From a virus, in the IMG/VR virus record IMGVR_UViG_3300046642_000884, positions 120,966 through 184,965 of that record: 64,000 bases of DNA, one strand, 5' to 3'. The notes under the pieces were generated by a model. It was given only the letters and a program-made list of their open reading frames with translations. It did no database searches and was not told the origin of the DNA. The translations under genes were made by a program, and so were the position numbers. Below are positions 1-64,000 of this stretch, one piece after another (the stretch's first letter is position 1; each line of letters opens with the position of its first letter).

Positions 1-28
1 TCCGATCGCCACATACTAATATCTTCAT
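1..28 (-). CDS. Start of a gene cut by the window edge (MKILVCGDR..., SLOG/DUF2493-like?)
   Basis: Nine codons of a minus-strand frame are visible before the window edge. Its ATG overlaps the gp46 stop as ATGA, the coupling used all through this operon. The N-terminus MKILVCGDR resembles the start of small Rossmann-like DUF2493/YspA (SLOG) proteins found in phages, which often begin MKVLVCGDR. So few residues make the family call a guess. The existence of the gene is better supported by the overlap and by a promoter-like sequence about 85 bases upstream, inside gp46. Confidence 0.4.
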
Positions 29-1737
29 TCTACAATCCTACTGAATGAGTTGACTTTTTCGAAGGCAATAACCTTCGAGAACTTATCGGAAATCTGGTCA
101 GTTTTATGGCTTATAATAAACACATTGTTGTCCATTGTCAAGGACGAAATGACGCGAAGCACATCATCAGTTCCATCGGCGTCTAACGAGCTGTCGAGTA
201 GTTCATCCAGCACCAGTAAATTACAGTCGATAGAACCGCGCAGCTTGGCGACTGCCCTCCAGGCAAAAAGTATTCCCAGGTTCAGTCGCATCTTCTCTCC
301 CTCGGAGAAACTCTCATAGGAGAAACTATCACGATGTCGTGATAGAATGGTTTCATTGAATTCCTCGTCTAGATGAAACTCAACGAAAAAGTCCAGAGCC
401 GCGAGGTATTTTTGGATTAGCTGGTTTATCACCGGCAGGAAGCTCTTGACGATCTTTGCCTTGATTCCGCTGTCCTTTAGGAGGACCGCAGCATAACCCA
501 TAACAGTTCTATCTCCGGACATTTCAATCAGTATGGATTCCAGTTCGCCTAGTTGCTGCTTGACTTCTTCCAGCTTGGAAAAGTCGACTTCATAACTTTC
601 GGCCTTGATTTTTTCAATGGTTAGTTTGTAGGCTTCGCGTTGGCGATCCAGCTCATCGTGTTTAACGGTATTTTCTAAAAACCTTTTTTCTAGAAATGAG
701 CTTTCCTGGTGAATATGATCGATTTCAGTAATCTTGTCCTCAATGAGCTTGATTTTCTCGTCCAGTTTTTTAATGGCTGTCGAATATTGGTCTACTGAAC
801 TGGTATCCTCCTGAACTATTTTTTCTTTATGGTGGCTCTCAATATGCTGACGACAAGTCGGACATACCTCATTATTTGCAAAGAATAGCAGTTCACGATT
901 GATTATCTTGGTCTTCTGGTTCAGTTCAGACCGTATCTGGACTATCTCTTGTTTTTTGGTGTGGAAATCATCTATCGGAACCGTTTTTCGATCCATCTCT
1001 TCTATTTGGCTAGCCAGACCTTCAAGCATAGTAGCCAGTTCGTTGATTTGTGAACTTAGCTCCTCAACAATCTTCTGTTGTTCCTGGATCAGCTTCTCTT
1101 TAGAAGCTGACATTTTCTCAAGGTGTTCTTCTGAGAGTTTTTTGCGTTCTTCCAAGAGTCTTTTATTTTCTTCACTATCCCTTAGCTTGTTATCACAGCG
1201 ATCAAGACGATCCTTCAGAAGGATATTCATCTTGGTAAAGATTTCGAGGTCAAGTAGGTCCTCAATGATTCCGCGTCGTTGTCCCGCAGGCAAAGCCATA
1301 AACGGAACGAAGATAGCAGAACCCAGCACCACAATCTGTGAAAGAGTTTTATGAGTAACCTTCAGGATGTATTTTTCAAAGGTGTCCTGATAGTCTGTAT
1401 TATCAGCGTCTTGGGTTATTAGTTCTCCGTCTTTATGGATTTCGAAGATGTTAGGTTTTATTCCTCGAATAACCTTGAGGTTATAACCATTCGCCACAAA
1501 CTCACACTCAACCACACACTCTTTGTTGGTAATGGTGTTGACTAGTTGCGGCTTATTGATCTTGCGGAATGGCCGATTGAAGAGAACAAAGAACAACGCA
1601 TCAAGTAGCGTCGATTTACCTGAACCGTTGATCCCCACAATAAGCGTAGTTTTGCTTTGGTTTAGATCGATTTCTGTCCATTGGTTACCTGTGGCTAACA
1701 GGTTCTTCCAACGAATACGTTTTAACTCAAGTCTCAT
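25..1737 (-). CDS. gp46: gp46 recombination nuclease ATPase subunit (SbcC/Rad50 family)
   Basis: This is the 570-residue ATPase partner of gp47 in the phage Mre11-Rad50-type complex. That complex resects DNA ends for recombination-dependent replication and helps degrade host DNA. Walker A is GINGSGKST (residues 35-43). A long coiled coil follows, broken by a zinc hook CPTC near residue 292, then an ABC signature FSEGEKMRL near 479, Walker B LLVLDELLD near 505 and an H-loop ISHK near 541. The length is close to T4 gp46 (560 residues). The ATG start overlaps the gp47 stop by four bases, so the pair is translationally coupled. All key motifs are intact. Confidence 0.97.
   Translation of the reverse strand: MRLELKRIRWKNLLATGNQWTEIDLNQSKTTLIVGINGSGKSTLLDALFFVLFNRPFRKINKPQLVNTITNKECVVECEFVANGYNLKVIRGIKPNIFEIHKDGELITQDADNTDYQDTFEKYILKVTHKTLSQIVVLGSAIFVPFMALPAGQRRGIIEDLLDLEIFTKMNILLKDRLDRCDNKLRDSEENKRLLEERKKLSEEHLEKMSASKEKLIQEQQKIVEELSSQINELATMLEGLASQIEEMDRKTVPIDDFHTKKQEIVQIRSELNQKTKIINRELLFFANNEVCPTCRQHIESHHKEKIVQEDTSSVDQYSTAIKKLDEKIKLIEDKITEIDHIHQESSFLEKRFLENTVKHDELDRQREAYKLTIEKIKAESYEVDFSKLEEVKQQLGELESILIEMSGDRTVMGYAAVLLKDSGIKAKIVKSFLPVINQLIQKYLAALDFFVEFHLDEEFNETILSRHRDSFSYESFSEGEKMRLNLGILFAWRAVAKLRGSIDCNLLVLDELLDSSLDADGTDDVLRVISSLTMDNNVFIISHKTDQISDKFSKVIAFEKVNSFSRIVE
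113..141 (-). promoter_or_regulatory. Sigma70-like promoter inside the 3' part of gene 46
   Basis: On the minus strand a perfect TTGACA (136-141) is followed after exactly 17 bases by TATTAT (113-118). It lies inside gp46 codons for LTMDNNVFII, so it may be a coding coincidence. It matches the geometry of the other non-late promoters here and points at the gene starting at base 28. Confidence 0.4.
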
Positions 1738-2810
1738 TCTGACTCTGCTTCATGATATAACTTGACTAACAAAGAGTCGAGCTTTGCAACATCTACAATA
1801 TTGTTGGCCTGGGCTGCGAACTCCCTAATGATATCGAGAGTAGACTTAGTTGACGACACAATATTGGCGTCATCGGTTAGGTTTAGATTCAGATGATCCT
1901 CGACTACCGTGATGGATAGTGGCTGCGCGGTTTCAACTTTATCCATAAACGAATCATACTGGGCCGCATCATTCTTGCCCGATACTACAACCTTGATGAT
2001 CTTGTTGTTGAGTGATTGAAAACCTCCAGCCGGAAGCGTTGGTTCACCCTTTGCATCATCATACCATACTTTGCGAAACACCGTGAACGGGTTCTTGATA
2101 AACTTCATCCCTCTGGTTTCAGTATCGAAGATATGGAAGCCGTGATCTTCTCCATCGTCGCCCCAGGCGAATTCGGCGTGACTGCCCACATAATAGATAT
2201 TCTCCTTGAACGAGCGGTGATGGAAATGTCCAGTCAACACCACATCGAACTTGGAGAAGACAGATGAGGATAGTCCTTCATGGGAGATGTCTCCTCGATG
2301 TCGTTCGAAGTTTTGTAGTTCAAGATGACCAAATAATATCTGGGCCTTAGTGTCCCGGATCGTTTTCATTATCTGTTCGCGATTGCTATCGATTATCCAC
2401 GGCACGAATAGGATAGGAACATCGAAATGATCCGAAAACATTACTTCGGTGGCTTTATCATAGGATCGAAAGGTTGGTGCTGGACTGTCGCCAGGAAGAA
2501 AAAGTTTCGCCGCGTGGATATCTGTAACATTTCTATAGAAGATATCATGATTGCCTAAAATCCAATCAAATGATCTACAGTATCTAGCAGCAGGAAATAA
2601 CAAATCCTGCTGCAAATAATCTGCGACCAGATATGAAATAGACTTCCGGCGTTCAACTAGATCGCCAAGACATACAATCCGATTGATTTCGTTCTTTTGT
2701 AAATAGGGCCAAAAAATTTCCCTAAAGAACCTACGATTGTTCTCTAAAAACGGAAGATATTCACCACGAGCGCCGTAGTGAATATCACTGATGATCGCAA
2801 GTTTTACCAC
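1734..2810 (-). CDS. gp47: gp47 recombination nuclease catalytic subunit (SbcD/Mre11 family)
   Basis: This is a calcineurin-like metallophosphoesterase nuclease that works with gp46 on DNA ends. The metal-binding motifs are all present: SDIH (D9, H11), GDLVERR (D50), GNHD (86-89), GHLE (161-164) and GHFHH (194-198). At 358 residues it is close to T4 gp47 (339). Translation appears to start at a GTG (MVKLAIIS), because no nearer ATG precedes the first motif. That GTG overlaps the stop of the small upstream gene. It ends in an ATGA-type overlap with gp46. Confidence 0.97.
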   Translation of the reverse strand: MVKLAIISDIHYGARGEYLPFLENNRRFFREIFWPYLQKNEINRIVCLGDLVERRKSISYLVADYLQQDLLFPAARYCRSFDWILGNHDIFYRNVTDIHAAKLFLPGDSPAPTFRSYDKATEVMFSDHFDVPILFVPWIIDSNREQIMKTIRDTKAQILFGHLELQNFERHRGDISHEGLSSSVFSKFDVVLTGHFHHRSFKENIYYVGSHAEFAWGDDGEDHGFHIFDTETRGMKFIKNPFTVFRKVWYDDAKGEPTLPAGGFQSLNNKIIKVVVSGKNDAAQYDSFMDKVETAQPLSITVVEDHLNLNLTDDANIVSSTKSTLDIIREFAAQANNIVDVAKLDSLLVKLYHEAESE

Positions 2811-3016
2811 TTTATTTTACTTATTCGGTGTGCTTCTTTTCTGGACTGATAATATTTGTCCAGAACCATTTCGCAATACTGCTTGATGCTTTCGAGTCGT
2901 TGGGCATAGCTTTCACGAACTTCGGGAGTGTTGCCCAGATTATTCAGTTGCATCACGTGATCCATTATTAGCGTTGGAACCTGATGGATTTTATTTTGAT
3001 CGAAAACGCGGGGCAT
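2804..3016 (-). CDS. Small protein of unknown function upstream of gp47
   Basis: A 70-residue protein starting MPRVFDQNKI. An in-frame start eight codons upstream exists, but a Shine-Dalgarno-like AAGAGGA sits just before the ATG at 3016, so that start is preferred. The protein looks helical and charged (ESIKQYCEMVLDKYYQSRKEAHR) with no recognisable domain. Its stop overlaps the gp47 start, so it is co-expressed with the 46/47 nuclease and may be an accessory factor. That role is only inferred from position. Confidence 0.75.
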   Translation of the reverse strand: MPRVFDQNKIHQVPTLIMDHVMQLNNLGNTPEVRESYAQRLESIKQYCEMVLDKYYQSRKEAHRISKIKW

Positions 3017-3036
3017 ATTTTGTTCCTCTTTTCTTT

Positions 3037-3141
3037 TCACTTATTTTTCGTTTGGTTTCTTCTGTATGGGTCCTGAATCGTTTTACCTAGATATTTCAAT
3101 CCAGTTTTATTGTGTTGTTTTACGTATAAAAAGTGATTCAT
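3037..3141 (-). pseudogene. Relic of a GIY-YIG-type homing endonuclease N-terminus (34 codons)
   Basis: A 34-codon frame starts MNHFLYVKQHNKTGLKYLGK and then stops. The pattern LYVK.H...GLKYLGKT..DPY matches the N-terminus of phage-borne GIY-YIG-like (Seg-type) endonucleases, which normally continue for 150 or more residues. The catalytic remainder is absent: after DPYRR the frame runs KNK-stop into the leader of the next gene. It has its own consensus promoter (3151-3179). It is either a decayed homing endonuclease or a very small peptide reusing the fold start; decay is more likely. Confidence 0.6.
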
Positions 3142-3150
3142 GCCTTCTTT

Positions 3151-3179
3151 ATAATATTCGATGTTTTATACTATGTCAA
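3151..3179 (-). promoter_or_regulatory. Sigma70-like promoter TTGACA-17-TATTAT
   Basis: TTGACA (3174-3179, overlapping the gp55 stop codon) and TATTAT (3151-3156) are 17 bases apart on the minus strand. The next ATG (3141) begins 10 bases after the -10 box, so the predicted 5' leader is about three bases. It would transcribe the GIY-YIG relic and then the 46/47 group independently of gp55. Confidence 0.75.
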
Positions 3180-3679
3180 GCCTTTTTTGGTTTGACGTTA
3201 TAAGATAAGCCTTTTTTCTTGGCCGCCACCTTTTCTTCGTAGTTGGCAATTACTGAGTCGCTCAACTCGTTTGGTTCAATGCCTTCTATCTCCTGGTTGG
3301 TGAACTGGGATCGAAAGAATTTATGTTTAATGTAGTTAACTTTTTGCTCGTCCTTGATGCGTTTCTTCTGGGCGTTGATGGCAACAGTTGTTAGATAGGC
3401 AAAGGCTCCGGCCGAGGACTTTTTGTGGTTGAACTTATGGACTGCGTAGCAACATCGCTCCACTGCATCCAGGATCATTTCATCTCGATAGGTGTAGGAC
3501 TCGAAGTTGAAGTTAAAACCTCGGGTCAGACGGTTGCAGATATTGTAGATGCATTCGCCGATATATCGCGGCATTGTTGGCATTGCCAGTTCATTTCGCC
3601 TGTTCTTTCGGCACAGTTTCTGGTAGTCGACTATTGCTTTGGTTAGGTCCGCATTATTGACGTAATTTTTCTTCTTCAT
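3176..3679 (-). CDS. gp55: gp55-like sigma factor for late transcription
   Basis: A 167-residue T4 gp55-family sigma factor. It redirects host RNA polymerase to late promoters with the -10 element TATAAATA, in T4 together with gp33 and the gp45 clamp. The region around residues 55-110 shows the family pattern YTYRDEMILDAVERC, then F..K...AFAYLT..A.NA...RIKDE, corresponding to sigma region 2. T4 gp55 is 185 residues. The ATG at 3679 has an AAGGAG Shine-Dalgarno about 12 bases upstream, inside the preceding small gene. Many TATAAATA elements in this window support the assignment. Confidence 0.93.
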   Translation of the reverse strand: MKKKNYVNNADLTKAIVDYQKLCRKNRRNELAMPTMPRYIGECIYNICNRLTRGFNFNFESYTYRDEMILDAVERCCYAVHKFNHKKSSAGAFAYLTTVAINAQKKRIKDEQKVNYIKHKFFRSQFTNQEIEGIEPNELSDSVIANYEEKVAAKKKGLSYNVKPKKA

Positions 3680-3833
3680 TCGTGGGAGTTTTCTCCTTCT
3701 TGATTGTTTTTAAGATGTTATTTAACAAGGCTTTACCATTTTCATCATAATTTTCAAGCATTTTCTTCCAAGCTTTGTCTGTTGGTGTATAATAACCAGG
3801 ACGTCCAGGTATTTCATACCAGCTGTCGTTCAT
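3654..3833 (-). CDS. 59-residue protein between uvsW and gene 55
   Basis: A short frame encodes 59 residues beginning MNDSWYEIPGRPGYYTPTDK and ending EEEKLRQ. Its ATG overlaps the uvsW stop as ATGA, and its 3' end overlaps the gp55 start by 26 bases, so it fills the gap between two core genes exactly. It carries the gp55 Shine-Dalgarno. Its N-terminal WYEIPG..GYY..T motif resembles NUMOD4-like 'W..I.G..G.Y.vS..G.v.S' modules of phage endonucleases, but no nuclease domain follows. Its function is unknown. Confidence 0.7.
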   Translation of the reverse strand: MNDSWYEIPGRPGYYTPTDKAWKKMLENYDENGKALLNNILKTIKKEKTPTNEEEKLRQ

Positions 3834-5269
3834 TTTAATGGAATCCTGTAGATTTTATACGGGAAGCGTTCCTGGTTGTAGAGCCTCACTCTATCTATAT
3901 AGTGCCGGACGCCATAATTTTTATAGCTGCCACTACTAAGATCATCAATAATATCGTATATAACGGAATGTTGTTTTTGGTCAGTTCGACGTAAAGCGCG
4001 CCCAATCGATTGGAGAACTTTGATTTTGCTTTTGTAAGGCGAAGCAAACACAATATTCCGAAGATTAGGCACATTTACTCCGCCAGCAAAAACTCCATAT
4101 GAAGCTACCACAATCAGATTGTCGTCGTTGTTGGCTTCTATTCTTACCTCCTCACGATCAGCGGCTTCAGTGCCGCCATAGACAAAACGAACTCGGTCAG
4201 GAGCTGCTGTTGCCAGCTTATCAAACAAGGGTTGTCCGTGTTTATCCACCAGCCTAAACAATACAAAACTAGAACCCACCAAGCCAAGTGCAAGATTCCG
4301 TATAAATGTTTGCCGGTCTTCGTGTGCCACCAAGAAATCTTGTTCGTCATTATAGGTCATTCCTTTTGCTTTTCTCCGGTCCTCCTTCGGATATTCCAGG
4401 ACTAGGGTAACAATCTCGACTTCGGCCAGATGTCCTTGATCTTGGAGCTGTTTGGTTGTCTCGCCTTTGATAATGGGTCCGAATAGTCCCTCGAGTGCTA
4501 GTTCGTGGCACATTATATCATTGGAAAGTGTCGCGGTAAAGCCGAATCTGATCTTGGCATTAACCAGTTGTGTCATAATATGGATAAGAGATTTAGCCTT
4601 GAAACCGTGGCATTCGTCACCAATGACTACTTTGAACTGCTCAAAAAACTCAGGAGGCATATCCATAAGAGATTGCCAGGTTGTAATGGTTATTAGCTTA
4701 TCTGCCTGAGGATCAACTCCTGCCCATACCTTATGGCAAAAATTCTCGACATTCATTCCATACGACTTGAAGTCGTTATACATCTGATTGACGAGATTGA
4801 TAGTTGGAACGATGATAAGAGTTTTAGGAGTCCAATAGTATTTGACTAGCTCATGAATAACAAAGCTTTTTCCGCTGCCGGTTGGTGAGACAACAACAGC
4901 TCGACCTTGTTCCAAACATTTTTGAATAAGGAAGGTTTGATAATCTCTCGGCTCAAGATTCGATTTATACGAGTTTAAAAAACTGCTACTATGAACGGTA
5001 TTAGCTGAAAATACATATTTGTTATAGTCTATAGTATAGCTATGGTTTTTAGTCCATTCGGCCAGGTGTTCCTGTAATCCTGCATAGATCATTCCGCGTT
5101 GATTGATTAACCGAATCTTACCGTCCCATACCCGTCGCTTATATCGAGGATCATACTGATAATTTGGAGCAAGGAAGGTGAAATCCTCCGATAGTTCTTT
5201 CATTATCGAAGGTTCGGCGCTTATCTGAATAAACGAGGCGTTTAAGTCAGTTATTTTAATATCAACCAA
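3830..5269 (-). CDS. uvsW: UvsW-like SF2 DNA helicase
   Basis: A 479-residue superfamily 2 helicase. T4 UvsW drives branch migration, fork regression and R-loop removal, shifting replication from origin-dependent to recombination-dependent. Motifs: N-terminal UvsW domain (1-100), Q-like LEPRDYQ (105-111), Walker A PTGSGKS (129-135), Walker B DECH (218-221), motif III FTATL, and motif VI IGRALRR near 420. The start is a TTG at 5269, giving MVDIKI, which aligns with the MDIK start of T4 UvsW. It overlaps the preceding small gene by eight bases. T4 UvsW is 502 residues. Confidence 0.95.
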   Translation of the reverse strand: MVDIKITDLNASFIQISAEPSIMKELSEDFTFLAPNYQYDPRYKRRVWDGKIRLINQRGMIYAGLQEHLAEWTKNHSYTIDYNKYVFSANTVHSSSFLNSYKSNLEPRDYQTFLIQKCLEQGRAVVVSPTGSGKSFVIHELVKYYWTPKTLIIVPTINLVNQMYNDFKSYGMNVENFCHKVWAGVDPQADKLITITTWQSLMDMPPEFFEQFKVVIGDECHGFKAKSLIHIMTQLVNAKIRFGFTATLSNDIMCHELALEGLFGPIIKGETTKQLQDQGHLAEVEIVTLVLEYPKEDRRKAKGMTYNDEQDFLVAHEDRQTFIRNLALGLVGSSFVLFRLVDKHGQPLFDKLATAAPDRVRFVYGGTEAADREEVRIEANNDDNLIVVASYGVFAGGVNVPNLRNIVFASPYKSKIKVLQSIGRALRRTDQKQHSVIYDIIDDLSSGSYKNYGVRHYIDRVRLYNQERFPYKIYRIPLK

Positions 5270-5444
5270 CGACTTCTACCTTCCATTTCTTTTTACAACA
5301 ATATTTGGTGAGCGCATCAGTCGACCAACCTTCCATATAATGAACAATTGGGGCTGTCATTGTAACAACCCCACATCCGTCGCCTTGACGAGATTCTGTT
5401 ACAACACCTGCGACGAAATGTGGGGCTGTGATCATGATCAACAT
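5262..5444 (-). CDS. Small protein of unknown function upstream of uvsW
   Basis: A 60-residue frame whose stop overlaps the uvsW start and whose start overlaps the upstream stop by one base. The C-terminal half, APIVHYMEGWSTDALTKYC, ends in a basic KKKWKVEVV tail. Similar short proteins with a '.YM.GW....+..YC' core occur near recombination genes of T4-like phages, but I cannot name the family. Two in-frame ATG codons (MLIMIT) are possible starts. Confidence 0.65.
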   Translation of the reverse strand: MLIMITAPHFVAGVVTESRQGDGCGVVTMTAPIVHYMEGWSTDALTKYCCKKKWKVEVVG

Positions 5445-5719
5445 TATTTTATCTCAAACCAATCGGCAACACACTCTATTATTTTCTGCTTGCGGCTTTC
5501 CCATCGAAATGGTATCACCCCATAAAGAATCCAGGGGTCTATTGTTATCTTTTCAACTTTTTGGCCAAACACAACTTCTTCTCCTTCCAACTGGATAAAG
5601 ACATTATGAAAGGTTCTTTTTCCAATAAAGAAAACCGCTTCGTTCTGTTTCTCGCTTATAGTATGTGGAGGAATCTCGACCGTTTCGGTCGAGACCAATG
5701 GGGCTTCAACTAGTCTCAT
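5444..5719 (-). CDS. Hypothetical protein, 91 residues
   Basis: A compact protein with alternating hydrophobic residues (AVFFIGKRTFHNVFIQLEGEEVVFG), suggesting a small beta-rich fold, and a C-terminal amphipathic helix around RKQKIIECVADWFEIK. It is linked by overlaps on both sides (ATGA with the gene at 5716, one base with 5444), so it belongs to the uvsY-to-uvsW operon. No motif identifies a function. Confidence 0.7.
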   Translation of the reverse strand: MRLVEAPLVSTETVEIPPHTISEKQNEAVFFIGKRTFHNVFIQLEGEEVVFGQKVEKITIDPWILYGVIPFRWESRKQKIIECVADWFEIK

Positions 5720-6066
5720 TTTCTCGCCAGTATCTTTCGTGCCGACTTAGGCCAATAGGTGTCGGAATCCCAGTCAGTTTCGTCCTTATATTTCCAACAT
5801 TCTGTCATAAAACCATTGATTTCCAGTTCAGGTGTGGCCCAGTTGGAAGCCAGATATACATAGGTCTCGTCTTTTGGAACAATTTTGCCGTTCTCGAAAA
5901 TTGTTCCCCCGGTATAGCTCCAATCCTCTGAAAGCCCAGCGGAGGCCTTAGTTGGGATTTTGTCTTTGATAATCATTGCTGCTTTGTCCCAATCAAAAAC
6001 CTTGGAACGAGCCCCTGCGGCTCGCGCTGCCTGTCCTCTATAATATCCGTCCATTGTATTAATCAT
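5716..6066 (-). CDS. Hypothetical protein, 116 residues
   Basis: Starts MINTMDGYYRGQAARAAGAR. The ATG at 6066 is chosen over one six codons upstream because a strong AAAGGAGA lies just before it; the same purine tract is the 3' end of the preceding 36-residue gene. It is rich in Trp, Tyr and acidic residues with no recognised domain. It lies in the uvsY-uvsW operon and overlaps the next gene by four bases. Confidence 0.7.
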   Translation of the reverse strand: MINTMDGYYRGQAARAAGARSKVFDWDKAAMIIKDKIPTKASAGLSEDWSYTGGTIFENGKIVPKDETYVYLASNWATPELEINGFMTECWKYKDETDWDSDTYWPKSARKILARK

Positions 6067-6068
6067 AA

Positions 6069-6179
6069 TTATTCTCCTTTCCATAAGTTGATAAAAAATC
6101 TAACGCCAATAGTAAATGTAAGAGCGAATAAAAAAGTCGTGGAAGCTTCTATAAAGAATTGCCATTGGTTTGTAGTCAT
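6069..6179 (-). CDS. 36-residue predicted single-span membrane protein
   Basis: A 36-codon frame begins MTTNQWQFFIEASTTFLFAL and continues with a hydrophobic run to NLWKGE. It forms one good transmembrane helix (about residues 14-31) with a basic residue inside it and a lysine near the C-terminus. The ATG overlaps the uvsY stop as ATGA, and the stop lies two bases before the next start, so it fits perfectly between two genes. It could be a small inner-membrane protein, for example a regulator or superinfection factor. The function is not known. Confidence 0.65.
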   Translation of the reverse strand: MTTNQWQFFIEASTTFLFALTFTIGVRFFINLWKGE

Positions 6180-6613
6180 GATGCTCCTCCACGATACATC
6201 TCGAACTTAATCATTGTGTTGATAGTATAGCCTCTGGCTTTTATTGCGTCTAAGATAAACTCAAGGGTTTCCACTTTCGTTTTCTGTATTTCGATCTTAG
6301 ATTCCAGTTCTTGTAGCTGTTTATCGGCGTCGGTATAAATGGGAATATCCTGGCGAAGAACTTTTCCTGAGGTTGGATAGTCCCAGCCCTGTTTTTTAGT
6401 TTCCGAACTGGGGCCTTCCAGATAAAACTGATGCTTTTTCAGTTTCAGTCGTCTCTCGTCAAACTCCAGTGATTTCAGTTTTAGCCGTTCATTTGACCAT
6501 AAATCAACATATTTTGAGTGGAGAGCATAAAGTTTCTCTGACTCTGCCATAAGATCAGTGGAGTCTATTTTACTGTCGGCCTTCCATTCCGCCAGGATTT
6601 CTTGAAGATTCAT
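6176..6613 (-). CDS. uvsY: UvsY-like recombination mediator
   Basis: A 145-residue helical protein matching T4 UvsY (137 residues), which loads the UvsX recombinase onto gp32-coated ssDNA. Shared features are the early helical EILAEWKADSKIDSTDL segment, a central LKLKSLEFDERRLKLKKHQFYLEG, and the C-terminal LDAIKARGYTI, which aligns with LDAIKSRGFAI of T4. The ATG at 6613 is favoured; an in-frame GTG two codons earlier lies against the -10 box. No Shine-Dalgarno precedes it, and the promoter placement predicts a leaderless mRNA. It leads the operon running to the 46/47 genes. Confidence 0.88.
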   Translation of the reverse strand: MNLQEILAEWKADSKIDSTDLMAESEKLYALHSKYVDLWSNERLKLKSLEFDERRLKLKKHQFYLEGPSSETKKQGWDYPTSGKVLRQDIPIYTDADKQLQELESKIEIQKTKVETLEFILDAIKARGYTINTMIKFEMYRGGAS

Positions 6614-6619
6614 ATTCAC

Positions 6620-6648
6620 AATATAAACCAGATTTAAGCTAATGTCAA
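6620..6648 (-). promoter_or_regulatory. Consensus sigma70 promoter of uvsY (TTGACA-17-TATATT)
   Basis: TTGACA (6643-6648) and TATATT (6620-6625) are separated by 17 bases on the minus strand. Six bases then lead directly to the uvsY ATG, so the expected +1 is the A of the start codon. The box reads TTGACATTA...TATATTGTG, the same shared letters as the plus-strand promoter at 7438. Confidence 0.85.
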
Positions 6649-6655
6649 GAGCTTT

Positions 6656-7273
6656 TTATACGTCGAGAGTTGAAGAAAAGTCAGAGAAACGGAATACACA
6701 GGTGGCAGTTAAATATCGTTCTTCAGTTACTGCCGCATCAAATACCAGGGTCGATAGTGAGGTTGGCCAACATTCATGATAAGTTAAGTTTCTTATCACG
6801 TTCTTCTGGGCATTCAGGAGAGACACCAGGATTTCCGATTTAATACCGTAACCAGTATATTCCGGGTTTTTGTTTAGTTCAGCATACTTTTTTGGATTGA
6901 ATCCTGAGATGTCCTTTAGCCAATGATGCAGCTCAAAGTAGTTATTCAGGCCTTTATCCACCCTAAAGGTTACTATCAACGGTTGTTCGAACTGGATATG
7001 ATCGCCTGGTTGTGGCAGTTCGATAAATGGAGTGCCTTCGTCGGCCGATGGTAGAGTTATGCCAGGAAGATTGATACGATAGACAAAATAGTTGGTGTTT
7101 GGTGATCGTTTTAGATGGAAGCGAATACCTAAGGCTGACTGAAGGTCTTCCGTTTTAGGGTTGTCTTTGAGCGCTCCAGTTGGTTTTGGTGGTTCCCAAT
7201 TTGGTTTAACGGGTTCGAATGGAGGCGTCTCAACATGAATGTCTATAACTTCTACGGGTCTATTTGAGGGCAT
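6656..7273 (-). CDS. Putative virion protein related to tail-tube (gp19-like) proteins
   Basis: A 205-residue protein with the order FHLKRSPNTNYFVYRINLPGI, then TPF.ELPQPGDHIQFEQPL.VTF.VDKGL.NYFELHHWLKDI. A similar 'NIPGI..p...P...iP.pGD.i.f..l.v.F.vDe.l.Ny.ei..Wi' pattern occurs in virion structural proteins of cyanophage-like T4 relatives. It resembles the tail-tube fold, where the tube protein also has V.FYNEIDFDLRDFFEAWNN. It may be a tube-like tail component such as a completion protein. The N-terminus is Pro-rich. It lies away from the main structural cluster. Family recognition is from memory of the pattern, so only moderate confidence. Confidence 0.6.
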   Translation of the reverse strand: MPSNRPVEVIDIHVETPPFEPVKPNWEPPKPTGALKDNPKTEDLQSALGIRFHLKRSPNTNYFVYRINLPGITLPSADEGTPFIELPQPGDHIQFEQPLIVTFRVDKGLNNYFELHHWLKDISGFNPKKYAELNKNPEYTGYGIKSEILVSLLNAQKNVIRNLTYHECWPTSLSTLVFDAAVTEERYLTATCVFRFSDFSSTLDV

Positions 7274-7284
7274 ATGTTATTTAT

Positions 7285-7413
7285 TTAACCCCATTTTACT
7301 ACTATTTGTCGAACTCTTTCCCTTGATAAATTAAAGATTCTAATGTTAGAAGGATCATCTGTTCCTCCCCTATGTTTAGGTATTATGTGATGATCATGCC
7401 ATATTATAGTCAT
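7285..7413 (-). pseudogene. Relic of an HNH endonuclease (42 codons)
   Basis: A 42-codon frame starts MTIIWHDHHIIPKHRGGTDD and ends RQIVVKWG. The HHIIPKH.GG core is the first half of the HNH/His-Me motif and closely parallels the intact gene at 25752-26228 (HHVIPKHAGG). The second half, normally EEHAEAH, is missing and replaced by an unrelated arginine-rich end. A GGAG lies eight bases before the ATG, so it could still be translated. It is most simply a truncated mobile endonuclease. Confidence 0.6.
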
Positions 7414-7437
7414 AATAAAACTCCATTTATATTTAGC

Positions 7438-7466
7438 TTGACATTACGGCAATAAAGCTATATATT
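7438..7466 (+). promoter_or_regulatory. Consensus sigma70 promoter of the plus-strand operon
   Basis: TTGACA (7438-7443), a 17-base spacer and TATATT (7461-7466), then six bases to the ATG at 7473. The shared bases with the uvsY promoter (TTGACATTA and TATATTGTG) suggest a common early or middle class. No Shine-Dalgarno separates the -10 box and the start codon. Confidence 0.85.
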
Positions 7467-7472
7467 GTGCTA

Positions 7473-8012
7473 ATGATCAAACTGGTAGCATACTCTTCAG
7501 ACCTGTTCCTTGCCGCGATTGTAAAGCTTTTTTATGACAATTCCACAGAAGCTTCCTATTCCGAGAACGAAAAAAAGCAATATGTATCTTTAAAAGTTTA
7601 TCGACCTTTTGCTGTAAAAGAAGGTTTTGTTAAACTGTCGGGATTTAGAGTGGTTGTTGAATGTTCGTCAGTAAATGCTACTCTCAGAGTTTATGAAATG
7701 AGTTTAGGTCCTTCCGCGACATTTGAAAGTATGGATGAACCTATCGAGGTGGTTTATTTGATAGGTAGTAAAGAATATAAACTAATCCAGAAACTTATTC
7801 GTGATATGGAAGACGCTAAAGAGCGTGAAAAAGAAAAATATTTGGAATCAGTCAAACAGGAGTTTATCGAAGGAAAGTTGACCTTTGATAGTCCGTTAGA
7901 GGCCTATGTTGAGCATATGAACGAAATGAAGGCTAAGGAAGTATCCAAATCTTATTCGGTGGAACCGGAAATACTATCGTTTGACGAAGAAGACGAGAAC
8001 GATGGAGGATAA
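7473..8012 (+). CDS. Hypothetical protein, first gene of the plus-strand operon
   Basis: A 179-residue protein starting MIKLVAYSSDLFLAAIVKLF. Residues 1-100 look like mixed alpha/beta (SLKVYRPFAVKEG..., RVVVECSSVNATLRVYEM). Residues 105-150 form a highly charged helix (IRDMEDAKEREKEKYLESVKQ), and the C-terminus is acidic (SFDEEDENDGG). An in-frame GTG two codons upstream touches the -10 box, so the ATG is preferred. It is one of few plus-strand genes and is driven by a strong sigma70-like promoter, so early expression is likely. Such genes often encode host-takeover proteins, but no family is recognised. Confidence 0.75.
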   Translation: MIKLVAYSSDLFLAAIVKLFYDNSTEASYSENEKKQYVSLKVYRPFAVKEGFVKLSGFRVVVECSSVNATLRVYEMSLGPSATFESMDEPIEVVYLIGSKEYKLIQKLIRDMEDAKEREKEKYLESVKQEFIEGKLTFDSPLEAYVEHMNEMKAKEVSKSYSVEPEILSFDEEDENDGG

Positions 8013-8175
8013 GATTGATCGTGTGGCAAGGATTGTTGCAGCAGTACTGTATCATCCCGCTCCAGATATGAGTGGGGATATTTGGAAGGCCGTTCCTGGA
8101 GAAGGTCCTAAGCGCCGATGTAGAAGGGCCGCTGAGGACATTCTGAGAATAATAGAAGAAGAGGATATGGAATGA
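8002..8175 (+). CDS. Hypothetical protein, 57 residues
   Basis: Starts MEDKIDRVARIVAAVLYHPA and overlaps the upstream gene by 11 bases. It has the shape of a small helical protein, with R..CRRAAEDILRIIEEED at the C-terminus. That resembles short phage proteins of the 'AR.I......W.......R..A..I...I' kind often found in early regions. The frame extends upstream only to a TTG, so the ATG at 8002 is taken. The function is unknown. Confidence 0.65.
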   Translation: MEDKIDRVARIVAAVLYHPAPDMSGDIWKAVPGEGPKRRCRRAAEDILRIIEEEDME

Positions 8176-8336
8176 ACTGGTCTTTTTGGTTTGAGGCGCT
8201 AGCGGCAATTTATCTTGTTGGTACGGCTCTTATTATACAAACTTCGGATTCAAGAAGTAATGTTTTTTTCAAAATCGTTCCGATGGTTATTGGTTTACCG
8301 CTTGCTGTTGCTGTTATTTTGCAACTTGTCAAGTAA
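8172..8336 (+). CDS. 54-residue predicted two-span membrane protein
   Basis: Begins MNWSFWFEALAAIYLVGTAL and has two hydrophobic stretches (about residues 9-22 and 36-52) separated by a polar loop QTSDSRSNVFFK. Its ATG overlaps the upstream stop as ATGA, completing a three-gene coupled operon. It ends eight bases inside the convergent phosphoesterase gene. It could be a small inner-membrane accessory protein. No homologue is recognised. Confidence 0.65.
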   Translation: MNWSFWFEALAAIYLVGTALIIQTSDSRSNVFFKIVPMVIGLPLAVAVILQLVK

Positions 8337-8967
8337 CCGATTTCCAGCGCTTCAGGACAAGCTTGCCTGCGTCTTCCTCTATATAACTACACGAATGTAG
8401 CCAATCTCCTATGTTTAGGTAGTGAATACCATCAAAAACATTGTCAAGCGGGTCATGGCTATGGCCACAGATAACTCCATCACAATGAGCCTCCTTAGCG
8501 GCCTGGGCTAGCGATTTTTCGAAATGGCTGGTATACTTGAATAAAATATTATGAAAAAGGCCCCAGAATTTTCGAAAGCGGTTGGCGAACCAGGACTCCG
8601 ACATAAAATGTGTGATGTGGAGCAACCAGTCGTATTGGTCGCCGTGAATAATGAGATATCTTCGGCCAGGCACCGGCTCATAAAACAGACGATCAGGAAC
8701 TAAAATGATTTTTTGGTAGAACCAGGTTCCAGCAAATTGCCGCATAAAGGCGTCGTGGTTGCCGGGAAGGTAAATAATATTTTTGAATTTCAGTATTTCC
8801 ATTAGTGCGGAGGTGTGCCATTTATCCCAGTGAACAAAATTATGATCAAATAGGTCGCCAACGATATATACCCTCTCCTCAGGGCTTCGAGTTTGTAAAA
8901 ATTCGCATAACTCTTTTGCTTTAGAGATTGAGAGACCCAAATGTGTGTCTGAAATGAACAATATCAT
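8329..8967 (-). CDS. Metallophosphoesterase of the LpxH (UDP-2,3-diacylglucosamine hydrolase) type
   Basis: A 212-residue calcineurin-fold phosphoesterase. Metal-ligand motifs: SDTHLG (D7, H9), GDLFDH (37-42), GNHD (69-72), HGDQYD (108-113) and GHSHD (168-172). The short length and the HGD.YD element point to the LpxH-like branch, which cleaves the pyrophosphate of UDP-diacylglucosamine in lipid A synthesis, rather than to DNA-acting SbcD. Its start overlaps the stop of a glycosyltransferase, so it may act on cell-envelope or nucleotide-sugar substrates. The substrate itself cannot be read from sequence. Confidence 0.85.
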   Translation of the reverse strand: MILFISDTHLGLSISKAKELCEFLQTRSPEERVYIVGDLFDHNFVHWDKWHTSALMEILKFKNIIYLPGNHDAFMRQFAGTWFYQKIILVPDRLFYEPVPGRRYLIIHGDQYDWLLHITHFMSESWFANRFRKFWGLFHNILFKYTSHFEKSLAQAAKEAHCDGVICGHSHDPLDNVFDGIHYLNIGDWLHSCSYIEEDAGKLVLKRWKSVT

Positions 8968-9683
8968 CGATAATTGCTATGTTTTTGTGTTAGAGGTTTA
9001 TGGAATAACGAAACATAGAAATAACTGGTGATATACGTCAGAGTGGTTGTCACTATTCCCCCTTGAGAGAAACGTCGGCCCGACGAAAGAATATACATTT
9101 TAGGGTTATAGATAATTTTGCCAAGTTTTACTAGCTGGGTTGCGGTGCGTGTATCTTCTCCATAAAATGCAAAACTTGTATCGAAGCCTCCTATAGCTTC
9201 AAGAGCTGATCGGCGAATAACATAATTGCCGCCTTGCATCATTGGAAGATGTTTGTGCGATATTTTAGCAGCTATATAGAATAACTGAGAAGCTGTCTTG
9301 AACCAGCTCGGCATATCATAAAACTTTAGAGGTCCTGTAACGGCGACCACTTCTTCCTCGTCAAAATATTTTAGAGCTTCGGGTAACCAGGTCAATGGCA
9401 ATCTATTGTCGGCATCAATAAACGCCAGCAGGTCATATTTCGAGGCTTCAAATCCAGTCTGACGAGCTTTTACTATGCCTTGTCCGATGTTATAGATTAC
9501 TTGATCGGCCATAGCTTTGATGGCATTCCAGCGGGTATCATCTTGGGAATGATCGTCCACTACAATAATCTCGTATTTTATTTTAGGATAAAACACCATA
9601 ACGTATTTGATTGATTCAATACAATCCGCAATAAAGTTGACTTCGTTATGAGCTGGGATTAAAAAACTTATATTTCTGGTCAT
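8964..9683 (-). CDS. Family 2 (GT-A fold) glycosyltransferase
   Basis: A 239-residue GT2 enzyme. The N-terminus ISFLIPAHNE is the nucleotide-binding strand, followed by IIVVDDHSQDDT (41-50) and the DxD-type FIDADNRLP (D90, D92). A later GGFDTSFAFYGEDTR resembles the GGF...EDxD acceptor region. A hydrophobic stretch near the C-terminus (TLTYITSYFYVSLF) may touch the membrane. It probably modifies a host surface sugar, a virion glycan or DNA; the target is unknown. It is coupled to the phosphoesterase and follows a GT9-like gene. No Shine-Dalgarno is evident before its ATG. Confidence 0.88.
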   Translation of the reverse strand: MTRNISFLIPAHNEVNFIADCIESIKYVMVFYPKIKYEIIVVDDHSQDDTRWNAIKAMADQVIYNIGQGIVKARQTGFEASKYDLLAFIDADNRLPLTWLPEALKYFDEEEVVAVTGPLKFYDMPSWFKTASQLFYIAAKISHKHLPMMQGGNYVIRRSALEAIGGFDTSFAFYGEDTRTATQLVKLGKIIYNPKMYILSSGRRFSQGGIVTTTLTYITSYFYVSLFHKPLTQKHSNYR

Positions 9684-9689
9684 TGTAAT

Positions 9690-9718
9690 ACTCTAAGATA
9701 TTTATCGAAGGTTGTCAA
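9690..9718 (-). promoter_or_regulatory. Possible sigma70-like promoter TTGACA-17-TAGAGT
   Basis: TTGACA (9713-9718) lies in the end of the upstream gene, 17 bases from TAGAGT (9690-9695, four matches to TATAAT). The ATG starts seven bases after the -10, the same geometry as at 6620 and 7438. The weak -10 keeps this tentative. Confidence 0.4.
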
Positions 9719-10661
9719 GGGCTTTCATAACATCGTCGATCACAGGTTGCCAATCTCCTGCTGTCTTCTGCCGGTATAATTTTGCGGTTGGATACCAAGG
9801 GGAATCGGTTCGATTTTGCATCCAGCGCCAGGAACAGTCCTTTGCGAGTAGTATCCAGACTGGTTTACCAAGCGCCCCGGCAAGATGTGCCACAGCAGTA
9901 TCAACAGTTATAACTAGATCAAGCTCCTTGATGATTGCTGCAGTTTCAGCAAAGCTATTGACCCGCAAGTCTTCTTGTTGTAGGCTTAGAGCCGCCGTTG
10001 CGTCAATGAGAGGCCTTATAAGTCTATAAGGGATTGATTTGATATGAGCGTTTTCCCACTGATTGCCGCTATTCCAGCACACTCCAACGCCTCTTATCCC
10101 GTGTCCAGGAGCGAACAGATAAGGCACCTTGTTCGGGATCGAGTCAACAGTTGTGTTGAATACTGATCCTAAACTTGTGATTGGCGATTGGCGGAGTGTT
10201 GGAAAATCGAGAGGATCACATCTGATTTGGATCATTCGATCTGTTATTTGATATGGAGAGTATTGCAAACCAGGGAACGAGTTTCGGACGAGTTGTTCCA
10301 GGCCTGGTTTGACTACCATCAGGATTTTTGAGCATCGTTCTTGTACCATTGGAACATAGCGTAAGAATTGGATGCAATCGCCAAAGCCCTGATCGTCGCG
10401 GAGTATGACTAGATTGTCTGTTGGTTGACCGTCCCATTGCGAAGCTTTGTCTTTTTTATAAGTTTCAGGATCGATATTATTATGCCAGTTTTCATAGAGT
10501 GGCCAACCGCTTGTATAATCTCCAAGCGCCAATAAGATGTTCCCCTTTAGGACCAAAGCTTCATTAGCGCTAGGATCAATTTTTAAGACCTGATCAAGAA
10601 TTTCCAAAGCTTCGTTAGATCGTTGGTCGGCATGTAAGGCTTTAGCTTTAGTTATATTCAT
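9702..10661 (-). CDS. TPR protein fused to a GT9-like (heptosyltransferase-type) glycosyltransferase
   Basis: A 319-residue protein. Residues 1-55 hold TPR-like helices (EALEILDQVLKIDPSANEALVLKGNILLALGDY), then a GT-B-like domain. The segment NLVILRDDQGFGDCIQFLRYVP parallels the R.EQG.GD.I.....P phosphate-loop of TPR-GT9 proteins. TVDTAVAHLAGALGKPVWILL near 255 is the GT9 donor-binding signature. It is a shorter paralogue of the protein at 38483-39847, which shares the SPWYPT...L.RQ...W end. It probably transfers a sugar to a glycan or protein; the acceptor is unknown. Confidence 0.85.
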   Translation of the reverse strand: MNITKAKALHADQRSNEALEILDQVLKIDPSANEALVLKGNILLALGDYTSGWPLYENWHNNIDPETYKKDKASQWDGQPTDNLVILRDDQGFGDCIQFLRYVPMVQERCSKILMVVKPGLEQLVRNSFPGLQYSPYQITDRMIQIRCDPLDFPTLRQSPITSLGSVFNTTVDSIPNKVPYLFAPGHGIRGVGVCWNSGNQWENAHIKSIPYRLIRPLIDATAALSLQQEDLRVNSFAETAAIIKELDLVITVDTAVAHLAGALGKPVWILLAKDCSWRWMQNRTDSPWYPTAKLYRQKTAGDWQPVIDDVMKALDNLR

Positions 10662-11373
10662 ACCACTTTCCCGGTTTATAGTTTACCTCAAAAAAATATT
10701 CGTAATAACTAAAATCATGACATTTTGTGATCCAATCGAGATAAGGGACAAGATCGAAAGGCATTTTACAATCGTCGCATCGGCGTGTTTTCCACGGCAT
10801 CCATTTTAAGCTAGAACCAAATATCTGAAACAATACTTCTTCAGTATACGGATGACGAGTTCGTGCCGCCCAGTTATAACGAGCGATAAAGTTGCTGGTT
10901 TGTAAATAAGGTACTGAAAAAAACATTAGACCACTTTCGACAAAATTCGATTGATCAATAAAAACACTTGTTGATGCTACTTCAATATTTTCTTTCTGCA
11001 TCTGTCGAGCAATCTTTAGAACATTAAGACGACAAAGAGAATCGCCTTCTATATGTACAACATAGTCATAATGGAAATCCATAGCAAACTGGAGTCCAAA
11101 AGACAAGGCTCGGCCCCAACCATCTCGTCCTCCTGCTGGAGGATGATCAAAATGTCCTAGATTATCTGGAAATACATAGAGCATATATTTTGCAGGATGT
11201 GAAAGAAAATTGGGATGGCGCTCGGCAAGCGATGGTCGCCACGGTGACGCAGAATCAACTAGAAGCAAGTCACAGCTAGGATTAAGATAGCTATGCAGCT
11301 TGACCCACAGATCATGTAATCTAGCACGTTCTTGATTGGCTTCGTAGGTGGTTCCGATAATCAATACTTTCAT
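10648..11373 (-). CDS. Putative glycosyltransferase (GT-A type)
   Basis: A 241-residue protein starting MKVLIIGTTYEANQERARLH. The order LLLVDSASPW, then GRDGWGRALSFGLQFAMDFHYDYVVHIEGDSLCR, fits a GT-A nucleotide-sugar transferase: a strand with an acidic residue, a helix, and an EGDS in the DxD position. The C-terminus contains a CDDC pair (KTRRCDDCKMPFD). It overlaps the GT9-like gene by 14 bases and is the first gene after the capsid terminator. The fold call is by motif order only, so moderate confidence. Confidence 0.65.
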   Translation of the reverse strand: MKVLIIGTTYEANQERARLHDLWVKLHSYLNPSCDLLLVDSASPWRPSLAERHPNFLSHPAKYMLYVFPDNLGHFDHPPAGGRDGWGRALSFGLQFAMDFHYDYVVHIEGDSLCRLNVLKIARQMQKENIEVASTSVFIDQSNFVESGLMFFSVPYLQTSNFIARYNWAARTRHPYTEEVLFQIFGSSLKWMPWKTRRCDDCKMPFDLVPYLDWITKCHDFSYYEYFFEVNYKPGKWYEYN

Positions 11374-11382
11374 GATATAAGA

Positions 11383-11390
11383 TATTTAGA
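11383..11390 (-). promoter_or_regulatory. Late-promoter variant TCTAAATA before the glycosyltransferase cluster
   Basis: On the minus strand TCTAAATA lies just downstream of the gp23 terminator and nine bases before the ATG at 11373. It differs from TATAAATA at one position. The same octamer recurs at 36971. Confidence 0.4.
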
Positions 11391-11391
11391 T

Positions 11392-11419
11392 AAAAAAAGG
11401 GAGGCGTTTTAAGCCTCCC
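11392..11419 (-). terminator. Rho-independent terminator after the major capsid gene
   Basis: The minus strand reads GGGAGGC, a seven-base loop, GCCTCCC and then seven Ts. It lies 25 bases after the gp23 stop and should end the head-gene transcript. Confidence 0.9.
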
Positions 11420-11444
11420 TCGTTGTAAGATATTCGTAGTGATC

Positions 11445-12914
11445 TTACTGTAGATGTTGTACGATTGAGCGTCTGTAGTAAAGATTACTATCTTGAACCA
11501 GAGCCCCCAAACCAACAGAGGTGCCTTGTGCGAATGGATTTGCGACCATCGCATATCGAGTCTTAAAGGCAATCTTTGGTTGGAAGGTGTTTGGATCAAC
11601 TGCTCGCACCATCTGTAGTGGGACATATGGGCAATAGAATACGCCAGCATCCATTGGATTTGCTCCACGGAAGCCAACAGTCCAGTATTGACCACCAATT
11701 GCGTATGGGTCAATGAACACTTTCTGTCCGCCCTGTAGTCTTCCTACATAGGTGTTTCCAGTGTCGTCAACCACAAGGTCTTCGCTCTTGCCCTGCATCT
11801 CATAGGTTAGCACCTTTGCTCCGTTAAGAGCAGAAGCGATATCGGCAGTGCAGATCATCACGTTGCCTTTTCCACGACGAGTGTCCTTCGCGATTTGGTT
11901 ACATTCACGATCCAGTTGGTAGTACATACCAAGGAACTTTTCTTGGAGCCATCGACCATTTGAGTCGACGTCAAGATCGAAAAATCCGGCTGTAGTTGTG
12001 TCTGTTTGTGAACCAGGAACCGCAGTCACGTTGATTGCTCGAACGATTTCACGATTAATTTCGGCCAGGATTTCCGTCGAAAGGATATTCGACAATTCTG
12101 ACTCAGCATCAAGACCATGAATTGCCTTCAAGTCCTGAACGAGTTCGATTGAATATTCGGCCTTTAGGGCTCGTGATCCAGCATAGGCTGTAACCTTTTC
12201 AATCGAGAATGCCATTTCTGGGAAGATTGCAGTTACGTTAGAACCAAGACCTTCAACCAAGAACGTCGAAAGCGCTCCACCGTAGTTATATGCACCTGAG
12301 CCTGCAGCGCCTGCGCCTAAGCCAGCGTTATTCGATACAGCTGGAATAGAGAAGGTTGTATTTCCTCCAACGTGGAGTGTGTTTGCAGCACCTCCAGGAA
12401 AGTTATTACCGAATACCGCTGAGCCATACTGGGTGTACCAGTTGTTGCCCTGAGGAGCGTTGACGTTATTCGAGAGAGCGTTAGTTCCACCAAATGAAGT
12501 GACTAGAGTGTTTGCTTCGTTATAAAAAGCTTCAGTTCCAGTCTGAGAGGCATATCTGGTTCTCATAGCAAAGATAAGTCCGGTAGGACCAGTCATTGTC
12601 TGAACGCCACAAAGTCCTTCAAATGCCACAAGATTGGGCATTGAACGTCGGACTAGAGAGATAAGGATTGGATCGAAGGTATCGATGTTTCCGGAACCGT
12701 GAGTGGAAGAGCTAAGCCCCATCACGTTTGTTGGAGCAGCTTCACGTAGCAGGAATTGCCCGCCAGTTGTATCAACACTTAACTCTCGTTCAGTGTTTTC
12801 CAGCATCTTAGCAACTTCGGCACGAACAATACGGTTCTTGATTTTCGGAAGACTTTCCTGATCAAGAACTTCCTTCCATTTCGCTAGGGCTGCTTCATTA
12901 ATTGAGTAGGTCAT
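11445..12914 (-). CDS. gp23: gp23 major capsid protein precursor
   Basis: A 489-residue T4 gp23-family protein (T4: 521) that builds the head lattice. Typical parts are the helical N-terminal delta region, FDPILISLVRRSMPNLVAFEGLCGVQ.M.GPTGLIFAMR.RY near 80-120, and the C-terminal YAMVANPFA. The sequence FLLREA around residue 58 matches the L/I-x-E|A rule for the gp21 protease, so cleavage after E58 is expected. It is preceded by a TATAAATA late promoter with an AAGGAG Shine-Dalgarno and followed by a strong terminator. It is last in the head operon, as befits the most abundant product. Confidence 0.97.
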   Translation of the reverse strand: MTYSINEAALAKWKEVLDQESLPKIKNRIVRAEVAKMLENTERELSVDTTGGQFLLREAAPTNVMGLSSSTHGSGNIDTFDPILISLVRRSMPNLVAFEGLCGVQTMTGPTGLIFAMRTRYASQTGTEAFYNEANTLVTSFGGTNALSNNVNAPQGNNWYTQYGSAVFGNNFPGGAANTLHVGGNTTFSIPAVSNNAGLGAGAAGSGAYNYGGALSTFLVEGLGSNVTAIFPEMAFSIEKVTAYAGSRALKAEYSIELVQDLKAIHGLDAESELSNILSTEILAEINREIVRAINVTAVPGSQTDTTTAGFFDLDVDSNGRWLQEKFLGMYYQLDRECNQIAKDTRRGKGNVMICTADIASALNGAKVLTYEMQGKSEDLVVDDTGNTYVGRLQGGQKVFIDPYAIGGQYWTVGFRGANPMDAGVFYCPYVPLQMVRAVDPNTFQPKIAFKTRYAMVANPFAQGTSVGLGALVQDSNLYYRRSIVQHLQ

Positions 12915-12946
12915 TTTTTAATAACTCCTTAATCTCTTTCCTTTGT

Positions 12947-12954
12947 TATTTATA
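12947..12954 (-). promoter_or_regulatory. T4-type late promoter (TATAAATA) of gene 23
   Basis: An exact TATAAATA on the minus strand, 32 bases before the gp23 ATG, with AAGGAG between them. It gives the capsid gene its own late transcript. Confidence 0.85.
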
Positions 12955-12966
12955 ATATTCAACTCT

Positions 12967-14112
12967 TTATGATGCACGCTTTTCAGGAGCCGGAACGGTT
13001 CTCCTAATGGCTTCAACATAACGTCTCATTTGTGGGTTAACAGATTCTTCGTCTTCTTCGTCTGTTTTATTGTCGGGATCGACTTCTTCCATCAAGGTTT
13101 CAACAGTTGACTTCTTGGGGTTCTTCTTCAAGGAATCCTTGATAACTCCAAGTTTCTTGTTGAATTCGTCCAGACCTTCCGCCTCAACCCCTTCACAAAG
13201 GGTCTTCACCTTCTCAGCGTCGGCCAGGGTCATTCCCTTGGTTGCCTCACTGACTGCCTCAGTCCGATCGGCCTTTTCCTTGACTTCACGAAGAGCTGCG
13301 TTTTCTTTGATTGCCTCGGCAAGGCTGGTCTCTAGCTCATCGACCTTTTCGGCCAAAGCATCAACTACTTCAACTTGTTCCTCGGGGATATTGACGTTGG
13401 ATGCATTGAATAGCTCACGAAGGCCTTCCATGAACTCAGTGACGATTTCATTGCGAAGCGATGATTCGATTGCAACTTCGTTCTCTTTCATCCATTCTTT
13501 TCCAACATGGTCACAATACATGGCAACATTGGTTTCGACTGCTTCGTGGATTGCTGCGACTTCTTCCTCAAGGGCTGCTTCATAGGCTTCATTAAGTTTG
13601 GCCTTTTCTTCGTTGACGCGAGCCTCTAGGGAAGCTTCGAACAGGATGGTTGCTTTTTCTTTAAACTCGGGAGATAGTTCGTGTCCTTCGAAGATAGCAG
13701 CTACTTCCTGTTGAACTACTTCTTTGACGGATGCGACTGCATCTGATGGATGTGTCTTGATCGAGCCTTGATTTTTCCCTTTGGCGCCTTCTGGGACACC
13801 AAAATCTTTTCGGAATTGAGAAGACATCATTCCATTGAAATATTTAAGAGTATCTTTATCGACATTGGCTAAAAGACCAAGGGCGCGGGAGATTGTCTCC
13901 ATTCGTGATGGCTCGGTGCCGCCAGATGAACCAGCCCCAGGATGCAAAGTATCGGAACCGGCTGATTCGTCTACTTCTTCTTCCTCGTCCTCTTCGGAAC
14001 GAGCTGGGTCGGTTTCTTCTTCCTCAGTTTCGTCAACGGCTTCGTTATCGATAACTTCGTCTTCGATTTCTTCGTTTTCTGCTTCAACTAGCTTTTGTTT
14101 TGCCTTAGCCAT
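12967..14112 (-). CDS. gp22: gp22-like prohead core scaffolding protein
   Basis: A 381-residue, very acidic and mostly helical protein. Positions 1-60 are dominated by Glu and Asp. Around 125-170 the family-like FEGHELSPEFKEKATILFEASLEARV is seen, followed by long coiled coils. It lies between gp21 and gp23, as in T4, where gp22 (269 residues) forms the inner scaffold and is later destroyed by gp21. It is longer than in T4 because of acidic extensions at both ends. Candidate L-x-E sites for gp21 are frequent. It has a late promoter and a strong AAAGGAGA ribosome site. Confidence 0.85.
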   Translation of the reverse strand: MAKAKQKLVEAENEEIEDEVIDNEAVDETEEEETDPARSEEDEEEEVDESAGSDTLHPGAGSSGGTEPSRMETISRALGLLANVDKDTLKYFNGMMSSQFRKDFGVPEGAKGKNQGSIKTHPSDAVASVKEVVQQEVAAIFEGHELSPEFKEKATILFEASLEARVNEEKAKLNEAYEAALEEEVAAIHEAVETNVAMYCDHVGKEWMKENEVAIESSLRNEIVTEFMEGLRELFNASNVNIPEEQVEVVDALAEKVDELETSLAEAIKENAALREVKEKADRTEAVSEATKGMTLADAEKVKTLCEGVEAEGLDEFNKKLGVIKDSLKKNPKKSTVETLMEEVDPDNKTDEEDEESVNPQMRRYVEAIRRTVPAPEKRAS

Positions 14113-14140
14113 ATCGATAAAATCTCCTTTAACTCTCCAA

Positions 14141-14148
14141 TATTTATA
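14141..14148 (-). promoter_or_regulatory. T4-type late promoter (TATAAATA) of gene 22
   Basis: An exact TATAAATA on the minus strand, overlapping the last bases and stop codon of gene 21, 28 bases before the gp22 ATG. A GGAGAG and AAAGGAGA follow. Confidence 0.8.
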
Positions 14149-14815
14149 GTTTTATATTTCTTAGGAACGACTCAAATAAACCTAGTTTCTGTTGTTCCGA
14201 CAGTTTCTTGGTAGTTTTAATGGTCTTTTTATGACGCTCAACTACTTGTTCCATCCACATTCCAGCGACTGTGTTATAAACCCATTCTTTATTCTCATTG
14301 ACCGCATTTACATAGGCGTCGGGAGCCGATGGGTCCATTACCACATCAATTGCAAGCAACTTGAGGTCATCCTGGACTTCCTGAAGCTCTTTGCCTTCGG
14401 GGGATTCTGTTTTGATAGCCTTTAGTGATCCAAGGGCTCGGGATGATACACCCAGCGAGGCGCCATCTTGCAAGAGGCCATTAACAATACTCCCCATAGG
14501 GGTCGAGGCGATCATTGCCTTTCCCTTGAAGTTGTTGCCGTCCTGGGACAGCTCCTTGATGTGGATAGCGATACGATCGCCATTGATATTGGGACCAGCA
14601 GGATGGCCCAATTCTCCATAGAATCGATTCTTGGAGATATTCTCGCTGATGCAACGATTTACTTCCTTTTGGAGGGTGGCTACTGGATAGATTCGGTTGT
14701 TCTTGTTCGGAATACCTGCCTGCATGAACACGCCTTCGATAAAACGACGAGCTGGGTTGGCGCCTTCTTCTATGACCGTGATAGTATTTTCTAGAACTTC
14801 TGTTAAAAATTTCAT
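14144..14815 (-). CDS. gp21: gp21 prohead maturation protease (peptidase S78)
   Basis: A 223-residue serine protease that cleaves the scaffold and capsid proteins after L/I-x-E during head maturation. The herpesvirus-assemblin-like dyad is visible: GELGHP with H71, and GVSSRALG with the nucleophile at S124 or S125. N-terminal motifs such as EGVFMQAG..N.N.RIYP are typical of the T4 gp21 group (T4: 212 residues). It lies directly upstream of gene 22, and its start overlaps the upstream stop (TAATG). Confidence 0.95.
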   Translation of the reverse strand: MKFLTEVLENTITVIEEGANPARRFIEGVFMQAGIPNKNNRIYPVATLQKEVNRCISENISKNRFYGELGHPAGPNINGDRIAIHIKELSQDGNNFKGKAMIASTPMGSIVNGLLQDGASLGVSSRALGSLKAIKTESPEGKELQEVQDDLKLLAIDVVMDPSAPDAYVNAVNENKEWVYNTVAGMWMEQVVERHKKTIKTTKKLSEQQKLGLFESFLRNIKL

Positions 14816-15096
14816 TAGAATGAGTATCCTGTTGGTGTTGCAAACACGTTTGCCGTATTATTATTACTGCATAGTAGAGTATCGGATGGACCTTTTATAA
14901 TAATAACCGCTGAGTTTCCCAATAGTGTAAAGCTCCCTGTATTTACTCCGGCCATGGCCTGAGTGATCAAGACGGCATTACTAGTTCCAGCACCATTAGT
15001 ATTTGTTATTCGAACAGTTCTTGAACCTCCATAATTGTTGGCCACAGTGTTGCTCATGGCTGTTTCGACGCCTTTTATTTTTATTGTCTCGGCCAT
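14815..15096 (-). CDS. Small paralogous protein A in the head operon (93 residues)
   Basis: Begins MAETIKIKGVETAMSNTVAN. It is short, beta-strand-rich and free of cysteine apart from one (LLCSNN). It is clearly a duplicate of the next upstream gene: shared elements are MAET.KI.G.ET, N....G.RTVR.TNT, VLITQA, G.FTLL, AVIIK.P.DTL and the end GYS(F/Y). Its place between the core proteins and gp21 suggests a virion or capsid-associated role such as decoration, but no family is known to me. The stop overlaps the gp21 start. Confidence 0.8.
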   Translation of the reverse strand: MAETIKIKGVETAMSNTVANNYGGSRTVRITNTNGAGTSNAVLITQAMAGVNTGSFTLLGNSAVIIIKGPSDTLLCSNNNTANVFATPTGYSF

Positions 15097-15097
15097 T

Positions 15098-15358
15098 TTA
15101 GTATGAGTATCCTGCAGGAACAGCAAATACACCGGCTTGGTTTGCTGAGGCCAAGGTATCAGTGGGCGACTTTATGATCACAGCTCCGGAGCCAGGTAAT
15201 AGCGTAAATGTTCCCATAGTTCCGCCAGAATTGGCCTGAGTGATCAACACCGAAATCGCTAAGGTATTCGTTACTCTAACAGTTCTGGCTCCATTAAAGG
15301 TGTTAGCAATTGTGTTACAGCCTGTTTCGAATCCTATGATTTTAACTGTTTCGGCCAT
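15098..15358 (-). CDS. Small paralogous protein B in the head operon (86 residues)
   Basis: Starts MAETVKIIGFETGCNTIANT and ends FAVPAGYSY. It is the tandem partner of the gene at 14815-15096, separated by one base. The conserved core G.RTVRVTN..A.SVLITQA..G...GTFTLLPGSGAVIIKSPTDTL suggests a small beta-sandwich. Similar short proteins ('N.fGga..V+vtN......i....g..igs.tl.gg..viIeK.ptDT') occur in structural regions of marine and soil T4-like phages, from memory and unnamed. Confidence 0.8.
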   Translation of the reverse strand: MAETVKIIGFETGCNTIANTFNGARTVRVTNTLAISVLITQANSGGTMGTFTLLPGSGAVIIKSPTDTLASANQAGVFAVPAGYSY

Positions 15359-15360
15359 TG

Positions 15361-15900
15361 TTATTTCTTCTTGGGGACGGTGATAGTAGTCCTATATTTG
15401 TATCCGGCTTTGCCCCAAATTGCTTTCTTCTGTTGACTGACGGTTTTTCCGCCTTTTTTTGCTACCGCTTTAGATACTCCAGGAGGCCCAGCTTCATCCA
15501 ACTGATCTATTTCCTCCATAATATCGGAATAAGCCTGGTGAAATGATGCATCGGGATTTTCCTCAAAGTAAGCATCGAGCACTTCCCCAAGCATTTCGAT
15601 ATCGTCGTTTTCGATTTCTTCAAAGTCAAGCTCTGACATTTTCAGACCCCCTGAATTATCAAAGCCGTTCCAATCAACGTTGTCGTGGCCGTAACGATGA
15701 GCGCCTCGATCAAAGGTCTTCACATTGGCCTTAAAATCATTTTCAAAAGGTTCGCCATGATCTTGCACTACCAGTTTTTTTAGAAATGACTTGGTAGCAG
15801 CCTCACGTTTATGAGGATGATAGCCTCCCTTTTCTCCAAGGTTGAAGCTGGTCGTTTTAGGAAATGGTTTTTTTAGGATGTCAGTCAGTTTCTTCGTCAT
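15361..15900 (-). CDS. Hypothetical head-operon protein, 179 residues
   Basis: A polar protein with a basic N-terminal third (KKLTDILKKPFPKTT...HPHKREAATKSFLKKLV), a central acidic helix pair (MSELDFEEIENDDIEMLGEVLDAYFEENP) and a basic C-terminus ending PKKK. In T4 this slot, between 67 and 21, holds gene 68, a prohead core protein of 141 residues. Similarity to gp68 cannot be shown by eye, so the name is not assigned. It overlaps the gp67-like gene by 20 bases. Confidence 0.7.
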   Translation of the reverse strand: MTKKLTDILKKPFPKTTSFNLGEKGGYHPHKREAATKSFLKKLVVQDHGEPFENDFKANVKTFDRGAHRYGHDNVDWNGFDNSGGLKMSELDFEEIENDDIEMLGEVLDAYFEENPDASFHQAYSDIMEEIDQLDEAGPPGVSKAVAKKGGKTVSQQKKAIWGKAGYKYRTTITVPKKK

Positions 15901-16222
15901 TTGTTACTTCTTCTTCCTCTTTGCCGTCTTCTTCGAGTTCGCCCATAATGGCGGCGATGGCTTGGTCTTCATCTTCGTCAGGGTGTGCCTCAAGATATTC
16001 TTCGACGGCGACACCAAGCGCCTCTTCGATTTCTTCTTCGGTCGGCTCAACTTCTTCCTCAGGCACTTCTTCTTCAACGCCAAGCATTCCTTGTTGAATC
16101 TGGAGTTTGTAGGCGGCGATATGTTGCGCGATTTCGTCTTGAAGGGTGTCCTCGAATGCGGTCTTGAATGCGTCTGGTTTTTCTTCGACTGCGGCGACTA
16201 CCATATCTGTAAGTTTGCTCAT
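15881..16222 (-). CDS. gp67: gp67-like prohead core protein
   Basis: A 113-residue acidic protein. The first half, LTDMVVAAVEEKPDAFKTAFEDTLQDEI..HIAAYKLQI...ML, matches the helical pattern of T4-like gp67 (a short unit that feeds an 'A...F...L......I...K..IA' helix). The second half is a run of Glu and Asp typical of the prohead core. In T4 gp67 (80 residues) shapes the prohead core and is cleaved by gp21. The position between portal and protease genes agrees. Assignment rests on composition, pattern and order. Confidence 0.65.
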   Translation of the reverse strand: MSKLTDMVVAAVEEKPDAFKTAFEDTLQDEIAQHIAAYKLQIQQGMLGVEEEVPEEEVEPTEEEIEEALGVAVEEYLEAHPDEDEDQAIAAIMGELEEDGKEEEEVTNDEETD

Positions 16223-16225
16223 TGG

Positions 16226-17095
16226 TTATTTACTCCTTAGTTTTGCTGTTCTAGCTTTGTAAATCTTGTCTCGATATGAGGCGAGACTGCCTTTTACTTT
16301 GGGGTCTTGGTCTTGTTTTGAGCTAAAGCCATAGCTTGGATCGACCTTGCGAAAGTCTTTTTTGGTCCATTTGGTACGTCCGACTTGAAAAACAACGCGT
16401 TGTTTTTCTTCATTCGTCGATTCGGTTTCTTCTCCTCGATGCATACCATACCAGGCGCCGAGCGCTCTCTTGATTCGCTGTTTCTTCGAATCTCCGGAGA
16501 ATTTTTTATTGTCGGAATGAACAAAGTCGTCAATCACTTTGCCAGTAGAGGTTTTTTTGGTGATGACTTCGGAGAGGTCGGCTTCTTCTTTTTCCAATTT
16601 TTTATCGGCAGCTGCGATACCACGAGAGCGTTTCCAGCTACGAACCAACGGTTTGCGAGCTTGTTTTACTGAGTCAGCTGAAGCCGCCTCATAATCTGCA
16701 TCTTCTTTGTCGGCAATGGCTTTGTCTTTATAATCTCCTAATTTCTTTTTGGTTAGTTCGTCAAGCGTTTCTTCACTTGCTATTTTTGTGTGGGTTGATG
16801 GTTTCGTCCAAGTAGTGCCGATCCAGTTATGCCATTTTGCGTGATTGAAACGTGGATTTTGTTTGGCGAATATCCCAGCATGGTGGTCGGCCATCCGCTG
16901 TCTTTCCCCAGTATTTTTAATGGTTTTGATAATATCAGCAACCTGGCGGAAGTGCATTCGTGATGGCCCTTCGGATAGAATCATCTGAATCAGCTCTTCG
17001 TTGGTCATAACACGAGGACGTAGAGGGTTATCTTGCTTTTCGGGAAGGCCTTTTGCAGCCGTCTTGGCCCATTCTATTTCTTGTAACGAAATCAT
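16226..17095 (-). CDS. Hypothetical protein between portal and prohead core genes, 289 residues
   Basis: A basic, mainly helical protein. The segment VIDDFVHSDNKKFSGDSKKQ, then RIKRALGAWYGM (about 190-220), resembles the 'DF..SDap.FkGkSkekR...AlAAyy' element that I recall from structural-region proteins of cyanophage-like T4 relatives; function unknown. Upstream it carries DELTKKKLGDYKDKAI. It has its own TATAAATA late promoter and a TAGGAG ribosome site, so it is a late protein, possibly in the prohead core or inside the head. Confidence 0.75.
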   Translation of the reverse strand: MISLQEIEWAKTAAKGLPEKQDNPLRPRVMTNEELIQMILSEGPSRMHFRQVADIIKTIKNTGERQRMADHHAGIFAKQNPRFNHAKWHNWIGTTWTKPSTHTKIASEETLDELTKKKLGDYKDKAIADKEDADYEAASADSVKQARKPLVRSWKRSRGIAAADKKLEKEEADLSEVITKKTSTGKVIDDFVHSDNKKFSGDSKKQRIKRALGAWYGMHRGEETESTNEEKQRVVFQVGRTKWTKKDFRKVDPSYGFSSKQDQDPKVKGSLASYRDKIYKARTAKLRSK

Positions 17096-17110
17096 TTTTT
17101 CTCCTAAGGT

Positions 17111-17118
17111 TATTTATA
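17111..17118 (-). promoter_or_regulatory. T4-type late promoter (TATAAATA)
   Basis: An exact TATAAATA, 15 bases before the ATG of the 289-residue gene, with TTAGGAG between them. It lies in the short gap after gene 20. Confidence 0.8.
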
Positions 17119-17121
17119 GAA

Positions 17122-18876
17122 TCACTGGTTCTTAGATAGCATCTTAGAAACCGATTTAAAGTCGCTGCCTGGTTTCTTTTTGCCGGGCTTCTTCGAAGAA
17201 GCAGCAGAAGCTGGCTTTTTGGCTCCGTTGGCCTTGGCTGGGGCCGCAGGCATTCCTGGAACCTGATTGGGGTCCACTAACATTCCTGCATCTCCGTCGC
17301 CCTGGTCTTCACCTTCTCCACCGCCTTCTTCCATAGCAGGTTGTCCTGGCATTCCCTGGTATTGTGGATTAGCCGCTGCATCCATAATCTGTTCATCTAT
17401 TTCGGCCATATCTTCGTCGTTCTGCATCAGGATTCGCTTGCGAACCCATTCATCGGAAACATAACGGCCAACATAAGGAGCAATCAAGGCGATTAGTGTC
17501 CATCGCATAGTTTCGACTTGCTTATCCTTGGCTTCCTCAAAGAAGTTGTCCTTGGTGTACTGAAAGCCGATTTTCTTTTCGATCTTCTCGAACTCCTCGA
17601 TGGCCATGACGTTTTTGAGGACGAGCTGTTTTTTTAGAACGGTAATGAATAGCTTGTTAAAACGACGACGGACTCGACCAATGAACTTGCCGAATTTTAT
17701 TTCGTCTCGCGAGATTGCGGTGTCCTGGGGGCCGATGAACTGATTATCAGTATCAACACGAGCTACTGGAACGTGCAGTGCCAGATACAGTTCCTTCTGG
17801 AAAAACAGAATATCATCTATCTGATTGAAGCCTGTTCCGGGAGGTAGCACATCCACTTGAGTGCCCTTGCCTTCGGAATTGACTGGAATCCAGAAGTCCT
17901 CCAGCATAGTCATGAAGCGCCGATCGTCACGAATTTCTCCGGTGGTCGCATCATAGTTGATCTTGGTGCGATACTTGTCCATCATGGACTTGACATGTGC
18001 CTGCGCCTTCATCGCGGGAAGATTGCCAGTATAGACCTTCCATACCCGTCGTTCAGGAGCGCGGGAAAGACGATAGATCACGGCTGCGTCCTTTAGCGTC
18101 GCGAACATATTCAACGGCTTGATGGCCTTATGCAACATTGAAAGCGTCATTGTTCCGGCCGCATCGCTGAGGCCCGAAGTGATATGGACGATTGCGTCCT
18201 TGGCTATTTTTAGACCAGTGAGTGGATACGAGGTGACGAGAGGTCGAGCAGCTCCTAGATTGAAGCCCTTGTCGGAGAACACGAAATATTCGTTCTTGGT
18301 TGCAGTGAGAACAGCATCTCCCTGGGATTGTTGCCCGGTCTGAACCTGGGTCTTGATAACCTCACGAATTTTTCGAATTTTACGCGGATCGATATAGCGT
18401 AGTTCCTGAATACCGTCGGCTTGATCCTCAGGATCGATGATTACATGGAAATAGATACGGCCGTCGATATACCATCGCTTGAAAATATTATAACCGTTAT
18501 TCTTGAAGTCCAGTAGCTCCAGCACATCATTGAACGCATCTTCAATGGCGAGCTTTACAACATCGTTCTGTTCAATATCATCCAGAACTATCTTGACGTC
18601 GTCCCGGTCGTCGGAAGCCACAACTTCGTTTACGATTTCGTCAATGGCTATATCGACGGTCGCAACTTGCTCCATACTTCTATAGCGATTGATTAGTTCG
18701 ACTTCGGAACGGATAGAACCATCAAGGTCCAGATAGACTGCGGAAGCACCAGCAGCAGAGACAACTGCCGCGCCATCGTCATGGTCGCGTGGAGCAAAGG
18801 ATAGAGGTTCAGAATCAGGTTCTTTTCGCTTGAAGAACCAACCGAAGATTTTCTCTAGATTACCAGCAGGCGCCAT
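17122..18876 (-). CDS. gp20: gp20 portal protein
   Basis: A 584-residue T4-type portal (T4: 524) forming the dodecameric ring at the head vertex, through which DNA enters and to which the neck attaches. Typical elements: AIDEIVNEVV near 85-95, GRIYFHVIID near 150, ELRYIDPRKIRKIREV, YRLSRAPERRVWKVYTGNLP, and DVLPPGTGFNQIDDILFF.KELY.ALHVP..R. The last 90 residues are a low-complexity Pro/Ala/Gly and then Lys tail (AKANGAKKPASAASSKKPG) not present in T4. A late promoter lies upstream. Confidence 0.96.
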   Translation of the reverse strand: MAPAGNLEKIFGWFFKRKEPDSEPLSFAPRDHDDGAAVVSAAGASAVYLDLDGSIRSEVELINRYRSMEQVATVDIAIDEIVNEVVASDDRDDVKIVLDDIEQNDVVKLAIEDAFNDVLELLDFKNNGYNIFKRWYIDGRIYFHVIIDPEDQADGIQELRYIDPRKIRKIREVIKTQVQTGQQSQGDAVLTATKNEYFVFSDKGFNLGAARPLVTSYPLTGLKIAKDAIVHITSGLSDAAGTMTLSMLHKAIKPLNMFATLKDAAVIYRLSRAPERRVWKVYTGNLPAMKAQAHVKSMMDKYRTKINYDATTGEIRDDRRFMTMLEDFWIPVNSEGKGTQVDVLPPGTGFNQIDDILFFQKELYLALHVPVARVDTDNQFIGPQDTAISRDEIKFGKFIGRVRRRFNKLFITVLKKQLVLKNVMAIEEFEKIEKKIGFQYTKDNFFEEAKDKQVETMRWTLIALIAPYVGRYVSDEWVRKRILMQNDEDMAEIDEQIMDAAANPQYQGMPGQPAMEEGGGEGEDQGDGDAGMLVDPNQVPGMPAAPAKANGAKKPASAASSKKPGKKKPGSDFKSVSKMLSKNQ

Positions 18877-18898
18877 TACACTTATCCTTCATAATGTA

Positions 18899-18906
18899 TA
18901 TTTATA
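18899..18906 (-). promoter_or_regulatory. T4-type late promoter (TATAAATA) of gene 20
   Basis: An exact TATAAATA on the minus strand, 22 bases before the portal ATG; GAAGGAT serves as ribosome site. Confidence 0.8.
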
Positions 18907-18921
18907 ATATCGAGAGCGATA

Positions 18922-19617
18922 TTATGCGTTGGAGGCGCGTGATACGGTGGTAACTACTGGCCGTCCTTGGTTTGTTGGGGTGACTATAGCCCCTTGACCA
19001 GAAGCAGCAGAAACATCATTGACGCCGAATACATCATAAGTTCCTGGATTTTCTTGATCGGAATCTGCCGTCGAAGGAATAAAGTAATCATATTGAAACT
19101 GAACATCGAAGGTCTCGATTCGATTGGTGGTTTCCCAGTCCAATTCGATATCTCCGACCAGTTCCGGATACATTCCAAAGAACTCATAAGAACGCAGCAG
19201 GGTTAGTCGCTTTGATAGCTGACGAACTCTCACTGAATCCACCTTGTATCCGCCATCGATTGCCAGAATGTTCTCGGAGTTCTGGACTTGATTGCCGACC
19301 ATTGTGTTCATCATGTTATTCCATGCCTCAAAGAAATCACGAAGGTCAAAATCGATTTCATTATAGAAACGAACAGTCCACGGGACAAAGCGACGTTCAC
19401 CAAATACCTTGATTGGTCGTCCTTGATAATAGACGTCAATGGTGGACATTTCGAAACGCGGAAGTGTTGCCGACTTAGCTCTTACAAGCGTTTCTGAGAC
19501 ACTTTGGTTATTGGTCAGGCCTGGAGGTAGCGCTGGGAAGAAAATTTCGAACTCGCTGGGGCGGGCTCCGCCTTGTGGTAATCCAATTGCTCTGAAAGCA
19601 TGAATGTCAAGTGCCAT
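18922..19617 (-). CDS. gp19: gp19 tail tube protein
   Basis: A 231-residue homologue of T4 gp19 (163 residues), which stacks as hexamers into the inner tail tube. Features are the N-terminal ARPSEFEIFFPALP, LVRAKSATLPRFEMSTIDVYYQGR.IKVFGERRF, W.VRFYNEIDFDLRDFFEAWNN and YEFFGMYPELVGDIELDWET...ETFDVQFQYDYF. The C-terminal about 50 residues (TADSDQENPGTYDVFGVND...) are extra compared with T4. It lies directly downstream of gene 18, interrupted only by a homing endonuclease on the other strand. Confidence 0.95.
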   Translation of the reverse strand: MALDIHAFRAIGLPQGGARPSEFEIFFPALPPGLTNNQSVSETLVRAKSATLPRFEMSTIDVYYQGRPIKVFGERRFVPWTVRFYNEIDFDLRDFFEAWNNMMNTMVGNQVQNSENILAIDGGYKVDSVRVRQLSKRLTLLRSYEFFGMYPELVGDIELDWETTNRIETFDVQFQYDYFIPSTADSDQENPGTYDVFGVNDVSAASGQGAIVTPTNQGRPVVTTVSRASNA

Positions 19618-19649
19618 GTTAGTTGTAGTCTCCTATAAAAGTTACTTCT

Positions 19650-19657
19650 TATTTATA
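19650..19657 (-). promoter_or_regulatory. T4-type late promoter (TATAAATA) of gene 19
   Basis: An exact TATAAATA on the minus strand, 32 bases before the tail tube ATG with TAGGAG between. It lies back to back with the plus-strand endonuclease promoter starting at 19670. Confidence 0.8.
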
Positions 19658-19669
19658 GCTATTTAGTGC

Positions 19670-19698
19670 TTGACTTTATGGGGGTGGTATGATAGGAT
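19670..19698 (+). promoter_or_regulatory. Sigma70-like promoter of the endonuclease gene
   Basis: TTGACT (19670-19675), 17 bases, TAGGAT (19693-19698), and the ATG six bases after the -10 box. The mRNA is predicted to be leaderless or nearly so, although AGGAT could act as a ribosome site if transcription starts upstream. Confidence 0.6.
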
Positions 19699-19703
19699 GA
19701 ATA

Positions 19704-20135
19704 ATGCCTACCCCCAAACACCTACGAAAACAACACGAACAGAAGCGGAAGAATAACAGTCCGGAACATGTCGCCCACCTCAAAACTTATCACCATAACT
19801 GGTATTTAGAGAATAAGGAAAGATTGAATAAAAAAAGCTTGGATGACTATTACGCTAACCGTGAACAACGCATAAAGGAAAGGGTTATATTCGCTCGTAA
19901 GAAGAAGTTCGGAATGACGCCTGAAATGATTGAAGAAATGCTTATCAACCAGAACCATCAATGCAAGCTATGTGGAACCGATAAACCAGGCGGAAGGGGA
20001 CATTGGCATATAGATCATAACCACGAAACGAATAAGGTGCGCGGCTTATTATGCCAGAAATGCAATATGGGAATCGGCATATTCAACGACGATTCCCAAT
20101 TGCTTTACAAGGCTTCCCAATACGTCAAAACTTAA
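19704..20135 (+). CDS. Endonuclease VII-type HNH (His-Me finger) homing endonuclease
   Basis: A 143-residue protein. The C-terminal half has the recombination endonuclease VII signature: a Cys pair CKLCGTD (92-95 region), WHIDHNHETNKVRGLLC with the catalytic His cluster, and QKCNMGIG completing the zinc site. The N-terminal half is very basic with repeated KxRxN helices for DNA binding. It lies opposite in strand between genes 18 and 19 with its own promoter, and its 3' end overlaps the end of gene 18 by four bases. That is the usual pattern of a free-standing homing endonuclease in a conserved gene pair. Confidence 0.88.
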   Translation: MPTPKHLRKQHEQKRKNNSPEHVAHLKTYHHNWYLENKERLNKKSLDDYYANREQRIKERVIFARKKKFGMTPEMIEEMLINQNHQCKLCGTDKPGGRGHWHIDHNHETNKVRGLLCQKCNMGIGIFNDDSQLLYKASQYVKT

Positions 20136-22480
20136 TATTGGATGGCTTCTGCTTCGGTAAACGAAACAGTTGGTGGCACATTTACGAAATTGAGTTTTAT
20201 CCAGTTTATCGAATAATTCGGTTGGATGAATATATCCGCAACAAACTGGTTGTTCTGGATAACCCAGGCAGTGTTGTTGGTCGAATCACATCTTACCAAA
20301 TAGTTGATAATACCACGAAGGCTCTTCACGTTGGCCAGGAATGGATTAACCATTGCGACAAACTGTGATCTGGTGAATGAGTCATTGAACTCAAACAACA
20401 TGAACTTCGAGGCAGTCGAGATTGATTTCTCCAGCACAATGAACAGTCGGCGAACATTAATGCGGTTGAAGGCAGAAGGTTCAGCAAACAGTGTCTTGTC
20501 TCCATAAAGGATTGTACCAAGGCCAGGGAACGAGACAACTGGATTGATTCCAGCTGGATATAGCTGGTCTCTTTCCACTTCTCGTGGATTCCAAGCAAGA
20601 CGAATCAAGTTCTTGATATTGCCTCGATTGAATCCAGCAAATGACCACCACGGATCGTTGGTGTGATCGACCTGAGCAGCTAGTCCTGCGATATCTCCAT
20701 TGAGCGGAACCCAACGATAAACATTGTTGAACTGATCATACATCCATTTGTAGCCAGAATCCATAAATCCATATGACGATGAAGGCAGCGAACTATTTCG
20801 AGCCGCAACACAAGCCGCAGCCTCGTTGCCCACATTATTCACAACCGATGATATATCGGGAGATAGGAAGGTAACACAGTCACGGCGAGCCGATGAAATG
20901 TTATTAATCAGCCACGATGAAAGCTGGGTGTTTGAATCGAAGGCTGTTCCAAGATTTTTTCCAGTTAGCACCAGTCCAATATCGATATCTTCGGCCGATC
21001 TGAAGTAGTTATATCCAGCTGCGATTGTTCCGATAGAGACAGCACCTTCACCAAGTCCATCATCGCCATAAAGTAGCGGAGTAGATAGAGGAGCGGTAGC
21101 TGTTGAAGATGCTACTTGCGCAGCATTGGCCGATGGCGCTGTTGATCGATCGTTGGCAAACCAAATATAGTTGGATTGTCGATTGATCACATTGGCATAG
21201 TAGGTTGATCCGCCATTAAGTGCCAGGCCGTCCGTGGCGCGGGTCAGATTGGAATAGACCTCAAGAACTTCCCCAGGATTGCCTGAGAACTGACCATCTT
21301 CGTCAGTGACCACGATATGTAGCTGATCGTAGGCCGAGGTATTACCATTATTCAGAACAAACTGAGATTGTCCCGGAGGAACTCCCAGCAGATGTGCGTG
21401 TTCCCAGAAACGAATGAAGGTATTGGATACCGTATTGGCGATCAGGGTATAAGGATCATCCATGGCCAGAGTGAACGAGAACACATTGGCGGCGGATTTG
21501 ACAATTGCCGCGGTATCATCGGTAACCTCAAGGAACTCGTATCCCATTGCGCTGTTACCAGTTTGAATAAAGTCACCATTCGCGACAGAACCCCAGGCCA
21601 AGCCAATAATAACATTGGCTGTGGTAACTTGCGCTGCATTGGTAACATCTGAAGGAGTTACAGTGACTGTAACAACATTAGAACCAACATTGGCGGTTAC
21701 AAAGGCATTTAGCGAGTTGATTTGGGCATTAGGCACCAGGTTAACGTTCGATGACCATTGAGAAGGATGATCGCAGACATGGACCCGTAGCGAGTTACCA
21801 ACAGCTCCAGGGAACTTGGCAACATAGAGGATAGAAGGATCAAAGGTGTTTGCTACGACAGTATAATAGTTGTTCTGATTGAGCACATTGTATTTGGCCC
21901 ATTGTAGCAGTAGCTGTGTATTCTCCTGAGCCACCGCAGTATAGAAGATGTTGGAACGGAAGATTAGCTGACAGTTTCCTTGGTTGGCTGATGGAGCCGA
22001 AGACAGGGTGACCGAGGTAGTATTGACCTGGTTGACGTAAACGCCATTAGTCTGAGTTGGCGAAAGAGCCAGAGACGGACCTGTATGATCGTTGTTGGAT
22101 GCATAGAACAGTTTCATTCCAATAGAAATGCCCGCAGTATTATCCAGTAGAACGACAGTGTTTGATTTTGTAAATGTGTTAGCAGTGTTGGAATAGACGT
22201 GTTGAACGGTATTGCCGGTTACATCTCCAGTACGAACAAGCCATAGTTCATCGCCATAGGCGAGATACGACCATGCTGTAAACCAGGTCTCTCCGCACAG
22301 ATTAGATGGCTGATAAAATCGGCTAACCAGATCGCGTTGTGAGCCAAGCAGAACTGGCTGTGTAAAAGGGCCCCATCGGAAAATACCAGCAAAAGCAGCA
22401 GGAGTTGCAGCAACCGCTGGTACGGTCAAGGTAAGGTCGAATTCGTTGAATGAAACACCAGGCGAAACGGCAAAAGTCAT
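20132..22480 (-). CDS. gp18: gp18 tail sheath protein
   Basis: A 782-residue contractile sheath protein (T4: 659). The N-terminus VSPGVSFNEFDLTLTVPAVAATPAAFAGIFRWGP and the C-terminal block (SSYGFMDSGYKWMYDQFNNVYRWVPLNGDIAGLAAQVD, SFAGFNRGNIKNLIRLAWNPREVERDQLYPAGINPVVSFPG, GTILYGDKT) are diagnostic. The C-terminal handshake region lies near 700-780. Extra length sits in the outer variable domains (about 100-420). It is preceded by a late promoter. Its stop codon is shared with the convergent endonuclease. Confidence 0.97.
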   Translation of the reverse strand: MTFAVSPGVSFNEFDLTLTVPAVAATPAAFAGIFRWGPFTQPVLLGSQRDLVSRFYQPSNLCGETWFTAWSYLAYGDELWLVRTGDVTGNTVQHVYSNTANTFTKSNTVVLLDNTAGISIGMKLFYASNNDHTGPSLALSPTQTNGVYVNQVNTTSVTLSSAPSANQGNCQLIFRSNIFYTAVAQENTQLLLQWAKYNVLNQNNYYTVVANTFDPSILYVAKFPGAVGNSLRVHVCDHPSQWSSNVNLVPNAQINSLNAFVTANVGSNVVTVTVTPSDVTNAAQVTTANVIIGLAWGSVANGDFIQTGNSAMGYEFLEVTDDTAAIVKSAANVFSFTLAMDDPYTLIANTVSNTFIRFWEHAHLLGVPPGQSQFVLNNGNTSAYDQLHIVVTDEDGQFSGNPGEVLEVYSNLTRATDGLALNGGSTYYANVINRQSNYIWFANDRSTAPSANAAQVASSTATAPLSTPLLYGDDGLGEGAVSIGTIAAGYNYFRSAEDIDIGLVLTGKNLGTAFDSNTQLSSWLINNISSARRDCVTFLSPDISSVVNNVGNEAAACVAARNSSLPSSSYGFMDSGYKWMYDQFNNVYRWVPLNGDIAGLAAQVDHTNDPWWSFAGFNRGNIKNLIRLAWNPREVERDQLYPAGINPVVSFPGLGTILYGDKTLFAEPSAFNRINVRRLFIVLEKSISTASKFMLFEFNDSFTRSQFVAMVNPFLANVKSLRGIINYLVRCDSTNNTAWVIQNNQFVADIFIQPNYSINWIKLNFVNVPPTVSFTEAEAIQY

Positions 22481-22518
22481 CTAAATAAACTCCTTGAATT
22501 CTTATAATTCTCTCAGGA

Positions 22519-22526
22519 TATTTATA
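22519..22526 (-). promoter_or_regulatory. T4-type late promoter (TATAAATA) of gene 18
   Basis: An exact TATAAATA on the minus strand, 38 bases before the sheath ATG, with AAGGAG before the start codon. Confidence 0.8.
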
Positions 22527-22541
22527 AAAACAGCTTCCTTA

Positions 22542-24335
22542 TCAAAAGTTCACTGGATCGTCTTCGTCATTGTCTCGTTCATCGGGACGGACATAGGGAG
22601 AAAACACTGGATTCATGTTGGTTCGGGAGGTAATCCAAAGCTCGCGGTGTAAATTGGCCGTTGACGGCATAACCCCTTGTGGTTCCCGTAAAACGAAGCC
22701 AAACGGCATAAGGTCTTCCTCAATGTCCTCGGTTTTCTTGTCGCGCAGGAAGGTGAGGGTGTTGAGGTCGTTTATATCGCGAAAATATTGTTGATTAGAC
22801 AACCAACCAAAAATAACCAGAGGCATAACCAGATCATCATGCGTTCCTTCCTCCGCCGCATAGCTCTTGCCATCCCGAATAAATCGAGCAAGTTCTTCGA
22901 TGGTGTTTTGGTCATTGATTATATACTGATTTTGCTCAACTAGTAGTTTGAGCATCGAACATCCCTCGGACTTCGTTCTGGTAGTCATTTTGATGCCGAG
23001 GTCAACCTGTGGTTCGTTTCGGTGGGTGATTTGTTTGCCTAGTCTCCCCATAGCTTTGGTAAAAAGAATATTCTCATATTCCAGGTTATTGAATAGGTCA
23101 TAGGCAACCACTGGGCCTAGGCTTTCATATTCAATCAGAACCGCTGCATTATTATAGGCCTTGGCCGTTCTATACATTATTTCCGAGAAATCTCCGGGGG
23201 TGATGGTATTGGAACGAAACACCGCAACCTGTTCATACGGCATTTGACGAATATCGGTGATCTGGAAGGTCGAATAATCAAAGCCTTTGCCCTCCGACAC
23301 ATCACAGGTCATAATGTAAAGATGGTCCGGCTTGGGTTCGACATACTTGTATAGTCCATCCTTATGATATAACGGAATCCTTCCCGCCAGTTCCTTGAGT
23401 TTCCATCCGGCAATGAGTGTTCCTGATGAACCAATGAAATCGCAGTTGTATTCCTGATCGAACTTTTGTTGATCAAAGTTCATCTGCATCATTTCTTTTT
23501 CCCGCCACTTTTCATCACGACCAGGAACTTCAGGCCATCGAACCATTAATGGAACATAGCCATTCCATTTCATATTCGGGGGTATCTTGTCGGCGGGAAC
23601 ATTATATAGTTGTGCTTTCGACCAATAGGCATAGAAATGATTGAGCCCGGATGGTGTTGATATCATAGCAATCTTGGTGGTTTCTCCCGATGATACAATA
23701 GGCAGGGTTGATTGAGCGAAGGCTTCCCATCGTTCAATGTGGGCGGCTTCGTCGATAACCAGAATATTCGCGGCATAACCACGAGCAGCAACGTCTGAGG
23801 TGGAGAGTGCGACAGCTCTGGAACCATTCTCAAACATCAGCGATCCTTTGTTCCAGTCAGTGACGCCTTGTTGGATATGTTTGGGAAGGTGTAGGTAGGC
23901 AAGTGCGGCTTTTCCCAAGATTTCTCGAGCTGTTTCAGCCTTGTTAGCCAGAATTAGAACTGTCTTGTAGGAGTTGAATAAAACGAACCATAGCAGGTAA
24001 GCAATAACTGCGGTTGACTTGCCGGATTGTCTTGCCATTGTGGTGATGGTGAAACGGTTGTTGTGTATATTCTGAATAAGCTGTTTCTGATAAGGATATA
24101 ACTTGAACGGAACTAGACCTCGATCCACATGAACAACTCGCATATATGTTTCAACAAAATAAATGGGGTCTTCCGAGCACTTCTTGTATTCGGTGACTAG
24201 TTCCGACGTCCATTCGATCTTGACACCAGCTCGTTTGAGCAGCGCAAAACCTCGATAGCCGCGGTAATCGACAAAGCGAGCTTCAGCTTCAGGAAGCTCT
24301 ATTTCTCCTAAGCCTTCTATTTCTAGTTTAGTCAT
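22542..24335 (-). CDS. gp17: gp17 large terminase subunit (packaging ATPase and nuclease)
   Basis: A 597-residue motor and nuclease (T4: 610) that pumps DNA through the portal and cuts concatemers. ATPase motifs: an adenine-binding Q in YPYQKQLI, Walker A ARQSGKST (101-108), Walker B ILVIDEA (191-197), and coupling motif ISTPSG. The RNase H-like nuclease has MTCDVSEGKGFDYSTF (Asp about 343), IEYESLGPV and HDDLVMPL near 500. The start overlaps the protease stop as ATGA. Confidence 0.97.
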   Translation of the reverse strand: MTKLEIEGLGEIELPEAEARFVDYRGYRGFALLKRAGVKIEWTSELVTEYKKCSEDPIYFVETYMRVVHVDRGLVPFKLYPYQKQLIQNIHNNRFTITTMARQSGKSTAVIAYLLWFVLFNSYKTVLILANKAETAREILGKAALAYLHLPKHIQQGVTDWNKGSLMFENGSRAVALSTSDVAARGYAANILVIDEAAHIERWEAFAQSTLPIVSSGETTKIAMISTPSGLNHFYAYWSKAQLYNVPADKIPPNMKWNGYVPLMVRWPEVPGRDEKWREKEMMQMNFDQQKFDQEYNCDFIGSSGTLIAGWKLKELAGRIPLYHKDGLYKYVEPKPDHLYIMTCDVSEGKGFDYSTFQITDIRQMPYEQVAVFRSNTITPGDFSEIMYRTAKAYNNAAVLIEYESLGPVVAYDLFNNLEYENILFTKAMGRLGKQITHRNEPQVDLGIKMTTRTKSEGCSMLKLLVEQNQYIINDQNTIEELARFIRDGKSYAAEEGTHDDLVMPLVIFGWLSNQQYFRDINDLNTLTFLRDKKTEDIEEDLMPFGFVLREPQGVMPSTANLHRELWITSRTNMNPVFSPYVRPDERDNDEDDPVNF

Positions 24336-25102
24336 GTCTGGTCAACAGAACGGGCGGTCCAAATATCGTCCACAAGGTCTTCACTTTCCATATAGTCGTA
24401 GGGTAGGTAGAAGTAGCCTTTATCACCCCAATGTGGTCCCCACGAATTCATCACCTTATAATATCGATGCACATCATCATAACCAACAGCCATAACAGCA
24501 TGACCTCCAACCATATCTTCACTATCACTAGGCATTGGAACCCAGCCGGTTCTGGCTACAATATCACTTTCGAATGATCTATAGACGGAAAAACCAAAGA
24601 TAAAAGGATAACCTTCAGCAATACAAGATCGCAGCGCAGTATGGGAATGCTCCACCGCCATATAGACCTTGACTTTATTATGTTCGGCAAGGTTATAGGC
24701 GGATGTTGGAGGTTGATTGAATAGAGTATTATTATTATAATCCCATACATCCTCGGAACAAACTCCTGTATTAGCAAGAGACTTTAGAACAGTTCGAACC
24801 TGGGCACCAGCATCTTTGCTAGCATCTCCCTCCAACACCCGCACATTCCAGTAAAGGAAATTACGAGAAGGAGCTATCATTTTCAGATTATCGTGCTTCT
24901 CAATATAACGGAACAGCGAGCCACCACAATTACAGGTGCACGATGATTCCTGACCCTGATCATATATCCAGTCAATCAAAGCTACCATTTCAGACGAAGA
25001 CGGTAGATCAGGCTCAGCAAGCTTCAACGAAAGCTTTTTGTCTCGAATATCGGGCAGCGAGTTTCGCCAACCCATTCCGTGTTTTCCTCTGACTAGAATC
25101 AT
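24332..25102 (-). CDS. Papain-like (C1A) cysteine peptidase in the packaging operon
   Basis: A 256-residue papain-fold protease with an intact catalytic set: oxyanion Gln49 six residues before Cys55 (DQGQESSCTCN), His201 (VGGHAVMAVGYDD) and Asn219 in MNSWGPHWGDKGYFYLP. N-terminal LPDIRD...LP resembles the entry to the mature domain of phage and bacterial C1-like peptidases. No signal peptide or clear propeptide is seen, so it is probably intracellular or virion-packaged. It sits between genes 16 and 17 with four-base overlaps on each side, so it is made with the terminase. T4 has no such gene. It could process virion or host proteins; substrates are unknown. Confidence 0.9.
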   Translation of the reverse strand: MILVRGKHGMGWRNSLPDIRDKKLSLKLAEPDLPSSSEMVALIDWIYDQGQESSCTCNCGGSLFRYIEKHDNLKMIAPSRNFLYWNVRVLEGDASKDAGAQVRTVLKSLANTGVCSEDVWDYNNNTLFNQPPTSAYNLAEHNKVKVYMAVEHSHTALRSCIAEGYPFIFGFSVYRSFESDIVARTGWVPMPSDSEDMVGGHAVMAVGYDDVHRYYKVMNSWGPHWGDKGYFYLPYDYMESEDLVDDIWTARSVDQT

Positions 25103-25470
25103 TTTTTATCTCCTTTGATAAGTTGTAACATATCGGCAGATGTGAGGATCACTTGGTTTGTTACCTGTTGAGGAGCTTCCTGATGTAACTCTTTTTTCTT
25201 TTTATGAATCTCCATTAGTTCTCGGTTGCCTTCTATCGAAGCTCGCAGCAGAGAAGCCAAGGTGTTATAATATTGCCAGCCTTGTGATTGTTCGGCAATA
25301 TCCGCACATTCGGTTACAGCCTTTTGTGTGATCTTGATGGTGTCGTGGATATTGTCTCTTGCCACCTCGAAATCTTGCACGATTTCTGGAGTAATATCTT
25401 TGGCAGGAGGTTGTTCAATGATTTTAGAAACCTCGTTTGGCTTAAACATTTGTAGTTCGCTATTGGTCAT
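25099..25470 (-). CDS. gp16: gp16 small terminase subunit
   Basis: A 123-residue protein (T4 gp16: 164) that binds DNA and regulates the gp17 motor. The core FEVARDNIHDTIKITQKAVTECADIAEQSQGWQYYNTLASLLRASIEGNRELMEIHKKKK matches the central oligomerisation coiled coil of T4-type small terminases. It is followed by an ILTSADML C-terminal motif for gp17 contact. It lies upstream of gp17 as in T4, with a protease gene inserted. No Shine-Dalgarno precedes the ATG. Confidence 0.88.
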   Translation of the reverse strand: MTNSELQMFKPNEVSKIIEQPPAKDITPEIVQDFEVARDNIHDTIKITQKAVTECADIAEQSQGWQYYNTLASLLRASIEGNRELMEIHKKKKELHQEAPQQVTNQVILTSADMLQLIKGDKK

Positions 25471-25474
25471 TGGG

Positions 25475-25482
25475 TATTTAGC
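25475..25482 (-). promoter_or_regulatory. Late-promoter variant GCTAAATA before gene 16
   Basis: GCTAAATA, then four bases, then the gp16 ATG. The TAA inside is the stop codon of the upstream zinc-ribbon gene. The same octamer occurs before gene 5 (63923). With no Shine-Dalgarno present, a leaderless late mRNA is possible. Confidence 0.4.
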
Positions 25483-25768
25483 TGAAAGAGAGCACTAACA
25501 GTAGTAGAAGGGGTATCCCGAAGAGTAGGCATACCACGACCAAGCCCAGCTGGAGGTCTCGACGTTGTGACCATTGAGTATAGTGATTGCCTTCACAGGG
25601 AGGATCATAACCTTGCCGTTTCCAATCAGCATAATCTCTTGCTTCGGCTTCAAGCTTATATTTCATCTGGCCCCAGTAAAAACACTCCCCTAATGGTCGC
25701 ATGTCGTTACCGATTGGCGCCCCACAATTTGGACAGGTCTTCTTAGCCAGTTCAGGTTCTTGCCACAT
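25478..25768 (-). CDS. Zinc-ribbon protein with C-terminal membrane anchor (96 residues)
   Basis: Starts MWQEPELAKKTCPNCGAPIG at the ATG preceded by TAGGAAC; an ATG six codons upstream lacks a ribosome site. CPNC at 12-15 plus later cysteines (GEC near 29, PPC near 57) could bind zinc. Residues about 74-96 are a strong transmembrane segment (LGLVVVCLLFGIPLLLLLVL), giving a tail-anchored topology. It lies between a homing endonuclease and gene 16. Function unknown. Confidence 0.75.
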   Translation of the reverse strand: MWQEPELAKKTCPNCGAPIGNDMRPLGECFYWGQMKYKLEAEARDYADWKRQGYDPPCEGNHYTQWSQRRDLQLGLVVVCLLFGIPLLLLLVLSFS

Positions 25769-26228
25769 TGTTCCTACATCTCCCAATGTGTTGGATATAA
25801 TTTCCTTTTGTCTTGATTGTTCGATTACAATGAGGACAAGTATATGATGTATTGTTTAGCTTGAGAAATGGATTTGTTCCATTAGCAATCCGTTTATTAG
25901 CAACATTTCTTTGTATCTCCCCACCAAGAAAGTGGTGAGTTCCTTTCTCAACTCGCTTTTTGTTGTTCCTTTTTTGATATTCAGTATCGATAAAAGGATG
26001 AGTTCCATCAGCAAGTCTTCTTTTATTAGTTTCACTTATAATCTGGCCTATCGCTTCCTCTTTTCCGATCTGACCTGATAGCATTTGCCAAGCCAATCGA
26101 TCTTGCCAACGACCATGATGTTCATAAAGCTTTCGATGAGCTTCAGCATGTTCTTCGATTGTTAGTAGAACCGTTGGACCATTCTCACCTCCCGCGTGTT
26201 TTGGGATTACATGATGTTCGTGTTTCAT
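25752..26228 (-). CDS. HNH homing endonuclease with repeat linker and C-terminal zinc finger
   Basis: A 158-residue protein. N-terminal MKHEHHVIPKHAGGENGPTV and LTIEEHAEAHRKLYEHHG form an HNH-type catalytic site. The middle has three NUMOD3-like repeats, R.LADGTHPF, KRVEKGTHHFLGG and KRIANGTNPFL, typical DNA-contact modules of homing endonucleases. The C-terminus TCPHCNRTIKTKGNYIQHIGRC is a C2HC zinc finger. Its ATG overlaps the gp15 stop (TAATG) and its end overlaps the next gene by 17 bases, so it lives inside the operon without a promoter of its own. Confidence 0.85.
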   Translation of the reverse strand: MKHEHHVIPKHAGGENGPTVLLTIEEHAEAHRKLYEHHGRWQDRLAWQMLSGQIGKEEAIGQIISETNKRRLADGTHPFIDTEYQKRNNKKRVEKGTHHFLGGEIQRNVANKRIANGTNPFLKLNNTSYTCPHCNRTIKTKGNYIQHIGRCRNNVART

Positions 26229-27355
26229 TATGTTACTTCTCCGCCCTTCACTTGCGAGGCGAATCCATAATCATCTGATATATCAATCAAGCTCCAGTCA
26301 ACTGTTTGTGAGATATTTGCGGTGGGATGGCCAGTAGAGGTCTCTCCTGGTTGTGATACCACGATTTCGGCTATTCCAGGGTTGGACAGCAAGTTTCCAT
26401 CGTTATCATATATTCCGTTGACCCACGAGACCACATTCGCCACTACTGTATTTCCAAAAGTATAGATCAAAGTGTTTCCCGTGAAACTTCCCGTTATCAC
26501 ATTGACCTGCAGCGTTCCAGTATTGACATTATTGGCAAGATTCATCCACGAAGTTTGGTTGATAACTCCACTTCCCGTTACAAGATTATTGGAATAGGAA
26601 TAGATGTTGGCGCCAGCCGGAAGGCCGCTATTAGCTCCTCCATAAGATATTGTTATCTGATTGTTGGTGAAGACACCAGCTCTAAGATTGAGAGTAGTAA
26701 ACTTGATGATTGGTTTGGTGCGTTCAGGACCATAAAACAGCGCTCGCATTCGGAAATGAAGTGTGTAAATAATCACCCGACGAGTCTTAAACTCTTTATC
26801 ATAAAGGTCCTGATAGTCCATATTTGGACGAATCTCGATAGGAATATCTCGGACCAGATTCATTTCAGGAATAAGTTCTATTCGAGGCACCCAGGCAGGT
26901 TGGAAGAACGGCAGTATTTGTTCTAAAATCTTGGCTCCGTCCTCCTGGTTCTTTACATAGATATACAGCGCAAAATTAATATTATAAGGAGCAGCCGTAT
27001 ACATTATTTGTAGTTGGTTCTTATTGTCGGGATTTCGTTGGACTATTTTTTCAATGGTGCCTATTTTACGCTCAGTATCATAAGAGATACCAGGAGGTTC
27101 TATCTCAAAGGTCATTTTCGGTAGTAATACCGAATATGGTCGATCTATATCAGGGTCAGCTAAAAGTCTTTCTAGGCTTTTTTCTTTGGGGCCATATTCT
27201 AGCGAAACTTTTATATCGGTGATAACACTGTTAGCATCAGAGCGCTGTATCATAATCGTGGAGAAGGTGCGGCCAAAGACCACGACATACTTACGGAGAA
27301 GGTCGTGGAAAAAATACTCGGCAGTTCCTGATTGTGAAGATGCATCCCAGATCAT
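26228..27355 (-). CDS. gp15: gp15 tail sheath stabiliser / tail completion protein
   Basis: A 375-residue protein (T4 gp15: 272) that caps the tail and joins it to the neck. The first 250 residues follow T4 gp15: EYFFHDLLRKYVVVFGRTFSTIMIQR, then KEKSLERL, LPKMTFEI, YTAAPYNINFALYIYVKNQEDGAKILEQILPFFQP and RR.IIYTLHFRM.ALFYGP. About 130 residues of Asn- and Thr-rich sequence with no T4 counterpart follow. The ATG at 27355, after a GGGAG, is preferred to one 19 codons upstream that would overlap gene 14. Confidence 0.92.
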   Translation of the reverse strand: MIWDASSQSGTAEYFFHDLLRKYVVVFGRTFSTIMIQRSDANSVITDIKVSLEYGPKEKSLERLLADPDIDRPYSVLLPKMTFEIEPPGISYDTERKIGTIEKIVQRNPDNKNQLQIMYTAAPYNINFALYIYVKNQEDGAKILEQILPFFQPAWVPRIELIPEMNLVRDIPIEIRPNMDYQDLYDKEFKTRRVIIYTLHFRMRALFYGPERTKPIIKFTTLNLRAGVFTNNQITISYGGANSGLPAGANIYSYSNNLVTGSGVINQTSWMNLANNVNTGTLQVNVITGSFTGNTLIYTFGNTVVANVVSWVNGIYDNDGNLLSNPGIAEIVVSQPGETSTGHPTANISQTVDWSLIDISDDYGFASQVKGGEVT

Positions 27356-27359
27356 GCGA

Positions 27360-28145
27360 TTAAACTCCCGGCTGGGTATTACCCTGGCTGAACGGATCGA
27401 CGTTATCGGCATTCCATTCGATTATATTATTCGCAGCAGTATCAACATTGATATTATCCTGAAGAGGAGCAATCTTTTGTAGCCTATCGGTTACCCAATA
27501 ATCGTGATCGGGATCATTAAGCAGAGGCGTTATTCCGTCGGTATCGGTAACCAGATAATCGAGAATATTCAATGATCCTTCTAGTTGGATTCGATCAATA
27601 TCTTTAATGCCTGTATTGAATTGTTCCCCAGAATATTCGAATAGTTCACAGGTCACTTCCCAAGTATATAAATGTCCCAGTTGGAAGAAATGATCAGTGA
27701 GGTTCACATACATAATCTTAAAACATTTTTTATTGAATGGAAACCAAATCAGATCGCCTTCACGAGGCCTTGCGGCAGAAGCTGTTATCGAAAGAGGCAA
27801 CGGCGGAAACGCTGGATCGTCCGCAATAGTCTCCTGAAAGATTAGACGAGGAATCGAAAAGATGACCTGGTCTCGAATCTCAAGACCTGCGAACTTCGTC
27901 ATAAACTCACGGTCCCCAGTAAAGCCCAGCACGTTTTTTAGATAGATAGCAATGAGCCAAGCCTTTTCATACGATGACGACACATCTGTACTATACAGCG
28001 GATCGTAATCATGAAAGGTTCGGGAAATATAGTAAACGTCCACCCCGTATATTGAAATCGACTCTACGATTAGGCTTTCTAATAGACGCTGTTCATTTTT
28101 ATTGGTGTAGTTTTGGAAAAACTGGTTTGTAGTTCCTACAGGCAT
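27360..28145 (-). CDS. gp14: gp14 neck protein
   Basis: A 261-residue protein (T4: 256). It aligns with T4 gp14 through LIVESISIYGVDVYYISRTFHDYDPLY, SYEKAWLIAIYLKNVLGFTGDREFMTKFAGLEIRDQV, EGDLIWFPFNKKCFKIMYVN..DHFFQLG and ELFEYSGEQFNTG. gp13 and gp14 complete the head after packaging and bind the tail. Its start overlaps the end of a 39-residue membrane peptide gene by 10 bases. A GGGGA ribosome site is present. Confidence 0.95.
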   Translation of the reverse strand: MPVGTTNQFFQNYTNKNEQRLLESLIVESISIYGVDVYYISRTFHDYDPLYSTDVSSSYEKAWLIAIYLKNVLGFTGDREFMTKFAGLEIRDQVIFSIPRLIFQETIADDPAFPPLPLSITASAARPREGDLIWFPFNKKCFKIMYVNLTDHFFQLGHLYTWEVTCELFEYSGEQFNTGIKDIDRIQLEGSLNILDYLVTDTDGITPLLNDPDHDYWVTDRLQKIAPLQDNINVDTAANNIIEWNADNVDPFSQGNTQPGV

Positions 28146-28255
28146 AATAATGATCCCCAGCCCGCGCCAAAAAGACCTACCAAAATACCCGCAATAAAAA
28201 CTATGACTGGTCCTAAATCTAATTTAGCTAAATCCCATCGGCTTGGTGCAGTCAT
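28136..28255 (-). CDS. 39-residue single-span membrane protein between genes 13 and 14
   Basis: A 39-codon frame beginning MTAPSRWDLAKLDLGPVIVF and ending GSLLCL. Residues about 15-37 are a hydrophobic Gly-rich helix with GILVGLFGAGWG, good for helix packing. The ATG lies one base after the gp13 stop, and its end overlaps gp14 by 10 bases, so the gap is used fully. Possible roles are a holin-like or membrane-anchored peptide. No lysis gene is seen nearby, so this stays open. Confidence 0.6.
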   Translation of the reverse strand: MTAPSRWDLAKLDLGPVIVFIAGILVGLFGAGWGSLLCL

Positions 28256-28256
28256 A

Positions 28257-28997
28257 TTATCCTATCTCAGGTAAGGCCGGAACTTCGGTTTCTGATCGCA
28301 TTTTTTGTTCTAGTTCTTCTAGCTCTGCCGAGGCTTCATCGAAGATTTGTTTACCGTTGAAATAGATACCTCCAGGCATTTGCATCTGGCCGAACTTCCC
28401 TAAGTTTTGTCCCCATTGTTTCTTTATGAGTGCAGTAGCATAGCGCATTAGGTAGCGGTCCCCCCACACTCTCGGATAGGCAACAGGATCAAGCACCTGG
28501 AAACAATCGATAAGAATTACTGCCCCGGCCCCCCACACATTAAGATCGGCGTTGATCTGAAGTTTATTTGATATCTTGTTGTAAGAGATTGGCTTAAATC
28601 CTACCAATAACTGTTCTAGCAGCGCAATGTGCTGAAACGCCATATAGTATGGAGCCATAGAAACCGAGGTCAGGGTATAGAGGTCATTCAAGGCAATCTG
28701 ATATCGAATAGAGAACATCGAGGTTGCATTGAAGGCGTCGGCTGGAGGATAGATCGAAACAGCCCCAACAATGTTATCGGGGAGCGTAATATATTGGTTT
28801 ACAACGTCTTGTCCAGTAAGCACATATCGATAGAACTGGCGGGTACTCGCATCGCCATTGAAAGTCTGCCAGTACATGATGGCTTCGTCTATACGATCTT
28901 CAACCTGATTATCGGAGACATTGATATTAATGACCTCGTTTCCAAGTTTGCGCAGGCAATAAAGCTTAAAATCATTGCGAGTTGCTGGTATTGACAT
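28257..28997 (-). CDS. gp13: gp13 neck protein
   Basis: A 246-residue protein (T4: 309). Typical segments are RNDFKLYCLRKLGNEVININVSDNQVEDRIDEAI.YW, then YITLPDNIVGAVSIYPP, YYMAFQHIALLEQLLVGFKPISYNKISNKLQI and VWGDRYLMRYATALIKKQWGQNLGKFGQMQMPGGI.FNG. It closes the packaged head together with gp14. It abuts the upstream gene exactly (stop next to start). Confidence 0.95.
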   Translation of the reverse strand: MSIPATRNDFKLYCLRKLGNEVININVSDNQVEDRIDEAIMYWQTFNGDASTRQFYRYVLTGQDVVNQYITLPDNIVGAVSIYPPADAFNATSMFSIRYQIALNDLYTLTSVSMAPYYMAFQHIALLEQLLVGFKPISYNKISNKLQINADLNVWGAGAVILIDCFQVLDPVAYPRVWGDRYLMRYATALIKKQWGQNLGKFGQMQMPGGIYFNGKQIFDEASAELEELEQKMRSETEVPALPEIG

Positions 28998-29360
28998 TTA
29001 AATGCTCCCAACCTCCCCCGCTCCTGCATAATAAACATCTTCAGCCAAAATCGTTAGTGAAACAATCGGAGGAGTACCAAAATTGACTTTAGTTCCGGCC
29101 CCAGATGTTCCGCCCAGAGGATTGGTTCGAGCAATAGTGCCGGAACCAGCCGCAGAAAAGATACCCTGACCGAACTCTCGTTGGGTGGGGTTAAAGAGGG
29201 AATCAACAGCCGTATAGGATACCCATTGCCCATCGACCAAATCACCGGCAGTCACAGCCGAGGTCAGATTTGCAAATGAGGTTCGTGATCCACCATAGAC
29301 AAAATCTACTGTTCCGGAGGAGGTGGCTACAAAGGATACTGCGTCTTCTGATACTATCAT
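28998..29360 (-). CDS. Putative small virion protein, 120 residues
   Basis: A beta-rich protein with FVYGGSRTSFANLTSAVTAGDLVDGQWVSYTAVDS and FGQGIFSAAGSGTIARTNP, then TKVNFGTPPIVSLTILAEDV. That architecture (Y...D...WE.G.G.y....gtl.Rt.v.s.......vnf...p.V....) is common in fibre-associated modules of phages, and a related one is in the gene at 61273-61851. It follows the giant repeat gene and precedes gene 13. It may be a head or neck fibre attachment piece. An AGGAAT lies before the ATG. Confidence 0.75.
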   Translation of the reverse strand: MIVSEDAVSFVATSSGTVDFVYGGSRTSFANLTSAVTAGDLVDGQWVSYTAVDSLFNPTQREFGQGIFSAAGSGTIARTNPLGGTSGAGTKVNFGTPPIVSLTILAEDVYYAGAGEVGSI

Positions 29361-29368
29361 ATTATTCC

Positions 29369-29376
29369 TATTTATT
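29369..29376 (-). promoter_or_regulatory. Late-promoter-like AATAAATA before the 120-residue gene
   Basis: AATAAATA (one mismatch to TATAAATA) overlaps the stop codon of the giant gene and lies eight bases before the next ATG. It could start a transcript of the neck genes. Confidence 0.35.
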
Positions 29377-32300
29377 AATCGGAAGGACCACCAGACGGAG
29401 GCTTAAAAAGCGCTGTGATCTGTTTTGTTATTTTCTTAAAGTTCCCAACTACGGTTTCGGGGACAACTCCAGAATGCTCTCTAATCGATTCTGTTCGTTT
29501 CTGGACATTTGCCATAATATTATCAGAGATATCTTTCGTAAATTTAGCGATGACGCGTAACCGTTCGATGAACCAGGTTTGCAGAGTGGCCAGGGCCGTA
29601 ACAGATGCAGTCAAAACGATTCTTACCCTAATAAACGAGGCAAGTGACCAGACTGTTGCCCTCACTATAAACTTGATTGGCGGATAATGCTGAAGGACGC
29701 CTGGTCTAAAGACGGCTCTTATTGTTGCTAACAAGATTTTTCCAGCACGAAGCGTTTGGCTGGCTACGATTGTGACTGGAGAAAACAAGATTTTTATAGG
29801 AGTCTTGGCCAGCCGAGCCGCGGGGGCAACCATAACAAGCCAAACCCTGCTAGTTACACGGCTCAGTAACAATGGAGACGACACCAGTGCAAGACGAATG
29901 GCTGAGATGGTTCTACGGTATAGAACGGTAAAGGTAACTGTAAAGACTCGAATCATCGCTATAGTCTTTTGTAACAAGGCACGAGGAACAGCTTGATATG
30001 TTTTGGTTATGGAGACTAACTTTCCAACCTGTGAAGATACAGCCACATTGAACCTTGTCGCAATGCGTGTTATTGCTTTGGCTAGTGTGGTCAGAACTGT
30101 GATTGGGAATATTACTGTTGTCGCCACAGTCTTTTGCAATAACGGAACAGCGGCTATAAGGCTAAACAGCCGTTTCACCAGGACTTGTCCAACCCGCAGG
30201 GTTGTTACCAGCGATTTATATATTTTGGTAAGAGTGATGGTTCTTTGGATAAAGACTTTTGTAAAAACTTGATACAGATCAGCCGTAAGCATTAGAGTTT
30301 TTGTCAGCATGACACGCGGAAGAACTTGGAAAACATAGCTTCTGTTCTGTTGGAGATGACTGAATGCTTGAATAGAGCTTATATATGATGCTCCTTCAAC
30401 AAAGGCCTTTCCAATATGAAGAAATGAGTCAATTGATTTTGCAGAAAACGTCTTGTCTCTCCCTAGGGTTTTACTAAACAATGGTGCCAAACTCATTAGC
30501 ATTAGGGTTGGAACTTTTGTTATTGCTCGGCTGATTCGTGTGGTTAGAACAACCTGATATAGCGAGGTTATAGCAAGGGCTAGCTTGCCAAACAAAAAGG
30601 TTGTTGTTGTCTGGAAAGTTCTTGGTCGAAGAAACGATTTAACGAACTGCCAACTTACCTTTGCTGATGCTAGAAGGGCCTTTGCTGAAGTAATAGCATT
30701 TGAGGCGGAGATAGCAATAACAAATCTAGTGGTTGTTCTTATGGCGTTTTGTAATAATGACGAAGCTCCAAGAGTGAAGATTTTTTCTCCACTTTGGATA
30801 AGTGACTTGAAAGCTATTGCAACAACAGGGACAAAATTCAAGTTCTTACTAAGGTCCTTAAGCAGCGAAGCTGTTGTAGTTGTCATAAATGTATAGCTGG
30901 GATAGTATCCCCTTGTGTATTGAAACAAGAAGGTCACGGTCGAACCAAACAGCAATACTCCTTTGGTAATGGCTTTTCTGACTAAGAAGACAGGGCTTAC
31001 CAAGAATACAGTTATTTTGACAATAGCATTCGGAAGCCACGAAACATTTGTCACCGCTTTAAACAGCTTGGTTACAACCAAATCTTTTTGGAGTAATGCC
31101 ATTGGTGTGGCTGCCATTTTGAAAGTTCTGACAAAAACATTGGACGCAACCTGAATGAATGGAATGGATATGCCGAGGAATATCTGCTCGGACTTGTTGA
31201 TGGTTCTTCTAACTAAACCACGAGCGCTTACTACGAATGATGTGGCTGGGCGAATCAAAGATTTTTGTATCGACGAGAAAGCTATAATACCAGAGAATGT
31301 TCTGGCCATGGCAACAGCCTTTTGTTGTAGGAGAGCTGTACTAGCCGTGCTGAATGCTATTATTTTGTTAAGCGAATTCTGTGAAGCAAAGCTTAGGGCT
31401 GCTAGACCAAAACCAATAGGTCTTGTAATCGTTTTTTGGAGGAAACTAGCAAGATTGATTAAGAATATGGTGGTGCGGGCCAGCGATTTCTGTATCAAAG
31501 AACGGGCAGTAGCATTAAATGTTTTGAATATCGAAAGTGTTCGTTGCGCAATAAAAGCACTGGCCGCTGCCTGGAAAGTTGTGAGCTTAGTAGCTCTCCT
31601 TTGTATAGCATTGAATAATGCAGCCGCAGTAAAAACAAGAGCCGATTTTCCAATAGCTTTTACCGAAGTAACTGTAGCTGTTATACCAAAGAGAAGTGAT
31701 GTTGTAAGAGCTGTTCTTCCCCAGCGAACAGAAGCTGCCGCTTGATAGGTTTTGATTTGGTTAATAGCCTTTTGTAGTCGAGAAAATGTTAAAGCTGCAA
31801 AGAACGATCGAAGCATTGATGCTGTTTTTGTCAGTAAAGCCGTTGTTGTAGTTGTAAAGAGACCAGATTGGGCAAGATGATGTATTGTGCTCTTGACGGT
31901 TCCTACGAGAACAGCACCACCCTGGAATAGCTCTTGCATATCAGCAATGGCTGCTTCACCAATAGCTCCGCCAAAGCCCATAATGTTGCCAAAACCAAGA
32001 GGGAATGTCGAAACATAGCCCAGTAGTTTCACAAGGACTGCTCTGCCGGGGAAAGTAGAAGCTGTTGCCGCTGCCTTGAAGAGTTTGATGGTCGATATTG
32101 TTCTGATTATTTGTGCGGCTGAAACGGTAATCAACATATTGAAAAGTTGTAGAACCGAAGAAACCTGCTTTGCTAGGAAGAATCCTCCTTGTCCTGCTAC
32201 ATATAATTGTGCAACTTCATTGGCTGTTAGGGCCCGATTGTAGGTTTGGATATCATCAAGCGCTCCGTTATACCAGAACCAACCTCCTGGATCATTTACC

Positions 32301-35300
32301 CAGCTTGAATTTCCAACGCCCAGCCAATAATTGTAGGAGCCAGGACTATAATCGTTTTGAGCAACAACTTGGCTACCGACGATGTTTTTATCGATATAAA
32401 GAGTTTCGGTAGTTCCATCATAAGTATCTACTGCCTGATGCCATTGTCCATCATTGAGTGCAGCGGCCGAAACAATCTGGGAGGTGGTAGAATTGTGCCA
32501 GAAGAAGCTGGCGCGTAGGAATCCAGAATTGTCGATATAGAGTGCCGGAACGTGTCCTGCAGGAAGGGCTCCTCCAGGAGTGGCTGGTTGAGCTTGTCCC
32601 AAAATAATTCCCGAAGCGGTTGTTTTGAACCAACAAGTAAATGATCCTTGATAGCTGGCGCTATAGTTAAAGGCTGCAGCCGGTATAGAAACATAACCTG
32701 TCGATCCATTGAACTGTAGGGCGTTGACTCTTCTTCCAGGAGCTGTTGTAACTCCCCCATTTTCTGTTCCATTAAGAGCGTTGCCGGATGTATCGTTTGC
32801 TGAGCCATCATCAAACGAGTAATGTGCTATTAGCCCAGAAAAGGTTGTTGTCGCGTTTTTACCAAAGACAACGAAGAATGTCAGCACGTGACCCTTCATA
32901 GCCTGAGTTTTTGCTGCTACTGCGACAATGAAACTCGACATTTTACTTAAAAATCTTGGCGGTTGAACAAACGATGCGACAACAAGTTGAAGGATAGATT
33001 GTAATTTTGTTTTTGTCTGGATTGCGGCTGCCCGAAGGTTGAAGAGTTTTGCTCCAGGGAAGACTGCCTTTATGATAGTTAAAACACCAGCAATCGAAGA
33101 TTGAATGACTTTGCCCGTCGCTTTTTGCGTGGTTATTGTGGCGGCTATAACGAAGCTGGAAATACGAGCCAACAATTTTTGCGGCTGAAATAATACGACA
33201 GCTTTATAAACGGTAAGCTGTGCCTTCAATTTTTGTGCCTGGAAAAACACGTTTATTATATAAACAACAGTTTTCGCTTGTATCTTTAATAGTAGGGGAG
33301 CGGTTGCCAGAACGTTGAAGATTTTTTCAGGAGCCGGAATATTCTTTAGGAGGTTCATTGTGCTGTTGAATGAGACTGAAATCGGCAGCTTAGTTAGAGC
33401 CTTTTGGACGTTTGAGATTGTGCTTACAACAAAGTTATAAACTATAACATAAGGTTGCTTTGTGATTAGCTGGAAGCTGGCAGTTACACTAAAAATAATA
33501 AGCTGTGTTGCTCTTTGTAGCGAGGCGGCTGCTTGTAGAGCCGACAACATATTAAAGAAAATTGCGGCGGGCAAGATATTCTTTGTTAGAGCAAGAACGC
33601 TAGCAGCCGATGATTGTATGGTCTTAGCCAATGCTTTTTGAGATTTTAAGACGGAGATTGCGACAAAGCTGTAAGCTCGACCATAGATTTTCTGAAAGCT
33701 GATCTGAAACGATGCTACAGCCTTAAAAATAGCCAGCTGTGATTGTGCCCTCAGCAATTGAAGAGTTGTAGTTGTCAGTATCCTGAAGAACTTTGCTCCT
33801 GTCACAACGCCCTTTAAAACAATCATAATTGCTGAGGCTGAAAATTGGCTGGTTTTGCTTAGGGTTCTTTGAACCCGGAAAGTTGTAGCTATAGCAAACC
33901 GATAGGCTTGGTTTGGCAGCCGTTGGCTGTAAAACGACGCGGCGGCTAGATGGACAAGAATGCGTGATGTGCCAACTCGTTGTTGAGCAGTTGAACCAGA
34001 TGCAAGAATGTTGAAGATTTTAGCGGACGATGAAAGGTTCTTGACAATGGCCACAATGCCCGCTATAGAGAATTGGACCACCCGGGCTCCAGCCTTCTTG
34101 ATTTGTGAAGTTACAGTTGCCGCAAAATTAACTAGCCGAGCTGATGATTTTTGTGCTTGGAAGCTTGCAAGGGTATTAAAGAATCTTGTGGAAGAAACAG
34201 CTCTTAGAAGTGTCCAGGTGGTAGAAGCTACAAAGCTTGAGATTTTACCGGGAGTTTTAACCAGAGCAAGCTTCGCTGAAGTTGCGAAGTTAGTAGCAAT
34301 CCTGGTCACGATTTTGATTATAGCCGAAATGGTGCTGGCTGTGAAACTTGTCGTTTTACCCAGGGCTTTAACCATGGTTGCGCTGGATGTTGCCGGGAAG
34401 TTCGTAATCTTGCCCAGAGCTTTGAGTAGGCGCACATTGGCGGTAATGGCCATTACTGCAGAGTAAGGAAATTGATTGGTTCCACTGATAAACTGAGTGG
34501 TAAGCAATAACCTGACGCTTGCCAAGAATAATATTATTTTGCCGAGGGCCTTCTGAACAAGACTTGTAGGCGTTGCAACAAATGTTCGGAGCGCTACAAG
34601 AGATTTTTGTAGAAGAGCTGAAGCAGCCAGACGGAATATTGTTGTTCTGCTCATCGCTTTTTGTAGAAGCGTTGTCGTCGCTGAGCTGAATATTGTTGTT
34701 CTGCTAAGCGCTTTTTGTAGAAGAGTTGTTGTAGCCGAGCTGAATGTTCTTAGGATCGTAGCGGCTTTCTGGATTTGGTTTGAGGCGGCGGCAAAAAAGA
34801 CAACAGCTTTAGCTGCAGTTTTTTTAGTTAATGCCGATGTTACGATTTGATACTGGCGGGCTATAGGGGTAGTAACTTTTTGGATCAGGCCTACAATTCC
34901 GGCAAGAAAAAGGACGCTCTTGTTTATTGCCTTTTGTAGCGGTATTATTAAACTAACCTTCATAGATTTTACGTTTGAAATAGTCTTTTGAAGTGTTGCT
35001 CTAACATTAGCGGCGAAAATATTAATCTGGGAGAATTGTTGGCTGGAACTTTTAATAGCAGTTACCAGAGCTGCGCCTCCCTGAAATAGCTCCTGCATAT
35101 CGGCTATTGCCGCTTCACCAATAGCTCCGCCAAAGCCTATAATGTTGCCAAGACCAAGAGGGAATGTTGAGATATAGGCCAACAGATTTTTGAGACTGAG
35201 TTTGCCCTGGATAGTAAGATAAATTGCGCCAACGTTATAAGTTAAAGTCTTTGAAAGAATTTGTAATCGACTTATTTGATTTGTTATCAACAGACTATAG

Positions 35301-36694
35301 ATATCAGGAAGCGGAGTTATTGTTTTTTGGAGCAGTAAGCCCATACTAATATTATATAAATCAGCAGCTGGCTGAACTTGCTTCTGAATCAACGAACGGA
35401 TGGCCGGAAAAAATAGTTTAGTTGAGTTTATGATGGGATGGGTTAAGCTGCTAATAGCCGTTGGACTAAACGTTGCTAATTTGTTATATAATTTTCCTAT
35501 GATTGAACTAAAGGACGCAAGACTATTAAAAAGTCTGCTTGAAGAGACGTTTTTTAGCGGCTGCAGCTGAGGATTTATGATATATATGTCTGGAGCTGGC
35601 GTGATGTTTTTTATATCGAGGAATTGTGAACCCCCCTTGAAAGTAAGTGTCAGGGGAGTATTTGCCGCGCCTACTGTATAGATAATGACGATCAAACCAC
35701 CGCCGCCGACACCAGCAGTCTTGACGGTAGAAGCGGAACGAACTGCACCCGATCCGCCGCCGCCTCCCCCAAAGTTGGCTCCAGCACCTCCTGTTGCAGT
35801 GTTGGCAGTATTAGTCGCGTTCCCTCCAGAGCCACCGCCTCCTCCGCCAGAACCGTTAGTTGCGTTCGCGTAGTAGGTATTACCAGTTGCCCCAGCTCCT
35901 CCCGAACTATTAGCCGCGCTAGCAGTGAAGCCACCACCTCCGCCACCGGCTCCTGAATTCGCTGCAGCGGCAATACCAATACCAGTCGCTCCCCCGAGGC
36001 CTCCAGCAACACCGCCCGGACCCGATCCTCCCTTTCCTCCCGTTGCCGAGGCACCAACTGCCGTTCCGACTGTCGAAGATGTTCCTCCGCCTCCGCCGCC
36101 TCCTCCTCCGCCTCCGGATGCGGATGTGCTGCCGGCTCCTCCGATCATACCAGCGGCTGCGCCAGTGCTGGTCGCATTGGCTCCGGCTGCGCCACCCCCG
36201 CCTCCGCCGCCCCCGAAAGTAATCGTTACGGTTGAGGCTGCGCCGTTTCCTCCCGCAGCACCTATTGCTGTATAAACGGCCGCGGCCGATGCAACTGATG
36301 CTCCATTGGCATAGCCGGTTCCGTTCGCAATGCCGCCGGTTGTTGTGACACCGGCTCGACCCGCCATCGCCCAATAGGCTTGGGTGCTTCCAGCAGTATT
36401 ACCCTGCCAGAAAGTTCCAGCAGTGTTGGAGTCAGTTGTGGAAGTGTTGTTATTGGAGATTTGAAAAGTAGTCGAAGATGCAAGCGCTCCGGATGAATAG
36501 GCAAGACGAACAAAACCTCCTCCAGCCCCACCAGAACCACCAGGCGTCGCGCTGACGCCAGAGGCTCCGACACCGCCACCCCCTCCACAACCAATCAGAT
36601 GAACGATATGACCTGCGTCGGTCCAATCCCCTGGTTTTGCCCATGGCGCTGAGTTTCCTAATGCGGCAGTAAGGAAGACTGTAGTTGTTGCCAT
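29375..36694 (-). CDS. Giant repetitive virion protein: Gly-rich head, 18-residue repeats, LamG-like domain
   Basis: A single 2439-residue frame. Residues about 1-345 are a Gly-rich domain (GCGGGGG..., ending GGGGLIVIIYTV), as in phage fibre tips. About 360-1285 and 1505-2350 are tandem repeats of near 18 residues, consensus LLQKALSRTTIFSSATTT (Q-K at 3-4, R at 8, F at 12). About 1285-1500 is a LamG/concanavalin-like domain (GLIAHYSFDDGSANDTSGNA ... NGSTGYVSIP ... DDIQTYNRALTANEVAQLY). The last 80 residues are amphipathic and charged. From about 538 to 1285 only one acidic residue (Glu about 1123) occurs. It probably forms a long fibre or other virion structure, as it sits beside neck genes and overlaps its upstream gene by one codon position. 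No homologue is recognised. Confidence 0.85.
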   Translation of the reverse strand: MATTTVFLTAALGNSAPWAKPGDWTDAGHIVHLIGCGGGGGVGASGVSATPGGSGGAGGGFVRLAYSSGALASSTTFQISNNNTSTTDSNTAGTFWQGNTAGSTQAYWAMAGRAGVTTTGGIANGTGYANGASVASAAAVYTAIGAAGGNGAASTVTITFGGGGGGGGAAGANATSTGAAAGMIGGAGSTSASGGGGGGGGGGGTSSTVGTAVGASATGGKGGSGPGGVAGGLGGATGIGIAAAANSGAGGGGGGFTASAANSSGGAGATGNTYYANATNGSGGGGGGSGGNATNTANTATGGAGANFGGGGGGSGAVRSASTVKTAGVGGGGLIVIIYTVGAANTPLTLTFKGGSQFLDIKNITPAPDIYIINPQLQPLKNVSSSRLFNSLASFSSIIGKLYNKLATFSPTAISSLTHPIINSTKLFFPAIRSLIQKQVQPAADLYNISMGLLLQKTITPLPDIYSLLITNQISRLQILSKTLTYNVGAIYLTIQGKLSLKNLLAYISTFPLGLGNIIGFGGAIGEAAIADMQELFQGGAALVTAIKSSSQQFSQINIFAANVRATLQKTISNVKSMKVSLIIPLQKAINKSVLFLAGIVGLIQKVTTPIARQYQIVTSALTKKTAAKAVVFFAAASNQIQKAATILRTFSSATTTLLQKALSRTTIFSSATTTLLQKAMSRTTIFRLAASALLQKSLVALRTFVATPTSLVQKALGKIILFLASVRLLLTTQFISGTNQFPYSAVMAITANVRLLKALGKITNFPATSSATMVKALGKTTSFTASTISAIIKIVTRIATNFATSAKLALVKTPGKISSFVASTTWTLLRAVSSTRFFNTLASFQAQKSSARLVNFAATVTSQIKKAGARVVQFSIAGIVAIVKNLSSSAKIFNILASGSTAQQRVGTSRILVHLAAASFYSQRLPNQAYRFAIATTFRVQRTLSKTSQFSASAIMIVLKGVVTGAKFFRILTTTTLQLLRAQSQLAIFKAVASFQISFQKIYGRAYSFVAISVLKSQKALAKTIQSSAASVLALTKNILPAAIFFNMLSALQAAASLQRATQLIIFSVTASFQLITKQPYVIVYNFVVSTISNVQKALTKLPISVSFNSTMNLLKNIPAPEKIFNVLATAPLLLKIQAKTVVYIINVFFQAQKLKAQLTVYKAVVLFQPQKLLARISSFVIAATITTQKATGKVIQSSIAGVLTIIKAVFPGAKLFNLRAAAIQTKTKLQSILQLVVASFVQPPRFLSKMSSFIVAVAAKTQAMKGHVLTFFVVFGKNATTTFSGLIAHYSFDDGSANDTSGNALNGTENGGVTTAPGRRVNALQFNGSTGYVSIPAAAFNYSASYQGSFTCWFKTTASGIILGQAQPATPGGALPAGHVPALYIDNSGFLRASFFWHNSTTSQIVSAAALNDGQWHQAVDTYDGTTETLYIDKNIVGSQVVAQNDYSPGSYNYWLGVGNSSWVNDPGGWFWYNGALDDIQTYNRALTANEVAQLYVAGQGGFFLAKQVSSVLQLFNMLITVSAAQIIRTISTIKLFKAAATASTFPGRAVLVKLLGYVSTFPLGFGNIMGFGGAIGEAAIADMQELFQGGAVLVGTVKSTIHHLAQSGLFTTTTTALLTKTASMLRSFFAALTFSRLQKAINQIKTYQAAASVRWGRTALTTSLLFGITATVTSVKAIGKSALVFTAAALFNAIQRRATKLTTFQAAASAFIAQRTLSIFKTFNATARSLIQKSLARTTIFLINLASFLQKTITRPIGFGLAALSFASQNSLNKIIAFSTASTALLQQKAVAMARTFSGIIAFSSIQKSLIRPATSFVVSARGLVRRTINKSEQIFLGISIPFIQVASNVFVRTFKMAATPMALLQKDLVVTKLFKAVTNVSWLPNAIVKITVFLVSPVFLVRKAITKGVLLFGSTVTFLFQYTRGYYPSYTFMTTTTASLLKDLSKNLNFVPVVAIAFKSLIQSGEKIFTLGASSLLQNAIRTTTRFVIAISASNAITSAKALLASAKVSWQFVKSFLRPRTFQTTTTFLFGKLALAITSLYQVVLTTRISRAITKVPTLMLMSLAPLFSKTLGRDKTFSAKSIDSFLHIGKAFVEGASYISSIQAFSHLQQNRSYVFQVLPRVMLTKTLMLTADLYQVFTKVFIQRTITLTKIYKSLVTTLRVGQVLVKRLFSLIAAVPLLQKTVATTVIFPITVLTTLAKAITRIATRFNVAVSSQVGKLVSITKTYQAVPRALLQKTIAMIRVFTVTFTVLYRRTISAIRLALVSSPLLLSRVTSRVWLVMVAPAARLAKTPIKILFSPVTIVASQTLRAGKILLATIRAVFRPGVLQHYPPIKFIVRATVWSLASFIRVRIVLTASVTALATLQTWFIERLRVIAKFTKDISDNIMANVQKRTESIREHSGVVPETVVGNFKKITKQITALFKPPSGGPSD
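29650..32185 (-). repeat. Second block of 18-residue (54-base) coding repeats in the giant gene
   Basis: The block encodes about 845 residues after the LamG-like domain with the same spacing: a K or R pair, an aromatic eight or nine residues later, then hydrophobics. Examples are ARSLIQKSLARTTIFLI, LQKTITRPIGF and VSSQVGKLVSITKTYQAV. Drift between copies is strong at both DNA and protein level. Confidence 0.75.
31912..32026 (-). repeat. Duplicated 115-base module, copy 2 (GFGGAIGEAAIADMQELFQGG)
   Basis: Encodes STFPLGFGNIMGFGGAIGEA and then AIADMQELFQGGAVLV at about residue 1560. It matches the copy at 35071-35185 closely in DNA and protein. It interrupts the 18-residue repeats just after the LamG-like domain. 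Confidence 0.85.
32840..35620 (-). repeat. First block of 18-residue (54-base) coding repeats in the giant gene
   Basis: About 925 residues of repeats upstream of the LamG-like domain. The best preserved copies are at about 34580-34760, where LLQKALSRTTIFSSATTT, LLQKAMSRTTIFRLAASA and LLQKSLVALRTFVATPTS follow one another, and the DNA is nearly identical between two copies (aatattgttgttctgct). Elsewhere copies keep the 18-19 residue spacing but vary in sequence. Confidence 0.8.
35071..35185 (-). repeat. Duplicated 115-base module, copy 1
   Basis: Encodes STFPLGLGNIIGFGGAIGEA and then AIADMQELFQGGAALV at about residue 510. It is the partner of the module at 31912-32026. Each copy opens a long repeat block, which suggests the whole block plus module was duplicated around the LamG-like domain. 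Confidence 0.85.
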
Positions 36695-36960
36695 CAGAAC
36701 CTCATAATATCAGGAGGATGGTCTTCATTGATGTAGGCATTGACAATTTCAATCAGCTCGGCAATGTGTTGTATCGGCCTGCTGTCAGGAACCCACAGCT
36801 CTGGCACCAAATACAATTTTTCTCCCGGTTCAACATGGCACCACATCTGAGTAAGGGGACCACAGACAACACGAAAACCTCCGCAGGAATTAACAACTCC
36901 GGCAACAGCATTCATCGGCGGTTCTGGTTTGAAGAAAAATCTATTGAATAACTTCCACAT
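36694..36960 (-). CDS. Hypothetical protein, 88 residues
   Basis: Starts MWKLFNRFFFKPEPPMNAVA; the N-terminus is basic and aromatic. It contains three cysteines (CGG, VCG, WCHV) and a C-terminal acidic helix (HIAELIEIVNAYINEDHPPD). Its stop overlaps the start of the giant gene (TGATG), so it should be translated with it and could be a chaperone or partner. That is inferred from position only. Confidence 0.65.
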   Translation of the reverse strand: MWKLFNRFFFKPEPPMNAVAGVVNSCGGFRVVCGPLTQMWCHVEPGEKLYLVPELWVPDSRPIQHIAELIEIVNAYINEDHPPDIMRF

Positions 36961-36970
36961 TGCTATGGGT

Positions 36971-36978
36971 TATTTAGA
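36971..36978 (-). promoter_or_regulatory. Late-promoter variant TCTAAATA before the 88-residue/giant unit
   Basis: TCTAAATA contains the stop codon of the methyltransferase gene and lies 10 bases before the ATG at 36960. It is identical to the octamer at 11383. Confidence 0.4.
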
Positions 36979-37621
36979 TTTTTTGGTAAAGTCTAATCCA
37001 GGTGAACTCGGAAAGCTTTCCAAACGTCTCAGGAAGCTTGAATTCCGTATAGACCTTATGAGTGGCTGCGGTTAGTTCCGAACAACCATCGAGGAGGGCT
37101 CGAATATCAATCCCATCGGTAGCCCAAACTAGTTTACCGTCATGTTGACAAGGAACAACTCGGTTATAATTATTAACGACAAGCATATAGCCTCCAGGTC
37201 TTATCAGCGAGGCTATCTGCTTTATGGTCTGTGCTGGATGCATCACATGCTGAAGCACCCATACCGCCAGGACCAAATCAAACTTAATGTTGAGGTCCTG
37301 GAGATAATTTGGATGAACCGGAATCCAGTTAGGCGAAGCCATATAGGGAATAGAAAGTGTTCTCATATTCATGGAGATATCGGCTCCCACAATCAGATTA
37401 TCGCGGGTTACAAGTTCTTTGGAGAGGCGGCCAATTCCACAGCCATAGTCAAGGATTTTCTTGAACGGACCATAAGGTTTCAGGAGATTGATAAGAGCCG
37501 GAGTTTCGAGTTCCCATCGTTTGTCGGTGGAATTATCAGCTTCGGGAGTGAGGATTATTGATTTGGCTTCTTCACGGGTTGCAACATCAAAAACAGTAGG
37601 ATCATAGTTATATTCATTCAT
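36974..37621 (-). CDS. SAM-dependent methyltransferase (class I)
   Basis: A 215-residue Rossmann methyltransferase. Motif I ILDYGCGIGRLSKEL (56-70), GADISMNM (acidic end of strand 2), FDLVLAVWVLQHVMHPAQTIKQIASLIRPGGYMLVVNN (motifs IV-VI) fit methyltransferase types 11/12. The substrate is not evident: candidates are a sugar of a virion or surface glycan, given nearby glycosyltransferases, or a protein. It is preceded by a hairpin and embedded late promoter that should confine its expression to late times. GGGAG lies 12 bases before the ATG within the hairpin arm. Confidence 0.85.
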   Translation of the reverse strand: MNEYNYDPTVFDVATREEAKSIILTPEADNSTDKRWELETPALINLLKPYGPFKKILDYGCGIGRLSKELVTRDNLIVGADISMNMRTLSIPYMASPNWIPVHPNYLQDLNIKFDLVLAVWVLQHVMHPAQTIKQIASLIRPGGYMLVVNNYNRVVPCQHDGKLVWATDGIDIRALLDGCSELTAATHKVYTEFKLPETFGKLSEFTWIRLYQKI

Positions 37622-37631
37622 AATAAAAAAA

Positions 37632-37652
37632 CTCCCAGAGGTTATCTGGGAG
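37632..37652 (-). terminator. Hairpin with T-tract upstream of the methyltransferase gene (terminator and ribosome-site lock)
   Basis: On the minus strand CTCCCAGA, loop TAACC, TCTGGGAG is followed by seven Ts. Read-through RNA from upstream would form an eight-base-pair stem, hiding the GGGAG ribosome site and probably terminating. A late promoter adjoins it so that late RNA starts inside the 5' arm. Confidence 0.8.
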
Positions 37653-37660
37653 TATTTATA
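37653..37660 (-). promoter_or_regulatory. T4-type late promoter (TATAAATA) abutting the hairpin
   Basis: An exact TATAAATA immediately upstream of the hairpin stem. With the T4 spacing, +1 falls on the A of CCCAGA within the stem, so the late transcript lacks most of the 5' arm and its ribosome site is open. Confidence 0.8.
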
Positions 37661-37677
37661 TACTTCCGCGGAAGTAT
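37660..37677. repeat. Perfect 18-base palindrome upstream of the late -10 box
   Basis: ATACTTCCGCGGAAGTAT is an exact inverted repeat. It ends at the first base of TATAAATA, so it occupies the region about -14 to -31 of that promoter. A second palindrome (AGGCGCGCCT, 37690-37699), flanked by AGCTTG/CAAGCT, lies 12 bases further on and overlaps the stop of the next gene. A dimeric regulator could bind, or it may only be an mRNA 3' hairpin. Confidence 0.7.
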
Positions 37678-37698
37678 TAGTAGCTTGTTAGGCGCGCC

Positions 37699-38421
37699 TT
37701 ACGCAAGCTGAACTTTTAGAGTAAACGCAATCGAGTCCGAAGCGTTTAGGGCAATGTTTGCGAAGTCGCCGTGAACGAACATCGATCCGCCGTTAGCGCC
37801 AGCTGAGTTTACTGTTACAACTGGAGCGATAGATGCGTTAGCAGTGTGGGCTCCCCCGTCTCCGCCGGCTGTAACAAAGGCACCAATTGGGTGAGCCACG
37901 GCTGTCGAGCCAAGCTGGGCTCGGGTAACGGTCAGGGTAGAAGTGCCTTGTCCGCCCGTAACAAACACAACTTCGTTTTCGATTTGAGCCAGATAGTTAA
38001 GAGATGTTGGGAGAACTGCAAAGCCGGTTATGCCAGCTCCAATTGTGACAGTCGTAGCACCAATAGCCATCGAGGAAGTTGTAATCTGAGCTGTTCCTGA
38101 AAGAGATGTTCCAGTATCGAATAGACCAACCTCAGCAATAGTTTTTGCTGCGGTTGAACAGGTCATTGTTCCAACAACCTGATAGACGTCGGCAAGCTGG
38201 TTGGCGGTAAGCTGAGTGACAGCTCCAGCAACACGGGCTTCCGGGTTAGGGTTTGCTGGTTGGAATAGATTAACATCGGAGAAAGCTGAAGTAGTGATAT
38301 AGGTCGCATTGAGGCCGTTTGCAATACCCCAGCCAATATTCACAGGTTCGGTTCCGACTCCGTGAAGTTTATTAAGAAGGATTGAGCGTCCCGCCCAGGT
38401 TACAACGTTTGCAGCAGCCAT
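37699..38421 (-). CDS. Putative virion structural protein, 240 residues
   Basis: A Thr-, Ala- and Gly-rich protein beginning MAAANVVTWAGRSILLNKLH. N-terminal G....NIGWGIANGLNATY...AFSDVNLFQPANPNPEARVAGAVT, then KTIAEVGLFD, EVVFVTGGQGTSTLTVTRAQLGSTA.AHPIG and the end GDFANIALNASDSIAFTLKVQLA resemble structural proteins that form tail or head decorations in several phages ('G..........i..vgl........l......f......L...D.i.ft..v.l'). It has its own late promoter and TAGGAG ribosome site and is followed by palindromes and a terminator. Confidence 0.7.
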   Translation of the reverse strand: MAAANVVTWAGRSILLNKLHGVGTEPVNIGWGIANGLNATYITTSAFSDVNLFQPANPNPEARVAGAVTQLTANQLADVYQVVGTMTCSTAAKTIAEVGLFDTGTSLSGTAQITTSSMAIGATTVTIGAGITGFAVLPTSLNYLAQIENEVVFVTGGQGTSTLTVTRAQLGSTAVAHPIGAFVTAGGDGGAHTANASIAPVVTVNSAGANGGSMFVHGDFANIALNASDSIAFTLKVQLA

Positions 38422-38456
38422 TAAGATTTCTCCTAGATATTAAAAATGTCTCAGAC

Positions 38457-38464
38457 TATTTATA
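38457..38464 (-). promoter_or_regulatory. T4-type late promoter (TATAAATA) of the 240-residue gene
   Basis: An exact TATAAATA on the minus strand, 35 bases before the ATG at 38421. A TTGACG lies 16 bases upstream of the same box, so a host-type contribution is possible. Confidence 0.8.
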
Positions 38465-38482
38465 ATAATAGTTCTTTTATCG

Positions 38483-39847
38483 TCAAGGACTATAGACAAA
38501 ATCTTTGGAACCCAAATTCAAATGGGAGTGGCTTTTAGACGATCCATGAGGAACATAGACCTCTGGTTTAAACTTCGTCTTAAACTCCTTCAAATCACTT
38601 ACAACTCTATTTATAGCAGTTTCCCATTGACCAGGATAATCCTGACGAACCAATTTCAGCGAGGGATACCACGGAGTTGTTAATTTCCCATCACGGCCAT
38701 AGGGCCAGTAGTTGGCATGATTTAACAAGCCCCATACTGGAATGTCTAGGGCTCCAGCCAGATGAAGCGGAGCAGTATCTACTGTGATAACAAGGTCAAG
38801 TTGTTGAACTGCCGAGATTGTAGCGTTCCAACCCTCTTTTTTTATCCTCGGAGCCAGATCAAAAAGGATTGGCGTCATTCCCAGCCGTTCAATATCCTTC
38901 TGGGCCTCGTCCATTTGTAGCGAAAAGAATGTAATATCAGGATCGGTCAAGATGGGAGCCATAGTTTCGAGCGGAAACGATCGCCAATGGTTCATAAGAA
39001 AATCAGGATTGCCGGCCCAACAAATCCCAACCTTAGGAGTCGAACGGGTTGTCTTTAACTTAAAGCTTCTTACGTGCTTGGCATAATCCTTCAGGAAACC
39101 AGGATCAGGAGGAATATTGTCGGGAGTTGTGTTAAATATCCCTAACAATGACATCATATAAATGCCATAGTCGGCCTCAGGATACAACACTCCGAACGGG
39201 ACAAACTCATCAATAACACCACGACGTTTATATTCCCAAAATAACGGAAGGTTCCAGTGTTGGGTTAGAAAAAGAATCTTAGAGGATGGCCATTTCTCCT
39301 TAATCAGAGGTAAGAAACGAGAGACCATTATACAGTCGCCTACCCCTTGTTCTGCTCGAATTAATAGTGTTTTATCAGTAAGGTCTTCGCCATGCCATCT
39401 AGGGAAGTTAAAACCTTCATAGTCGTGTGAGGCGTAACGAAAGCGGACATCAAACTCCTCTAAACCTCTTTTCCAATCACCTCGATCAAGATGATTCATC
39501 ATAAGATTCCAGGCATAGTCGGCTTTGTCGGGATTAAGTTTTTGGGCAAGACGGTATTCCTGCTCTGCTTCATCGAACTTGTTCATCGAATTATACAGCA
39601 AACCAAGGTTACAATGAGCCGCCATATTATTGTTATTGGCGGCAACTGCGGCGAGCGAATATTCTAACGACTGGTCAATGTCCTTGACATTCCAGTAAAC
39701 TGCTCCAAGATTACCAAGGATGCGATCGTGCCCAGGACAGAGCACGAGTGCCTGCTTAAAACAACATTCAGCCGCAAGGAACTTGCGGTCGTTCATACAG
39801 GCATAGGCAAAATCATTTAATTTTTCAGCAATATCATTATCAAACAT
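38483..39847 (-). CDS. TPR-repeat glycosyltransferase (GT9-like), 454 residues
   Basis: Residues 1-135 contain three to four TPR units (ALVLCPGHDRILGNLGAVYWNVKD; AAHCNLGLLYNSMNKFDEAEQEYRLAQKLNPDKADYAWNL). A GT-B-type domain follows, with TLLIRAEQGVGDCIMVSRFLPLIKEKWP, KVGICWAGNPDF.MNHWRSFPLETMAPIL and TVDTAPLHLAGALDIPVWGLL, the donor-site signature. SPWYPSLKLVRQ..PGQW ends the domain. Such TPR-GT9 proteins occur in alphaproteobacteria and their phages and are thought to glycosylate surface or structural proteins. It lies among virion genes, so virion glycosylation is plausible. It is a paralogue of 9702-10661. Confidence 0.88.
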   Translation of the reverse strand: MFDNDIAEKLNDFAYACMNDRKFLAAECCFKQALVLCPGHDRILGNLGAVYWNVKDIDQSLEYSLAAVAANNNNMAAHCNLGLLYNSMNKFDEAEQEYRLAQKLNPDKADYAWNLMMNHLDRGDWKRGLEEFDVRFRYASHDYEGFNFPRWHGEDLTDKTLLIRAEQGVGDCIMVSRFLPLIKEKWPSSKILFLTQHWNLPLFWEYKRRGVIDEFVPFGVLYPEADYGIYMMSLLGIFNTTPDNIPPDPGFLKDYAKHVRSFKLKTTRSTPKVGICWAGNPDFLMNHWRSFPLETMAPILTDPDITFFSLQMDEAQKDIERLGMTPILFDLAPRIKKEGWNATISAVQQLDLVITVDTAPLHLAGALDIPVWGLLNHANYWPYGRDGKLTTPWYPSLKLVRQDYPGQWETAINRVVSDLKEFKTKFKPEVYVPHGSSKSHSHLNLGSKDFVYSP

Positions 39848-39856
39848 AAGAACTTG

Positions 39857-40078
39857 TTAGACTTCCAGAGAAACGGTATCTCCTGGAACAAATGCTGCCT
39901 TTGCTTCGGCAACACCAGCACCAACCCAGCGATGAGTATATGAGCCGCCACCATTTGTGGAGACTAATTCTACCTCAAAAGCTGGAACAATTGCTGAAAC
40001 TTGTTCGCCGTTCACTTCAACCAAATGAGAAACTGTGGTCTCATTGGCTCGATGAACTTGAAATTCTAATTGTACCAT
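39857..40078 (-). CDS. Hypothetical protein, 73 residues
   Basis: A small beta-rich protein (MVQLEFQVHRANETTVSHLVEVNGEQVSAIVPAFEVELVS) with two strand pairs and the end GDTVSLEV. It is placed between the zinc-ribbon gene (three bases away) and the TPR-glycosyltransferase. It might be a virion accessory; nothing identifies it. Confidence 0.65.
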   Translation of the reverse strand: MVQLEFQVHRANETTVSHLVEVNGEQVSAIVPAFEVELVSTNGGGSYTHRWVGAGVAEAKAAFVPGDTVSLEV

Positions 40079-40081
40079 TTT

Positions 40082-40318
40082 TTAATCCCTTCCTATTAGC
40101 CTTTTGAGCTTTCTCTTTAACAACCACCATGGATTGGTGCTATAAATCATACCCCGGGGTTCTGTTGGAGGCCTTTCGGCACCACATTTCGGACAATGAT
40201 CTTCGTGATATTTATTATTTATCCATCCTGAGTGGCCACATTGGGGACAAGCTCTTGTTACGGTGGCTTCAACTGTGAAGGTTGGACGAGGCCCCACGCT
40301 TAAATATTCTAGTATCAT
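40082..40318 (-). CDS. Zinc-ribbon protein with basic C-terminus, 78 residues
   Basis: Two CxxC knuckles, CPQCGHSGW and CPKCGAERPP, form a rubredoxin-like zinc ribbon at about residues 24-46. The C-terminus WWLLKRKLKRLIGRD is a basic amphipathic helix that could bind membrane or nucleic acid. Its ATG overlaps the upstream stop. The function is unknown; similar short ribbon proteins are common in large phages. Confidence 0.7.
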   Translation of the reverse strand: MILEYLSVGPRPTFTVEATVTRACPQCGHSGWINNKYHEDHCPKCGAERPPTEPRGMIYSTNPWWLLKRKLKRLIGRD

Positions 40319-40319
40319 A

Positions 40320-40646
40320 TTAATCTATCCCTGTTGTTCCGGCGTCGACCGTGGCCAGTCCTTCCGCTATTCGGTAGGTTGTGGTTCCATCGGTTAAGAC
40401 TACATCATAGACATATTCGCCCGGCACCATAATCGTTGTCGTAAAGTCTTCCAGGCGTAGCGAGAGATTACCGGGACTAAGATTAGTCTCAAAAACCGTC
40501 ATTACTGTATTTGTATAATGGTCACGTTTTATTGCAGCATTGGCCTGAAATCCTGAAACATCCAGAGGTTGGCCGTTTTGATCGGTCAGCGTGATATCTC
40601 GTTGGAAGGTTGCGCCCTGAGCGATTATGATATTGGTGGTCGTCAT
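40320..40646 (-). CDS. Hypothetical virion-type protein, 108 residues
   Basis: The start MTTTNIIIAQGATFQRDITL at 40646 is preferred to one 11 codons upstream, as it lies just after a late promoter. The sequence has the beta-sandwich pattern of phage BppU/DUF-type baseplate or tail N-terminal domains: IIIAQGATFQRDITLTDQNGQPLDVSGF.A.A.IKRDHYTN....F........G.L.L.L......MVPGEYVYDV.LTDG...YRIAEGLATV. This resembles a small neck or head-fibre protein seen in cyanophages. Only about three bases separate +1 and ATG. Confidence 0.7.
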   Translation of the reverse strand: MTTTNIIIAQGATFQRDITLTDQNGQPLDVSGFQANAAIKRDHYTNTVMTVFETNLSPGNLSLRLEDFTTTIMVPGEYVYDVVLTDGTTTYRIAEGLATVDAGTTGID

Positions 40647-40654
40647 TGTTCTAA

Positions 40655-40662
40655 TATTTATA
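40655..40662 (-). promoter_or_regulatory. T4-type late promoter (TATAAATA) of the 108-residue gene
   Basis: An exact TATAAATA on the minus strand, nine bases before the ATG at 40646. The predicted leader is about three bases and no Shine-Dalgarno fits. It faces the divergent plus-strand fibre genes. Confidence 0.7.
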
Positions 40663-40708
40663 TCGAGATAAATAGCCAAGGAATAAATAACAAAAGGAAA
40701 GAATCTAG

Positions 40709-41143
40709 ATGGTTTTCACCCAAAATCCGATAGTAACTCGTGTCAAAACTCCTCAGTTGGGTCTGGCCATACTTGCCAATACCAATACCACCAATTATCT
40801 GACAATGATTACGGCCGGCGCATCCGGCTCAAAAGTGGTTGGAATATTACTGAATAGCACTGATACGGCTGCAAGAAGTATCACCATTGCTGCTAATAAC
40901 GGAGCCACCTCGTTTCCTCTTACAACAATTTCAGTTCCTGCCGGAGCAGGAAACGGCACCGTGAATAGCGTGTCAGTTTTTAACCAAAATGCTCCAGGCG
41001 GCTTGAATGGGCTATTGCCGGTCGATAACGATGGACAACAATATATATTCTTGCCTGGAGCTAACACCCTACAAATGGCCGCAGTTGTTCAGCTAACCAA
41101 CGCCCTAAACGTTTATAGCCTTGTTACCTATGCGGACTTCTAA
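40709..41143 (+). CDS. Putative small virion protein preceding the fibre genes, 144 residues
   Basis: A beta-rich protein with no charged clusters: TQNPIVTRVKTPQLGLAILANTNTTNYLTMITAGASGSKVVGILLNSTDTAARSITIAANN and a closing NGLLPVDNDGQQYIFLPGANTLQMAAVVQL. The pattern matches small structural proteins found next to fibre genes in several phages (a trimmed jelly-roll), recalled only as a pattern. AAAGGAAAG precedes the ATG, and AATAAATA or GATAAATA upstream may be a late promoter. It is the first of three plus-strand late genes. Confidence 0.7.
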   Translation: MVFTQNPIVTRVKTPQLGLAILANTNTTNYLTMITAGASGSKVVGILLNSTDTAARSITIAANNGATSFPLTTISVPAGAGNGTVNSVSVFNQNAPGGLNGLLPVDNDGQQYIFLPGANTLQMAAVVQLTNALNVYSLVTYADF

Positions 41144-41148
41144 AGATA

Positions 41149-43434
41149 ATGTTTCAGACTCCAGGTTCTCGTCCTAAACAAAGATATCCTAATATAAGCG
41201 GGAAGGGAAATCTCCCTGTTGCCAATGCGGTCTCGGTTGGCAATTCGACGGTCAATGTCTCGGTCAATTCAACAAATATATCGGTTGGAGCGAATGTTGA
41301 TATTAACCAAGCAAACATTTCTGTTGGTAATACCACAACTAATGTCTATATAAACTCAACCGCGGTATTTATCGGCAACGCCTCGGTCAACGTTGCGGCA
41401 AACTCAACTGTTTTTTCTGGAACTGCCAACAATGCGCTCAATCTTGGTGGAACTGCGGCTGCTGGTTATCAGACTACGGCTGGACTGGCGGCTAATGTCT
41501 TAGTTCTGACCGCAAATAATGCCAACTTCCTCGGAACTGTAGCGGCTGCTTCCTATCAGCTAAACAGCACTCTGGCTGCAAACGTCCTGACTATGACCTC
41601 AAACAACACAAATTTTGTTGCTTCAGGTCAGACCCTTATTAACTCTACATCATGGCAGATAGGAAACACGATTGCCAATGTCACAATCAATTCAACATCG
41701 ATCTTCATTGGTAATGCGACTATCAACGTTGCTGCAAACTCAACCGTCTTCTCTGGAACAGCTAACAACGCAACCAATCTAGGAGGCACCGCAGCCGCTG
41801 GTTATCAGACTACGGCTGGACTAGCCGCAAATGTTCTCGTCCTCACGGCTAATAACGCCAACTTCCTCGGAACTGTTGCTGCAGCCTCATATCAGCTAAA
41901 CAGCACACTGGCTGCAAACGTCTTAACTATGTCTGCGGCGAACGCGGTTGTTATTAACCAGGGTCAAACAATCGTCAATTCTCAATCCATAACAATTGGT
42001 AATACTATAGCCAATCTATTCATAAATTCAACTGCCATAGAAGTTACAAACGCTACTTCAAAGTTTCATAAAGACCCAGGCGGATTTTCGATAGGCAACT
42101 CAACTGCTAATAATTTTGGTAATTCTATTATAGAGATTTTAGCAAATTCATTAGGTCAGACAGTTTCAACGCCTATCTCTATGTCACTGGGCAATTCTAC
42201 GGCCAACGCCTTCGTGAATTCAATCCAAATATATCTAGTCAATTCTACTACCGGCTCAAACACAACAATTATTCCGGGAGTTATTTCTCTCGGAAACACC
42301 ATTTCTAATATTTCGGTTAATTCAAGTCAGATATTGATTGGTAACGCAACAGTCAACGTTCTAGCAAATTCAACTACCTTCTCTGGAACGGCCAACAACG
42401 CAACCAATCTTGGAGGCACTGCGGCTGCTGGTTATCAGACTACGGCTGGACTGGCTGCGAATGTTCTAGTCCTCACTGCCAATAATGCGAACTTCCTTGG
42501 AGGAACAGCAGCAGCAGGCTATCAGACCACGGCTGGACTAGCTGCTAACGTTTTAGTTCTAACATCAAACAATACAACCTTCCATGTTTCAGGCCAGACA
42601 ACTATTAACTCTACAACGTGGGGTATTGGTAATACCGTAGCTAATGTGTTTGTAAACTCAACAATTATGTTAGTTTCCAACTCGACCGCTCAAACCATTA
42701 TTACTCCTAATACTGTCACACTCGGCAATACAATTGCAAACGTGTCGGCGAATGCGACAATAGTGTTTGTGGGCAATGCGACCTTCAGTGTCACCGTAAA
42801 CTCAACCGCCTTTTCTGGAACTGCTAATAATGCGCTCAATCTTGGCGGAACGGCTGCAGCCGGTTATCAAACAACAGCCGGACTAGCAGCCAACGTTTTA
42901 GTTCTGACCGCAAATAATGCGAACTTCCTTGGAGGAACAGCAGCAGCCTCATATCAGCTAAACAGCACCCTGGCGGCTAATGTCTTGACTATGACCGCGA
43001 ACAACACAAATTTTGTTGCTTCAGGTCAGACACTAATCAATTCAACTTCGTGGCAAATCGGCAATACCACCGTCAATACTACGATAAACTCAATATCATT
43101 AGCATTTAACGGCGTTTCATTATTCTCAACAGTTAACTTCACCACCTCTGGAACTGGTGCCCAGGTTATCGATTCGTTTCTAATCGCCACATTCCGCTCA
43201 GCCGAATATGTTCTCTCGATCAAGGATACTGCCGCCAACAACTATCAGACTTCCCGGATCGAAATGCTTCAGGATGGAACGAATGCAATTCTAACAGAAT
43301 ATGCCCCCCTGATTAGCAACACAGCGATGGGAACATTCACCGCAACAGCTAATTCCACTGCAGCTGCACTAAACTTTACGCCGGTTTCAACTGGAACTAT
43401 AGTAAAAGGCTCCAGGCTTGCCTATACAGTATAA
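41149..43434 (+). CDS. Asn-rich repetitive tail-fibre-like protein, 761 residues
   Basis: The N-terminus (SVGNSTVNVSVNSTNISVGANVDI...) is a ladder of short repeats '.VGN.T.NV..NST..' followed by four to five copies of a longer unit FSGTANNA.NLGGTAAAGYQ, then TTAGLAANVLVLTANNANFLG. The last about 110 residues (AQVIDSFLIATFRSAEYVLSIKD..ANNYQ...AILTEYAPLISNTAMGTFTA) form a non-repeated C-terminal domain shared with the minus-strand gene at 44517. The ladder suggests a beta-solenoid shaft and the end a tip or chaperone-like domain. It begins six bases after the previous gene. Likely role: a receptor-binding or distal fibre part. Confidence 0.8.
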   Translation: MFQTPGSRPKQRYPNISGKGNLPVANAVSVGNSTVNVSVNSTNISVGANVDINQANISVGNTTTNVYINSTAVFIGNASVNVAANSTVFSGTANNALNLGGTAAAGYQTTAGLAANVLVLTANNANFLGTVAAASYQLNSTLAANVLTMTSNNTNFVASGQTLINSTSWQIGNTIANVTINSTSIFIGNATINVAANSTVFSGTANNATNLGGTAAAGYQTTAGLAANVLVLTANNANFLGTVAAASYQLNSTLAANVLTMSAANAVVINQGQTIVNSQSITIGNTIANLFINSTAIEVTNATSKFHKDPGGFSIGNSTANNFGNSIIEILANSLGQTVSTPISMSLGNSTANAFVNSIQIYLVNSTTGSNTTIIPGVISLGNTISNISVNSSQILIGNATVNVLANSTTFSGTANNATNLGGTAAAGYQTTAGLAANVLVLTANNANFLGGTAAAGYQTTAGLAANVLVLTSNNTTFHVSGQTTINSTTWGIGNTVANVFVNSTIMLVSNSTAQTIITPNTVTLGNTIANVSANATIVFVGNATFSVTVNSTAFSGTANNALNLGGTAAAGYQTTAGLAANVLVLTANNANFLGGTAAASYQLNSTLAANVLTMTANNTNFVASGQTLINSTSWQIGNTTVNTTINSISLAFNGVSLFSTVNFTTSGTGAQVIDSFLIATFRSAEYVLSIKDTAANNYQTSRIEMLQDGTNAILTEYAPLISNTAMGTFTATANSTAAALNFTPVSTGTIVKGSRLAYTV
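41410..43020 (+). repeat. Tandem coding repeats of the fibre shaft
   Basis: DNA units of roughly 100 bases encoding ANNA(L/T)NLGGTAAAGYQTTA and LAANVLVLTANNANFLG recur near 41430, 41770, 42390, 42500 and 42830. Within them 20-40 base stretches are almost identical. They are alternated with NSTSWQIGNT... ladder units. Confidence 0.8.
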
Positions 43435-43437
43435 ATA
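43430..43437 (+). promoter_or_regulatory. T4-type late promoter (TATAAATA) of the Gly-rich adhesin gene
   Basis: An exact TATAAATA on the plus strand that includes the stop codon of the upstream fibre gene (43432-43434). It lies 45 bases before the ATG at 43483. Confidence 0.8.
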
Positions 43438-43482
43438 ATAAAAATACTAAATAACTAAACTTGGGGGAAAGGGAACTCAACA

Positions 43483-44508
43483 ATGGCTACACAAGATTTC
43501 AGAGTACGACAAGGACTAGCAGTTAATACTGCGCTCACGGTAAACACCACCTTTGTCGCTAATTCCACAACAATTGCTGTTACTGGAGCGCCAGTTTGGA
43601 TTGGTAATGCCACAGTCAATACTGTTGCAAATTCGCTAGTTATGTCAGTTGCTGACGCTTCATCGAATACTTCGATAAATTCTACAGCATTCGCAATCAA
43701 AGGTGTTGCTCTTACTAGTGGCGGAAGCAACGTTCAAACCTTTTCAGCAAACGGTACTTGGACAAAACCTGCTTCAGGAACTACTGTTGCTATTTACGTT
43801 TGGGGAGCAGGCGGTTCAGGGGGGTGTGCTAATGCCGCACTCGGTGCGGCCGGCGGTGGTGGTGGTGGTGCATATGTATTTGGTTATGCACCACTTTCAG
43901 CGTTTAATTCAACTGAAACTGTAACTGTCGGCATCGGGGGAGTATCCCGTACTGCAGCAGCCGCATCACTTTCTAATACTGGTCTAGTTGGAGGCGATTC
44001 ATCTTTCAATCAAGGAGGCGTTTCTACAATTTGGAAAGCGTTTGGAGGAGGAGGCGGTGGTAACGGCAACACCAGCCAAACAGCCGGCGGAGGCGGAGGC
44101 GGCTGGACTAGCGCAGGAAGTCCCGGCACTCCAGGAACGGGCTTCGCGATGACCGATCCATTTAGTTCTGGTGGTCTTTCCACTGCCAGCACCCCGGGAG
44201 GGCCGTCAGTCTATGGTGGAGGCGGTGGAGCTGGAGCTGGCGGCGGCACTGGCTTGCTAGGCGGCGCCTCATTTATGGGAGGTGGTGGTGGCGGCAATAG
44301 CGTTAGGAACCTTGCAATTGCGCTGGGGGGTGCCTCATCTTTATCTGGTAATACTTTTGGTGGGGGTAATGGTGGTGCTGGTGGCAATTCTACAGTAGCC
44401 GCAACTGGCGGCGTTTTTCCAGGAGGCGGCGGCGGCGCTGCTGCGAATGGGACGTTTGCAGGCTCTGGTGCGGGGGCTAACGGTCAAGTAATTGTCGTAG
44501 TATTCTAA
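43483..44508 (+). CDS. Gly-rich fibre tip / adhesin-like protein, 341 residues
   Basis: Residues 1-80 are fibre-like (QDFRVRQGLAVNTALTVNTTFVANSTTIAVTGA, then IGNATVNTVANSL), with the RQGL..N start typical of T4-like fibres. Residues 85-341 form a Gly-rich domain (TFSANGTWTKPASGTTVAIYVWGAGGSGG, GGGGGAYVFGYAPLSAF...TVTVGIGG, many G5-G6 runs, ending GANGQVIVVVF), comparable to gp38-type adhesins whose glycine runs pack as polyglycine II helices. It probably contacts the host receptor. The same kind of domain forms the head of the giant gene. It ends nine bases from the convergent fibre gene. Confidence 0.8.
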   Translation: MATQDFRVRQGLAVNTALTVNTTFVANSTTIAVTGAPVWIGNATVNTVANSLVMSVADASSNTSINSTAFAIKGVALTSGGSNVQTFSANGTWTKPASGTTVAIYVWGAGGSGGCANAALGAAGGGGGGAYVFGYAPLSAFNSTETVTVGIGGVSRTAAAASLSNTGLVGGDSSFNQGGVSTIWKAFGGGGGGNGNTSQTAGGGGGGWTSAGSPGTPGTGFAMTDPFSSGGLSTASTPGGPSVYGGGGGAGAGGGTGLLGGASFMGGGGGGNSVRNLAIALGGASSLSGNTFGGGNGGAGGNSTVAATGGVFPGGGGGAAANGTFAGSGAGANGQVIVVVF

Positions 44509-44516
44509 TAAAGTGA

Positions 44517-46094
44517 TTAAACCGCTATAAGAATTCTGTTTATTTTCAGAACGGTGCTTGCTGAAGTTGGATTGAAAGTAAGCGCCGCAGCGGTCGCATT
44601 CGCAGAAGCCGTAAAACCTCCCAGATCAGTATTACTTATAAGAGTTCCATAAGAAGTCAGAATTGCATCGCCTCCTGTATGTAACAGAAGTATTTTAGAC
44701 AGCTGATAATTATTCGCATTATTATCTTTGATTGATATCAGATATTCAGCCGCCCGATAGGTAGCTAACGGAAAGGCATCGATCACTTGAGGAACTGCTC
44801 CAGTCGATGAAATTGTTACAGGAGAAATAGCCGAAATTCCAAACGACATCGCCGTGGTATTAACTTGGGTATTGACACCCGGAGAACTAACTGCAATAAT
44901 TGTTGAATTGACTGTGGTATTAGCTATCGTATTACCAATACCCCACGAGGTAGAATTGATATTTGTCTGACCTGAAACATGAAACAATGTATTGTTCGAG
45001 GTCATGGTTAGAACATTTGCCGCCAGTCCAGCAGTTGATAGATAGCTGGAAGGCGGGAGACCTCCAAAGTTGGTGGCATTATTAGCAGTCAGAGTCAGGA
45101 CATTTGCAGCCAGTCCAGCACCTGTTTGATAACCTGCGGCTGCTACACCCCCAAGGAAGTTTGCATTATTGGCTGTTAATAATATAACGTTGGCTGAAAG
45201 TCCAGCAGCCGTCTGATAACCGGAGGCTACGGTGCCCCCCAGATTAAGTGCATTGTTGGCTGTCCCAGAAAAGGCTGAAGAGTTAATAGTTACACCTGTC
45301 CCAGCTCCAATGGCCAGAACTGTGGTTGTCCAGTTATAGGTCAGGTTGGAGCTTCCAGCAAAAGCAGCATTGTTCGAGTACTGAATGGTGGCGTTTGCTC
45401 CACCAGGGGTGCCGCCTCCGCCACCTCCTGTTACCTGAACATTATTAAAAAAGAACCCTGAGGCATTCGCCACCGAAGCTGAAGCCCCACCAAAAATTCC
45501 AGAAGGAGAGACAACAGCCGTCGAATTGACCAGCGAATTGGCCAACGAGTTGCCGATTAACAGTGAGCCTTGCGTGAAGACTGCCTGCGATGTGGCATTA
45601 GCAATAACATCAACCGTTGAATTGCTAAAAGCATTAACAGTTGAGTTGCCAGAAAAGAAGGTGGTAGGAGTTATTGAAGTCTGTCCAGAAGCGTTGGCGA
45701 CCACGATAGATGTTGCAGTTATAGTAAGATTTGCTATAGTATTACCAGCCCAGTAGGATATAGTATTGGCAATAATATTGGCGCCAACTGCAAGAACTGT
45801 GTCATTTACCGCAACGTTTCCAACTTGCAGCCTGAAACCAGTCCCAGTCAGATTTGCGCCAAGTGCAACCGCTGTAGTAGTCCCAACATTACCGCCGCGA
45901 AGCGTCGTTGTAGTAATGGTATTAGCCCCGAAAATACCCGAAACGAATCCGTTTCCGACGGTCATAGCTCCGCCCGCGATAGAATTGGCCGTAACTGTCT
46001 CGTTAGCTAACACCGAAACAAGGTTGTTTGCTAGCGCATACAAATTGCTAAAGTGGTCGGTGCTAATGTTTAGGAAGTTAAGAACCCGGCTCAT
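44517..46094 (-). CDS. Repetitive tail-fibre-like protein, 525 residues, related to 41149-43434
   Basis: N-terminus MSRVLNFLNISTDHFSNLYA, then Asn/Ala/Thr ladders, a central Gly-rich linker (VTGGGGGGTPGGANATIQYSNNAAFAGSSNLTYNW), and the shared units ANNALNLGGTVASGYQTAAG and LSANVILLTANNANFLGG. The C-terminal domain AVPQVIDAFPLATYRAAEYLISIKDNNANNYQ..., AILTSYGTLISNTDLGGFTA matches the plus-strand gene. It is the last gene of the baseplate operon and probably a fibre joined to it. Its start overlaps the 64-residue gene by four bases. Confidence 0.8.
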   Translation of the reverse strand: MSRVLNFLNISTDHFSNLYALANNLVSVLANETVTANSIAGGAMTVGNGFVSGIFGANTITTTTLRGGNVGTTTAVALGANLTGTGFRLQVGNVAVNDTVLAVGANIIANTISYWAGNTIANLTITATSIVVANASGQTSITPTTFFSGNSTVNAFSNSTVDVIANATSQAVFTQGSLLIGNSLANSLVNSTAVVSPSGIFGGASASVANASGFFFNNVQVTGGGGGGTPGGANATIQYSNNAAFAGSSNLTYNWTTTVLAIGAGTGVTINSSAFSGTANNALNLGGTVASGYQTAAGLSANVILLTANNANFLGGVAAAGYQTGAGLAANVLTLTANNATNFGGLPPSSYLSTAGLAANVLTMTSNNTLFHVSGQTNINSTSWGIGNTIANTTVNSTIIAVSSPGVNTQVNTTAMSFGISAISPVTISSTGAVPQVIDAFPLATYRAAEYLISIKDNNANNYQLSKILLLHTGGDAILTSYGTLISNTDLGGFTASANATAAALTFNPTSASTVLKINRILIAV

Positions 46095-46285
46095 GTAACT
46101 TTGCTTTCAAGAAGAGCTAGACGATATTCCAGCATATTTATTCGATCTTGCATCATCTTTAGTACTTTTGCTTTTTGGCGTTCTTCCCTAATCGAAGTCA
46201 TTCGGCTCAGATCAGTATTAATCAGCACGTTTGATTTCTTGTTTTTTGAGAAACCAGCAACATTGGTTTTTACCAGATCGATCAT
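46091..46285 (-). CDS. Small coiled-coil protein, 64 residues
   Basis: Starts MIDLVKTNVAGFSKNKKSNV, and the second half, IREERQKAKVLKMMQDRINMLEYRLALLESKV, is a leucine-rich helix with heptad spacing. It overlaps the genes on each side (TAATG and ATGA). In T4-like phages such short helical proteins next to fibre genes can be attachment or assembly factors; here that is inferred from position only. Confidence 0.75.
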   Translation of the reverse strand: MIDLVKTNVAGFSKNKKSNVLINTDLSRMTSIREERQKAKVLKMMQDRINMLEYRLALLESKVT

Positions 46286-49005
46286 TAGGCCGATACTCCC
46301 AACAACCGTATATCGTGTATCTCAGGGATATAAGAGTAGGCATTCGACAACATAACCACCTTCAGCTGCATTAGACTAAATCCATCGTATTTAACCGTGG
46401 ATTGCGACCAATACCGCGACACATTATCATTATTGATGTTGTTGAATGTCTGGTGCGGATAGCCGATTACATCAATGGCTAAGCCATTAGCAATCAGCGC
46501 CGGATTACCGCCAATATTAACGTTGGAGGTAAAAACTGTATCCAAATTCAGTTGTGTGTCGGATACGGCATTATTAACGGTGGCTACAATATAATCAGCA
46601 GCTGGAAATAATGGAGCATAAATTCTAACCATTGCGCCATTCGCAATATTTGCTGTTGAAATAAACGAAGTATTGACTCCAACGACATTTGATGAGTTAT
46701 TGGTTGTTGAGATTGTTCCAGCAAGTGTTGTAGTTTGGAATGCCCCTGACTGAGTATTCATCTGAGGATAAGGATAAAAACCATATCCAAGCTCGACATA
46801 ATTGCTTCGATCAACCGAAGAAGAAACCAGGCCTTGACCGGCGATCAATTGTAGCTCGGTCCAGTCTTCTTTTGAGAAAAATCCAGGATCGTTTGCATTC
46901 TGAATTTTTGCATAAACCCTAAAATCTGTATTAATGGGTTTATAGACTGTCAGATAGACTCGAAGGTCTTCCGCAGAGTTATTGAAGTTAATAAGCGATG
47001 TTATATGTTTTGCCCAGGCATTACCCGAATTGGTATACTCATTATACCAACTATTATTAACAACAAAATGACCAAACTCTATTGTTGGAGGCGCCGGAAT
47101 ATTGATCGCAATAAAATCATTAGGAATATTGAGGTGGGTGGCCACCTGAATAATAATGCCATTACTAATTTGAGATGATGCATTTATAAATGTATTCAAT
47201 GCTCCATTAGCAAAACAAGTAACAAATTCGTTGCTCCACGAAACAAATGCCACAGGATTGTTTGAAACTAACGACGAAATTTTATTCAGTGTGATAGGAA
47301 AGGATGTTGGAGCATTTTGGACATACCAAGACAGACCCCCATATACCGCTGAATCAACATTCATGTAATATTGTGTTGTTGCAGTAATTGCATAGGTTAT
47401 TCCAGCCGGACTATCAAGCTTAAAGAAAGCTGTAATATCATCAATATTAAAGTTAGAAACGATACAGTTCTGGAAGATATTGTTTGTCTGCTCGGTAATC
47501 ACGGTTGCGCCAACTGTGTAAGTAAACGAAGCGCCGCTGCCTGCCGAGGTATTAGTAAGTTGATTTCCTGGCGTCGAGTTTGATACAGCCGCAAACATAT
47601 TTTGCGAATTGACAAAACCGCAACCAAGATTAGATGGATAGATATTTGTGATTGTACCAGAGCCGTTGGTGACAATGTTCGCAATAGCCGGATAGCCGCC
47701 TACTGCCTTGCCCGCAACATTCTGGAAGCCCTGAATATATAGGACATCGCTGTTGTTGTAACCAGTTCCTCCACTTGCTGTAATAGTCTGGATCGTGTTG
47801 TTAACGAAACGCACTTTTGAATTAGCAGAACTTCCGCCAAGGAATAGAACATTCTGTAGAACGCCGTAGGGGCTATGTTGGAGAATAGAATCAACAGTTC
47901 CGGCTGGGGTTACCATAAACCTTGCAGCTGCATTAGTGAAGGAAACTGGTTCGTCGACCTGAATAACTGTAGTATTCGGAATACCAACAACCATTCGAAC
48001 ATTATATTGACCTGCCGAGGTAATCGTAACAAATGGAGTGCCGGTTAAGCTGGGATAGATTGCATTCCAATCAAAAGCCACGCCATTAGGAAGGTTGTTA
48101 TTTGCGGTGATAATAGTATTGCCCGTTGTTACTGATATTGGAACAAAGGTTCCGCCATAGGCCGTTGCATTGACTACTGCCGAATTTCCTCCAGGATAAG
48201 TGATTGTGTTCTGAAAAGCTCGTTGAGCCCCAATAAATGATTGAACAGTAGACTGGGATAGATCAAACGATATCGCTTCATATGGTTTTGATGGATAGGT
48301 TAGAAGTACTGTATTAGTGCCAGCGTCCCAAGATTCTATAACTGTTCCGGTAAAAATTGGAATTGTGCAAGGAAGACCAGCAACCGTAACAGGAACCGAA
48401 TTAACTGAATATCTTGCGGCAAAAATATCAAAGGTCATCTGGGTATTAAGTACGGAGTTCCAAAACGAGAGATATTGTGCTTCTGTTACTGCGTTTGTAG
48501 GAGTGTTGGTTGTATCTTGTTGGGAAGAAACAAACTCGTAATAATTCCCAACAATATTTGGTCCTGTAAATTGTGTTGTTTTACCGACGATTCTTTGTCC
48601 GATAATTGCTGTCCAAGGTTCAAACGTTTCGTTTCCGTCAAACGAAAGAACGATAGCATAGGATTTGCCTGGGGTAACAAAAACAGGCTGATTAAAACGA
48701 AAATTGGTAGCAACGTCCGCTGCAGAACTTGTTGCAATTGCCGACCATTCACATCTTGCAGAATTTTGCAGAGATTCAAGGGTTATTTGAGGAACGTTGA
48801 AAATTGTTGGAACCAAATAAAGTGTAATACCTGGAAGGGCTAATCCTGACAATGTATTGTTTGATTGGGGTTTATATTTAAAATAAACATTCACGCTTGT
48901 TAATGCAATGGTGCTATTTTGTGGCGCGATTGATGTATCAACAAAAAATGTTTGAGCAAGATTAAAATATGGTAATGGAGTGGAATTTGCAATGTTTGTT
49001 GTCAT
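46285..49005 (-). CDS. Large baseplate/tail structural protein, 906 residues
   Basis: A beta-rich protein with N-terminal LPYFNLAQTFFVDTSIAPQNSTIALTSVNVYFKYKP and VFVTPGKSYAIVLSFDG.ETFEPW. The early 'AQTF.vd......f.T.vdlyF..K' and 'PVF..P...YA.v' style is that of DUF4815-associated or gp10-like structural proteins of cyanophages. The middle part is Asn/Thr-rich. The C-terminus (VSRYWSQSTVKYDGFSLMQLKVVML, then YSYIPEIHDIRLLGVS) resembles the YDSF...KIVL..... P...D.R..A end of such proteins. It may be a wedge or fibre-attachment protein. Four-base coupled on both sides. Confidence 0.75.
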   Translation of the reverse strand: MTTNIANSTPLPYFNLAQTFFVDTSIAPQNSTIALTSVNVYFKYKPQSNNTLSGLALPGITLYLVPTIFNVPQITLESLQNSARCEWSAIATSSAADVATNFRFNQPVFVTPGKSYAIVLSFDGNETFEPWTAIIGQRIVGKTTQFTGPNIVGNYYEFVSSQQDTTNTPTNAVTEAQYLSFWNSVLNTQMTFDIFAARYSVNSVPVTVAGLPCTIPIFTGTVIESWDAGTNTVLLTYPSKPYEAISFDLSQSTVQSFIGAQRAFQNTITYPGGNSAVVNATAYGGTFVPISVTTGNTIITANNNLPNGVAFDWNAIYPSLTGTPFVTITSAGQYNVRMVVGIPNTTVIQVDEPVSFTNAAARFMVTPAGTVDSILQHSPYGVLQNVLFLGGSSANSKVRFVNNTIQTITASGGTGYNNSDVLYIQGFQNVAGKAVGGYPAIANIVTNGSGTITNIYPSNLGCGFVNSQNMFAAVSNSTPGNQLTNTSAGSGASFTYTVGATVITEQTNNIFQNCIVSNFNIDDITAFFKLDSPAGITYAITATTQYYMNVDSAVYGGLSWYVQNAPTSFPITLNKISSLVSNNPVAFVSWSNEFVTCFANGALNTFINASSQISNGIIIQVATHLNIPNDFIAINIPAPPTIEFGHFVVNNSWYNEYTNSGNAWAKHITSLINFNNSAEDLRVYLTVYKPINTDFRVYAKIQNANDPGFFSKEDWTELQLIAGQGLVSSSVDRSNYVELGYGFYPYPQMNTQSGAFQTTTLAGTISTTNNSSNVVGVNTSFISTANIANGAMVRIYAPLFPAADYIVATVNNAVSDTQLNLDTVFTSNVNIGGNPALIANGLAIDVIGYPHQTFNNINNDNVSRYWSQSTVKYDGFSLMQLKVVMLSNAYSYIPEIHDIRLLGVSA

Positions 49006-49358
49006 GACGCCTTAAACATAATTGGAATATTGGCTGATGAACTTCTATTAAATGGATCAACCAAGGTAAGAGTGACCGAGGTCTCAATGAGATTATTAGC
49101 TAGTGGATTAACATGAAATTGCTTATTATAAGGAACTGACATCATATATTGAAGTCTCACCTTCCCGGTTTGATCTGATTTTATAGGGCCTCCTAAAGTT
49201 CCTCCCCATGGTTTAATAAACGCATTAACCAGTTGTCCTCCAACATAAGCATCATATGCAGTGTTTGGTAACATATTTGCAACAAATATCTCAATCGGAA
49301 AATATTTTGTCTTTTGGATGGCCGAGACTTGAGTTGTCAATTCTGAGGGAAAGGGCAT
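49002..49358 (-). CDS. Small baseplate-operon protein, 118 residues
   Basis: The start MPFPSELTTQVSAIQKTKYF at 49358 is preferred to a far upstream one that overlaps the preceding gene by 89 bases. The fold looks like an all-beta Ig-type module (FPIEIFVANMLPNTAYDAYVGGQLVN..IKPWGGTLGGPIKSDQTGKVRLQYMMSVPYN, then IETSVTLTLVDPFNRSSSANIPIMFKAS). Its position between two large wedge-type proteins suggests a small structural connector. AAGGA precedes the start. Confidence 0.75.
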   Translation of the reverse strand: MPFPSELTTQVSAIQKTKYFPIEIFVANMLPNTAYDAYVGGQLVNAFIKPWGGTLGGPIKSDQTGKVRLQYMMSVPYNKQFHVNPLANNLIETSVTLTLVDPFNRSSSANIPIMFKAS

Positions 49359-49362
49359 GAAA

Positions 49363-49370
49363 TATTTATC
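49363..49370 (-). promoter_or_regulatory. Late-promoter variant GATAAATA within the baseplate operon
   Basis: GATAAATA (one mismatch), four bases before the ATG at 49358, in the short gap after the 1703-residue gene. The same spacing is seen at genes 16 and 25. Confidence 0.35.
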
Positions 49371-49371
49371 C

Positions 49372-52300
49372 TTAATGTAGCCAATCGGCCGTGCTATCGA
49401 ATGGAATAATAGAAGTTGTTGGAAGTACGTTCGATGTGTTCCATATTGAAGTAAAGCCAATTATCATGGAAGTTGAGCCAGAACCCGTAACACCATTACC
49501 ACACCAGGCCGTCCAATTGTAGGTTGCTTGAATAGGTGTTAATGTAGCAGTTTGCGTTATTGGAATTGTTGCTGGAATACAACCTATTGAAGCTCCATTT
49601 ATCGGATAAGCCATTACCCAGCGCCACTGGAAAGAAGAAGGCGACGAACGAGATTTAATCGTAAACACCGAACCATTGTTAGGATTATAATTAAAAAGTA
49701 TCTTACCTGCGTAATTTACAAGCCCTCCTGCTAGGTTATTAAAGTTCTTCATATAAAGCGCAGGATTATCATTAAACCAATTCTGTGCGGCCGATCCTTC
49801 AAGCAAGGTAATCTCTCCCGCTGTTAAGTTCTGTGCAGTAGGTACACCGGCCGTTGGATCGGAAGAGGCAATTAATGTAGTGCCTTGATAGATATCGTAA
49901 CGTACCCCTTGATCGTAATCATAGAAGTAAAAAGCAACCGGCGGAAAATACACGCCACCAACTGTAGTGCCCCCGGCCGGCGCTGTTGGAGTGGTTACTG
50001 GTAGTCCTTCGACATATTGTTGCAGGGTTATTTGTCCTAGAAATAACTTAACAAGAAGATTACCTATTACTGGAGAAACTCCTGTTATAGTGCCAAAATG
50101 ATCTGTTCCAGGAACCTTCGCAGTAAAAACTTGAGTATTTGCATTATAGGTTGTTAGAGTAGCCGTAGCTGTGATTGGGTCGTTTGGCTGACGCGCAAAA
50201 ACGTCTGATTCTACTTGTTGAATAGTTGAATTGGCCGATGTTTGAGTATTTGAAACTAATCCGAAATCGGTAAATCTGGAAAAGATGTCCAGGCGGTTTG
50301 AGCCATTTGAGGTTAATATTGTTCCAAAGCTAGCAAGTGCCAATGAATCCCATGTTGTATAACGATTATTGATTAGCCATTGATCGATTGTTTGGGGGGT
50401 TGACGTCAATGAAGTTAGAACAGAAGCAGAATTTGCCATATTTACCGTAACAACATCCGTGTTTGAGCCAAACGGAATATCAGATGCATTTCGGAATAAT
50501 TGAGTATAGGCAACAGTATTAGCAAGATTGATTGCACATATTGGACCTAAGCCTAACACATCGGTAGGTCCGCCAACCGTTGCAACATCCTGAGAAATGA
50601 TTGCTCCAAGACTTGAGGTGGTGGTTGTATTGACTATCTGGGTCGTGGTAGTTTCTACATAAGCAAGTGAACCTGAACCAAGTAGCTGTAAGTCCCACAC
50701 CATTCGTGTTGGAGTAATATTTCCGTCGACCCATTTAATAGCTTCATATTCAGGATCGTTTATCGCACTAAAACCAGAGGTGACAAAATCATCAGTAAAC
50801 ACACCATACGCTACACGAGTTTGTGCTGGATTAAGGCTACTTGGTATTTGCAGGGCCGTTGCATTCGATTCAAGCGTATTCAACTGAACATAATATTCAA
50901 CCTGCTTTAGACGTCGATCCATATTGCCAATCTCAGCCATTGTATAAACTGAGGGTTGATTAAATGGAACAGCCGAGTTGGCTGCAAGATTAGAAATTGT
51001 TTGATTTGCAATACGTGTTGTCTTAAATCGTTGGTTATTAACAATGTTGGTCTGAAGAATTTGGGTCATGTTTGGCCCAAGGTTTATTGGTAGATTAGGA
51101 TAGTGTGGAACAACAATATCGGCAACTTTCATCACCCCTATTGGTTGTTCGGGAGGTCTTGCGAGAGCAATATTAGTGTTGGCGGTCCCAAGAGTGATGA
51201 CAAATTTTCCATTCTGATCGAGAAAAAGACTATCCACACGACCGACCCATCCTTCAATGTTTGATACAAAGTTGCTGTCAGGTAGTGGGAATTTCTTTTC
51301 TCCACTCGTACTTAAAGTAATAGTATTGGATGGATTTAACTGCGGTAAGCCAGTAGAGATATTCGAGGGAGTTGACGTGGCGGTGGCATAAGGCCTAAAA
51401 TCAATACAAGACAATAAATCTATTTCGGTGCCATCATCAGCAAACACTTCAGGAACCTCAAATGTATTGACATAGCCATTTGAAGTTAATGACCAGGTAT
51501 TTCCAGTTAGCGGCGGATCGAGTGGTAGCGAATCTTGTAGGAAGATTTGGTTGGCCGAGGAAGTTTGCAGATAGCTAACTGTATCATAATAACCCCCCCC
51601 AGCCGAGCTAAAGTAATCAAACTTTACCAGAAGATAATTATTAGCACTTAAGACCAGGCTTGAACCTTGTTGTAGATGAAGAAATGATAATCCATAAAAA
51701 TCAGCATTCTGATTGGGATCAACATAAAAGTTAGATACGTAATTGGTTGAGGTATTGGTTACCGAGCTATTTCCGACATAGACTGCGCGCAATCGGAACA
51801 CATCAGGAACACCGAGGCACCAAGGCCCCCCGCCGTGTCCGGCATTGTTAGAAGTGCATAATGAGACATATACATTTCGGTTTGCCGTTTTGTTGGTTTG
51901 GATAGGATTATTCGATCGCTGAACATTGAACTGTCCAAACGCTGTGCAAGAACCGGAGAAGGTAAATGCTCCTCCAAAAGAAAGAGTCAGAATATTTTGG
52001 TTGGTATTGACGTTTGCCGTCAGGCCTGCGCGAAAACCAAAATTAATTGGCATATACTGTGGAAATGCTCGTATCAGGACAGCAGAAGCATTGGTAAAGC
52101 TTGGATTCGAATCAAATGTCAAATAGGTATTATTGGAAATTGAGGTAACTTGTTTAAGAGAATGTCCTTCCACAGTATTACCACTAATATAAACATAATC
52201 GCCAGCTACCAGGTTAGTAAAGAAACCTGTTCCGGTCCCGACTGTAGAGTTGGCTCCAGAGCTAATATTAACAGTACCCCCCAGCGCAGCAGTATATAAC

Positions 52301-54483
52301 AGATCGCCCCCTGTTGGCACTACATAGAAATCCTGCATTTGAGCTGATGAAAGAATTCCAGGACCATAAGGAAACGTTTCGGAGGTGGCTGAAATGTCAA
52401 TTGTCAGAGTGGCATTGCTGGCATTACCATTAGCAACCGCAAGAGCCGCATTTGCCGTTCGATAGGTATAGCTTACCTGATTTGCGTTCTTTAGGTCAGG
52501 TACGCCTGAATAGAATACAAGCTGATCTTGATCAATTCTTTGTAGAGCTGCAATATTAGTATTAGCTGCGGTAGGCTGCAATATAACATCAGCAATACCT
52601 TGATTAGTTCCATAAGCAACAGCTTTGGTGTCACCAAAATTAAAGCCAGCATTCATCTTCACATTAAACAGATATAGCTGATACTGTGTTACGCCGTGTC
52701 CTGGAACACCTTGCCATAACTTCATAGAACGCATATTAGCAGTTCCAATCTGATTACCCGATGGAACTAATGTTGCGCCAAGACTGTTATAGAATGTCTT
52801 TGCTGTATCATAAAGTTTAACCGTATCTCCAGTATTAAATGGAAATATGCCCGCTACTTGATTGATAAACAGATAATTGCCGTAATTAAGCGAAATGCTA
52901 TGATTATTGACAATCGTTGTATCAACACCCTTAAGGTCATTAAGATTAAAATCGGCAACGGTTTGAACTTTGAATCCATTAATGTATGCAGTGCCTGGGT
53001 CAATAACCAGGTTAAAAAACTGACCTTCTTGATTAGTGAATAAAGGAGAACGTGAGGTGACAACGAACGGATCAATAACGAAATCTCCGGAAGCATCCTC
53101 GGTTCGTTGCGCCATCTCATTACCAATAATGGAATAGATGGTCTGTTGGTTTTGGATATATGGTTGACCTTCTTTCCATTGGACAATCGGTAGAAACTGA
53201 TTATTACCAACATATTGGAGAGATGTTTGAACTTGTAGCTGAGGAATTAACTGAAGGCGATCAGCACCAGGAGCCTGGAAGTTTGAGTAGCCCTGGGCAT
53301 TATCCAATAAAGATTGATCATCATTATAATCGACAATCGATTCAGTAGAAATAAAACCAACCGCAACGTTGTCCGGAAGTTGATTGTATTTTGCTATTAG
53401 AACCTGTTGTGGAAATACATCCAAAAATATACCTTTTTGGAAGATCACTCCTTGGGAGACACCAAAGGCATAGCCGTTGCCCACAGCATTAGCAGTTGAT
53501 GCGACCACTATTTGTGTCAGAAAATTCTGTGCAGCAAGATTTAAGGTTGTATAGCCAGTAACATTGCTTGGCGATTGAATAGTGATATACGGATCGTAAG
53601 TATATCCAACACCTTTTTGAAAAATAGGAACATTAATAACTGTTCCAACACCATTGGTAACAACATTTGCTTGGAGCCCCGTTCCTATAATACTATTAAG
53701 TGTCATAGTTAAGCTTGCCGCGGGATTTGTCAGAGAATCTCCTACATTAAATGTCCACCACTGCGAGTTGGCCTGTGTATTGGCCAGGTCCACAGCACGC
53801 GGAGCAAGGGTAATTGCATATTGATTGCTGCCTAATGAAGTTGCTGAAATAACTTGAGCATTAGCAATACCATTGCCATTGTTTAAATAGGAGCCGGCCC
53901 CTGGAGCGCTACCGCTATTCAGGGTACAAAGAATAACTGGAACAACAACAACCAGATTATTATTAGAAAACGAGATGCCGCCATTATTGATATTGATCTG
54001 TTCTATTCCATTCATGACAGGATCGTATACTGTCAGAGTGTCGCCGGCCGTAAAAGTTAAAGTGTTGGCTCCAGTTGTTCCAACACTATTATAACGAAGA
54101 TAAATCGTTTTTAGGTCAGGGTCAGTTGTTTGAAATCCATCAGCAAAATTGAATACAGTAGCAAAAAGACCAGTTGTATCATTTCGAACATTATAACCAA
54201 CCAGATTTGAGGTAATAACTGGATCGTTAAATGCGTCTAAATCATTGATCTTGATATAAGGATAAGGATTATAATACTGGAAGTTACAGCCAGAGACAAC
54301 TGTACCCGGCGAGAATATATTCAAACCAAACTGTTCGATTTGGTTCTGGAACATCGCTTGAACAACATTTAGCTCGCGAGCTTGGACCGAAACACCAGGC
54401 TTAAACAATACTTCATAATATTGTTTAACTCGGCTATAATCATCGCCATATGGAGGGGCAGCTAATGAGGTTGAGATGGGCAT
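49372..54483 (-). CDS. DUF4815-type large structural protein, 1703 residues
   Basis: The N-terminus APPYGDDYSRVKQYYEVLFKPGVSVQARELNVVQAMFQNQIEQFGLNIFSPGTVVSGC is the characteristic start of DUF4815 structural proteins ('Y..R...Y...LF.PG..vQARELt.lQ...q.Qi...G..iF..G..v.G'). Further signs are FAVAKYNQLPDN.AVGF.-like elements and repeated 'IDVFP..VLIAKY'. Later QTNIVNNQRFKTTRIANQTISNLAAN...FNQPSVYTMAEIGNMDRRLKQVEYYVQLNTLE belongs to the coiled part. It is probably the long baseplate wedge or fibre-attachment protein, in the place of T4 gp10-gp12. Preceded by AGAGAAAAAAATAAAAA and no good Shine-Dalgarno. Confidence 0.82.
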   Translation of the reverse strand: MPISTSLAAPPYGDDYSRVKQYYEVLFKPGVSVQARELNVVQAMFQNQIEQFGLNIFSPGTVVSGCNFQYYNPYPYIKINDLDAFNDPVITSNLVGYNVRNDTTGLFATVFNFADGFQTTDPDLKTIYLRYNSVGTTGANTLTFTAGDTLTVYDPVMNGIEQININNGGISFSNNNLVVVVPVILCTLNSGSAPGAGSYLNNGNGIANAQVISATSLGSNQYAITLAPRAVDLANTQANSQWWTFNVGDSLTNPAASLTMTLNSIIGTGLQANVVTNGVGTVINVPIFQKGVGYTYDPYITIQSPSNVTGYTTLNLAAQNFLTQIVVASTANAVGNGYAFGVSQGVIFQKGIFLDVFPQQVLIAKYNQLPDNVAVGFISTESIVDYNDDQSLLDNAQGYSNFQAPGADRLQLIPQLQVQTSLQYVGNNQFLPIVQWKEGQPYIQNQQTIYSIIGNEMAQRTEDASGDFVIDPFVVTSRSPLFTNQEGQFFNLVIDPGTAYINGFKVQTVADFNLNDLKGVDTTIVNNHSISLNYGNYLFINQVAGIFPFNTGDTVKLYDTAKTFYNSLGATLVPSGNQIGTANMRSMKLWQGVPGHGVTQYQLYLFNVKMNAGFNFGDTKAVAYGTNQGIADVILQPTAANTNIAALQRIDQDQLVFYSGVPDLKNANQVSYTYRTANAALAVANGNASNATLTIDISATSETFPYGPGILSSAQMQDFYVVPTGGDLLYTAALGGTVNISSGANSTVGTGTGFFTNLVAGDYVYISGNTVEGHSLKQVTSISNNTYLTFDSNPSFTNASAVLIRAFPQYMPINFGFRAGLTANVNTNQNILTLSFGGAFTFSGSCTAFGQFNVQRSNNPIQTNKTANRNVYVSLCTSNNAGHGGGPWCLGVPDVFRLRAVYVGNSSVTNTSTNYVSNFYVDPNQNADFYGLSFLHLQQGSSLVLSANNYLLVKFDYFSSAGGGYYDTVSYLQTSSANQIFLQDSLPLDPPLTGNTWSLTSNGYVNTFEVPEVFADDGTEIDLLSCIDFRPYATATSTPSNISTGLPQLNPSNTITLSTSGEKKFPLPDSNFVSNIEGWVGRVDSLFLDQNGKFVITLGTANTNIALARPPEQPIGVMKVADIVVPHYPNLPINLGPNMTQILQTNIVNNQRFKTTRIANQTISNLAANSAVPFNQPSVYTMAEIGNMDRRLKQVEYYVQLNTLESNATALQIPSSLNPAQTRVAYGVFTDDFVTSGFSAINDPEYEAIKWVDGNITPTRMVWDLQLLGSGSLAYVETTTTQIVNTTTTSSLGAIISQDVATVGGPTDVLGLGPICAINLANTVAYTQLFRNASDIPFGSNTDVVTVNMANSASVLTSLTSTPQTIDQWLINNRYTTWDSLALASFGTILTSNGSNRLDIFSRFTDFGLVSNTQTSANSTIQQVESDVFARQPNDPITATATLTTYNANTQVFTAKVPGTDHFGTITGVSPVIGNLLVKLFLGQITLQQYVEGLPVTTPTAPAGGTTVGGVYFPPVAFYFYDYDQGVRYDIYQGTTLIASSDPTAGVPTAQNLTAGEITLLEGSAAQNWFNDNPALYMKNFNNLAGGLVNYAGKILFNYNPNNGSVFTIKSRSSPSSFQWRWVMAYPINGASIGCIPATIPITQTATLTPIQATYNWTAWCGNGVTGSGSTSMIIGFTSIWNTSNVLPTTSIIPFDSTADWLH

Positions 54484-54499
54484 TTTTTATTTTTTTCTC

Positions 54500-56509
54500 T
54501 TAAAACGACAATACCAACTGGAAGGTTTCTGATTGGGTATTTGTTCTAATAACGGCGTTTGTGTTTTCAAGATAAAGAATATCCCCTGAACCAAAAATAA
54601 TATCTGACAAATACCCTTGTGAGACGTTTCCGCTGGCATGTGAAGTTGCCCCACTTACTGTTCCGTTGACGATAGGACCTCCTATAAAGTTACTGACATA
54701 GAATGTAACGGCATTTGCTCCCGTTACGACTGCATTAAACAACGATGCCTGGTTGTTTCCCTGAACAAGCTGTTCATTTTGGGTAAAAGTTCCATTAACC
54801 GCTGTTGCTTTATATTTATATAGAGAAATAAAGGTATTAAAATACTGGGCAATATCGTTGCGGAAGACAGCAGATAGAATTCCTGTAGCACTACTCTGGC
54901 TTCCCACCAAAAGCGCACCAGTATTGAAATTGGAGGTACAATTAGAAACAAAGACATTAGAGGTCCCGCCAACCGTAACAATAGCCGAATCCACCAAGTT
55001 TAGCTCATAAATCACTCCCGTATTTGTTGTGAATAAGGCCCCTCCTTTAATTGACATCTGACTGGTATTGACAGTATTATTAACCTGAGCAAACTGAGAT
55101 ATTGCGCCATTTGCAAGTGACAGCAAAATAGACTGGTTTGCAGTAAACTGCGTGATAAAGTTGGCTGTTGCGCAAATGACATTCGACGAGGCATTTGTTA
55201 TTGTAACGCCAGCCGCAATTTGGCGTTGAGTATATGAATAAACGGTTTCCCCAACAGTAAAAGCGCCTTGGGTGGGAGTGATCTTAAAGTTAACATTAGC
55301 AAAAAGAGGATTATTTAACAAACCAATCTGTTTATAATCGTTTGTCGTTAGGATTGTATTAGCCTCGGAATTCGCCAAGGTGATAGCCAGCCCAATACTA
55401 TTACAGAACAATTCAGCATAGACATTAGCACCATGGCCGCCCTGAGGGCTCATAATAGCTCGAATGGAAGCGGTATTGGTGACGCCCACAACAGCATTAG
55501 CTGAAACTGATATTGATTGGACCTTAAAATAGTTTTTTCCAGGCTCAAGCGCTTCGATTCGATAGATTGAATTGGTGGCTAAAGAATTAACAAGACAACG
55601 GGCAACACAATTAACCGTTTGGTTACCATCACCAACTATAGTCAATTGTGGATGAACCTGAAAGGTTGTTCCATTCTGGGGAGGGGTAATGAACGGAGAG
55701 GCAATTTTCATAATATTTCCAGTAGTATTCGATTGATAGCTGACAATGGTTGAATACTGACCCTGGCCTGAACCTCCAGTCAGATAGAGAAGACAACCAG
55801 TATAATAGCCATTGGTCGTTACTACTGTATTATTAGAAATGTTAAAAAGTGTGAGGTCTCCATTGATAAAAATATTATCAGAGGTCAATGTCCCATAAAC
55901 ATAGTTATTATAAAAGGTGCCTCCATCAAAATTTCTCACTAAAAATATATCAAGGGCTCCAGGAACAGCAGCAGCCGCAACTGTAGTATTTGCTATCACC
56001 GGAAAATAATTGGATAGCTGGAACTGGGCGGCTAGCGAATTGCTTACAGTGGCCATATATTTCCAACGATAGCCATCTGAGGTCTGATAATAAGGAGAAG
56101 ACGCAGCAAAGGCAAATGTCGGTTGAACAACAGAAGCCACCCCCTGGTTATTATCCAGACATTTCCAGATGTGATAAAATGAACCTTCTGAAGTGATAAC
56201 ATAAAACTGTTCATTGCTTAGAGCTGTGTCCAGATCATCATACATGGCATAAACTGTCCCGTTTATCCATGTATTATTATTGATTACCAGCTGAACATTT
56301 GTGCCGTTGACCTTTTTTCCCATAATCATATTAGTATAAGGATCGACGAGGGTGTTCGAAGTGTTCTGATATATTGGCTGGGGTGAATTGTTTGGGTTGT
56401 TTAGGTAATTACCAACAAAAAAGTAATAGCTATTCGAATTAGCTATATTATTCTGTAAACGAATGGCATTTTGTAGTCGATAGTTATTGGTTGAGAGATT
56501 ATTGGTCAT
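54500..56509 (-). CDS. gp8: gp8-like baseplate wedge protein, 669 residues
   Basis: The C-terminus ILYLENTNAVIRTNTQSETFQLVLSF aligns with MIYMENRPPIIMAMDQTEEINILFTF of T4 gp8. The N-terminal part FFVGNYLNNPNNSPQPIYQNTSNTLVDPYTNMIMGKKV, NGTVYAMYDDLDTALSNEQFYVITSEGSFYHIWKCLDNNQG and TSDGYRWKYMATVSNS matches the gp8 order (GR..PW..., Y.CLD, GDGYVWEYLFEI). T4 gp8 is 334 residues; the extra length is a central beta-rich insertion. It lies after the wedge protein in the same order as in cyanophages. Confidence 0.85.
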   Translation of the reverse strand: MTNNLSTNNYRLQNAIRLQNNIANSNSYYFFVGNYLNNPNNSPQPIYQNTSNTLVDPYTNMIMGKKVNGTNVQLVINNNTWINGTVYAMYDDLDTALSNEQFYVITSEGSFYHIWKCLDNNQGVASVVQPTFAFAASSPYYQTSDGYRWKYMATVSNSLAAQFQLSNYFPVIANTTVAAAAVPGALDIFLVRNFDGGTFYNNYVYGTLTSDNIFINGDLTLFNISNNTVVTTNGYYTGCLLYLTGGSGQGQYSTIVSYQSNTTGNIMKIASPFITPPQNGTTFQVHPQLTIVGDGNQTVNCVARCLVNSLATNSIYRIEALEPGKNYFKVQSISVSANAVVGVTNTASIRAIMSPQGGHGANVYAELFCNSIGLAITLANSEANTILTTNDYKQIGLLNNPLFANVNFKITPTQGAFTVGETVYSYTQRQIAAGVTITNASSNVICATANFITQFTANQSILLSLANGAISQFAQVNNTVNTSQMSIKGGALFTTNTGVIYELNLVDSAIVTVGGTSNVFVSNCTSNFNTGALLVGSQSSATGILSAVFRNDIAQYFNTFISLYKYKATAVNGTFTQNEQLVQGNNQASLFNAVVTGANAVTFYVSNFIGGPIVNGTVSGATSHASGNVSQGYLSDIIFGSGDILYLENTNAVIRTNTQSETFQLVLSF

Positions 56510-59031
56510 GGCGTTGTGGTCTTTACCGCATTCTGGACATTGAGCGAACCATTTGCCACTGAATTATGAACAAATCTTCCAAACATAATGGTGCCGCAGG
56601 GATGAATTATCTGATTTAACATCTGTTGGTATTTAGGAAGCATTACAGAGGATATTATCTGATAAGAGAAGTTTTGCCAGAAAACCCCATCAAACAGCTT
56701 CTTTTGATCTGATAAAAATCCACCTTTTTGTGAATAAAAACCTGAGCCTTTTCCTTGGGTCTTGAGAACGGCTGTTCCAAGACCGCCAGTTCCAATACCA
56801 TCTCCCGCCCCAACACTAATAGAATCACCATTTACAAAACCAAAACCCGAATCTACAATCTGTCCTTGTTTTAAGGTATTAGCCCCAGTAGCAAAGGCCG
56901 TGGAGATATTTACATTTCTACCCATCCACGGCGACATAATATCAACATCGACCCCTACAATATTGGCGGTTGAACCTGAGTTGGCGCCAACTATGATTGT
57001 CGTGCTATTTGTTGTTGGTATAAAATCACTAGCATATTTCATTCGTTGGACGAATAAAATACTGCTATTACTTGAGGACTTGATCATTCCTCTGGCGCCT
57101 GTCGCGGCCTGGTTTATTAGTTCGCCAATAGTAAAATGGGCCGTGCTTCCAACAAGCTGAAGAATATCATCGTTAATTTTTTCAGATGATACGTTGGATT
57201 GATCGACAACAACAAACGGTGTTGTGCTAAAGTTATTACCAACCCCCGACAGAAAGATATTTTTTAGCTTACCAACCGTCAAGCTTGTAAACGACATAGT
57301 ACTGGCGATTGTACCATTATTTGCATTGGCCCCAGCATTAGCAGGAAATCCATAAGTGGGATTAATAAGCGGAAGACCAGCATAGTCATTCAGTTTATCA
57401 GTATTAATCGATATAGTTTCTGGATACAACAGAGAATTAGCAATGGATACTGAAAATCCTTGACCAGCACTAGTGAACGAAGATATCTGTCCGTTTGTCA
57501 TGGCTGAAAAAGCATACGAATAAGGCGAAGGAACAAAAGGATTTGCACTAATATTGATTAGGCCCACTCCAATATCAACCCCAGTAATATTAGCAATGGC
57601 CCCCGAGGTTTGGCCGAATACCTGTCCAAGAATAGTTCCAGTTACTGGTTCTGCTTGAAAAAATACTCCTTTAACATTTGATACTTGAAGAAAGTTAGGA
57701 TTAATTCCACTAACAACGCCTGAACCTCCCCCAAAATTCATATCAAGGCCAGGGAGAACTGGTTGGGAAACTCCTTCTCCGACATAAAAAGGACCCACCT
57801 CGTTATTGATTCTAATTGTAACAAAGTTGGTGTTTGCGATAAACGTGCCGGTTGCGGTAGAATTGGTATATCCAGCAACCGAATTCAGGACAGCAGTAGT
57901 AGCATTTGCGGTTGTGAAAAATGTATTATTCATGTTTCCACTATAGATATTGATAATGATCTGGCCTGCCGATGAATTGATCGCGTTGGCCGCTAGAACA
58001 ACAGCAGAACCTACAACAATTCCACCAGCCCAGGTGAAGACATTAGTTCCTGGCGGGAAGCTCCCAGTTCCGCTTTTATAGTTGATTGTTGCTAGCGGTT
58101 GGGTAATAGTTTCTTTCCATTTAAAATAAGATATTTGCTCTAGATTAGCTGAAAATGACTGGAGATTAGCATATTGAATAACAGCATTGGATATATAAAG
58201 ATCAGCATTTGTCTGAAATCCGTAGCCTCCATCAATAAATGTAATGGATACAAGACCAGCTGAATTGGCTACCTGAGTGACCCGCATTAGACCACCTTGG
58301 CCATATAACGAAGAAATAGGAATAATTTCGCCAGGATTATAGTCTTGGCCAGTACCAAAGGTAGGAAATTTAATTTCTGTTAGGCTACCAGTTACCGTCG
58401 GACACAGGTCTATTGCTAATGAACCGTCTGTTGGTTGAATTTTTTCTCCAACCTGAAAATTGCCAGTAATAGCTGAGATATAGGCTACATCCTGAAATCG
58501 TCCATTAGTTTTTCGTCGAACAATAGCATCAACAAACGCTACGGCTTCTGATTGCAGACCAATAATCTCTTTCTGTTCCAACTGTAGATTATTAGTCCAA
58601 TTCATTGTTAGCTCAAGATAGACAGGAGGCGACCATATACCATCCGAGAGCTTGAACAGGTCAGTAGAAGGATAGTAAAAACTTGCTGGTTCGTTAAGAA
58701 CTGCTCGAAATAGCAGTTGAGTAGATCGCTCGGTGCCTTTGGATCGATACAGATTAAGCGCATGTTTAATAAACATTCTAATGTCGCTTTTAGTATCAAA
58801 ATGAATATTCTTTAGGTATTTCTCCTTGAAATATACAATAAACGAATCGAAGGTATTGTCTATATCTTTAATATCATAGATACGACGTGTAAAATAATTG
58901 ATATTGTTTGATTGTTCTAACCAAGTGAAATAGGCTTTTACAAACTCAACAAACTGAGGCTCTTGTTCGCGGTAAACCCCGGGGAACTGATGCGGTAAAA
59001 GCGGGCTGACGTTTGCTACTAACTGCGTCAT
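56506..59031 (-). CDS. Baseplate wedge protein (position of gp7 or gp53), 841 residues
   Basis: N-terminus QFPGVYREQEPQFVEFVKAYFTWLEQSNNINYFTRRIYDIKDIDNTFDSFIVYFKEKYLKNI, then DIRMFIKHALNLYRSKGTERSTQLLFRAVLNEPASFYYPSTDLFKLSDGIW, is a helical domain widely found in cyanophage-like baseplate proteins between gp6 and gp8. The rest is beta-rich with Gly/Asn repeats. T4 gp7 (1032 residues) holds this genomic slot, but the helical domain also resembles gp53-type wedge proteins. I cannot decide between them, so the symbol is left blank. Confidence 0.75.
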   Translation of the reverse strand: MTQLVANVSPLLPHQFPGVYREQEPQFVEFVKAYFTWLEQSNNINYFTRRIYDIKDIDNTFDSFIVYFKEKYLKNIHFDTKSDIRMFIKHALNLYRSKGTERSTQLLFRAVLNEPASFYYPSTDLFKLSDGIWSPPVYLELTMNWTNNLQLEQKEIIGLQSEAVAFVDAIVRRKTNGRFQDVAYISAITGNFQVGEKIQPTDGSLAIDLCPTVTGSLTEIKFPTFGTGQDYNPGEIIPISSLYGQGGLMRVTQVANSAGLVSITFIDGGYGFQTNADLYISNAVIQYANLQSFSANLEQISYFKWKETITQPLATINYKSGTGSFPPGTNVFTWAGGIVVGSAVVLAANAINSSAGQIIINIYSGNMNNTFFTTANATTAVLNSVAGYTNSTATGTFIANTNFVTIRINNEVGPFYVGEGVSQPVLPGLDMNFGGGSGVVSGINPNFLQVSNVKGVFFQAEPVTGTILGQVFGQTSGAIANITGVDIGVGLINISANPFVPSPYSYAFSAMTNGQISSFTSAGQGFSVSIANSLLYPETISINTDKLNDYAGLPLINPTYGFPANAGANANNGTIASTMSFTSLTVGKLKNIFLSGVGNNFSTTPFVVVDQSNVSSEKINDDILQLVGSTAHFTIGELINQAATGARGMIKSSSNSSILFVQRMKYASDFIPTTNSTTIIVGANSGSTANIVGVDVDIMSPWMGRNVNISTAFATGANTLKQGQIVDSGFGFVNGDSISVGAGDGIGTGGLGTAVLKTQGKGSGFYSQKGGFLSDQKKLFDGVFWQNFSYQIISSVMLPKYQQMLNQIIHPCGTIMFGRFVHNSVANGSLNVQNAVKTTTP

Positions 59032-60830
59032 AGACTTAGCATCTCAACAGACAGTTGAGTTTTATCAGGTTCAATGGACAATATAAGGTCTTGTGTAGCC
59101 GATATATCAGTTTCTTGCGGAGTTACTAAAACCAATAGATCATTGCCATCAAAAGAATCTACACTAAAACTAAATAATACCACAAAGCCGCGGTTATAAT
59201 CAATAATTCCAATATCTGTGGTGGTTGTTAAGGTATTACCTTTAAGGCTTACAATTCTTACCAGGCCGTTTCCGTCATCTTCCAGATAAGAAAGCAGTCC
59301 TTTATAGACAAACGAGGTGGATGTAAGCGTCTTCATTAAACCAAAAGAATGGAATGACGGTAACGGAGGAACATTATTGACTAATGGAACCGAAAAGAAG
59401 AACATATAAGTTTGAGGATTAGCGCTGGGTTGAATTTTTTGGTAAAGTTGGATTGATGTTTCGTTAGATACTATAGAAGGGTCCGAATTATTCAAGGCTT
59501 GAGAAAATTGTGAGAAATAAAATGTTATCGCAAAATCATCTAAGAACTGGCTATTGAATTTAGTAATAGCATCAGTAACAATAGCTCGGATGGTAGCTTC
59601 TGATTCCAACGACACATTAACATTATATTTGATTAACGAGGTGACCTTTAAATAGAGATGTTGAGCTGCTGTAAATATTGGTTGAATTGAGAGCGGATTA
59701 CGTCCTTTAATAAATGCACTATATTGCTGGCCCTTTGATTGAGGTAAACCAGCAACTCCAGCAATATCTACGGCAATAACTACCTTACCAAATTGGGGAG
59801 GATTTAATGTTTCTCCTCCATAGGCATTAACTGCATTCAGTTCTGGAAACTTATTTTTTAATAACACCTCATAATCAGAAGGAACAATCGCTCGTTCTTG
59901 CACCTGAAACCAACGAGGCGCATAGAAACGAGTAGTTTCAATATCCTCAGCATCTACCCCTCCCGCAGCTATTGAGTTGGTTACTATTGTTACTGACGAT
60001 GTTATTTCATTCACCCCAGTTGGGTCAAAGTTGATATTGAAGGCCGATGATCCATCGGCTTGTGCTCCCGATGTTACTCGATAATCGAGAATGACCAACG
60101 AACCATTCAGGGGTTGATTTCCAATGATTCCATCTCCAAATATAATTTCATAGTTACCATTAGCGGTAGCACACTGAAGAAAGTATACTTGTGACGTCCC
60201 ATCAAGGTCAAGCAACGAGGTAGCGAGATTATAGTTTTGACCAATGAGTGAATTATTTCCAAAGACATTGACCACTATTGACGAGGTATCAACATTAGCA
60301 TTGGTTATTGCGAAGGATGGGAGCCTGTTGGTGGCCTGATTGAAGACATAAGAATCCTTTACATATACTCCCTCATAGATATTAGTTGTGAACGAGAACT
60401 GAGTGTTAGGTGAGGCAACTATAATAGGTTCAGCTAATGAGAATGTAAAGTTCTGGTTCTTAACGTGCGCCGAAAATGTTGATCCTTTTGGAATGATATA
60501 GGGTTGTGATGCTCCAGTTGCGCTGAAGCTTACTGTAACATTAGCCACCGCTGATACAGATGACCTGGGCGTATAGCCGAGTTCCTTGGCGTGCGATTTA
60601 ACGTCAGAAAATAGCTGAGCGCTATCTATAAATCCCTCAGAAATAGCCATATTCAAAAGAAATGCATTTCTGAACGAATTGATTCCAAGGATATCCATCA
60701 GGACATTGATATCATCGCCTGCGAAATTATAACCTTTGAATCTAGCCTGTCCCTGCAGATAGTTTAAAAACGAGTTTTTATTAGTGTCGGGGTCCAAGTT
60801 TACAAGATCAATGACCGCGTTGTTTGCCAT
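59028..60830 (-). CDS. gp6: gp6 baseplate wedge protein
   Basis: A 600-residue protein (T4: 660) of the gp6/J-like baseplate family that forms the wedge ring and locks the baseplate. The N-terminus NLDPDTNKNSFLNYLQGQARFKGYNFAGDDINVLMDILGINSFRNAFLLNMAISEGFIDSAQLFSDVKSHAKELGYTPRSS is diagnostic. Later TRFYAPRWFQVQERAIVPSDYEVLLKNKFPELNAVNAYGGETLNPPQFGKV is the J-like core. It is followed by overlap with the 841-residue gene and preceded by gp25. Confidence 0.95.
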   Translation of the reverse strand: MANNAVIDLVNLDPDTNKNSFLNYLQGQARFKGYNFAGDDINVLMDILGINSFRNAFLLNMAISEGFIDSAQLFSDVKSHAKELGYTPRSSVSAVANVTVSFSATGASQPYIIPKGSTFSAHVKNQNFTFSLAEPIIVASPNTQFSFTTNIYEGVYVKDSYVFNQATNRLPSFAITNANVDTSSIVVNVFGNNSLIGQNYNLATSLLDLDGTSQVYFLQCATANGNYEIIFGDGIIGNQPLNGSLVILDYRVTSGAQADGSSAFNINFDPTGVNEITSSVTIVTNSIAAGGVDAEDIETTRFYAPRWFQVQERAIVPSDYEVLLKNKFPELNAVNAYGGETLNPPQFGKVVIAVDIAGVAGLPQSKGQQYSAFIKGRNPLSIQPIFTAAQHLYLKVTSLIKYNVNVSLESEATIRAIVTDAITKFNSQFLDDFAITFYFSQFSQALNNSDPSIVSNETSIQLYQKIQPSANPQTYMFFFSVPLVNNVPPLPSFHSFGLMKTLTSTSFVYKGLLSYLEDDGNGLVRIVSLKGNTLTTTTDIGIIDYNRGFVVLFSFSVDSFDGNDLLVLVTPQETDISATQDLILSIEPDKTQLSVEMLSL

Positions 60831-60836
60831 GTGCTA

Positions 60837-61265
60837 TTATCCTCGAACCTTGACTACAATTGTCGGAACAGAAAATAACTGTTGCGGCAGTGCAGCGATA
60901 TTGAATGTGACGTCTACATTAAAAAAATTATCATTTGGAAATGCTTGGACTGCTACTGTTGGGTTCTGAGCGCGAGGTTCATAGTTCTGAATAGTATTCA
61001 GAATATTATTTTTGATTCGATCCGCAGTAAAATCATCAGCAAACTCAAACAGCCCCCGTGGAATAGGTGAACCAATATCAGGACGATAATATCGCTCGGT
61101 GGGATAAGTAAAGACCAGGTTATAAATGGATCGAGCTACAGCCTGTTCATTAATGAGGGTCTTTAGCTCTCCAGTCACTGGTAATAGCATAAAATTAGGA
61201 GCTATTGTTCGATAGACTATCCTAGTTTTTGCGGTTCTGGTTATTTGTCCAACGCGAGAAGGCAT
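60837..61265 (-). CDS. gp25: gp25 baseplate wedge protein
   Basis: A 142-residue gp25-family protein (T4: 132) linking baseplate wedge to sheath. The conserved lysozyme-like signature (EQAVARSIYNLVFTYPTERYYRPDIGSPIPRGLFEFADDFTADRIKNNILNTIQNYEPRA, then V.A.P..N.F.VD..FNI) contains the typical ...T..GERP...G...LFE....T...I...I..YEPR order. The ATG at 61265, MPSRVGQIT, is preferred to a longer form starting 17 codons earlier inside the upstream gene. No Shine-Dalgarno is apparent. Confidence 0.93.
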   Translation of the reverse strand: MPSRVGQITRTAKTRIVYRTIAPNFMLLPVTGELKTLINEQAVARSIYNLVFTYPTERYYRPDIGSPIPRGLFEFADDFTADRIKNNILNTIQNYEPRAQNPTVAVQAFPNDNFFNVDVTFNIAALPQQLFSVPTIVVKVRG

Positions 61266-61269
61266 AGGA

Positions 61270-61277
61270 TATTTATA
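61270..61277 (-). promoter_or_regulatory. T4-type late promoter (TATAAATA) just before gene 25
   Basis: An exact TATAAATA that includes the stop codon of the upstream gene, four bases before the gp25 ATG. Initiation at the A of ATG would give a leaderless message. Confidence 0.6.
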
Positions 61278-61851
61278 TAAGACAAGGAATGCGATAGGCC
61301 TGTCCCAATGAATCATAGATAACGATAGTGTTGGTGGGGACTAGGCCACTATTTGCCACCGCAGCATTATCCAGCGTAACCTTCCCAACAACTTGGGCAG
61401 CACTATTGACGTTTAATTGATTCTGATTTAAACTATAAGCATGGCTTGCATTATTAGCAGTTAAAGTCGCGACATTAGCCGAAAGGCCGGCTGTTGTTTG
61501 ATAACCAACTGCAGCTACCCCTCCTAGATTGGTTGAGTTGTTTGCGGTTGCAGCAATATTATCAGTAAGCATAACTTGGGGAGGATCAATGAAGTCGATA
61601 TGAGCTGTAGTTCCCGCTGAATTTCTTATTACCAGTGTTCTTACCACCACTCCCGCAGCATAAACCGTTTGACCAGATTCCCATTGGCTATCATCGATGA
61701 CGGATTGTGCGGTATAGTTATATATTGTATTATCAACAGCGCCAGCGTCGCTGGGTATCAAATATGGATCAACTGCACTACCTACAACAAAATCAACAAC
61801 ACCATTCGATACTGCGTTAAACATACAGGTTGTAGTTAAATAAAGGGTCAT
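61273..61851 (-). CDS. Fibre-module protein in the baseplate operon, 192 residues
   Basis: Residues 1-110 carry CMFNAVSNGVVDFVVGSAVDPYLIPSDAG..DNTIYNYTAQSV-DDSQWESGQTVYAAGVVVRTLVIRNSAGTTAHIDFIDPPQVM, the same module as the 120-residue gene at 28998. Residues 112-150 carry the fibre unit NNSTNLGGVAAVGYQTTAGL and SANVATLTANNASHAYSLNQNQ found in the two fibre genes. It is coupled to the spike gene upstream and gp25 downstream. It may be a hub-associated or fibre-linked part. This is a mosaic made from modules of three other genes in the window. Confidence 0.75.
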   Translation of the reverse strand: MTLYLTTTCMFNAVSNGVVDFVVGSAVDPYLIPSDAGAVDNTIYNYTAQSVIDDSQWESGQTVYAAGVVVRTLVIRNSAGTTAHIDFIDPPQVMLTDNIAATANNSTNLGGVAAVGYQTTAGLSANVATLTANNASHAYSLNQNQLNVNSAAQVVGKVTLDNAAVANSGLVPTNTIVIYDSLGQAYRIPCLI

Positions 61852-62780
61852 GATACTGATCCATGAGATAATGTTGCAGCGGCTGGGGCCGTAGTATCAG
61901 GCGCTTGGTCTGGAGATGGAATGTCGCCAACATTCAACGCCAACAAATATTTAGGAGTTCCAATATTCTTTTTAGCATGAATCTCTTTACCAACCTTAAG
62001 AACTCCAGTTATTATCACGTCTCCGTCCAGATGAATTTTATCACACTTGATTACAACATGATCGCCCTTTGCGTGGATTGAAACATTATTCTCAGCCTGA
62101 GTGTTATGATCAGTGCCTGCCTGTTGATTAATAGTATTAGAAGCAGTATCAAGCCATAGATCGCCCTTTCCAGAGGCTCGATGATAGATACGTTTGGGGG
62201 TCATAGTCAAAGCATTATCGTGTATTGAGGAAGCTCCAGGACCGACTGAAATACTGTGTGATGATTTTTCCCCAACCAGGCGGGTCTTCATCTTACCATT
62301 AACTTCATGCACTTGATTGCCTTTGACAACCGAAACTGAATGACCGGCTACATACATATGATGGGAGCCAGCAGTATGATGATAAGTATCTCCTGTACGG
62401 TTTTCACGATGATGGCCACGTGCTGAATAATCGTGCATTCCGCCGTGTGCCTCAGCCATTCCGCCTCCTCCAGTAAAATCCCATCTCTTACCAGCAACGG
62501 TATGAACATTTCCACCTCGATGATGAACTACATGCTCGCCTGATGGATATTCTCTTGATTCTACTCCACAATAAGGATCGACTGATATACGACGGCCATC
62601 AGGTTCACAGTAAGTTTGCATCCACGGATTAATCTTACCTTCTCCATGATAAAACTTATCATCCTGGGCCCACGGTTTTTGTCCTTGATTTGGATGGCCG
62701 TGATACTTAGGTTCTTTTCCTTGTTGGGGGGTCAGAGTATCGTATGGAGGAAACTTTGTATTCTTGATATATTCAGGCAT
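61848..62780 (-). CDS. Baseplate central spike protein (gp5 C-terminal-like beta-helix), 310 residues
   Basis: The N-terminal 120 residues are His- and Gly-rich (YHGHPNQGQKPWAQDDKFYHGEGK; HHRGGNVHTVAGKRWDFTGGGGMAEAHGGMHDYSARGHH). The rest shows short beta-helix repeats (KGNQVHEVNGKMKTRLVGEKSSHSISVGPGASS; NVSIHAKGDHVVIKCDKIHLDGDVIITGVLKVGKEIHAKKNI), the membrane-puncturing spike pattern of gp5 and VgrG proteins. HLDGDV..TG.L.V...I.A...I is a typical end. A separate gene for the spike next to an OB-fold gp5 is common in cyanophages. Confidence 0.82.
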   Translation of the reverse strand: MPEYIKNTKFPPYDTLTPQQGKEPKYHGHPNQGQKPWAQDDKFYHGEGKINPWMQTYCEPDGRRISVDPYCGVESREYPSGEHVVHHRGGNVHTVAGKRWDFTGGGGMAEAHGGMHDYSARGHHRENRTGDTYHHTAGSHHMYVAGHSVSVVKGNQVHEVNGKMKTRLVGEKSSHSISVGPGASSIHDNALTMTPKRIYHRASGKGDLWLDTASNTINQQAGTDHNTQAENNVSIHAKGDHVVIKCDKIHLDGDVIITGVLKVGKEIHAKKNIGTPKYLLALNVGDIPSPDQAPDTTAPAAATLSHGSVS

Positions 62781-63907
62781 TATATTACACTCACTAGTCC
62801 TAGTGTTTGGGTATTTGCAGTATTTGATAGAAATTCAGTAGGACCAATAGCTCCCACGGTCATTACCTGATTATTAGTTATACCAGCCATCGTTTCTACA
62901 TTTTGTCGGTCTCCGTTCTGTAATGCGAAGGCTCCTAATGCAACCCACATTGCCCAAATATCATGGGTACATCCTGGAAATCCTACATCAGCCGTAGAAC
63001 TAGGAGATAAGCCGAGATTAAGATTATTAGATTGGTTATTGGATTGATTGTTAGATTGATTATTGGATTGTTGTTGTTGGCTACTTCCACCACCTCCTCC
63101 TCCGCCTCCGCCACCAGATATACCAGATTGTAGTAAGCTTTTAATAGTTTCAATTTGGCCCTTCATCGATTGGTCGTAATGACCACGGAAGTCAGAAGCA
63201 TTAGCCTCTTGACGAAGCCGTGAAAGTACCTGAAGCGGATGATCATTTCGAGGAGCTTCTGCCTCAAAGGTCTTATCTTCTTTTCTAATAATATCGGTGA
63301 TTGGCGAACCAACCGCATCCGACTCAGTAATAGATTGTCCATTTGACCATAACTTATGAGCCGGCTGTCCCATCTTGGGGTAGGACTGAATATGTTTTTC
63401 GGTATGTTTTCGTTTATCGGGAGTGTCCCATACCTCGTGTTTGGCCGGCATAGGATTATTGATATTGGGTTGACCATCTGCTGCATAGGTAGTAGTCTTC
63501 ACCGGAGGTATAGCTGATTGTGGGTCTCCAGTATTATAATGCGAATTAAAATAATAATTAGATGACGAGGTAATCTGTGATTGTGAACCTTGATCGTCTA
63601 CTCGTGAACCAGGATGACCTTGTGGAGTCCATTGACGATCGTTTACCGGACCAGAAGGTTGACAGAGAATAACATCTCCGCATTTATAAGAATGGGGGGT
63701 TTGGAAATTACCGCCTTGTTTGGAATCCGTTTGTGAGTTGGTCGAAACATTCATCTTCATCCACGGATATTTTGATGGATCGGCATTTTTAAGAGAGAAT
63801 GGTGATATTTGAACGCGATGCTGCACCAACGGGTCTTCAAGAGAACGAACAACCGCGTGTTCTAAATCTTCTTCATAATTAAATGATCTGCCTGGAGGAT
63901 GTATCAT
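62780..63907 (-). CDS. gp5: gp5-like baseplate hub protein without lysozyme, 375 residues
   Basis: The first 130 residues look like the gp5 N-terminal OB domain (EDLEHAVVRSLEDPLVQHRVQISPFSLKNADPSKYPWMKMNVS, HSYKCGDVILCQPSGPVNDRQWTPQG). A Pro-, Ser- and Gln-rich middle and a GxxG hub helix (LQVLSRLRQEANASDFRGHYDQSMKGQIETIKSLLQSG) follow. A poly-Gly run near residue 265 and a SNNQ repeat near 281-293 form a flexible linker to a short globular end. The T4 lysozyme domain is absent. It is first in the baseplate operon. Confidence 0.75.
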   Translation of the reverse strand: MIHPPGRSFNYEEDLEHAVVRSLEDPLVQHRVQISPFSLKNADPSKYPWMKMNVSTNSQTDSKQGGNFQTPHSYKCGDVILCQPSGPVNDRQWTPQGHPGSRVDDQGSQSQITSSSNYYFNSHYNTGDPQSAIPPVKTTTYAADGQPNINNPMPAKHEVWDTPDKRKHTEKHIQSYPKMGQPAHKLWSNGQSITESDAVGSPITDIIRKEDKTFEAEAPRNDHPLQVLSRLRQEANASDFRGHYDQSMKGQIETIKSLLQSGISGGGGGGGGGGSSQQQQSNNQSNNQSNNQSNNLNLGLSPSSTADVGFPGCTHDIWAMWVALGAFALQNGDRQNVETMAGITNNQVMTVGAIGPTEFLSNTANTQTLGLVSVI

Positions 63908-63922
63908 AGGTGTCCTTTAGAT

Positions 63923-63930
63923 TATTTAGC
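63923..63930 (-). promoter_or_regulatory. Late-promoter variant GCTAAATA before the baseplate operon
   Basis: GCTAAATA followed by TCTAAAGGACACCTATG. It is the same octamer as before gene 16. An AAAGGA ribosome site sits between the box and the ATG at 63907. Confidence 0.5.
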
Positions 63931-63953
63931 AGTCTTTTATAACTTTGCGCCTT

Positions 63954-64000
63954 TTAGACATTGAAAGGTGCTGGTGGCTTGGCGTTCTCGTTCATCAGTG
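63954..64000 (-). CDS. 3' end of a gene cut by the window edge
   Basis: The frame reads ...LMNENAKPPAPFNV and then stops at 63954-63956, 47 bases upstream of the gp5-like ATG. Its downstream gap holds only the GCTAAATA promoter. It is probably another hub gene. Fifteen codons are too few to name it. Confidence 0.4.
   Translation of the reverse strand, partial: LMNENAKPPAPFNV

Follow-up and report, generated by a model that had tools for sequence, protein, structure and literature searches.

Sigma-70 type promoters predicted to give leaderless messages for replication and recombination genes of an uncultured T4-like phage

The closest described counterparts of the promoters analyzed here are those of the TA-led bacterial genes (Zheng et al. 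2011; PMC3160421), in which the motif TANNNT lies about 12 bases before the start codon with no Shine-Dalgarno site and is read as a -10 box from which transcription starts at the codon itself. In Deinococcus-Thermus, it has been established by experiment that a -10 box abutting the open reading frame (ORF) drives a leaderless mRNA and that a properly spaced -35 box enhances it (PMC12340547); the genes concerned are cellular, and the text does not mention phage. All of the 171 leaderless RNAs mapped in Sinorhizobium begin with AUG (PMC3616915). Among phages, leaderless initiation has been noted in lambda (PMC3160421), and the AR9 paper describes phage transcripts as often leaderless (PMC5312081).

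The promoter class reported here shares the geometry of both the TA-led and the Deinococcus-Thermus genes: TANNNT occurs about 10-12 bases before start codons more often than expected by chance, the Shine-Dalgarno site is missing, and the start codon is AUG. It differs from the TA-led genes, which were described for cellular genomes, most of them Actinobacteria and Deinococcus-Thermus, in belonging to a lytic T4-like phage, in having a strong -35 box, and in coexisting with leadered genes of the same genome that do use Shine-Dalgarno sites. Leaderless phage mRNAs such as that of lambda cI are single genes, mostly regulatory. The likeness to cI is that of a phage gene transcribed from its own AUG by the host RNA polymerase, but here the predicted class comprises about 14 genes and includes the replisome. 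With T4, the phage shares the probable use of host sigma-70 RNA polymerase, the orthologous genes 43, 61, 62, and uvsY, and late TATAAATA promoters, although such spacing occurs nowhere in the T4 genome. A search of the open-access literature turned up no leaderless class described for T4-like phages. Leaderless genes are already known; to our knowledge, no phage-wide class that takes in replisome genes has been described.

The window, that is, the whole stretch of 64,000 nucleotides that was analyzed, corresponds to bases 120,966-184,965 of a virus record of 184,965 bases. Judged by its gene content, the record is that of an uncultured T4-like phage, with gp23, gp55, UvsW, UvsY, endonuclease VII, gp43, gp61, gp62, gp32, gp45, UvsX, and RegA. 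Genes outside the window were called with a simple codon-usage script, and their limits are approximate. No named phage close by DNA was found over the first 25 kb of the window, and two bacterial-genome scans, run to place the host with the polymerase and an L,D-transpeptidase as queries, returned no relative. There are 26 tRNA genes (record 43140-62915 and 106411-106502). A link between a phage initiator tRNA and leaderless initiation was considered and rejected, as both phage tRNA-Met genes lack an initiator-type anticodon stem.

The preliminary description had pointed out that the promoter of uvsY and that of a plus-strand operon share their boxes, a 17-base spacer, and an ATG whose A is the seventh base past the -10 box, and this arrangement is exact in the sequence (Table 1). 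Flanks TTGACATTA and TATATTGTG are common to both promoters, and over the whole record the pattern with these flanks occurs at these two sites only. The similar geometry that had been described ahead of the endonuclease and glycosyltransferase genes is likewise real. The site at 3151, put forward as a further example, was dropped: a nine-base gap and a downstream fragment of only 34 codons rule against it as a solid leaderless member. The 34-codon ORF (window 3037-3141, minus strand) resembles the beginning of a GIY-YIG nuclease, with a score under the family cut-off, and is followed by an ORF in another frame; it is probably a decayed homing endonuclease.

Table 1. Promoters and genes of the window (window positions)
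Feature	Position	Strand	Details
uvsY promoter, -35 box TTGACA	6643..6648	minus	
uvsY promoter, -10 box TATATT	6620..6625	minus	17-base spacer from -35 box
uvsY, predicted leaderless	6176..6613	minus	PHROG 231, E 4e-32; no Shine-Dalgarno; six bases between -10 box and ATG 6613 (A = seventh base)
Plus-strand operon, -35 box TTGACA	7438..7443	plus	
Plus-strand operon, -10 box TATATT	7461..7466	plus	17-base spacer from -35 box
179-codon gene, function not assigned, predicted leaderless	7473..8012	plus	six bases from -10 box to ATG 7473
Promoter TTGACA-N17-TAGAGT	9690..9718	minus	upstream of glycosyltransferase
GtrB-like glycosyltransferase, predicted leaderless	8964..9683	minus	PHROG 841, E 2e-11, match from residue 4; six bases past -10 box, then ATG 9683 (A = seventh base)
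Promoter TTGACT-N17-TAGGAT	19670..19698	plus	upstream of endonuclease VII
Endonuclease VII, predicted leaderless	19704..20135	plus	PHROG 2914, E 4e-29; five bases past -10 box, then ATG 19704 (A = sixth base)
Promoter-like TTGACA-N17-TATTAT, doubtful member	3151..3179	minus	ATG = tenth base past -10 box
Late promoter TATAAATA of major capsid gene	12947..12954	minus	32-base gap to ATG; AAGGA

A search of the whole genome for TTGACA-N17 promoters with a close ATG, as had been proposed, extends the class beyond the window. The pattern TTGACA-N17-TANNNT occurs at 35 sites in the record, compared to 1-5 in five shuffles, and the same boxes occur only twice each at spacers of 16 and 18. Like sigma-70 promoters, the class thus combines boxes resembling TTGACA and TATAAT, 17 +/- 1 bases apart, at a frequency above chance. 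The -35 box extends upstream as GTTCTTGACA, giving the class consensus GTTCTTGACA-N17-TANNAT. Of the 35 sites, 14 are followed by an ATG at a distance of 6 or 7 bases from the -10 box (1.1 expected; Poisson P about 2e-11). The count is 10 at six bases and 4 at seven, where 0.55 would be expected at each position; GTG is found at these distances in no case and TTG in one. About twenty of the 35 promoters are not at leaderless distance. In a weight-matrix scan of 1386 ATG-started ORFs, 15 ATG placements fell at distances 5-7, compared to about 0.4 per position at 8-60. The scan yields 14 probable leaderless genes at distances 5-7, namely, those for the gp43 polymerase, gp61 primase, gp62 clamp loader, UvsY, endonuclease VII, the glycosyltransferase, a lytic transglycosylase-like protein, the 179-codon gene at 7473, and six others of no assigned function. 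The promoters do not resemble the middle (MotA-dependent) promoters of T4, since a consensus -35 box is present in place of the MotA box; PF09114 and PF09010, representing MotA/AsiA, gave no match in the phage in a search run without a positive control.

Shine-Dalgarno sites precede none of 17 close ATGs, compared to 10 of 11 leadered genes that lie 18-54 bases behind the same promoter and served as controls; these include gp32 and gp45, both led by a Shine-Dalgarno site. We infer, with a probability of about 84%, that host sigma-70 type promoters of non-late genes start RNA at the A of the AUG and so give leaderless messages. This is the best reading because the spacing peak is sharp, Shine-Dalgarno sites are missing, ATG is almost exclusive, and the arrangement recurs in relatives. 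In about 14 of the 35 cases the start codon lies six or seven bases beyond the -10 box, at the usual initiation point of sigma-70 RNA polymerase, and the transcript would begin at the A of the AUG. The ribosome, probably an intact 70S particle with initiator tRNA, would then take the AUG at the 5' end with no need of a Shine-Dalgarno site. Ordinary leaders with Shine-Dalgarno sites are found in most other members of the class, and the late genes have gp55-type TATAAATA promoters instead, most of them followed by leaders.

Variable start-site choice could instead leave the RNAs with leaders of just one to five bases, in which case initiation would be independent of a Shine-Dalgarno site and yet not strictly leaderless. 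The distance does range from 5 to 7, and some starts could be one or two bases off, but the peak at exactly 6 (10 of 14) coincides with the usual sigma-70 start, and we regard such leaders as improbable. More improbable still is that the close ATGs are 5'-terminal upstream AUGs, of a kind known in E. coli (PMC4965119), or leader peptides, with the real proteins beginning further down. Individual sites fit this description. At 103754, AAGGAG and an in-frame ATG follow downstream. At 28955 (record 28286-28991, minus strand), an ORF of 11 codons occupies the leaderless position and ends in TAATATG, its TAA lying one base before the ATG of the L,D-transpeptidase gene, which has no Shine-Dalgarno site of its own; reinitiation at the latter is possible. 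The ATGs at 103754, 94571, 28955, and 42714 may be upstream AUGs at the 5' end of the RNA and not the true starts of proteins. As a general account, however, this reading conflicts with homology that begins within the first six residues of five proteins: at residue 1 for the polymerase and for UvsY (the latter by tblastn alignment with UvsY of cultured phages), 2 for the clamp loader, 3-6 for the primase, and 4 for the glycosyltransferase. On these alignments, the start codon of all five is fixed. No alternative start exists for the polymerase or the glycosyltransferase, because each has an in-frame stop 12 bases upstream.

Least credible is the view that the promoter-like sequences are little used, expression being by read-through and the spacing an accident of a compact genome: several sites do lie in short gaps between co-directional genes, but the excess of sites over chance and the sharp spacing argue against it, as does the gp62 promoter (record 110242-110280, minus strand), whose perfect inverted repeat CATAGTGGAT-N11-ATCCACTATG includes the start codon in its second arm and would bury the AUG of a read-through RNA in a 13-pair stem (-19.3 kcal/mol; z -6.5). 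The leaderless RNA lacks this stem, and the folding prediction suggests that only the leaderless form of gp62 RNA would be translated. Such folding is not a general feature, since the polymerase and uvsY regions show no more structure than shuffled sequences do.

The late genes have TATAAATA promoters (minus strand, 31; plus strand, 3), and most of these are followed by leaders carrying AAGGA or AGGAG, in agreement with the preliminary description of Shine-Dalgarno leaders on late genes; the gp55-type late promoter is absent from the sigma-70 leaderless class. The broader proposal of that description, that many non-late proteins may be made from leaderless messages, is supported for the genes with sharp spacing, no Shine-Dalgarno site, near-exclusive ATG, and recurrence in relatives, but not for all non-late genes, as gp32, gp45, and others are leadered. 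Two late TATAAATA boxes, at window 40662 and 61277, are followed by an ATG after just 8 and 4 bases, and a few late genes could be leaderless too.

If the leaderless reading is true, the replication machinery of a lytic phage is translated from leaderless messages and its late structural proteins come from messages with Shine-Dalgarno leaders, and temporal control would partly be a matter of how ribosomes start. In T4, gp43 represses its own mRNA at an operator in the leader. Such control of the polymerase could not apply here, since a leaderless mRNA could not hold the operator. There would also be a practical consequence, since in such phages the starts can be assigned wrongly by gene finders that depend on Shine-Dalgarno sites or on the longest ORF: in the mechanical ORF list of the window, both uvsY and the plus-strand gene begin at a GTG directly behind the -10 box.

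In a relative with 76% DNA identity (L090), TTGACA-N17-TAGAAT-N5-ATG is kept at the polymerase gene while much of the surroundings differ. Its uvsX gene has the leaderless geometry and that of the present phage is led by a Shine-Dalgarno site. A promoter (ATCTGATAAGGTG..TATTATG) similar to that of the L090 uvsX gene (L090:7163-7230) precedes a different, 67-codon gene here (record 94015, 94571), as though an exchange of promoter and gene had taken place. Among 78 polymerase genes, 4 have the leaderless geometry and 64 have a Shine-Dalgarno site; three polymerase genes of other lineages share the leaderless geometry. The 807 kb surrounding gp23 in distant relatives gave just three sites of this kind with an ORF of at least 40 codons, all at uvsY orthologs. 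The geometry is thus found at uvsY or polymerase in uncultured T4-like lineages that are deeply separated from each other, but it is absent at uvsY in seven cultured relatives, and nearly all other UvsY homologs also lack it. A single seed site led to 119 other viral contigs; of the 221 further promoters on these, 50 have an ATG at distance 6-7, and some of these close ATGs belong to short ORFs ahead of Shine-Dalgarno sites. In a separate viral record of 150 kb (L299, record G005) there are 17 sites of this kind, and many of them share a spacer word close to ATAAATC. The trait is not universal in T4-like phages: Cr30, like T4, lacks any such site, and other cultured relatives have one to four.

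The leaderless polymerase genes require three changes on the polymerase tree, at least two of which are forced by supported branches, and the leaderless uvsY genes require three on the gp23 tree, a quick tree in which the window's own branch is long. Because three changes are needed on each, the trait looks recurrent rather than ancestral to all, and a single common origin is not supported by these trees, though one gain followed by repeated losses may still account for it. We suggest tentatively, and with some doubt, that separate uncultured T4-like lineages independently moved core replication and recombination genes to leaderless messages, namely, polymerase and uvsY and, in this clade, primase, clamp loader, and uvsX. 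Such a distinct mode of early translation would free it from Shine-Dalgarno competition and from leader-based autoregulation.

Two further features of the record fall outside this comparison. The primase promoter (record 78928-78964, minus strand) has an 18-base spacer with the hairpin TCGCGGC-TTC-GCCGCGA. An ORF of 2439 residues (window 29375-36694) contains many short, similarly worded repeats and likely encodes a tail fibre or similar structural protein.

Follow-up and report, generated by a model that had tools for sequence, protein, structure and literature searches.

What a phage would do with a 2439-residue protein made mostly of short tandem repeats is the question raised by the gene at positions 29375 to 36694 of the stretch of DNA analyzed here (64,000 nucleotides, "the window"), which belongs to a 185-kb virus record (IMGVR_UViG_3300046642_000884). 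The open reading frame (ORF) lies on the minus strand, has an ATG start, and runs unbroken for 2439 residues, as reported in the initial annotation; the ORF listing and codon usage indicate that it is real and intact. Its codon usage correlated with that of the window's remaining structural genes at r = 0.85 (0.76 to 0.97 among those genes), vs 0.58 and 0.67 for frames 1 and 2 of the same interval. The best reverse frame came close to the coding frame in this respect (0.82 vs 0.85).

Homologues are few. Beyond one near-identical end fragment on a contig, no close homologue of the whole protein was found among IMG/VR peptides. Searches of INPHARED by tblastn with the arrays, the head, and the whole protein returned LamG matches only, or none; in GTDB genomes, matches were restricted to LamG domains, and a phmmer comparison with all ORFs at the 80 nearest gp13 loci gave no match. 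The scarcity of relatives and the low-complexity composition could suggest an ORF or assembly artifact. Such an origin is scarcely credible, however, given the genome-like codon usage, the genuine domains in frame at the head and the middle of the protein, an insert module whose two copies differ mainly at synonymous sites, and a second contig with the identical C-terminal 53 residues and the neighbor gene. The initial annotation knew of no T4-family protein of this design; this held among the 80 gp13 loci and the phages searched in INPHARED, but the design does occur in other environmental phages, as described below.

The protein, all of whose parts are on the minus strand, begins with a Gly-rich, putatively receptor-binding head with TNF-like strands and a Gly-rich bundle (residues 1 to 341; 35672-36694), assigned from a head HMM and AF2/Foldseek. 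Repeat array a (residues 346 to 500; 35195-35659) is followed by copy 1 of an insert module (..FPLGLGNIIGFGGAIGEAAIADMQELFQGG..; residues 505 to 544; 35063-35182) and by array b, with 18-residue units (residues 560 to 1280; 32855-35017). Next come a LamG/concanavalin A-like lectin domain (residues ~1285 to 1505; 32180-32842), a short stretch of a few units (residues 1506 to 1550; 32045-32179), insert copy 2 (residues 1558 to 1597; 31904-32023), array c, with units of 18 to 19 residues (residues 1611 to 2385; 29540-31864), and, by its sequence, a hydrophilic non-repeat C terminus with the stop codon (residues 2386 to 2439; 29375-29539), which is a possible anchor. The three arrays were delimited by a unit matrix and autocorrelation (array b also by a 54-bp DNA repeat), the short stretch by the unit matrix, and the inserts by their identity to each other. 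Thus, of the head-then-repeats layout first proposed, the Gly-rich head and long repeats stand, but the array is broken by the LamG domain and the two 40-residue inserts.

The lectin region is, by profile match, a clear member of Laminin_G_3 (PF13385), which matched residues 1329 to 1495 with an E value of 7.2e-15 and 55.9 bits (gathering cut-off, 27.6), covering profile positions 1 to 151. It shares this family with lectin-like domains of phages and actinobacteria, with relatives in bacterial genomes; unlike in those relatives, the domain sits nested between two repeat arrays. The insert copies share 85.7% DNA identity, and the 12 synonymous vs 5 nonsynonymous differences over the 40 codons compared indicate that selection kept the protein sequence of the module.

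The period of 18 to 19 residues covers most of residues 346 to 2385, in agreement with what had been claimed for the greater part of the protein. Autocorrelation peaked at lag 18, and also at 19, 36, and 37 (for the two long arrays, z was 10.2 and 5.5), and an iterated unit matrix found 64 units with a score of 802, vs 329 ± 22 (maximum 374) in 20 shuffles put through the identical procedure. One weak unit among the matrix matches falls inside the Gly-rich head. The earlier count of roughly ninety units agrees with the ~92 given by length ([155 + 721 + 45 + 775]/18.5), but only ~60 are individually recognizable. In the DNA, tandem repetition (54-bp units) could be detected nowhere but at 34604-34745 in array b, within the stretch (34580-34760) originally singled out as clearest. 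In the consensus, LLQKALSKTxxFxAAATx, positions 4 and 8 are basic (Lys/Arg) and position 12 is Phe. No entry in Pfam, PHROG, NCBIfam, or the PDB matched the repeats, a two-unit profile run against 33 other records found nothing outside the 2439-residue gene, and a DNA pattern for two units had no match in IMG/VR. Matches to PDB antibody light chains at the head/repeat junction were dismissed as composition artifacts.

Analogous arrays were nevertheless found in seven unrelated phages. A query modeled on similar repeats, its result taken only as a lead, reached MW202615.1, in which a 998-residue ORF (locus L106, 4716-7712, plus strand) has a period of 18 and the same charge bias as the window arrays. 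The GenBank record of MW202615.1 annotates an opposite-strand ORF in place of this one. A DNA pattern for the KQxNK core of these repeats gave real in-frame arrays in 7 of 25 loci (L216/L233, L219, L220, L226, L231, and L232; six distinct phages); L221 was dropped for its short, doubtful frame. An array is preceded by LamG in L216 (8.6e-5, below the curated cut-off) and L232 (2.9e-12), and by an Ig-like domain in MW202615, so that three have lectin or Ig-like N-terminal modules. Like the window arrays, all have a period of 18 and few acidic residues (K+R 9 to 11%, D+E 0 to 2.1%), with two basic residues four apart in the same phase as in the window units; they are several times shorter.

The window arrays themselves are strongly basic, with 11.7% K+R, 0.8% D+E, and a net charge of +180 over 1650 residues. 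Their hydrophobicity periodicity peaks at 3.6 to 3.7 residues (z = 10.8), which is also the fifth harmonic of an 18-residue period and would be shown by a single array by chance about 1 time in 9; this harmonic was the strongest in the window's three arrays and in 6/7 analogous arrays. The 100-degree hydrophobic moment had a z of 8.5, and alternation was depleted (180 degrees, z = −3.5; period 2.0, z = −2.4). From a shallow self-alignment, AlphaFold gave one unbroken 106-residue helix (pLDDT 80), a weak prediction with a pTM of 0.36. The initial annotation had allowed for either helices or a beta-solenoid. The periodicity and the model lend weight to the helical option, short of proof as 3.6 is a harmonic of 18, and we regard helical units as more likely than beta.

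The same adhesin role could be filled by beta units arranged, as phage fiber shafts often are, as a beta-solenoid or as a trimer resembling a triple beta-spiral. Eighteen residues also make one coil of a left-handed beta-helix. The units are rich in Thr, Val, Ile, and Phe, which favors strands over a helical shaft, and their mean Chou-Fasman propensity is higher for beta (1.11) than for alpha (1.04); moreover, many period 20 to 23 arrays behind other Gly-rich heads look beta-like or neither, and L226 and L231 have Gly- or Pro-rich units. A single long helix would also be rotated by the spacing slips to 19 to 20 residues. Even so, a beta shaft is the less likely reading, as in-out alternation is depleted, the position-4 Lys/Arg of most units would face inward in the best hexapeptide register, and both the dominant 3.6 harmonic and the AF2 model point to helices.

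The head is of a known kind: profile and structure comparisons place residues 1 to 341 in a family of receptor-binding heads that is widespread among environmental phages. About 80 IMG/VR loci were found with a query from a typical Gly-rich start, used without poly-Gly. An HMM of 51 phage heads matched the window head with an E value of 6.6e-18, vs 0/200 shuffled heads at E ≤ 10. An AF2 model of the head with 40 relatives reached a pTM of 0.65, the repeat part being mostly of low confidence. Against the PDB, Foldseek matched the head model to 9d93, the tail tip of mycobacteriophage Bxb1 (2.8e-5), and to 7ypx, the fiber of cyanophage Pam3 (5.4e-4), with a probability of 1.00 and moderate TM-scores (0.45 to 0.48 by target), followed by a weak match to the ALK Gly-rich domain; S16 gp38 itself was not among the fold-search matches. 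Matches in a viral library included many "Glycine-rich domain-containing" phage proteins, one of them from P-SSM2, and some named concanavalin A-like lectins.

The Gly-rich domain of Pam3 gp24 has been described as recognizing the host receptor (PMC9608196), and Bxb1 gp33/gp29 and Pam3 have been noted as PPII helical bundles (PMC13243192). A Gly-rich bundle with flanking beta-strands is what the window head has in common with the Gly-rich adhesins Pam3 gp24, the Bxb1 tail tip, and S16 gp38, and in the solved cases whose fold it matches, Pam3 and Bxb1, the function is phage contact with the host. The Pam3 fiber, however, is a 250-residue chain with a distal Gly-rich domain and has no counterpart of the ~2000 residues of repeats and lectin domain behind the window head, which is N-terminal. 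Related in design are environmental loci such as L111, L133, L182, L184, L187, L209, and L210. These carry the same head family and share neighbor-gene families with the window, and in them, too, a G-x-I-V-I-x-Y strand ends the head and degenerate ~20-residue tandem repeats follow. Their arrays, like the short degenerate repeats behind many other Gly-rich heads, mostly have a period of 20 to 23 and are usually acidic or neutral, whereas the window array has a period of 18 to 19 and is basic and much longer.

The genomic setting is that of a T4-type phage. The best hits of the portal were to Stenotrophomonas phage DLP_6 (49%), the Sinorhizobium phiM12 group (45%), and cyanophages (42%). Fiber genes and baseplate wedges lie upstream of the 2439-residue gene; downstream are gp13 (Ad2), gp14 (Hc2), a sheath stabilizer, the small and large terminase, sheath, tube, and portal. 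The gp13 gene, a neck protein and head-tail adaptor (28257-28997, minus strand; phrog_211, 1.2e-34), marks the T4 fiber/whisker-neck junction, and the interval between baseplate-wedge/fiber genes and the gp13-gp14-gp15 neck genes corresponds to that of gp9-gp12-wac in T4. In the contigs whose gp13 is most closely related, fiber/baseplate-type ORFs of 1000 to 2800 residues often occupy the same place, none of them like the 2439-residue protein. T4 gp34-37, gp12, and fibritin share this position, but the protein has no PHROG or Pfam sequence match to them.

Two small neighbors were also followed. The adjacent gene (28998-29360, minus strand; 120 residues) belongs to a small family (HMM E value, 5.6e-8) that adjoins the Gly-rich-head gene in 9/10 other loci. 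Two genes upstream of the large ORF, a 240-residue collar/fiber-I-like protein (37699-38421, minus strand) was characterized by phmmer, an iterated HMM, and, via a relative, PF23140. With phmmer it matched L232 (8.4e-18) and MW202615 (1e-6) and nothing else in 214 loci; the iterated profile added L231, L226, and L216/L233, in which the relative comes directly after the array gene, and also L207. Relatives were thus present in 5/7 array phages vs 1/206 other loci (Fisher p = 3.6e-8; 3e-6 when compared with Gly-rich loci alone), figures to be read in light of the broad collar/fiber family (PHROG 5417/4176) to which the product belongs and whose more distant members also sit immediately upstream of the Gly-rich gene in some loci (L182, L187). 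The MW202615 relative is annotated as a tail collar fiber and matched PF23140 ("GP4 fiber I") at 6.5e-6, just under the curated cut-off. Sequence searches of the PDB with the neighbor genes gave no match. GP4, whose "fiber I" one relative resembles, is a podophage.

Because of the fiber-position locus, the Gly-rich head, the lectin domain, and the fiber-type neighbors, the best reading is the very long fiber that the initial annotation had listed among its options. An adhesin role appears well supported by these domains and their context, and the protein, which falls outside every described fiber family tested, is probably a modular adhesin of phages whose repeat class has no name yet. We consider it probable that it is a fiber-class adhesin in which the Gly-rich head and LamG domain would touch the cell surface, held by a spacer or shaft of about ninety strongly basic, amphipathic, most likely alpha-helical units, and in which the hydrophilic C terminus and the small collar/fiber-type partners (28998-29360 and 37699-38421) would anchor the protein to the tail or neck. 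Over its whole length, the cationic array may also bind to the anionic envelope of the bacterium. For such a fiber, this envelope contact, like its place in the virion, its orientation, its oligomeric state, and the helical fold of its repeats, is what we infer. The moderate TM-scores of the head and its N-terminal place speak against it, as does the self-repulsion expected of a uniformly cationic parallel oligomer.

The charge raises two alternatives. The arrays may chiefly be a membrane- or polyanion-binding brush of cationic amphipathic segments, directed at LPS or acidic capsule, rather than a rigid shaft. The near absence of Asp/Glu, the net charge of about +2 per unit, the amphipathicity, and a bias common to all analogous 18-residue arrays, whereas most arrays that follow other heads are acidic or neutral, make this a possibility, if a somewhat doubtful one, since the bias could serve solubility or assembly. 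Strong positive charge and amphipathic helices could likewise bind DNA or membranes in a basic internal, ejected, or host-directed protein off the virion surface; with a Gly-rich fiber head, a lectin domain, a fiber-position locus, and fiber/collar-type neighbors, that role is improbable.

For the fiber-class adhesin, a broader and more tentative proposal is that the basic 18-residue units make up a repeat class shared widely among phages and not yet described, one of long cationic amphipathic alpha-helical arrays acting as multivalent envelope-binding shafts. These would possibly have been exchanged between myo- and podoviruses as a cassette that includes lectin, Gly-rich, or Ig-like heads and a collar/fiber-I partner, the window example being the longest and most diverged found. 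If true, such a shaft would be an unusual fiber build, and host attachment could be partly charge-driven. Modular adhesins of uncultivated phages are mostly without annotation, and the combination of recognition head, short-repeat array, and collar-type partner gene recurs in unrelated phages, missed by Pfam, PHROGs, and NCBIfam. The motif [KR]Qx[NSG][KR] occurs nowhere in the 2439-residue protein, and HMM searches and hhalign found no link between the window repeats and the KQxNK arrays, MW202615 included. A column-order permutation test between the two gave a weak signal (p = 0.017 pooled; 0.001 to 0.23 for single arrays), with the best shift identical for all seven arrays.

Two fibre-like proteins of the window, encoded at 41149-43434 (+) and 44517-46094 (-), have NATNLGGTAAAGYQTTAGLAANVLVLTANN-type repeats and similar C-termini in common, and likely represent a pair that arose by duplication. 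The window's second Gly-rich protein, a smaller one of 341 aa (43483-44508, +), matched PF21722 Gly_rich_2 (2e-8) and phrog_863, tail fibre assembly, and is encoded on the strand opposite to the giant repeat ORF. The fibre cluster also contained a methyltransferase gene (36974-37621, -) and a TPR + glycosyltransferase-9-like gene (38483-39847, -), the products of which could have the fibres as modification targets.

A homing-endonuclease-like gene (25752-26228, -; phrog_12324, 3.6e-10) was flanked by the sheath stabiliser gene on one side and the small terminase gene on the other. Upstream of the baseplate wedge genes, 61273-61851 (-) encoded the window's second member (HMM, 3.6e-12) of the family of the 120-aa gene adjoining the giant ORF (28998-29360, -).

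Among other phages with 18-residue arrays, MW202615.1 encoded a 998-aa ORF with an Ig-like domain and 18-residue repeats (4716-7712, +); its annotation there instead gives a 603-aa ORF on the opposite strand (5774-7585) and short ORFs, which are probably wrong-strand calls. In phage loci L226 and L231, the collar-like genes adjoining the arrays (7797-8501 and 9788-10441, respectively) both encoded an N-terminal Trp-rich hydrophobic stretch.
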